DNA of 20,456 bases. Source: a virus. Every line of letters starts with the position of its first letter. Position 1 is the first letter of the stretch. Shown piece after piece: positions 1 through 20,456 of this stretch. The notes below the pieces were generated by a model, which was not told where the DNA came from, ran no database searches, and was given only the letters and a program-made list of their open reading frames with translations. The stretch is taken from positions 1 to 20,456 of the IMG/VR virus record IMGVR_UViG_3300037189_008850; one strand, given 5' to 3'. The position numbers and the translations under genes were made by a program.

Positions 1-1
1 A

Positions 2-73
2 AGCCGACAGAGGGATTTGAACCCCCGACAGGTTGTTTACAAAACAACTACTCTACCCCTGAGTTATGTCGGC
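2..73 (-). tRNA. tRNA-Thr (anticodon UGU)
   Basis: A complete 72-nt cloverleaf folds on the minus strand. The acceptor stem GCCGACA/TGTCGGC is perfect, the D stem is ACTC/GAGT, and the anticodon stem is GTTGT/ACAAC around loop TTTGTAA. The T arm has the canonical TTCAAAT loop. The anticodon UGU reads ACA (Thr). The discriminator is U and no CCA is encoded, so the host would add it. A strong promoter and a structured leader lie upstream. Confidence 0.95.
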
Positions 74-80
74 ATTACAA

Positions 81-158
81 GGTTCGCTATTTCTAACGAA
101 CCAAGACCGCTCTATCCACATGGGTAGAAACGGCATCGTAACCCAAACGTCAGCCTCC
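81..158 (-). ncRNA. Structured leader RNA upstream of tRNA-Thr (candidate)
   Basis: Between the consensus promoter at 165-193 and tRNA-Thr, the minus-strand transcript can form two hairpins. The one at 81-102 has a 9-bp stem (one G-U pair) closed by a GAAA tetraloop. The one at 107-133 pairs CCG and TCTACC with CGG and GG(A)TAGA around a CATGT loop. This could be a processed small RNA, a tRNA-maturation element or simply the tRNA leader. No family is recognised. The hairpins are read directly; the function is unknown. Confidence 0.4.
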
Positions 159-164
159 AAGATC

Positions 165-193
165 ATTATACACTTTTTCTAGGGTTTTGTCAA
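165..193 (-). promoter_or_regulatory. Consensus sigma-70 promoter for tRNA-Thr
   Basis: On the minus strand TTGACA (188-193) is followed after exactly 17 bp by TATAAT (165-170). Both hexamers match the consensus perfectly. Transcription would start near 158 and run through the hairpin leader into tRNA-Thr. Confidence 0.85.
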
Positions 194-214
194 GCAGATT
201 GTGTATAGTATTAT

Positions 215-757
215 ATGAAAAAGAAATGTCCACAATGCGAATTAGAACTACCATTAACGAATGAGTACTTTCATAAAGACTCTCGTTCTATTAATGGTTT
301 TCATTCTTCATGTAAAAAATGTCGTTTGCACAAGTCTAAACTATCAGCATCTAATTTAGATGCTAAACAACGAAAAGCAGAATATAGAAAACAAACCAGA
401 GATCACATTAAAGAATATAAAAGGATATGGGAGCAAAATAGAGCAAAAACACATCCAGAGTTTAGAATAAAAACATCTCTCAGGTGTCGTATATATTCAG
501 TAGTTAAATTTGGTCATAAAGCAGACAAAACATTGACATTGTTAGGCTGTTCTTTAGAGTATTTCATTGCCTATTTAGAAAGTAAATTCCAAGATGGTAT
601 GACTTTAGATAACTATGGGCAATGGCATATAGATCATATACGCCCTTGCTCTAGTTTTGATTTAATGAATCCAGAACAACAACGACAGTGTTTTCACTAT
701 ACTAATCTTCAACCCTTATGGGCAAAAGATAATCTATTAAAAAGCGATAATTTATGA
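215..757 (+). CDS. HNH endonuclease (free-standing, homing-type)
   Basis: A 180-residue HNH nuclease. The N-terminus carries a probable zinc-binding pair of CxxC motifs (C5/C8 and C33/C36). A basic linker follows, and the C-terminal HNH fold has H138-I-D-H141, N164 in HYTNLQPL and N173. This HIDHI...NLQPLW..DN architecture is typical of phage HNH proteins thought to act as homing endonucleases that nick DNA and promote spread of their own gene. It is the only plus-strand gene among the minus-strand tRNAs, which fits insertion as a selfish element. There is no Shine-Dalgarno sequence. A TATAGT at 203-208 sits 6 bases before the ATG, so the mRNA may be leaderless. The zinc finger at the very N-terminus supports this start. 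Confidence 0.85.
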   Translation: MKKKCPQCELELPLTNEYFHKDSRSINGFHSSCKKCRLHKSKLSASNLDAKQRKAEYRKQTRDHIKEYKRIWEQNRAKTHPEFRIKTSLRCRIYSVVKFGHKADKTLTLLGCSLEYFIAYLESKFQDGMTLDNYGQWHIDHIRPCSSFDLMNPEQQRQCFHYTNLQPLWAKDNLLKSDNL

Positions 758-851
758 GAAGATGGAAAGGAATCGAACCTTTCACTAGTTCCGTCGAACA
801 CGCCATGCTTTCAACAGGATTTGAACCTGTCTTTATACCAATCATCTTCTC
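756..851 (-). other. Aberrant tRNA-like element (possible degenerate tRNA-Leu CAA)
   Basis: On the minus strand a perfect 9-bp terminal stem (GAGAAGATG/CATCTTCTC) encloses two tRNA-like arms. One is a canonical T arm, AAAGG-TTCGATT-CCTTT, beside the 3' acceptor strand. The other is ACAGG-TTCAAAT-CCTGT, which could be an anticodon arm (anticodon CAA, Leu) but also looks like a second T arm. The stretch between acceptor and ACAGG contains TTGGTA, resembling a D loop, but is too short for a normal D stem. About 31 nt separate the two arms, as in a class II variable region. It may be a non-standard tRNA, a pseudo-tRNA or a fusion of two remnants. It touches the stop codon of the HNH gene. Confidence 0.5.
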
Positions 852-854
852 AAG

Positions 855-930
855 TAGGGGAAGTGGGATTCGAACCCACGATTTTTGGCTTATGAGGCCA
901 ACGAAGACGGCCAGACTCCTCTATTCCCCA
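855..930 (-). tRNA. tRNA with CAU anticodon, initiator-like (fMet candidate)
   Basis: A 76-nt cloverleaf folds on the minus strand. Acceptor GGGGAA/TTCCCC pairs for six bases and position 1:72 is a U:U mismatch. The D stem is GAGG/CTTC, the anticodon arm TTGGC-CTCATAA-GCCAA, and the T arm GTGGG-TTCGAAT-CCCAC; position 73 is A. The 1:72 mismatch and the A11:U24 pair are features of bacterial initiator tRNA, and AGTCTGG resembles the fMet D loop. The anticodon stem has three G-C pairs at 29-31:39-41, but the last is C31:G39, not the canonical G:C. Elongator Met or Ile2(CAU) is therefore possible. Its 5' end overlaps the end of the small ORF upstream. Confidence 0.85.
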
Positions 931-1043
931 ACATTTTCATACCATTCACCACTATCATCATACTCCACGATATCGTCATACTCAGTAACGTATGAGGTTT
1001 GCTTCACTACATTTTCGTTATAAATCACAATATCGCCCGACAT
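921..1043 (-). CDS. Small acidic protein (40 aa), unknown
   Basis: ATG at 1043 is preceded by AAGGAG and, further up, by the promoter at 1073-1101. The 40-residue product begins MSGDIVIYNENVVK and ends in the acidic, Tyr-rich run EYDDIVEYDDSGEWYENVGE. No family is recognised. The stop codon lies ten bases inside the CAU tRNA, so mRNA and tRNA probably share one transcript. Other small genes on this strand have similar Asp/Glu/Tyr-rich products. Confidence 0.65.
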   Translation of the reverse strand: MSGDIVIYNENVVKQTSYVTEYDDIVEYDDSGEWYENVGE

Positions 1044-1072
1044 ATCTTTCTCCTTAGTTGTTATAGGACTAT

Positions 1073-1101
1073 GTTATAGTCTATACACGGGAGGTTGTCA
1101 A
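1073..1101 (-). promoter_or_regulatory. Sigma-70-type promoter
   Basis: On the minus strand TTGACA (1096-1101), a 17-bp spacer, then TATAAC (1073-1078). It faces the 40-aa ORF and the CAU tRNA. Confidence 0.75.
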
Positions 1102-1112
1102 CTATCGGTAAG

Positions 1113-1185
1113 TAGGCCGAGTGGGACTTGCACCCACGATATGCGGTTTAAAAGACCGCTACTTTTGCTGCTAAGTTACCGGCCC
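1113..1185 (-). tRNA. tRNA-Lys (anticodon UUU), atypical loops
   Basis: A 73-nt cloverleaf. Acceptor GGGCCGG/TCGGCCT has G-U pairs at both ends, the D stem is ACTT/AAGT, and the anticodon stem GCGGT/ACCGC surrounds loop CTTTTAA. The T stem is GTGGG/CCCAC and position 73 is A. The anticodon UUU reads Lys AAA/AAG. The D loop AGCAGCAA lacks the conserved GG and the T loop TGCAAGT has G at position 55 instead of U, so both sides of the usual D-T loop contact are altered. Confidence 0.85.
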
Positions 1186-1216
1186 AACACTGTATTATCG
1201 ACAGTTCATCCTTCTG

Positions 1217-1245
1217 AGTTTAGCCTAAAACGGTAGGTCTGTCAA
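1217..1245 (-). promoter_or_regulatory. Sigma-70-type promoter for tRNA-Lys
   Basis: On the minus strand TTGACA (1240-1245), a 17-bp spacer, then TAAACT (1217-1222). It lies about 30 bp upstream of tRNA-Lys and overlaps the 3' end of the 45-aa ORF. Confidence 0.7.
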
Positions 1246-1362
1246 GGGTTGTGGCTGGCTATCACCACAAACACGATCTTCAATCTTGGGGAGAGACAAA
1301 CTCTCCACATATTCCTCCCAAACTACCAAATCTGCCGTTTCTTCCTGTGTGTAGTCTATCAT
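1225..1362 (-). CDS. Small acidic protein (45 aa), unknown
   Basis: ATG at 1362 follows GAGGGG at a suitable distance. The 45-residue product begins MIDYTQEETADLVVWEEYVE and has a Pro-rich tail. No family is recognised. It ends over the tRNA-Lys promoter. A possible promoter is the dyad-containing site at 1389-1419. A second TTGACA (1376-1381) with TAGACT (1353-1358) would start inside the gene, so expression signals are ambiguous. Confidence 0.55.
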   Translation of the reverse strand: MIDYTQEETADLVVWEEYVESLSLPKIEDRVCGDSQPQPLTDLPF

Positions 1363-1388
1363 ACTATCCCCTCTATGTCAAGTTGATC

Positions 1389-1419
1389 TAAGTCTATATT
1401 ACATAAGGGTTTAGGACAA
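1389..1419 (-). repeat. Intergenic dyad element, copy R1 (promoter-like)
   Basis: A copy of the 25-bp dyad family at 1389-1413 (TAAGTC...GGGTTTA), followed by a G/C box at about 1422-1437. Read on the minus strand it gives TTGTCC (1414-1419), 17 bp, TAGACT (1391-1396), so it could also be the promoter of the 45-aa gene. It lies between the stop of the 129-aa gene and the next transcription unit. Confidence 0.6.
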
Positions 1420-1437
1420 ATCTGCCCCGCCCCGATT

Positions 1438-1827
1438 TTACATTAAATATGCAATCCCGGTAGTGTACAAAAGTCTACCACCAATCTTACGATAGCACCA
1501 ATCAGAACGTTCAGCATAGAAGTTACGATATTCGCCATTGGGCATAATACACGTTACTAATGTCTCTGAACGGTTGAAGTTACCATCATATTCGCGGTAT
1601 TTACTACCATAGTTAAGACGTACAATATCGCTTGGATTTAGACGCCTTACCTTTACAACCTTTACAACATGACGATCATACTCGCCCATTACTGGTTGGA
1701 GGTATCGAAAACTGTATACGCCACCAACGCGAGCGTTATTAAGATTGTCAGGAACGCCAACGAATAGAGCGAACAATACAAGGCCAAATAAAGCAAGAAC
1801 AGCCACGGCGAAAATAGTAGTAAGCAT
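1438..1827 (-). CDS. Small membrane-anchored protein (129 aa), unknown
   Basis: The start is set at 1827, seven bases after the stop of the upstream membrane-protein gene, because a longer reading would overlap that gene by about 130 bases. Residues 3-24 form one strong hydrophobic segment (LTTIFAVAVLALFGLVLFAL), suggesting an N-terminal membrane anchor. The remaining ~105 residues are soluble, rich in Arg and Tyr, with no motif I recognise. It is the last gene of a unit served by the promoter at 2316-2343. A role in the host envelope, such as superinfection exclusion or lysis control, is possible but is inference only. Confidence 0.65.
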   Translation of the reverse strand: MLTTIFAVAVLALFGLVLFALFVGVPDNLNNARVGGVYSFRYLQPVMGEYDRHVVKVVKVRRLNPSDIVRLNYGSKYREYDGNFNRSETLVTCIMPNGEYRNFYAERSDWCYRKIGGRLLYTTGIAYLM

Positions 1828-1834
1828 AGTAGTA

Positions 1835-2062
1835 TCACTTGTTTGAAACGCTACCCTTAAACAGCATCCCGAAAAGTATGCTAAGTCCGAACGCCTGTAA
1901 CCAACTAATGGTACGCACTCCATCAACCGCCGAAACAAGACAGTTGTTCCAGAGTAGCATAACAAAGTAACTAGAGAGCAAAGCCATTAAGATAATGGCG
2001 ACAATGGTTCCAACGAACAAACCAGCAAATCCGCTAAGATTCATTGTGATATTCCTATTCAT
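1835..2062 (-). CDS. Small two-helix membrane protein (up to 75 aa), unknown
   Basis: Two hydrophobic stretches are visible, roughly residues 10-37 and 56-68, predicting a small integral membrane protein with a short basic tail. The first ATG (2062) is two bases after the upstream stop and uses GAGAGG inside that gene. A second ATG at 2044 has AGGAA at good spacing and is an equally good start. It is followed closely by another membrane-anchored gene, so the two may act together. The family is not recognised. Confidence 0.65.
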   Translation of the reverse strand: MNRNITMNLSGFAGLFVGTIVAIILMALLSSYFVMLLWNNCLVSAVDGVRTISWLQAFGLSILFGMLFKGSVSNK

Positions 2063-2064
2063 GT

Positions 2065-2289
2065 TTAGTAGTCCTCTCCACCAAAGTAACCATAATCTTC
2101 ATCGGTTCCCCAACCGGCTGATTCCATCGCGGAATCGTGATCGCCATCCATGTTATCATCCTCATAGACATCATCATTACCATCATACAAATACTCGGCA
2201 AAAAGAATATCACTAGGATCATGCTCAACAATCATATCATCATCCTCATAAGAGTTTTCGGGATCGAACAGGGGATCAGGGTGACTCAT
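2065..2289 (-). CDS. Hyperacidic small protein (74 aa), unknown
   Basis: First gene of a three-gene unit. ATG follows AAGGAG, with a near-perfect promoter just upstream (2316-2343). The product is dominated by Asp, Glu, Tyr and Gly (for example NSYEDDDMIVEHD and VYEDDNMDGDHD) and has almost no basic residues. Small phage proteins with this composition can be DNA mimics or inhibitors of host enzymes, but no homologue is recognised and that role is inference. Confidence 0.7.
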   Translation of the reverse strand: MSHPDPLFDPENSYEDDDMIVEHDPSDILFAEYLYDGNDDVYEDDNMDGDHDSAMESAGWGTDEDYGYFGGEDY

Positions 2290-2315
2290 AACTTTCTCCT
2301 TAGTGGTATGGATTC

Positions 2316-2343
2316 ATTATACAGGACAAATCGGGCCTGTCAA
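2316..2343 (-). promoter_or_regulatory. Consensus sigma-70 promoter
   Basis: On the minus strand TTGACA (2338-2343), a 16-bp spacer, then TATAAT (2316-2321). The TGA stop of the upstream 74-aa gene lies inside the -35 hexamer. Confidence 0.85.
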
Positions 2344-2564
2344 TCAATCTTTTCAAGAAGAATAAAAGATTTCTTAATCATATCGCCGGGAATAATGATA
2401 TCCCCTCGCGGCGAGTCAAAACGCATAAAGTTAAAACTGTAACTATTCTTCAAGAAGTTTAGCGTGTCCGTATATTCCAAATCGTTCAGTTCAACTACCG
2501 ATCCATAGACTGTGCCAAGGGGAGTTTCAAACACGGTACGATACTTATTCTTAATGTCTTCCAC
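2340..2564 (-). CDS. Hypothetical protein (74 aa), GTG start
   Basis: The reading frame starts with GTG at 2564, preceded by AAGGA at ideal spacing. That AAGGA overlaps the TAA stop of the gene before it, suggesting translational coupling. The product begins MEDIKNKYRTVFETPLGTVY and ends GDMIKKSFILLEKID, with no recognised domain. Its stop codon overlaps the -35 hexamer of the next promoter. Confidence 0.65.
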   Translation of the reverse strand: MEDIKNKYRTVFETPLGTVYGSVVELNDLEYTDTLNFLKNSYSFNFMRFDSPRGDIIIPGDMIKKSFILLEKID

Positions 2565-2573
2565 TTTTAATCC

Positions 2574-2753
2574 TTATGCAAATGAGGCTTCGGGGTAGAT
2601 TTCATCAAACATCACATCGGCCAAGCCCGTGACTTCGGCCCAATCCATCGGGTGACAGATAGGTTCGTCAATCGGCTCAACCATCGGCTCGACCATACCC
2701 TGCACAGCAAGGTCAGAAAGAACAGCGTTAACTTCATCAAGAGTCATTTTCAT
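2574..2753 (-). CDS. Small acidic protein (59 aa), unknown
   Basis: AGGAG lies three bases before the ATG at 2753 and nine bases before a second ATG at 2747, so the true start may be the second. The product has short repeats (MVEPMVEPIDEPI) and ends EIYPEASFA. It is the first gene of a two-gene unit driven by the promoter at 2774-2802. The family is not recognised. Confidence 0.65.
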   Translation of the reverse strand: MKMTLDEVNAVLSDLAVQGMVEPMVEPIDEPICHPMDWAEVTGLADVMFDEIYPEASFA

Positions 2754-2773
2754 TCTCTCCTAGGTATGCCCCT

Positions 2774-2802
2774 ATCCTACTATACTACATCGGCATTGTC
2801 AA
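2774..2802 (-). promoter_or_regulatory. Sigma-70-type promoter
   Basis: On the minus strand TTGACA (2797-2802), a 17-bp spacer, then TAGGAT (2774-2779). The spacer contains ATGCCGATGTAG, a sequence resembling that around several other promoters on this strand. Confidence 0.65.
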
Positions 2803-2842
2803 GAGGGGTTCTTCAATATTTCTCTTAAAAAGGAAAATGTTA

Positions 2843-2902
2843 TTTGGCACAAAAATCGCGGCCCCGCCCGTTTTTCCTAAATCCTTATCCTATATAGACT
2901 TA
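2843..2902. repeat. Intergenic repeat R2 (inverted iteron, G/C box, dyad)
   Basis: Contains TTTGGCAC (2843-2850), a partial inverted copy of the 17-bp iteron. A G/C box with CCGCCCGTTTTTCC follows, then a 25-bp dyad at 2878-2902 with arms TAAATC and GACTTA. The dyad ends exactly on the stop codon of the 68-aa gene. Confidence 0.6.
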
Positions 2903-3106
2903 GAAATACTTTCCCTTAATAATATCACCCTTAAAACTGATTTTAACATCATTTTTAATGGTAAAAAATGTCTCGTATGAGTCAAGGTAAAAACCTCTAT
3001 TCAAGAAGAAAGACGTTGCATCTGGAATGTTACTAAAAATGTAACACCGTTCCATTTCATAAGGAACATCAGCAGGATCGAATATAAATACATACTTGGT
3101 TTTCAT
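2900..3106 (-). CDS. Hypothetical protein (68 aa)
   Basis: ATG follows AGGAAAAG within the end of the upstream gene; the stop of that gene is one base away. The product begins MKTKYVFIFDPADVPYEMER and is rich in Phe and Tyr. It could be a compact alpha/beta domain, but no family is recognised. Second gene of a unit transcribed from 3428-3455. Confidence 0.65.
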   Translation of the reverse strand: MKTKYVFIFDPADVPYEMERCYIFSNIPDATSFFLNRGFYLDSYETFFTIKNDVKISFKGDIIKGKYF

Positions 3107-3107
3107 T

Positions 3108-3293
3108 TCAACTTTTCCTCATAGCGTGTCGCAGGTTGCTAAGAAATGGCTTATTGATAGTGGTTGTGGTGGTTGTGACGGTGTTATATGGATAGCAATC
3201 TAGTTCATCATAATCATACTGATAACAATCACTGTAATCGTAATCATCATCGTTAACGAAAAAGTAGTTATACCAATCCTTGAGAAAGTTCAT
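3108..3293 (-). CDS. Acidic Tyr-rich small protein (61 aa), unknown
   Basis: ATG is preceded by AAGGAAAACACA. The middle is packed with Asp and Tyr (VNDDDYDYSDCYQYDYDELD), followed by a run of six threonines and a basic C-terminus. No family is recognised. It has a long structured leader of about 130 nt between promoter and start, unlike its neighbours. Confidence 0.65.
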   Translation of the reverse strand: MNFLKDWYNYFFVNDDDYDYSDCYQYDYDELDCYPYNTVTTTTTTINKPFLSNLRHAMRKS

Positions 3294-3326
3294 TGTGTTT
3301 TCCTTCTACGTTGTATTGTGACCCCT

Positions 3327-3370
3327 AGCCTATTACTATTCGTGCCGATTGCGCCCGGCTTCGATAGGCT
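3327..3370 (-). promoter_or_regulatory. Structured 5' leader hairpin
   Basis: A 7-bp perfect outer stem (AGCCTAT/ATAGGCT) encloses a second 4-bp stem (GCCG/CGGC at 3344-3347 and 3356-3359). It lies in the leader between the promoter at 3428 and the gene starting at 3293. There is no T-run, so a terminator is unlikely; a regulatory or stabilising element is possible. Confidence 0.45.
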
Positions 3371-3376
3371 GCGATT

Positions 3377-3409
3377 TTATATGATACCGAAAGAGGCCGA
3401 ATCGGTCAT
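3377..3409 (-). CDS. Possible leader peptide (10 aa)
   Basis: A good Shine-Dalgarno sequence (ATAAGGAAAACG) precedes ATG at 3409, which opens only ten codons (MTDSASFGII) before TAA, just upstream of the leader hairpin. It may be an upstream regulatory ORF or the remnant of a decayed gene. The codons show no obvious attenuation signal. Confidence 0.3.
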   Translation of the reverse strand: MTDSASFGII

Positions 3410-3427
3410 CGTTTTCCTTATATCGAC

Positions 3428-3455
3428 ATTCTACACTCTAAACTTGTTTTGTCAA
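3428..3455 (-). promoter_or_regulatory. Consensus sigma-70 promoter
   Basis: On the minus strand TTGACA (3450-3455), a 16-bp spacer, then TAGAAT (3428-3433), followed by GTCGATATAAGG. The -35 hexamer contains the TGA stop of the 60-aa coiled-coil gene. Confidence 0.8.
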
Positions 3456-3634
3456 TCCCGCCCGCGAGACATTTCATGCTCTATGCGAGATATGTTCTCA
3501 AGAATCATTTCTATGGTGTTCTTGAGCCTATCATTTTCCTGCTCAAGTTCATTTATACGCCGACGCAGACTCCACATGGAATCTATGGTCTTCATAAGAT
3601 GAGAATGTGTTGCACAATCGTTATGGTTGCTCAT
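3452..3634 (-). CDS. Small coiled-coil protein (60 aa)
   Basis: The ATG at 3634 follows AAAGGG. Residues from about 20 on form a charged heptad-like helix (LRRRINELEQENDRLKNTIE), so a short dimeric coiled coil is likely. No DNA-binding or enzymatic motif is visible. It is the last gene of the unit and ends in the next promoter. Confidence 0.65.
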   Translation of the reverse strand: MSNHNDCATHSHLMKTIDSMWSLRRRINELEQENDRLKNTIEMILENISRIEHEMSRGRD

Positions 3635-3663
3635 TTTATACCCTTTCTCGCTGACAACGCTGA

Positions 3664-3729
3664 CTACCACATGATCCGGCCACTTTGGCCGAGACTACCC
3701 AGTTTGCTCAGACCGCCCAAACCTCCCAT
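3664..3729 (-). CDS. Possible Gly/Leu-rich peptide (21 aa)
   Basis: A short frame from ATG at 3729 encodes MGGLGGLSKLGSLGQSGR and four more residues. Only a weak ribosome site is present. The same frame is open further upstream, into the end of the 108-aa gene, so a frameshift extension of that gene is an alternative source. The regular GGLxxLGxLG composition is unusual, but coding is unproven. Confidence 0.25.
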   Translation of the reverse strand: MGGLGGLSKLGSLGQSGRIMW

Positions 3730-3751
3730 TTTGCCTATCTTACCAAAACCC

Positions 3752-4078
3752 CTAGTCCTCGTAGAATGCCGAGACTTCCTGCCCTTCCACGGCGAAAACT
3801 TCATACATTCCACGCAAAGCCTCCACCCTATCCCAACTACCGGGCTTGCCCACCTTAACAATCATGTTGTCCTCACCCCCACCATAGCGGGGATCGACCT
3901 TTTCGGCCTTGCTCTTACCAATATTCTTCAAAGCCTTACGATTAAACTTAAGAATCTTCTCACTCTTAATGGGGGTATATACCCCATCGGCCACGTTGGG
4001 CTGGTGAGGAATGGCAATCCCAACAAAACACATACGGGCTTGACGCTTGGCGTTTTCGATGATGGCAAACTTAGTCAT
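3752..4078 (-). CDS. Hypothetical protein (108 aa)
   Basis: ATG at 4078 follows AGGAAAAGGATT. The product begins MTKFAIIENAKRQARMCFVG; the middle is basic and the C-terminus acidic (VFAVEGQEVSAFYED). No domain is recognised. It lies downstream of two hairpins (4137-4151 and 4108-4120) that may reduce read-through from the preceding gene, and no strong promoter of its own was found. Confidence 0.65.
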   Translation of the reverse strand: MTKFAIIENAKRQARMCFVGIAIPHQPNVADGVYTPIKSEKILKFNRKALKNIGKSKAEKVDPRYGGGEDNMIVKVGKPGSWDRVEALRGMYEVFAVEGQEVSAFYED

Positions 4079-4107
4079 TTTGAATCCTTTTCCTATTGTG
4101 AAAAACT

Positions 4108-4120
4108 CAGTCTATCAGAC
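4108..4120 (-). terminator. Weak hairpin with T-run (candidate attenuator)
   Basis: Read on the minus strand, AGTCT-GAT-AGACT is a 5-bp hairpin followed by GAGTTTTT. It is weak, lies just upstream of the 108-aa gene, and is downstream of the stronger C/G hairpin at 4137-4151. Confidence 0.25.
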
Positions 4121-4136
4121 TTTCCCGCCGCCGAAA

Positions 4137-4151
4137 CCCCCACTTTGGGGG
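4137..4151 (-). terminator. C/G-rich hairpin, terminator-like
   Basis: On the minus strand CCCCCA-AAG-TGGGGG forms a perfect 6-bp hairpin followed by TTTCGG, three bases beyond the stop of the 70-aa gene. The T-tract is short, so termination may be partial or the hairpin may only protect the mRNA end. Confidence 0.45.
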
Positions 4152-4153
4152 AG

Positions 4154-4366
4154 TCAGGATACTCCCATCCAATCGGCATTCTCAAGACAATAATCGTAAA
4201 ACATTTCGTTCAAAACGTTAGCGTGATTCTTTTCGTTGATACGCTTGAACATACCGAAAAGGATGCACTCAGCGTAATAGCCTTTATCATCCATTCCGAT
4301 AGCACACTGGTGGGCTTCTTCGCCCCAAATCTGATTCTTAACGGAAATGTAATCTTTCTGGAACAT
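4154..4366 (-). CDS. Hypothetical protein (70 aa)
   Basis: The ATG at 4366 is chosen because AAAGG lies at proper spacing; an ATG five codons earlier overlaps the upstream stop. The product begins MFQKDYISVKNQIWGEEAHQ and contains YYAECILFGMFKRINEKNHA. The pattern resembles a small soluble alpha/beta protein. No family is recognised. Confidence 0.65.
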   Translation of the reverse strand: MFQKDYISVKNQIWGEEAHQCAIGMDDKGYYAECILFGMFKRINEKNHANVLNEMFYDYCLENADWMGVS

Positions 4367-4377
4367 TTTGTAACCTT

Positions 4378-4548
4378 TCAACCAAAAGCCTTGTGATTCG
4401 GATTCTTCTTCATTTCTTCAACTTTGCGAAGATGCTCACGGTATTCATCATCCAACTTCTGTTGAACTGAAACGTAACCATCACGATCATCACGGGAATA
4501 ATCGTAACCATCATCGGAACCTTTGTAACTAAACTTTCTCATCTTCAT
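4378..4548 (-). CDS. Charged small protein (56 aa), unknown
   Basis: The longer frame back to 4590 would overlap the promoter at 4567-4594, so the start is placed at ATG 4548 (or 4542), after AAGAAAGAGAGA. The product has an Asp/Tyr/Arg-rich first half (KGSDDGYDYSRDDRDGY) and a helical, Lys/Glu-rich end. No family is recognised. First gene of the unit immediately downstream of the 411-bp control region. Confidence 0.6.
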   Translation of the reverse strand: MKMRKFSYKGSDDGYDYSRDDRDGYVSVQQKLDDEYREHLRKVEEMKKNPNHKAFG

Positions 4549-4566
4549 TCTCTCTTTCTTATACCT

Positions 4567-4594
4567 TATATAGAGCAATCGCCGTGCCAATCAA
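4567..4594 (-). promoter_or_regulatory. Sigma-70-type promoter
   Basis: On the minus strand TTGATT (4589-4594), a 16-bp spacer, then TATATA (4567-4572). A copy of the 17-bp iteron (4575-4591) overlaps the spacer and -35, so an iteron-binding protein could block this promoter. Confidence 0.6.
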
Positions 4595-4662
4595 GAAATA
4601 TTCTGAAGTGGTGTTTTCCTCGGGAAAAACGCTATGCTTCAAGTCGTGCCTAGTTTTTGAGC

Positions 4663-4741
4663 GTAGCATTTTGCAACAGTGGTGTAGCATTTTGCTACGC
4701 ATAACTCGGCCTAAAACTAAGGTAGTGTAGCATTTTGCAAC
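4663..4741. repeat. Three 15-bp GTAGCATTTTGCWAC elements
   Basis: Copies lie at 4663-4677, 4684-4698 and 4727-4741, all in the same orientation. The middle copy is a perfect inverted repeat (GTAGC-ATTTT-GCTAC); the other two have one changed base (GCAAC). Start-to-start distances are 21 and 43 bp, close to two and four helical turns, so bound proteins would face the same side of the DNA. Confidence 0.75.
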
Positions 4742-4793
4742 GCCTTGCCTATCTTAACTGCCCATTATTCTAGCAGCACGATTTTTTATTCCC

Positions 4794-4912
4794 TTAAACA
4801 GTACTTCGATACGATCACATAAATAGCCGTAAGTCCTTATGTACAAAGGGTTTACGTCAAAAACGGGCCGCCCGATTTTTCCTAAGTCCTTATCCCATAA
4901 CGACTTACGTCA
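4794..4912. repeat. Composite intergenic repeat R3
   Basis: Order: TTAAACAG (4794), TCGATACGATCA (4806-4817), a 12-bp gap, a 25-bp dyad (4830-4854) plus CGTCA, a G/C box with T-run (about 4864-4880), and a second 25-bp dyad (4883-4907) plus CGTCA. The second dyad is the best in the family: TAAGTC and GACTTA arms, inner TTAT/ATAA pairs and one mismatch. On the plus strand CGGGCCGCCCGATTTTT looks like a small terminator. Confidence 0.75.
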
Positions 4913-4921
4913 TCTTTCAAC

Positions 4922-4994
4922 GCAAATCGTATGCCAAAGCCATAGCAGAGCAAACGGTGTGCCAATCACCGCTGCCTGCAAATGGTGTGCCAAA
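4922..4994. repeat. Three 17-bp iterons at exact 28-bp period
   Basis: Consensus GCAAAYSGTRTGCCAAW. Copies lie at 4922-4938, 4950-4966 and 4978-4994. The 11-bp spacers between copies are not conserved, so selection appears to act on the 17-bp motif. Single related copies occur at 4575-4591, 5691-5707 and 6801-6817, and a partial inverted one at 2843-2859. Confidence 0.8.
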
Positions 4995-5005
4995 GATTAT
5001 TTTTC

Positions 5006-5179
5006 TCAGGGATATTCCTCTTCCCCGTAAAAGTCATAATCGGCATCTTCTTCCTCTTCCATCCATTCCCCATCATCAAGGCCGGGGGTATAGTCTGGGT
5101 CTTCGTTGATTTCATCCCAACCAGCCATGATTTCCTCTTCGTTGATTTCGGTCATGTTGTAAGTAAAATCGTTGTTCAT
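5006..5179 (-). CDS. Hyperacidic small protein (57 aa), unknown
   Basis: ATG at 5179 follows AGGTG at suitable spacing; a TTG further up is unlikely. The product is extremely Glu/Asp-rich (GEWMEEEEDADYDFYGEEEY) with hardly any basic residue. Composition matches the other acidic proteins of this block, and DNA mimicry or inhibitor function is a guess. Second gene after the 41-aa gene. Confidence 0.65.
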   Translation of the reverse strand: MNNDFTYNMTEINEEEIMAGWDEINEDPDYTPGLDDGEWMEEEEDADYDFYGEEEYP

Positions 5180-5202
5180 TTGTTCACCTATAGGTTTAGT
5201 GT

Positions 5203-5328
5203 TCAACCGTTCATGTACCGAATCGCATCATCGGAGGTCTTGAAAGTCCCCATGAGCCTACGCTTGCCGTTGCCCATATCGCGGTAAACCTTATACTTCG
5301 AACCAACCACAACCAGAATCAGTGTCAT
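5203..5328 (-). CDS. Small basic protein (41 aa), unknown
   Basis: ATG at 5328 follows AAGGG. The product begins MTLILVVVGSKYKVYRDMGN and continues with GKRRLMGTF and a short C-terminal helix (SDDAIRYMNG). The beta-beta-alpha pattern resembles other small phage early proteins, including the 50-aa neighbour at 6127. No family is recognised. Promoter at 5356-5384. Confidence 0.6.
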   Translation of the reverse strand: MTLILVVVGSKYKVYRDMGNGKRRLMGTFKTSDDAIRYMNG

Positions 5329-5355
5329 TTGTTTTCCCTTACTTTCTATATCGGC

Positions 5356-5384
5356 ATTCTAGAGAGTGATTCTTGAAAATGCAA
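5356..5384 (-). promoter_or_regulatory. Sigma-70-type promoter
   Basis: On the minus strand TTGCAT (5379-5384), a 17-bp spacer, then TAGAAT (5356-5361), followed by GCCGATATAG. The upstream part TTGCATTTTCAAG is shared with the promoter at 5613-5640. Confidence 0.75.
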
Positions 5385-5394
5385 GCGGATATTT

Positions 5395-5586
5395 TTACGA
5401 TTTTTCGATTTCGTTGTATGAAACGAGCATCGTATCGCCCGCGTTGTAGGAAAACCTTGAACCCTTGAATGAAACCGCGTGATCTAGACGCAGTTCAAAG
5501 ATTCCACGATTATCGCATTCCCTTACGATATATCCCGAAACCTTTTTGATTTCATGGGCAGATCGGACGTTGCAAATCACTCTCAT
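5395..5586 (-). CDS. Hypothetical protein (63 aa)
   Basis: ATG follows AAAGGAAAGAAA and the promoter at 5613-5640. The product begins MRVICNVRSAHEIKKVSGYI and looks mostly beta-stranded (FELRLDHAVSFKGSRFSYNA), suggesting a small barrel-like domain, possibly nucleic-acid-binding. That is inference from the strand pattern only. Single-gene unit ending 11 bp before the next promoter. Confidence 0.65.
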   Translation of the reverse strand: MRVICNVRSAHEIKKVSGYIVRECDNRGIFELRLDHAVSFKGSRFSYNAGDTMLVSYNEIEKS

Positions 5587-5612
5587 TTTCTTTCCTTTTC
5601 TCTTATATCGAC

Positions 5613-5640
5613 ATTATACAGCCCATACTTGAAAATGCAA
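5613..5640 (-). promoter_or_regulatory. Sigma-70-type promoter
   Basis: On the minus strand TTGCAT (5635-5640), a 16-bp spacer, then TATAAT (5613-5618), followed by GTCGATATAAG as at other promoters in this block. Confidence 0.8.
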
Positions 5641-5690
5641 GCGAATAATCTTACGATTTTTATACTCACCTTTTATGAAATACGCCTACA

Positions 5691-5834
5691 GCAAATCTCA
5701 TGCCAAAAAATACTTTTTTCTTAAACAGAAGATCGATACGATCAGTAGATTAGTCCTAAGTCCTTACTACTAAAGGAGTTACGTCAAAAATGCCCCGCCC
5801 GATTTTTTGTAAGTCCTTATGCCACAACACTTTA
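5691..5834. repeat. Composite intergenic repeat R4
   Basis: Iteron GCAAATCTCATGCCAAA (5691-5707), TTAAACAG (5721-5728), TCGATACGATCA (5733-5744), a 12-bp gap, dyad a (5757-5781) plus CGTCA, a G/C box with T-run, and dyad b (5810-5834). The internal distances equal those of R3 and R5 where modules are shared: AAACAG module to TCGATACG 12 bp, and dyad to dyad 53 bp. The second half of dyad b instead forms CACAAC-ACTTTAC-GTTGTG. Confidence 0.8.
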
Positions 5835-5842
5835 CGTTGTGT

Positions 5843-5858
5843 CCCCCTATTGTGGGGG
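5843..5858 (-). terminator. C/G-rich hairpin downstream of 73-aa gene
   Basis: On the minus strand CCCCC-ACAATA-GGGGG forms a 5-bp hairpin about 50 bp after the stop of the 73-aa gene. No T-tract follows, so termination is uncertain. It resembles the hairpin at 4137-4151. Confidence 0.35.
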
Positions 5859-5908
5859 CCGCTTACCGCTGTGGGTGGGGTGATACCCTACTCATTGGGG
5901 GTGAACAT

Positions 5909-6130
5909 CTATTCAGTAGTAATAAACTTCACAACCGGAGGGCCGTAAGGTCTGCGAATGCGAACATTCCAAGTCTTACCATTACCACTCTCACGCTCAA
6001 CGGATTGAATCACTCCACTATCACCATCATGGAATGTAACAACCGCTCCATTCTTCATACAGTTCATGAGTTGAAGATAACTGTATGTAACAGTAGTGGA
6101 CAGGACGAATGCTTCACTATCGATATTCAT
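5909..6130 (-). CDS. Hypothetical protein (73 aa)
   Basis: ATG overlaps the previous stop (ATGA) and follows AAGGAAAAG. The product begins MNIDSEAFVLSTTVTYSYLQ. The second half contains VVTFHDGDSGVIQSVERESG and VRIRRPYGPPVVKF, a beta-rich pattern like small SH3-type domains. No family is recognised. Last gene of a three-gene unit from the promoter at 6458-6485. Confidence 0.65.
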   Translation of the reverse strand: MNIDSEAFVLSTTVTYSYLQLMNCMKNGAVVTFHDGDSGVIQSVERESGNGKTWNVRIRRPYGPPVVKFITTE

Positions 6131-6279
6131 TTCTTTTCCTTGTTCCCTGAGAGTTCAACTTCTTGAATATAGAAAGAGTTGTTTTTAACAAACTCCATTG
6201 CTTCTGCCTCAGTATAATGAGCAGATTCAATAAGCGTTCCAACCGCACTATCTTCCCGATACACTACCCAAATCTTCAT
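6127..6279 (-). CDS. Hypothetical protein (50 aa)
   Basis: ATG at 6279 follows AAGGAG. The product begins MKIWVVYREDSAVGTLIESA, then has a helix (TEAEAMEFVKNN) and a final strand (YIQEVEL), a beta-beta-alpha-beta arrangement. It overlaps the next gene by the ATGA junction. No family is recognised. Confidence 0.65.
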   Translation of the reverse strand: MKIWVVYREDSAVGTLIESAHYTEAEAMEFVKNNSFYIQEVELSGNKEKK

Positions 6280-6289
6280 GTTTCACTCC

Positions 6290-6439
6290 TTAGAGAATCG
6301 TACCATCGCCACGAATGCGATACATGATACCGCCGATACTGTATAGATAGATACCCTCGCCCATGTTCTGCACGAACGTAGCGGAATAACCGTGGTGAGC
6401 AGAGAGGCGGCGAATCGTGTTTTGGATTTGGCTAGTCAT
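6290..6439 (-). CDS. Hypothetical protein (49 aa)
   Basis: ATG at 6439 lies after AAGGAAAACAA and close to the promoter at 6458-6485. The 49-residue product begins MTSQIQNTIRRLSAHHGYSA and ends in a beta-hairpin-like part (YSIGGIMYRIRGDGTIL). First gene of a three-gene unit. The family is not recognised. Confidence 0.65.
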   Translation of the reverse strand: MTSQIQNTIRRLSAHHGYSATFVQNMGEGIYLYSIGGIMYRIRGDGTIL

Positions 6440-6457
6440 TTGTTTTCCTTTTCCCCT

Positions 6458-6485
6458 ATTCTACAGCCTAGTTTCTAGTTGTCAA
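6458..6485 (-). promoter_or_regulatory. Consensus sigma-70 promoter
   Basis: On the minus strand TTGACA (6480-6485), a 16-bp spacer, then TAGAAT (6458-6463). The stop TGA of the 66-aa gene lies inside the -35 hexamer. Confidence 0.8.
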
Positions 6486-6682
6486 GCCTTTGCGATAAGG
6501 TCAACGCTTACGATATCCTTAGCATTGAAACCCTGAGAACGCATGTACTTGTAGACCTGAGCATGATTGAAGCAACCGTATACCCGATAACGCTTACCAT
6601 TGACCATCGTAACCGCATGATCGTGAGTGGTAATCTTCGGAAGGGTTGCAAGCATTTCGTTTACGTTAGTGATCTTTTCCAT
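6482..6682 (-). CDS. Hypothetical protein (66 aa)
   Basis: First minus-strand gene left of the strand switch. ATG follows a GA-rich leader (AAGAGAGAAAGAAA) instead of a clear AAGGAG. The product begins MEKITNVNEMLATLPKITTH and contains VNGKRYRVYG, then NHAQVYKYMRSQGF. No family is recognised. Promoter at 6713-6740. Confidence 0.65.
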   Translation of the reverse strand: MEKITNVNEMLATLPKITTHDHAVTMVNGKRYRVYGCFNHAQVYKYMRSQGFNAKDIVSVDLIAKA

Positions 6683-6712
6683 TTTCTTTCTCTCTTTCTT
6701 TCTTATACCATC

Positions 6713-6740
6713 ATTATACCATACTTATCGGCGTTGTCAA
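6713..6740 (-). promoter_or_regulatory. Consensus sigma-70 promoter
   Basis: On the minus strand TTGACA (6735-6740), a 16-bp spacer, then TATAAT (6713-6718). It drives the leftward early block from the divergent control region. Confidence 0.85.
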
Positions 6741-6800
6741 GGGGCAATCTACAATATTTTTGGAATATAATCCCGTGCCAAACACCAAATATTCCACACA

Positions 6801-6923
6801 GCAAACCCTGTGCCAAATACATTATTCCCACTAAACAGAACATCGTATCGATCACCCTATTAAGGACATCGTATCGATCATATGATTAGTCCTAAGTCTA
6901 TATCCCACAAGGGTTTACATCAA
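6801..6923. repeat. Composite intergenic repeat R5
   Basis: Iteron GCAAACCCTGTGCCAAA (6801-6817), CTAAACAG (6831-6838), and two copies of CATCGTATCGATCA (6841-6854 and 6867-6880, 26 bp apart). After a 12-bp gap comes a dyad (6893-6917) plus CATCA. Iteron-to-AAACAG distance is 30 bp as in R4, and the 12-bp gap before the dyad is also identical. The G/C box after the dyad is in inverted orientation relative to R3 and R4. Confidence 0.75.
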
Positions 6924-7081
6924 ATCGGCGGGGCATGGGTGGGGGTTTTACTTTATAGAATGTTTTTTCTGCGATACGTCTAAAAGTTGAGGGTAGTTGA
7001 GACGCAATAACCGTTCAATATTTAATAAGTATTACCCAATCCACCCCAATCGGCCCCACTCGACACATTCGACCCTGTTAA

Positions 7082-7093
7082 ATTAACGTTAAT
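7082..7093. promoter_or_regulatory. 12-bp perfect palindrome, candidate operator
   Basis: ATTAACGTTAAT is a perfect palindrome ending 5 bp before TATAGT (7099-7104) and 28 bp before the first rightward start codon, in the position of an operator or an unusual late-promoter element. Confidence 0.4.
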
Positions 7094-7121
7094 GTGTGTA
7101 TAGTATTCTAAGGAGACTCTT

Positions 7122-7286
7122 ATGAAACAAAAACAAACAATCGAAACTCAATTGGATTGTAAGGCCACAGCCGCATTGCAACAAGAAATATGCTCTGATT
7201 TATATCATGAGGATAAACCACTAGCATCCTTACTTTCCGATGAAACTAAGGAAGATAGTGATGACGAAGTTGAATCAAGCGGTTGA
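7122..7286 (+). CDS. Small acidic-tailed protein (54 aa), unknown
   Basis: ATG at 7122 is preceded by a strong AAGGAG. The product begins MKQKQTIETQLDCKATAALQ and ends in an acidic tail (DETKEDSDDEVESSG). It is the first gene of the rightward operon and overlaps the next gene by 26 bases in another frame. No family is recognised. Confidence 0.7.
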   Translation: MKQKQTIETQLDCKATAALQQEICSDLYHEDKPLASLLSDETKEDSDDEVESSG

Positions 7287-8031
7287 AATTGTCAAGAATA
7301 TACCAAATAGCCCCGACCTATTACTATGCGGGGTAGAGGGTGTAGACCAAGCCAATTATCACTTTTCTGTAGCCCATTACGAGGGACATATATCAGAAAA
7401 GAATAATGTTCAAAACGTTTTCGGTAATCGCCCCTTCTTCTATAATATCTTATCTTTTCGTAATAATCAAGCATTTCGCTATGAATCTGGAACGGGCCAC
7501 TACTACGAATTTGAGGGTCAGCCCCGTTTTAAAAGACTCGCCCCTTTATTTACTGGCAAAAACTACGAACAACAACAAGTTGCAAAGCCCGACTCTATCT
7601 ACTACTGCTCCGAAGATAGCGTTAATGTTTTAGTTTCTATACCGCCAGATAATCTCAGACATTTACTATTTGATAGTAATTGCTTAGTAGTTTCTTTTGA
7701 TAAGTACAATCCTCTAGCAGTCAAAATAGAGGATAATTCATTCTTAGCCAGAGTGGGCGAGAACGATCTATCTAACGTGTCGTTCAGCGGCCCCGAGTTC
7801 GTAGATTTAGTAGTGAAGGCTTTGAGTAAACATACCAAACAGGTTTCTTTACAAAGTAGTAAGGTTGACTGTTCTAAACTATCAGTGAAACAACTGCAAC
7901 TAATTTCTGGATCAGCATCTAATGCTAAAAAAGGAACTTTAATATATGACGAGGAAAGTGATTGTGTTAAGTTTTACAATGGAAAGGAGTGGAAAGTACT
8001 AAAGTGGCAAAACGAAAATCAAGCGGAATGA
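7261..8031 (+). CDS. Hypothetical protein with fibre-like C-terminal motif (256 aa)
   Basis: The start at 7261 is preferred over an ATG seven codons earlier because AAGGAA lies seven bases before it. The protein begins MTKLNQAVEIVKNIPNSPDL. Most of the sequence has no recognised domain. The end, GTLIYDEESDCVKFYNGKEW, matches the motif G-x-(I/L)-x-Y-(D/N)-x(n)-Y-N-G-x-x-W seen repeatedly in phage fibre and virion-associated proteins. A structural or adhesion-related role is therefore possible, though its place at the head of the operon, next to a sigma-like gene, is not typical of a fibre. Confidence 0.7.
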   Translation: MTKLNQAVEIVKNIPNSPDLLLCGVEGVDQANYHFSVAHYEGHISEKNNVQNVFGNRPFFYNILSFRNNQAFRYESGTGHYYEFEGQPRFKRLAPLFTGKNYEQQQVAKPDSIYYCSEDSVNVLVSIPPDNLRHLLFDSNCLVVSFDKYNPLAVKIEDNSFLARVGENDLSNVSFSGPEFVDLVVKALSKHTKQVSLQSSKVDCSKLSVKQLQLISGSASNAKKGTLIYDEESDCVKFYNGKEWKVLKWQNENQAE

Positions 8032-8516
8032 AAATTCCCACTAATATGACAGAACAACAGGTTATAGATCAAATAAACATTGTCGTTAATAGGATATCGG
8101 CCCGGTATACTTTTCACGGATATACTGTTGATGATATAAAACAAGAGGCTTTCATGATATGTATGGATGCCCTTGATAGATACGATCATAACCGCCCCCT
8201 TGAAAATTTCTTATCAGTCCATCTTTCTAATCGTTTGAAAAACTTTGTGCGTGATAATTTCTATACAAAGGGCGAAGACGAGAAAAAGCGGGTACTAAAA
8301 CCAAGTAGTCTATCTAACGAAGAATTCATCCCTGTACAAAGTCATGAAAATGTTGAATATCTTGATGCAAAGTCCTTATCACTAAAAGTAGACGCCCTAT
8401 TGCCCGCCGAGTATCGATCAGACTATCTCAAGATGATTAACGACGTATATGTTCCTAAAAAGCGAAGAGAAGAAATAGTTGAGGTAATTAAGGAGTTGAT
8501 CAATGAAGAAGGGTAG
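8004..8516 (+). CDS. Sigma-70 region 2-like protein (T4 gp55-like late sigma factor)
   Basis: The 170-residue product contains a sigma region 2 pattern: RYTFHGYTVDDIKQEAFMIC, then an aromatic/acidic helix (ALDRYDHNRPLENFL) and NRLKNFVRDNFY. Length and layout resemble T4 gp55, which binds host RNA polymerase and recognises the -10 element of late promoters; no clear region 4 is seen. The final part is Lys/Glu-rich. The GTG start at 8004 is chosen from GGAAAG at 7-bp spacing. GTG 7989 or ATG 8028 are alternatives, and the gene overlaps the previous one in any case except the last few codons. Likely role: switching transcription to the virion operon that it heads. Homology is judged by eye. Confidence 0.7.
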   Translation: MAKRKSSGMKIPTNMTEQQVIDQINIVVNRISARYTFHGYTVDDIKQEAFMICMDALDRYDHNRPLENFLSVHLSNRLKNFVRDNFYTKGEDEKKRVLKPSSLSNEEFIPVQSHENVEYLDAKSLSLKVDALLPAEYRSDYLKMINDVYVPKKRREEIVEVIKELINEEG

Positions 8517-9288
8517 AATTTCAAAAGAAGAAGAACGCATCATCGGGCGGCTAGTAGACCACGTTACCGTAGAAGATATAGCCAAACAACTAAACCGCGA
8601 CGTTGAGAGCATTGATAATTTCGTTAAACGAAAATTCAAAATGGGCCTCTCTGATGTAGAGGCGGCGGCTTACTCACTAGAAGATCGCCCGTACTGGATC
8701 GAACTTGAGAACCAGTTCACTCCCACAGAACTAGAGTTATTCAAATATCACTGGTCGCGTATTATCTCTCAGTTTAAGGACGATGTATTCCCAACAGAAG
8801 AGTTGCAAGTTGTGGACGTTATCAAACTTGAAATACTCATGAATAGATGCCTTAAGAGTAATAAAGATAATCTCACTGAAATGACAGTGCTAGAAAAAAT
8901 GCTTGCAGAAGAACGGGCCGTAGATAAAGACCAACGTGATCAAGACTATATATTCAACCTAGAAAGACAAGTTGCCTCCTTACGGGCCTCCCAAGAATCT
9001 CTCAACCGTGACTATCGGGAGTTACAAACGAAAAAGGCCGCAATCCTTAGAGAGATGAAGGGAACCCGCGAACAGCGTATTAAACGCCTTGAGGATAGCA
9101 AGCAAAGTTTCACAGCATGGGTTGCTAGTCTAATTCAAGACCCCGAGAGGCTCAAGCGTTACGGTATAGAAATGGAAAAGATGAGACTTGCTATGGACAA
9201 AGAGCGAGAACGCTTAAGTGCTTTTCATCAGTACGAAGATGGACAGATAGATCAACCATTCTTAACTCCAGATACGGTGATGGAATGA
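8503..9288 (+). CDS. HTH and coiled-coil protein, small-terminase candidate
   Basis: ATG at 8503 follows AAGGAG and overlaps the previous gene by 14 bases. The N-terminal 45 residues look like a helix-turn-helix (KEEERIIGRLVDHVTVEDIA then QLNRDVESIDNFVKRKF). After a middle alpha-helical part, residues about 135-245 form a long charged coiled coil. An HTH followed by a helical oligomerisation segment, encoded upstream of TerL, is the pattern of a small terminase subunit that recognises phage DNA for packaging. A transcription regulator working with the sigma-like protein is the alternative. Seven genes separate it from TerL, more than usual. Confidence 0.55.
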   Translation: MKKGRISKEEERIIGRLVDHVTVEDIAKQLNRDVESIDNFVKRKFKMGLSDVEAAAYSLEDRPYWIELENQFTPTELELFKYHWSRIISQFKDDVFPTEELQVVDVIKLEILMNRCLKSNKDNLTEMTVLEKMLAEERAVDKDQRDQDYIFNLERQVASLRASQESLNRDYRELQTKKAAILREMKGTREQRIKRLEDSKQSFTAWVASLIQDPERLKRYGIEMEKMRLAMDKERERLSAFHQYEDGQIDQPFLTPDTVME

Positions 9289-10121
9289 AGAATACTGCTG
9301 TAGTAATTTATGTAGACAACGAAGAGAAATTTATCAAAGAATATAATTTCTTACACTATTGTTTTGTGCATAATAATTTATTTGATACTATAGACTTAGT
9401 TGTGTTTCACCACCCCGCCCTATCAAATCAAATTCATAATGATTGTATAAAGATTGAGTTTGAACCACTTTCTGGAAAACAACTATCGTATGGATTTTTA
9501 AATTCAGTAGAAATTTTTACACTTCCAGATGCTGAATTCATTTCACAATATTCAAACGTTCTTAGAACTGATTCCGATGTATTTCTAACACATAACTTTA
9601 AAGGTTGGAATGCTGATAATAAGTTTTATTGCGGTCGTGGCTCATATCATAATTCTATCACTATCACTAATAATCTTACCCAAATTGCTCACGATCTTAA
9701 TCTACGTTATACTCCTGTCAAAAATATAGGAAGTACTTGGTATGCTAATGGAAATACTATTATAGAAGTTGGCAAATTAACAACTACTATAAACAAATAC
9801 TTGCTTAACAACTATTTTCAAGAACGTGTTTTCAATTGGCCCGATTGGACATATGGCGTTTCTCTTCTTTATGCTGGAGAACTAGCAATCAATCACTTAT
9901 GCGATAACATAACCTTTACTGAATATCTTGATTACTTTAGTGATTCAACTAAAGATATTGATCAACACAAACATATTCATTGCTGGCATACAAATAATCG
10001 TTTTAGTAAGTTTGTTTTCAATGATGGACTATACAACACTATTGATCCCAATAGTTTAAATCAAAATAAAATAGATGAGTATTGTACTTATATCGCTTTA
10101 CAATCAAGGATTTCAAAATGA
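9285..10121 (+). CDS. Glycosyltransferase-like protein with DxD motif
   Basis: A 278-residue protein starting at an ATGA overlap. The N-terminal half alternates strands and helices (AVVIYVDNEEKFIKEYNFL, DLVVFHHPAL). It carries NVLRTDSDVFLTHNF with D96-x-D98, the classic metal/nucleotide-sugar-binding DxD of GT-A glycosyltransferases, next to a histidine-rich C-terminal part (DQHKHIHCWHTNNRF). The gene directly after it makes a GDP-sugar, so it may transfer that sugar or a derivative to phage DNA, virion protein or a host glycan. Assignment rests on DxD and fold pattern; the acceptor is unknown. Confidence 0.6.
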   Translation: MKNTAVVIYVDNEEKFIKEYNFLHYCFVHNNLFDTIDLVVFHHPALSNQIHNDCIKIEFEPLSGKQLSYGFLNSVEIFTLPDAEFISQYSNVLRTDSDVFLTHNFKGWNADNKFYCGRGSYHNSITITNNLTQIAHDLNLRYTPVKNIGSTWYANGNTIIEVGKLTTTINKYLLNNYFQERVFNWPDWTYGVSLLYAGELAINHLCDNITFTEYLDYFSDSTKDIDQHKHIHCWHTNNRFSKFVFNDGLYNTIDPNSLNQNKIDEYCTYIALQSRISK

Positions 10122-11209
10122 ACGCTCTAATATTCGGAATAACAGGACAAGATGGTAGTCACTTAGCAGACCTCTTACTAGAGAAAAACTATAAAGTAAT
10201 AGGAGTTACAAGAAGGTCAAGCACAAAAAACACACAAAGAATAAACCACCTCATCTCTAATGAGAAATTCGAACTAATTGAGGGCGACATTACGGATTCT
10301 AATAGTTTACTCCATATTTTAAGGAATACCGCGCATGTAGATGAAATCTACAATTTGGCGGCACAGTCCCATGTAGGAACATCTTTCAGTCAACCATCTT
10401 TGACTTTTGATGTAACTGGTAAAGGTTGTCTTAATATATTACAGACTATGGTTAACCTAAAAATGAATAATGTCAAGTTCTATCAAGCATCTTCTAGTGA
10501 AATGTTTGGTAAATCCTTCGATATTGATAGAAATGGCGTTAAATACCAAGATGAAAATACAAAGTTTTTACCTCAATCCCCGTATGCTATAGCAAAATGT
10601 GCAGCCCACTATGGCGTGAGATTATACCGCGAGGCTTATGGAATTCACGCTAGTTCTGGTATTCTGTTTAATCACGAAGGCCCGAGGCGTGGCGACCAAT
10701 TTGTAACCAAAAAGATAGTAAATTGGGTGGTTGATTTGATGTTTTTGTACCAAAATGGTACTGCTTATATAGATGAAACTAAATTTGACTTTACTGATTC
10801 TCATATCATATACGAAAATAACTCTATACCAAAACTAATGCTTGGGAATTTGGACGCTTATAGAGATTGGGGATATGCTGGAGATTATGTTGAGGCTATG
10901 TGGCTTATGCTACAGCAAGACAAACCAGACGATTATGTAATATGTACAGAAGAAACCCACTCTATTAGAGATTTACTAGATGCGGCTTTTGGATATTGTG
11001 GTATTTCTAATTGGAGCAATTTTGTTGGCATTGACCCACAATTTTTCAGACCAGCCGAAGTAGATTATTTATGTGGACGGTCTACAAAGGCTAGGACTAA
11101 GTTAGGATGGAGTCCAAAATATGACTTTAAGAGCCTTGTTCACTTAATGATGAAAGAGGGGGAATATGATAAACTACAGAATTATGATCGACATATCGAA
11201 CATCTATAG
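10118..11209 (+). CDS. gmd: GDP-mannose 4,6-dehydratase
   Basis: Converts GDP-D-mannose to GDP-4-keto-6-deoxy-D-mannose, the precursor of GDP-fucose, GDP-rhamnose and related sugars. Extended SDR family. The nucleotide-binding GITGQDGSHLADLL is at residues 7-20, NLAAQSHV at 79-86, and catalytic SSSEMFG at 125-131 with Y156-x3-K160 in SPYAIAK. Substrate signatures include NHEGPRRG (185-192; most homologues have NHESPRRG) and GNLDAYRDWGYAGDYVEAMW. The length of 363 residues is usual. ATG 10118 follows AAGGA and overlaps the glycosyltransferase stop (ATGA), so the two are coupled. A frame extending 12 codons further back is unlikely. Confidence 0.93.
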   Translation: MNALIFGITGQDGSHLADLLLEKNYKVIGVTRRSSTKNTQRINHLISNEKFELIEGDITDSNSLLHILRNTAHVDEIYNLAAQSHVGTSFSQPSLTFDVTGKGCLNILQTMVNLKMNNVKFYQASSSEMFGKSFDIDRNGVKYQDENTKFLPQSPYAIAKCAAHYGVRLYREAYGIHASSGILFNHEGPRRGDQFVTKKIVNWVVDLMFLYQNGTAYIDETKFDFTDSHIIYENNSIPKLMLGNLDAYRDWGYAGDYVEAMWLMLQQDKPDDYVICTEETHSIRDLLDAAFGYCGISNWSNFVGIDPQFFRPAEVDYLCGRSTKARTKLGWSPKYDFKSLVHLMMKEGEYDKLQNYDRHIEHL

Positions 11210-11414
11210 TAAAATAAGTCATTTATTCCTTAAGTCATATAACTCACCATTTCCTACTATTTTTATTACCTCTTCCGATCCAGACGAAGCCTGTTTTGAA
11301 GTGTTAAACGACTTAATTAAAATCATCATGAATCAAAATCCATCACTAGAAATGAGATTGGTGTGTAGACAGATAAGATTAAAGTCTAGAATAGATAAAA
11401 TATACCAACTATGA
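11166..11414 (+). CDS. Hypothetical protein (82 aa)
   Basis: ATG at 11166 has GAGGGGG just upstream and overlaps the end of gmd by 44 bases; ATG 11184 would shorten the overlap but lacks a ribosome site. The product begins MINYRIMIDISNIYSKISHL and has FPTIFITSSDPDEACFEVLN and a basic helical end. It joins the next gene by ATGA. No family is recognised. Confidence 0.6.
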   Translation: MINYRIMIDISNIYSKISHLFLKSYNSPFPTIFITSSDPDEACFEVLNDLIKIIMNQNPSLEMRLVCRQIRLKSRIDKIYQL

Positions 11415-11671
11415 GACGCAATTATGACGATCCAGCATATAAGAAGTTCCGAATAGATGTTCTTAAGCGTGATAAAAGACAGTGCAGAATGCCGGGATGT
11501 GGTAAACGCAAAAGACTAAATGTTCATCATATTAGAAAGTGGGCTTCTGCTCATTCTTTAAGATATGACGTTAGTAACGGAATAACCCTATGCAAATATT
11601 GTCATGACTCTATAAAAGGTAAAGAAATACATTACGAAGCACTATTTAAGGAAATTATCAATGGCATATAA
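11411..11671 (+). CDS. HNH endonuclease (86 aa)
   Basis: A compact HNH domain. Zinc ligands are C25/C30 and C61/C64, with H39-H40 in NVHHIRKW, N56 in VSNGITLC and the final H65. Many phages encode such an HNH protein near the terminase, where it can take part in DNA packaging; a mobile endonuclease or recombination nuclease is possible too. Overlaps its neighbours by 4 and 11 bases, so it appears integrated in the operon instead of recently inserted. Confidence 0.85.
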   Translation: MRRNYDDPAYKKFRIDVLKRDKRQCRMPGCGKRKRLNVHHIRKWASAHSLRYDVSNGITLCKYCHDSIKGKEIHYEALFKEIINGI

Positions 11672-12161
11672 AGAAGCCCCAAAGTTTACTGTTATCAAAG
11701 ACACTAGAGAGCAAGAAGGTTACTATTTCAGTGCCTTCAATGCTTGTGCTGGTATGGTAGAGGAAAAACTAGATACGGGCGATTATTCCATAAAGGGAAT
11801 GGAAGACAAAATATGTATAGAGCGAAAAGGTTGTGTAGAAGAACTAGCAGTTAATTTGGGTCAGAAAAAACACGCATTCTTAGCAGAAATAGAAAGAATG
11901 TCTACATTCCCACATAAGTTCATAGTTCTAGAGTTCTCATTAGAGGATTTAATCAAATTTCCAGATGAAACAAGAATTCCAGTTAAGAACAAGGCGTCCC
12001 TTAAGATAACTGGTAAATATATGCTTAAATGCTTGTTTGAATTCCAACTTTACAATAATGTCCAAATATTGTTCTGTGGAAACAAATACAATGCATTTTT
12101 AGCAGTAAGCAGCATACTAAAACGTGTTAATGAAATGTATACCATAGGGAGAAAAAAGTGA
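11661..12161 (+). CDS. ERCC4-domain nuclease
   Basis: A 166-residue protein with the XPF/ERCC4-type PD-(D/E)xK pattern: D14 with R16-E17 in IKDTREQEGY, then LDTGDYSI (residues 37-44) and IERKG with E54-R-K56. ERCC4 nucleases cut branched or flapped DNA. In a phage, roles could include resolving replication or recombination intermediates before packaging. No HhH domain follows, so partner proteins may provide DNA targeting. It sits between the HNH and the ClpP-like gene. The motif match is strong; the precise role is inferred. Confidence 0.8.
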   Translation: MAYKEAPKFTVIKDTREQEGYYFSAFNACAGMVEEKLDTGDYSIKGMEDKICIERKGCVEELAVNLGQKKHAFLAEIERMSTFPHKFIVLEFSLEDLIKFPDETRIPVKNKASLKITGKYMLKCLFEFQLYNNVQILFCGNKYNAFLAVSSILKRVNEMYTIGRKK

Positions 12162-12805
12162 TGGCGGAACCACCAGAACTACTTAAAGACTTCCACGACT
12201 ACGGGGCAAATATTGCCTCTAGAGAGATATTCTTACACAACCACTACGATACCGAAGACAACCAAAATCTAGGCGTAGAATATAGAATGGCTAATACCTT
12301 CATCAAAAACTTGAGGGCTTTAGACCTAAAGAGTAATGCTAACATAACTATACATTGTCACAGCATAGGTGGCGAATGGTCTGACGGCATGGCAATATAT
12401 GATGCTATTAAAATGTGTAGATCATATGTAACTATTATTATGTACGGCCAAGCAGAATCTATGAGTAGTATTTTTATGCAGGCTGCTGATTATAGATACA
12501 TGACCCCAAATTCTCACTTCTTATCTCATTACGGCAGTAGCGATATCAACACTGATTATCTTAGTGCTATGAATCAAGCGGATCATGAGAGAAGAACAGC
12601 GGACATTATGTTTAATATTTATGCAAATAGATGCGTAGATGGTAAGTTTTTCTATGAGAAGTTTGGTAAGAAACCAAGCGAAAAACAGGTCAAGCAGTAT
12701 TTGATAAGAAAACTAAAGTCTGGAGATTGGTATCTATCGGCAGAAGAGTCAGTATATTACGGTTTTGCTGACGCAATTTTAGACCACTGGCATTTCACAG
12801 AATGA
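12161..12805 (+). CDS. ClpP-like serine protease, candidate prohead protease
   Basis: A 214-residue ClpP/crotonase-fold protease. S100 lies in YGQAESMSSIFMQAAD (ClpP GQAxSM motif), H123 in SHFLSHYG and D189 in GDWYLSAEESVYYGFADAIL, giving the full catalytic triad. HCHSIGGEWSDGMAIYDAI matches the substrate/oxyanion region. Phage ClpP-like proteases commonly process capsid scaffolds, and that is the likely role here. It lies before TerL and not after the portal, where such proteases are usually found. The ATG at 12161 has AGGGAG nine bases upstream; GTG 12158 is an alternative start. Confidence 0.85.
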   Translation: MAEPPELLKDFHDYGANIASREIFLHNHYDTEDNQNLGVEYRMANTFIKNLRALDLKSNANITIHCHSIGGEWSDGMAIYDAIKMCRSYVTIIMYGQAESMSSIFMQAADYRYMTPNSHFLSHYGSSDINTDYLSAMNQADHERRTADIMFNIYANRCVDGKFFYEKFGKKPSEKQVKQYLIRKLKSGDWYLSAEESVYYGFADAILDHWHFTE

Positions 12806-14790
12806 AAAAAGACAAACTTAAAGTAATAGATGAAGCGTGGCTTGGTCTTGATGTTATTGATACAGACATTTTTAACCCAATGTCTATTCTCAATCCATCA
12901 GACGATGACTTTCATCTTAAATTATCGTGGTTAATGAGTAGGCCAGAATACTTTTCTTTCCTATGCAACGAAGTACTGAATATTCAGTTACTACCATCTC
13001 AATCATTAATCTTATATGAGTTATGGAATCGTAAGTTCCCAATGCTAGTTGGTAGCCGAGGACTAGGAAAATCATTCAAACTAGCACTATATGCAATTCT
13101 AAGAGGTATGATAATACCAAAAAGAAAGATAGTTATAGTTGGTGCTGCATTTAGACAGTCCAAAGTATTGTTTGATTATATGTCAACAATATGGAGAAAT
13201 GCCCCAATGCTTCGTGATATGTGTGATAGTGATAGCGGGCCAGTTAGTGCGCCAGATAGATGCATAATGAGAATAAATGAGAGCGTAATCACCTGTCTTC
13301 CTCTTGGTGATGGTCAAAAGATTAGAGGTCAACGTGCTAATGACATTATCGCTGACGAATTTGCATCTATTCCAAGAGATATTTTCGAAAACGTAGTTGC
13401 TGGTTTCGCGGCTGTTAGTGCTGACCCAGTTCAGAATGTAAAAAGAATGTCAGCAAAGAAGAAGGCGGCTGAATTAGGTCTAGACTTAGAGTTAGAAGAA
13501 GATAATCCAGAAGTTAAAGACAATCAAATCATTCTCTCTGGAACAGCATACTACGACTTTAATCACTTTTCTACATATTGGAAAAAGTGGAAGTCTATTA
13601 TTAAAAGTCAAGGCAATATAGCAAAACTTACAGAAGTATTCAATGGAGAAGCACCACCAGAGACTTTTGATTGGCGTCAATATTCAATCATAAGAATTCC
13701 ATACGAACTACTTCCTAACGGCTTTATGGATGCAGATCAAGTCGCAAGATCAAAAGCCACGGTTCATACTGGTATTTATCAGATGGAATATGGGGCTTGT
13801 TTCACAAGAGATAGTCAGGGATTCTTTAAAAGATCATTAATTGAGTCATGCGTTGTAGGAAATAATGAGTTTCCAATCTTGGACTCTAAGGGAGAATTGA
13901 TCAAATTTGAAGCAACCCTCATTGGCGATCCAAATAAACGATATGTATTCGGGGTTGACCCAGCCTCAGAAGTAGACAATTTCAGCATTGTAGTCATAGA
14001 GATTGATAGCGATCATAGAAGAATAGTTCATTGTTGGACAACCACTAGACAAGAACATAAAGAACAGGTTAAGAGGGGATACGCCCACGAAACTGATTTC
14101 TATGCATATTGTGCTAGAAAGATTAGAAACTTAATGAAACTATTTCCATGTATTCATATTGCTATGGACGCTCAAGGTGGTGGTATAGCAGTTATGGAAT
14201 CATTACATGATAAGGATAAATTAAAAGAGGGCGAATTACCAATCTGGCCCGTTATTGATAACGATAAGCCAAAAGATACTGACGGCGAAAGAGGTTTGCA
14301 TATATTAGAAATGTGCCAATTTGCTAAATATGAGTGGCTATCAGAGTCAAACCACGGTATGAGAAAAGACTTTGAAGATAAAGTTCTACTATTCCCGTTC
14401 TTTGACTCTATTACTCTTGGACTATCAAGTTCTGAGGACGGTATTAAAAACAGAACATTTGATACTTTAGAAGAGTGCGTTATGGATATTGAAGAACTAA
14501 AAGACGAGTTGGCTATGATTCAAATGACGCAGACCGCCAACGGTAGAGATAGATGGGATACTCCAGAAGTAATTGTTGGAACTGGCAAAAAGAGTAAGGT
14601 TAGAAAAGACCGATATTCGGCACTTTTGATGGCTAATATGGCAGCAAGAATATTACATAGAACTCCAACAAAAGCAGAGTATCAGTTTTACGGAGGATTT
14701 GCAACCGGCGGGCATCAGTCAGAAAAAATTGAAGAAGATATGTATATTGCCCCAAGTTGGTTCTCTGAAAAAATGAAAGATGTGTATTGA
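12802..14790 (+). CDS. terL: Terminase large subunit
   Basis: The 662-residue packaging motor. The N-terminal ATPase has Walker A GSRGLGKS (84-91) and Walker B DIIADE (181-186, catalytic E186). The C-terminal RNase H-like nuclease has D386 in VFGVDPAS, D456 in IAMDAQGGG and D603 in KDRYSALL. An insertion at about 216-240 (charged, KKKAAELGLDLELEEDNPEV) lies between the two domains. It would power DNA entry into the prohead and cut the concatemer. Start overlaps the protease stop (ATGA) without a clear ribosome site, so translation is probably coupled. Longer than many terminases, but all key residues are present. Confidence 0.95.
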   Translation: MKKDKLKVIDEAWLGLDVIDTDIFNPMSILNPSDDDFHLKLSWLMSRPEYFSFLCNEVLNIQLLPSQSLILYELWNRKFPMLVGSRGLGKSFKLALYAILRGMIIPKRKIVIVGAAFRQSKVLFDYMSTIWRNAPMLRDMCDSDSGPVSAPDRCIMRINESVITCLPLGDGQKIRGQRANDIIADEFASIPRDIFENVVAGFAAVSADPVQNVKRMSAKKKAAELGLDLELEEDNPEVKDNQIILSGTAYYDFNHFSTYWKKWKSIIKSQGNIAKLTEVFNGEAPPETFDWRQYSIIRIPYELLPNGFMDADQVARSKATVHTGIYQMEYGACFTRDSQGFFKRSLIESCVVGNNEFPILDSKGELIKFEATLIGDPNKRYVFGVDPASEVDNFSIVVIEIDSDHRRIVHCWTTTRQEHKEQVKRGYAHETDFYAYCARKIRNLMKLFPCIHIAMDAQGGGIAVMESLHDKDKLKEGELPIWPVIDNDKPKDTDGERGLHILEMCQFAKYEWLSESNHGMRKDFEDKVLLFPFFDSITLGLSSSEDGIKNRTFDTLEECVMDIEELKDELAMIQMTQTANGRDRWDTPEVIVGTGKKSKVRKDRYSALLMANMAARILHRTPTKAEYQFYGGFATGGHQSEKIEEDMYIAPSWFSEKMKDVY

Positions 14791-14829
14791 ATAATAGGAA
14801 TCCGATTACATTCCAATTAAGGGAAAACC

Positions 14830-16926
14830 ATGAGTAATGATGAAATGATAACTTGGTCTGACACCGTTTCTGGAAGTAAAGAAGCGGCTATTGCTAAATT
14901 ATCAGAAAATGTTTCTTCATACACAGGACTAATTAAGTCTTCTGCTAATAGTGCATATCGCACATTCATTGATATTGAGCCAAATAGATCGGTAAGGCCG
15001 GGATTTGACAGATCAGATTATTATGCATTTAGACAGAATGAGGCTATCCCAAGCGAACAAAAACGTATCATTAAGATGTGTGTTGATGCTTACAATAAAG
15101 TTGGAATTATACGCAACATTATTGACTTGATGGGCGATTTTGGTAGTCAAGGGATAAGTATTGTACATCCCAATAAGTCTGTTGAGGCTTTTTACCAACA
15201 GTGGTTTAAGAGCGTAAATGGTAAAGAAAGATCAGAACGCTTCTTAAATAATCTATACAAAACTGGAAATGTTATAATCTATAGAAGTTATGCTAATGTA
15301 ACTCCTAGCCTTGAAACTTACATGAAATCTTTAGCAAAAGATATCAAGGTTGAAATTCCTAACGTGAGGGAAAATCAAATTCCTTGGAGATATAACTTCT
15401 TTAACCCCCTTACTGTAGAACTCAAAGATGGTAGACTTGCTCTATTTATGGGTAATTCTTCTTATACTTTAAGTGCTGGAGTATTTTCAGATACTTTTGA
15501 GGGTGGAGCAGTTCCTATGGATGTGCTAAATAGCCTTCCTCCAAACGTCAAACAAGCCATCATCAACAAAGAAAAGCAGATTCCACTTGACAATGAAAGA
15601 TTATCTGTTTTTCATTACAAAAAAGACGATTGGCAAATATGGGCAAATCCCATGATTTATGCCATTCTAGATGATATTGTCATGTTGGAAAAAATGAGAC
15701 TTGCAGATATGTCTGCATTAGACGGCGCTATTTCTAATATCAGACTATGGACGCTTGGTAACTTAGAACACCAAATTCTACCAAATAGACCAGCAATCAA
15801 TAAACTACGAGATATTCTTGCCAGTAATGTTGGCGGCGGCACGATGGAATTAGTTTGGGGGCCAGAACTATCCTTCACAGAGTCCAGCAGCGAAGTATAC
15901 AAATTCCTTGGTTCTGAAAAGTATACTTCCGTACTAAACAGTATTTATGCTGGAATGGGTGTTCCGCCAACTTTAACTGGTATGGCTACTAACGGCGGTG
16001 GATTCACTAACAACTTTATATCTCTTAAGACTCTTGTAGAAAGACTGCAATACGGTCGTGATCACTTAACAAAGTTTTGGGAAAAAGAAATAGAACTAGT
16101 TCGTCAGGCTATGGGTTTTAGATACAAGGCTTATGTACAGTTTGATCAAATGACTTTATCCGACGAGGCTGCTGAAAAGGCTCTACTAATTCAACTAGCA
16201 GATAGAGACATTATCAGTCAAGAAACCGTTCTTGAAAGATTTAAGGAAATCCCACAAATCGAAAAGATTAGATTACAAAGAGAATATAAAACTAGAGAAG
16301 ATGGCGATTCTCCAGATAAGGCTAGCCCATTCCATAATGCTAATCATAAAAAAGATTTGGAAAAGATTGGTCTACAGTCTGGCACACTCATACCTCAAGA
16401 TGTTGGATTAGAAACTAGCGTACCAAAAAATCTACTTACAGAACAACTCAAAAAGCCAACACCAAAGAGCGGATTACCAAACGCCAAAAAGGCGGGAAAG
16501 AAAAATGGTCGCCCCGCTAATAAGAAAGATTCTACAAAAAGAAAGACTAGAACGGAGAAGCCTAGAAGCAAACCGGCTGTTGCTGATTTTGTATACTGGG
16601 CAGAAGAAAGTTGGAAAGAAATTTCTGATGTTCTTACTAATGCTTACTTACAATCTAAATCTAAAAAGAACTTAAGACAACTCACAAAAGCCGAAGTAAA
16701 AGAACTTGAAACACTCAAAATAGATGTAATTACTAATGCCGAGGTAATGTCTACGGTAGACGCAAATAGTATCACAGATATTTTGTGTAAAAATAAGAAG
16801 ACCCCTAAAAATTTCTCAAAAATTCTAGCACAGGAAAACATAAATCTAGAATCTATGAATATAGACAAGTATAGAATGAGAGTCTTGAGCCTGTACATTC
16901 AAAATCAATTAGAGGGTGAAGAATAA
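14830..16926 (+). CDS. Portal protein
   Basis: A 698-residue protein just after TerL, preceded by AAGGGAAAACC. The first 500 residues have the usual portal look: GIIRNIIDLMGDFGSQGISI near the wing, WANPMIYAILDDIVMLEKMR followed by MSALDGAISNIRLWTLGN (stem region), and GMGVPPTLTGMATNGGG. Residues ~525-585 are very Lys-rich (PNAKKAGKKNGRPANKKDS), followed by a helical C-terminus of ~115 residues that may interact with DNA or other head proteins. Assignment rests on gene order plus these features. The long basic tail may be a fusion with an accessory head domain. Confidence 0.85.
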   Translation: MSNDEMITWSDTVSGSKEAAIAKLSENVSSYTGLIKSSANSAYRTFIDIEPNRSVRPGFDRSDYYAFRQNEAIPSEQKRIIKMCVDAYNKVGIIRNIIDLMGDFGSQGISIVHPNKSVEAFYQQWFKSVNGKERSERFLNNLYKTGNVIIYRSYANVTPSLETYMKSLAKDIKVEIPNVRENQIPWRYNFFNPLTVELKDGRLALFMGNSSYTLSAGVFSDTFEGGAVPMDVLNSLPPNVKQAIINKEKQIPLDNERLSVFHYKKDDWQIWANPMIYAILDDIVMLEKMRLADMSALDGAISNIRLWTLGNLEHQILPNRPAINKLRDILASNVGGGTMELVWGPELSFTESSSEVYKFLGSEKYTSVLNSIYAGMGVPPTLTGMATNGGGFTNNFISLKTLVERLQYGRDHLTKFWEKEIELVRQAMGFRYKAYVQFDQMTLSDEAAEKALLIQLADRDIISQETVLERFKEIPQIEKIRLQREYKTREDGDSPDKASPFHNANHKKDLEKIGLQSGTLIPQDVGLETSVPKNLLTEQLKKPTPKSGLPNAKKAGKKNGRPANKKDSTKRKTRTEKPRSKPAVADFVYWAEESWKEISDVLTNAYLQSKSKKNLRQLTKAEVKELETLKIDVITNAEVMSTVDANSITDILCKNKKTPKNFSKILAQENINLESMNIDKYRMRVLSLYIQNQLEGEE

Positions 16927-17321
16927 TGTGTGCAGCCGAATACAATCTCAATATTGATCAAGGTTCATCATACAATCTTACTCTTGTGTACAAAGACAAA
17001 GACAAGAATGTAATACCAATTACTAATTGGTGTGCAAGAATGATTATTACTACTAGTGATAACCAAGTTATTACTTACAAATCCGGCACATCTAATAGCG
17101 AATACAAAATGTATATAGAGGGGGTTAACGGTAAAATTGTACTTATGCTCCCCGCCTTAACAACAAATAATTTCACTTTCAAAAGTGCAAAATATGATCT
17201 TGAACTTGAATCTGATGATGTTTTCTATACTAGCGGTGGTCAATATGTCACTAGAATTATGTATGGAAGTATCAATATTCAGAAACGAAATAGTAAACTA
17301 TCTATCAACATGGAGTGCTAA
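16926..17321 (+). CDS. Virion-associated beta-sandwich-like protein (131 aa)
   Basis: Begins at TAATG with the portal stop. The product starts MCAAEYNLNIDQGSSYNLTL and continues with beta-strand-rich segments (VYKDKDKNVIPITNWCARMI, IVLMLPALTTNNF, YDLELESDDVFYTS, VTRIMYGSINIQ). This order (GxxYxLTL-VYKD-x-P-I-x-x-W-x-A-R, then Y-D-L-E-L and G-x-I) resembles a small domain often encoded beside tail-fibre or baseplate genes, as in BppU N-terminal-like proteins. It may connect the fibre downstream to the tail. The family call is by eye. Confidence 0.6.
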   Translation: MCAAEYNLNIDQGSSYNLTLVYKDKDKNVIPITNWCARMIITTSDNQVITYKSGTSNSEYKMYIEGVNGKIVLMLPALTTNNFTFKSAKYDLELESDDVFYTSGGQYVTRIMYGSINIQKRNSKLSINMEC

Positions 17322-20300
17322 ATGAGCAACTATACAATAGAAGTTATTGAACAGTCTAATAGCCTAGATGTGGTAGAAGGTACTAGTGTTGCATTAGAAA
17401 TTATTTCTTCTGACAATTTTATTACATTTGATACGCCTAGCGGTTATCCATTAGATGCAACTAGCGGAATTCTTCCAGTTAATAGAATGGCGTCTGGATA
17501 TCCACTTTCGTATATTCCACAATCTAATACTCTGGTTTATGTTAGTGGCGATCAAATAATCAGCGGCGTTAAGTATTTTGCTGATAGTATTGTATCATCC
17601 GGTTCGTTTTCTCTAAAATCTCAACCAACTGCTTCTGGTGCAACACATTTTCCTGTTTTTATTAATGATCCATCAAGTTTACCACGACTTGTTTACACCA
17701 GAACTGCAAACGAAATTAAGTCTGATCTTGGTATTAGTAATGTACAAAACTTAGCACTATCTGGAATTAACTTTACTGCGGGAAGTGGTATTGTTGGTGG
17801 CGGTAATTTATCTAGTCATAGAAGTTTTGATATTGGTCAAGGTGATGGAATATCCGTAGGTGCTGATAGCATTTCTGTCGATTCAACCGTAATAAGATCA
17901 ACTAACATAGATCAAATAGTAAGTGGTGTTAAAACATTCTCAACAAGCGGCGTAGTTTTAACGTCGCCAACCGGATCGTTTAAGAAAGACTTAGTACTTA
18001 GAGGCGTTGCTGGATCATCATCAAATAATAATATTGTAGTAACCCCCGTTTCTACTCTTGTTGGTAATAGAATTTATTCTCTACCAGACGTTGGTGCTGA
18101 TGCCGACTTTGTTATGACTGCTGGTGGTCAAACTATAACCGGCCCCAAAGCATTTACAAACTCACTAATTTTTAATAGTGGATCATTTCAGTCTCTTAAA
18201 GTCGGAATTACTGATGTTTCAATAAGCGGACATACTCACACTTCTAGTAATATAACTAATTTTGCTTCTAGCGTAAGTGGATTACTTCCAGTAACAAATT
18301 TACTACCTAGTGGCGGAATAGGTATAACTCAAAGCGGAACAATTTTTACAATATCAACAACTGGAACATTTGGATTAACTCAAAGTCAGGTTGATGATAG
18401 AGTAAATACAATAGTGAGTGGAGTTTACGCCCCTCTTAATAGTCCAACTTTTACTGGTACAATTAGTGGTATTAGTAAAAGCATGGTTGGTTTAAGTAAT
18501 GTTGATAACACAAATGATGTTAATAAACCAGTAAGTACAGCACAAGCAACAGCAAATAGTGGAGTTCAAGCGTTCTCTATTCAGCGAAGTAATCATACTG
18601 GTACTCAAACATCGTCTACTATTAGTGATTTCAATACTAGTGTTAGCGGCTTAGTTAATGGAATATATGCCCCTTTAAGTAGTCCTAGTTTTGCTGGAGT
18701 TCCGACGGCCCCAACAGCAAGTAGCGGTACAAATACTACTCAAATTGCTAGTACAGCATTCGTTAGAACAGAAATAAGTAATCTAATTTCTGCTGCACCA
18801 TCAGCATTGGATACTTTGAATGAATTATCGGCAGCACTAGGCAATGATCCTAATTTTGCAACTACTATTACTAACAACTTGGCAAGTAAGGCAAACTTAA
18901 GCGGGGCTACATTCACTGGAAGTGTTAGCGGCCCAAGCGGAAACTTTACTTCGTTAAAAGTTAATAACGTAGATGTTAGTTCTGTTGGTCATACCCATAT
19001 ATCATCAAACATAACAGATTTTAACAGCAGTGTGAGTGGATTACTTCCTGTAAGAAATGTTCTTGGTTCTGGATTTATTAGTGTTTCTGCTGTAAGTGGA
19101 AATTTTACAGTATCAACAACAGGACTTCAGCCTAGTGGAAACTATAGCGTTGTTGGTCACTCTCATACTTCTAACGACATTACTAATTTTAACAGTAGCG
19201 TTAGTGGACTATTAACTCCCTATCAATTAGTTTTGACTAATCCAGTTACTGGCGTTGGGTCTAGTGGATACTTAAGTAGATGGACTAGTAGTAGCAATAT
19301 TAGTAGTGGAATTATTTTTGATAATGGAACTAATGTTGGTATTGGAACAACCACACCAACAGCCCAATTACAAGTTGTTGGAACAGGTTTATTTACTAAT
19401 ATTGATATCAATGGTTCAGTACTTGCTGGATCAGCCGCACTTACTGTAAATGGTGGAATTTTAACCCAAGGAGCATTTGTACGTAGTTCTTCATTTACTA
19501 TATATGGAGACAATACTACACAAATTTATAAACCAGATGCTTCTACTCTTGGATATGCTGTTTCTTCTACCGGATTAAAGCATTCATTTGGTTATAATAA
19601 TGCTGGTACACACACTCCTTGGGCAGTTATAACATCTAGCGGAGTGGGTATCGGCACTACAACTCCAAGCGGCCAAATTCATGTTGTTGGAACGGGAATA
19701 TTTAGTAGTGGTATTTTAGCGGGTTCTGGATCACAAACTTCTCCATCTTATTCATTCTTAGGAAATACAAATACAGGATTCTATAATCCTGCAACTAATG
19801 CTCTTAGTCTAACAACTAGCGGTGTTAATAGGTTGTATATTGATCCTATTGGAAGTGTTGGTATTGGCGGTTCTCCACAAGCAGGATTTAAGTTAGATGT
19901 TATAGGAGGAGATTCAATTTTTAGGGGAGCAGTTAGTTCAAATAGTTACTTTTATGGTTATTCAATAGACTACTCGGTTGTACGATATCAGTTTAGTAAT
20001 TCTCTTGCTGGTGGTGGTGCTAATCGTAGTTTTGCTTGTATTGGAGGGGGAACATTTGGTGTTGGGTTTACTGCTCCTAGCGGCAGAGTTGCTATTAGTG
20101 GTGGAGTTGCTATAGGGTCAAACTTTAATTTCACTCCCCCAACAGATGGTTTAATTGTACAGGGTAATATTGGAATAGGAACAACAACCCCGAGCGGTCA
20201 GTTGCACGTTGTAGGTACTGGTATCTTTTCTTCTGGCCTTAGTGTTGGTTCAACTACTAATCCACGGACTGTCTATATTAGTGGAGCAATACCACTACAA

Positions 20301-20456
20301 GGTGAATTACTAAGACTTCAAAACGGTTCATCTGCAAACAATACTTACCTTGATGTAGGAGTTGGTACTGCGGGCAACTTTGATGATCACATTATTTTCT
20401 ATAGGGGTACTGGAACTGGTGCAAATACAAGAATTTTTGGTATAGATAGCAGCAAT
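17322..20456 (+). CDS. Tail fibre protein, 3' end outside the window
   Basis: An open frame of 1045 codons that reaches the window edge without a stop. ATG 17322 follows GGAG. The product is rich in Ser, Gly, Thr, Asn and Val, with repeats. HTHTSSNITNF...SVSGLL-like units start near residues 304, 557 and 613 (a diverged one near 425). A conserved fibre motif MVGLSNVDNTNDVNKPVSTA starts at 388, and an IASTAFVRTEI motif lies near 475. GIGTTTP units lie near residues 673, 776 and 951, each followed by (Q/H)VVGTG. These are typical of trimeric, elongated host-binding fibres. The receptor-binding and any chaperone domain would lie beyond the window. Confidence 0.9.
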   Translation, partial: MSNYTIEVIEQSNSLDVVEGTSVALEIISSDNFITFDTPSGYPLDATSGILPVNRMASGYPLSYIPQSNTLVYVSGDQIISGVKYFADSIVSSGSFSLKSQPTASGATHFPVFINDPSSLPRLVYTRTANEIKSDLGISNVQNLALSGINFTAGSGIVGGGNLSSHRSFDIGQGDGISVGADSISVDSTVIRSTNIDQIVSGVKTFSTSGVVLTSPTGSFKKDLVLRGVAGSSSNNNIVVTPVSTLVGNRIYSLPDVGADADFVMTAGGQTITGPKAFTNSLIFNSGSFQSLKVGITDVSISGHTHTSSNITNFASSVSGLLPVTNLLPSGGIGITQSGTIFTISTTGTFGLTQSQVDDRVNTIVSGVYAPLNSPTFTGTISGISKSMVGLSNVDNTNDVNKPVSTAQATANSGVQAFSIQRSNHTGTQTSSTISDFNTSVSGLVNGIYAPLSSPSFAGVPTAPTASSGTNTTQIASTAFVRTEISNLISAAPSALDTLNELSAALGNDPNFATTITNNLASKANLSGATFTGSVSGPSGNFTSLKVNNVDVSSVGHTHISSNITDFNSSVSGLLPVRNVLGSGFISVSAVSGNFTVSTTGLQPSGNYSVVGHSHTSNDITNFNSSVSGLLTPYQLVLTNPVTGVGSSGYLSRWTSSSNISSGIIFDNGTNVGIGTTTPTAQLQVVGTGLFTNIDINGSVLAGSAALTVNGGILTQGAFVRSSSFTIYGDNTTQIYKPDASTLGYAVSSTGLKHSFGYNNAGTHTPWAVITSSGVGIGTTTPSGQIHVVGTGIFSSGILAGSGSQTSPSYSFLGNTNTGFYNPATNALSLTTSGVNRLYIDPIGSVGIGGSPQAGFKLDVIGGDSIFRGAVSSNSYFYGYSIDYSVVRYQFSNSLAGGGANRSFACIGGGTFGVGFTAPSGRVAISGGVAIGSNFNFTPPTDGLIVQGNIGIGTTTPSGQLHVVGTGIFSSGLSVGSTTNPRTVYISGAIPLQGELLRLQNGSSANNTYLDVGVGTAGNFDDHIIFYRGTGTGANTRIFGIDSSN

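Follow-up and report, generated by a model that had tools for sequence, protein, structure and literature searches.

Organization of the packaging operon

The window, i.e., the whole stretch of 20,456 nucleotides that was analysed, matches positions 1691-22147 of an IMG/VR contig of 145,171 bases (G001, the 145-kb contig below) with 99.995% identity. In the ORF reading of the window, every ORF from 7989 to 14790 overlaps its neighbour, and all the genes named in this section lie on the + strand. The series opens with a sigma-70 region 2-like protein (7989-8516; Pfam Sigma70_r2, E 8e-6), whose gene is kept upstream of the following one in relatives. Heading the packaging operon, this protein may be a late sigma factor. 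The next gene (8503-9288) codes for a TerS candidate with an HTH and a long coiled coil in its AlphaFold2 model, and shows 70-90% identity across 25 relatives. The top PDB match of this model is the HK97 TerS, with a probability of 0.99 but an E-value of 0.26; a profile search gave no TerS family match and the viral fold library no significant one. On the strength of the model, the assignment as TerS is plausible. Homology between close relatives ends at the 3' end of this gene, which forms the left border of a hypervariable slot.

In the window, the slot is occupied by a gene for a DUF7164 protein, a predicted GT-A-type glycosyltransferase (9285-10121), and is followed by the gene of a GDP-mannose 4,6-dehydratase (Gmd; 10118-11209). 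The start of the former overlaps the preceding stop by ATGA at 9285-9288, and that of Gmd overlaps the glycosyltransferase stop by ATGA at 10118-10121. An 82-aa ORF (11166-11414), an HNH endonuclease (11411-11671; Pfam HNH, E 2e-8), an ERCC4-type nuclease (11661-12161; phrog_3490, E 3e-16), and a ClpP-type head maturation protease (12158-12805; phrog_94, E 1e-23) separate Gmd from the large terminase TerL (12802-14790; phrog_2, E 1e-22). The 82-aa ORF shares about 44 nt with the 3' end of Gmd and has no family match; it also follows Gmd in relatives (27-87% identity), and this constancy suggests that it is a real protein. An earlier note on this DNA had placed a glycosyltransferase-like protein and Gmd between putative TerS and TerL genes, and this arrangement was confirmed by the intact ORFs, the ATGA overlaps, and the phrog_2 match of TerL.

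The overlapping operon points to late expression of the locus. Sigma-70 promoters within the operon were not in excess of those in shuffled sequences. The leftward early region contains repeats of 38-118 nt (1388-6929), and a perfect sigma-70 promoter match is located at 6740-6713 on the - strand; the repeats and this match are perhaps early promoters.

Gmd as a core gene of an uncultured clade

Judged by its sequence, the product of 10118-11209 is unmistakably a GDP-mannose 4,6-dehydratase. The protein has 363 aa from its ATG and matches GDP_Man_Dehyd (PF16363) with an E-value of 2e-111 and 373 bits, against a curated cut-off of 27. Its best solved relative is 1n7g, a GDP-D-mannose 4,6-dehydratase (E 2e-94). 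The NAD(P)-binding motif GxTGQDG is present as GITGQDG, together with SSSEMFG and YAIAK, and the catalytic region (10493-10597) comprises S126-S127-E128 and Y156-x3-K160. Both SSSEMFG and YAxxK are intact in all 51 full-length copies from the clade. The motif NHEGPRRG (residues 185-192; 10670-10693), described as atypical in the earlier note, proved to be normal here, with 46 occurrences among the 51 full-length copies; the arginine position is altered in two copies, and three members (L069, L070, and L072) carry NHESPRRG, which is the usual form of the motif and differs from NHEGPRRG at no catalytic residue. The solved GMD-like relative 5uzh, with NHESIRRG, departs from the motif too, so that NHESPRRG is not strictly defining for Gmd. 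The idea that NHEGPRRG marks a changed catalysis was rejected, as this form prevails in the clade and the catalytic residues are unaltered. Most clade copies also have a loop insertion after FVTKK, which is absent from L065, L066, and L073.

IMG/VR contains 423 relatives of the window TerL, and another query from the same clade gave at least 600 matches. Among cultured phages, the best TerL matches are below 30% identity and none is close; the gene after TerL and one protein of the structural region found no match among 50,697 phage records. Gmd lies at exactly the same place in 44 of 44 loci of the first scan and in 10 of 10 new ones of the second, that is, in 54 relatives, counting those that span the TerS candidate to HNH and including some near-identical contigs. 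As the relatives were picked by TerL similarity, this synteny holds for the clade and not beyond it. Throughout the sampled clade, Gmd belongs to the syntenic core. Clade copies share about 51-70% identity with that of the window, and this identity tracks that of TerL (Spearman 0.56, Mantel p 0.001). With dN/dS values of 0.05-0.09, Gmd is under purifying selection in the clade.

A hypervariable slot beside Gmd

Between the TerS candidate and Gmd, the length of the joint varies from 9 to 3601 bp, with 40 of 44 loci above 300 bp; from Gmd through the gene that follows TerL, the joints are constant and close to zero, with an insert in one of the 44 loci. The slot proteins group into 33 clusters. 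Transferases over Pfam cut-offs include Glycos_transf_2, Glyco_transf_6, 17, 25, 29 and 92, and Gly_transf_sug. The glycosyltransferase families in relatives (GT2, 6, 17, 25, 29, 32, and 92) are unrelated to the window enzyme. Methyltransf_24/TylF, Methyltransf_11/23/25, Sulfotransfer_2, and a cytidylyltransferase also exceed their cut-offs, and 8 of the 33 clusters had no Pfam match (two clusters were left out of the scan). The family-matched content of the slot consists almost wholly of glycan-type enzymes. Inserts at other joints are of the same kind: an exostosin GT47 gene lies between the 82-aa ORF and HNH in L083, where the slot is nearly empty, and in L122, where the slot is not covered, and a Methyltransf_24 gene precedes the TerS candidate in L078.

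The slot can also be almost empty with Gmd kept (L014, L015, L073, L083, L125, L128, L130, L140, and L141), and this persistence indicates that Gmd is useful without slot enzymes. Fast turnover and empty slots would suit the view of Gmd and its neighbours as passenger morons, linked by chance and without a specific virion role. Such a view is very improbable given the universal presence of Gmd in the sample at a single place, its low dN/dS, and the nearly exclusive glycan-type nature of the family-matched inserts.

Among 64 distinct slot proteins, 63 fall under the transmembrane hydropathy threshold, and no membrane flippase- or polymerase-like protein was found by hydropathy in this set. The slot enzymes are therefore predicted to be soluble, unlike a serotype-converting (Gtr/O-antigen) module. 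Their solubility and the lack of such membrane proteins count against the proposal that the module alters the host surface (LPS, capsule, or another wall glycan) and so blocks superinfection or the attachment of progeny to debris, as has been suggested for LPS genes in large cyanophages. The proposal, the main rival of the virion reading, is rather unlikely, also in view of the position of the genes inside the packaging operon and of the little benefit that a late surface change would bring before lysis. It draws support from cyanophages such as P-SSM2, which cluster gmd with SDR and glycosyltransferase genes; these clusters have been interpreted as cell-surface modification (PMC9602691). The Gmd of the T4-like cyanophages (P-SSM2, S-SCSM1, and DSL-LC03) shares about 46% identity with that of the window and is likewise accompanied by glycosyltransferases. 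However, it carries NHESPRRG instead of NHEGPRRG, and in the records compared cyanophage gmd is not beside the terminase and comes with further SDR genes, GDP-fucose synthase among them (PMC9602691). In two cyanophage records, gmd adjoins a second sugar enzyme, unlike here, a further point against the host-surface proposal.

Cassette turnover and recombination

Pairs of close relatives reveal how the slot changes. In L042 and L046, TerL and the TerS candidate are 98% identical and all four slot genes are unrelated. At the nucleotide level, homology breaks off no more than about 15 nt from either slot border, and Gmd dS is 1.1 versus 0.27-0.28 in flanking genes. The same pattern occurs in L028 and L031, with one slot gene each. 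In L010 and L012, dS is 0.28 for Gmd versus 1.5-2.0 in the flanks, and a methyltransferase in common is 97% identical; Gmd has thus moved together with part of the cassette, which ties it to the cassette by recombination. Such a link is as expected if both serve one pathway. The slot cassette is swapped rapidly by recombination while Gmd stays in place. With the cassette exchanged in this way and Gmd retained, close relatives should differ in their sugar pattern.

The DUF7164 glycosyltransferase

The slot protein of the window has 278 aa and matches Pfam DUF7164, a family without a named function, at E 1.3e-53 and 182 bits (cut-off 27). A DxD motif (D96-S-D98, within RTDSD; 9570-9578, + strand) follows the predicted beta strand 91-94. 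D96 and D98 are invariant in the four homologues aligned, i.e., the window protein, two Bacillaceae proteins (L097 and L098), and one other viral protein (L104). The sequence found no match among solved structures. Its AlphaFold2 model (mean pLDDT 72, pTM 0.77, with a poor C-terminal part) gave 83 PDB matches at E <= 0.001 in Foldseek; the top ones listed are mostly GT-A folds, with TM-scores of about 0.5 or less, and include blood-group GT6 enzymes, LgtC, glycogenin, and the PBCV-1 capsid glycosyltransferase. According to the model, the DUF7164 protein is a GT-A-type glycosyltransferase with a predicted activity.

Among the loci compared, a DUF7164 protein occurs at the slot position only in the contig of the window itself. 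The glycosyltransferase and Gmd, treated as a pair in the earlier note, are consequently no unit. Gmd is present in 54 of 54 loci and the glycosyltransferase at this place in the window phage only; co-inheritance of the two was rejected for this reason. The alternative that related phages have the pair elsewhere, newly inserted, fails for Gmd, which is core and syntenic, and is half true for the glycosyltransferase, which belongs to the slot. The more interesting feature is found in the surroundings of the pair, where a conserved deoxysugar gene is flanked by a hypervariable glycan cassette.

The DUF7164 proteins of Rossellomorea and Ectobacillus (Bacillaceae) share 41-42% identity with the window enzyme and have the DxD and HIHCWHTNN motifs in common with it. 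They are encoded in chromosomal loci beside polysaccharide or sulfation genes, whereas the window gene is part of a phage operon; this chromosomal context is a further point in favour of host-surface modification. The other viral contig encodes a fusion of DUF7164 and sulfotransferase (Sulfotransfer_4) domains (L104:850-2223), and the fusion gene lies between two other likely glycosyltransferase genes.

Completion of the sugar and other glycan genes

The 145-kb contig contains one PF01370 match, which is Gmd itself, and neither the GDP-fucose synthase nor the rhamnose reductase that the earlier note proposed to look for elsewhere in the genome was found in it. A second deoxysugar SDR is missing from 10 of 11 long records, this contig included, although the records are perhaps incomplete. 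A GDP-perosamine branch via a DegT aminotransferase was rejected, since this enzyme is absent from the 145-kb contig and was found in only one (G033) of six records. Completion of the sugar must fall to the host, to a phage enzyme that escaped recognition, or to Gmd itself through a reductase activity. A precedent for the last route is the GMD of chlorovirus PBCV-1, which has reductase activity and needs no second enzyme to yield GDP-D-rhamnose (PMC4691112, PMC9415975).

A second glycan locus is located at about 71,474-84,617 on the - strand of the 145-kb contig (L088/L089), with several GT4 genes, three FkbM methyltransferases, and a DUF6564 protein. Three other long records share the GT4 pair beside the DNA polymerase of this contig, at 51-70% identity, and a fourth has GT4 genes resembling them.

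The closeness of these GT4 genes to the DNA polymerase and of the module to the terminase would be in line with a sugar attached to phage DNA ahead of packaging, giving hypermodified bases, the variable enzymes serving to resist different restriction systems. A DNMK-type nucleotide kinase in the 145-kb contig points the same way, and some phage glycosyltransferases are known to glycosylate DNA, according to reference 46 as cited in PMC12619734. Such a role is nevertheless improbable. A PF00303 thymidylate-synthase-family hydroxymethylase is missing from seven long records (the control was positive in nine genomes), which makes DNA modification less likely. Searches for the Tet/JBP and HMUDK families (PF12851 and PF18723), run without a positive control, found neither. 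Sulfotransferases and O-methyltransferases of the TylF type are not known as usual modifiers of DNA.

A proposed virion glycan module

The best explanation, to which a probability of roughly 55% is assigned, is that the locus functions late in infection as a module for glycan modification of a virion protein, with a conserved deoxysugar and with interchangeable decorations provided by the slot. The modification genes sit within the packaging operon, as expected of phage virion-glycosylation loci. The lack of a second deoxysugar SDR in 10 of 11 long records, the nearly empty slots that still adjoin Gmd, and the eight slot clusters free of Pfam matches count against this explanation. By homology, Gmd would convert GDP-mannose to GDP-4-keto-6-deoxymannose. 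The next step, to a GDP-6-deoxyhexose, would be carried out by a host reductase or, given a reductase activity like that of the PBCV-1 GMD, by Gmd itself. Soluble slot enzymes could build and cap the glycan on the virion protein during assembly, i.e., one DUF7164 GT-A enzyme here and other glycosyltransferases, O-methyltransferases, and sulfotransferases in relatives. The conserved GT4 enzymes encoded beside the DNA polymerase probably join in building the glycan. Virion modification by a late deoxysugar, as the earlier note had favoured it, remains the best reading of Gmd in the packaging operon, apart from the assumption that the glycosyltransferase and Gmd form a unit. The acceptor is presumably a virion protein, by analogy with known systems; location in the packaging operon alone is no proof of it. 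A phage-tail-repeat protein is encoded soon after the packaging genes (17322-20456), and its downstream part contains about 27% Ser/Thr. This protein is a possible candidate acceptor of the glycan.

A close parallel is found in PBCV-1, whose GMD feeds capsid glycans (PMC4691112, PMC9415975). As in the clade, a virus-encoded Gmd is kept through the group together with strain-variable glycosyltransferases (PMC4691112, PMC9415975), and one of the folds matched by the window enzyme is that of the PBCV-1 capsid glycosyltransferase. PBCV-1 is, however, a eukaryotic virus that also encodes a GDP-fucose synthase, whereas the clade consists of bacterial phages. Its glycan has been proven on Vp54, and that of the clade is putative. 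In Corndog, of the Cluster O mycobacteriophages, an O-methyltransferase and glycosyltransferases lie between portal and protease (PMC4351075). As in the clade, glycan-type enzymes are thus placed within an operon for virion structure and assembly, and capsid modification has been proposed (PMC4351075). The position is different, and the part of PMC4351075 concerned with these genes names no Gmd and describes no hypervariable slot. A literature search found no description of the packaging-operon arrangement of Gmd plus slot.

These observations tentatively suggest a phage "serotype locus", in which a fixed deoxysugar gene and core glycosyltransferases would provide a conserved glycan, and a recombining cassette of glycosyl-, methyl-, and sulfotransferases would give each lineage its own pattern of virion sugars. 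If true, an O-antigen-like diversification would operate in a bacterial virus of a widespread uncultured clade. Phage virion glycans are known from few isolates, and their occurrence in a clade of hundreds of environmental contigs would make the virion sugar coating a general, diversifying trait. Near-identical phages with different slots would offer a natural series for studying adsorption, grazing, decoys, and host defence. Gmd would here be no stray auxiliary metabolic gene, contrary to that view.

Additional features of the 145-kb contig

Next to the second glycan locus, DNA polymerase III alpha (84,954-88,855; L089) appears to be split into two ORFs that enclose a 226-aa ORF, possibly a mobile element or a genuine split gene. 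The Pfam tally of the contig also comprises NAPRTase, the N-domain of PRPP synthetase, IMPDH, ThyX, dUTPase, RlaP, and PhoH, which by their family assignments represent a putative NAD and nucleotide salvage set.
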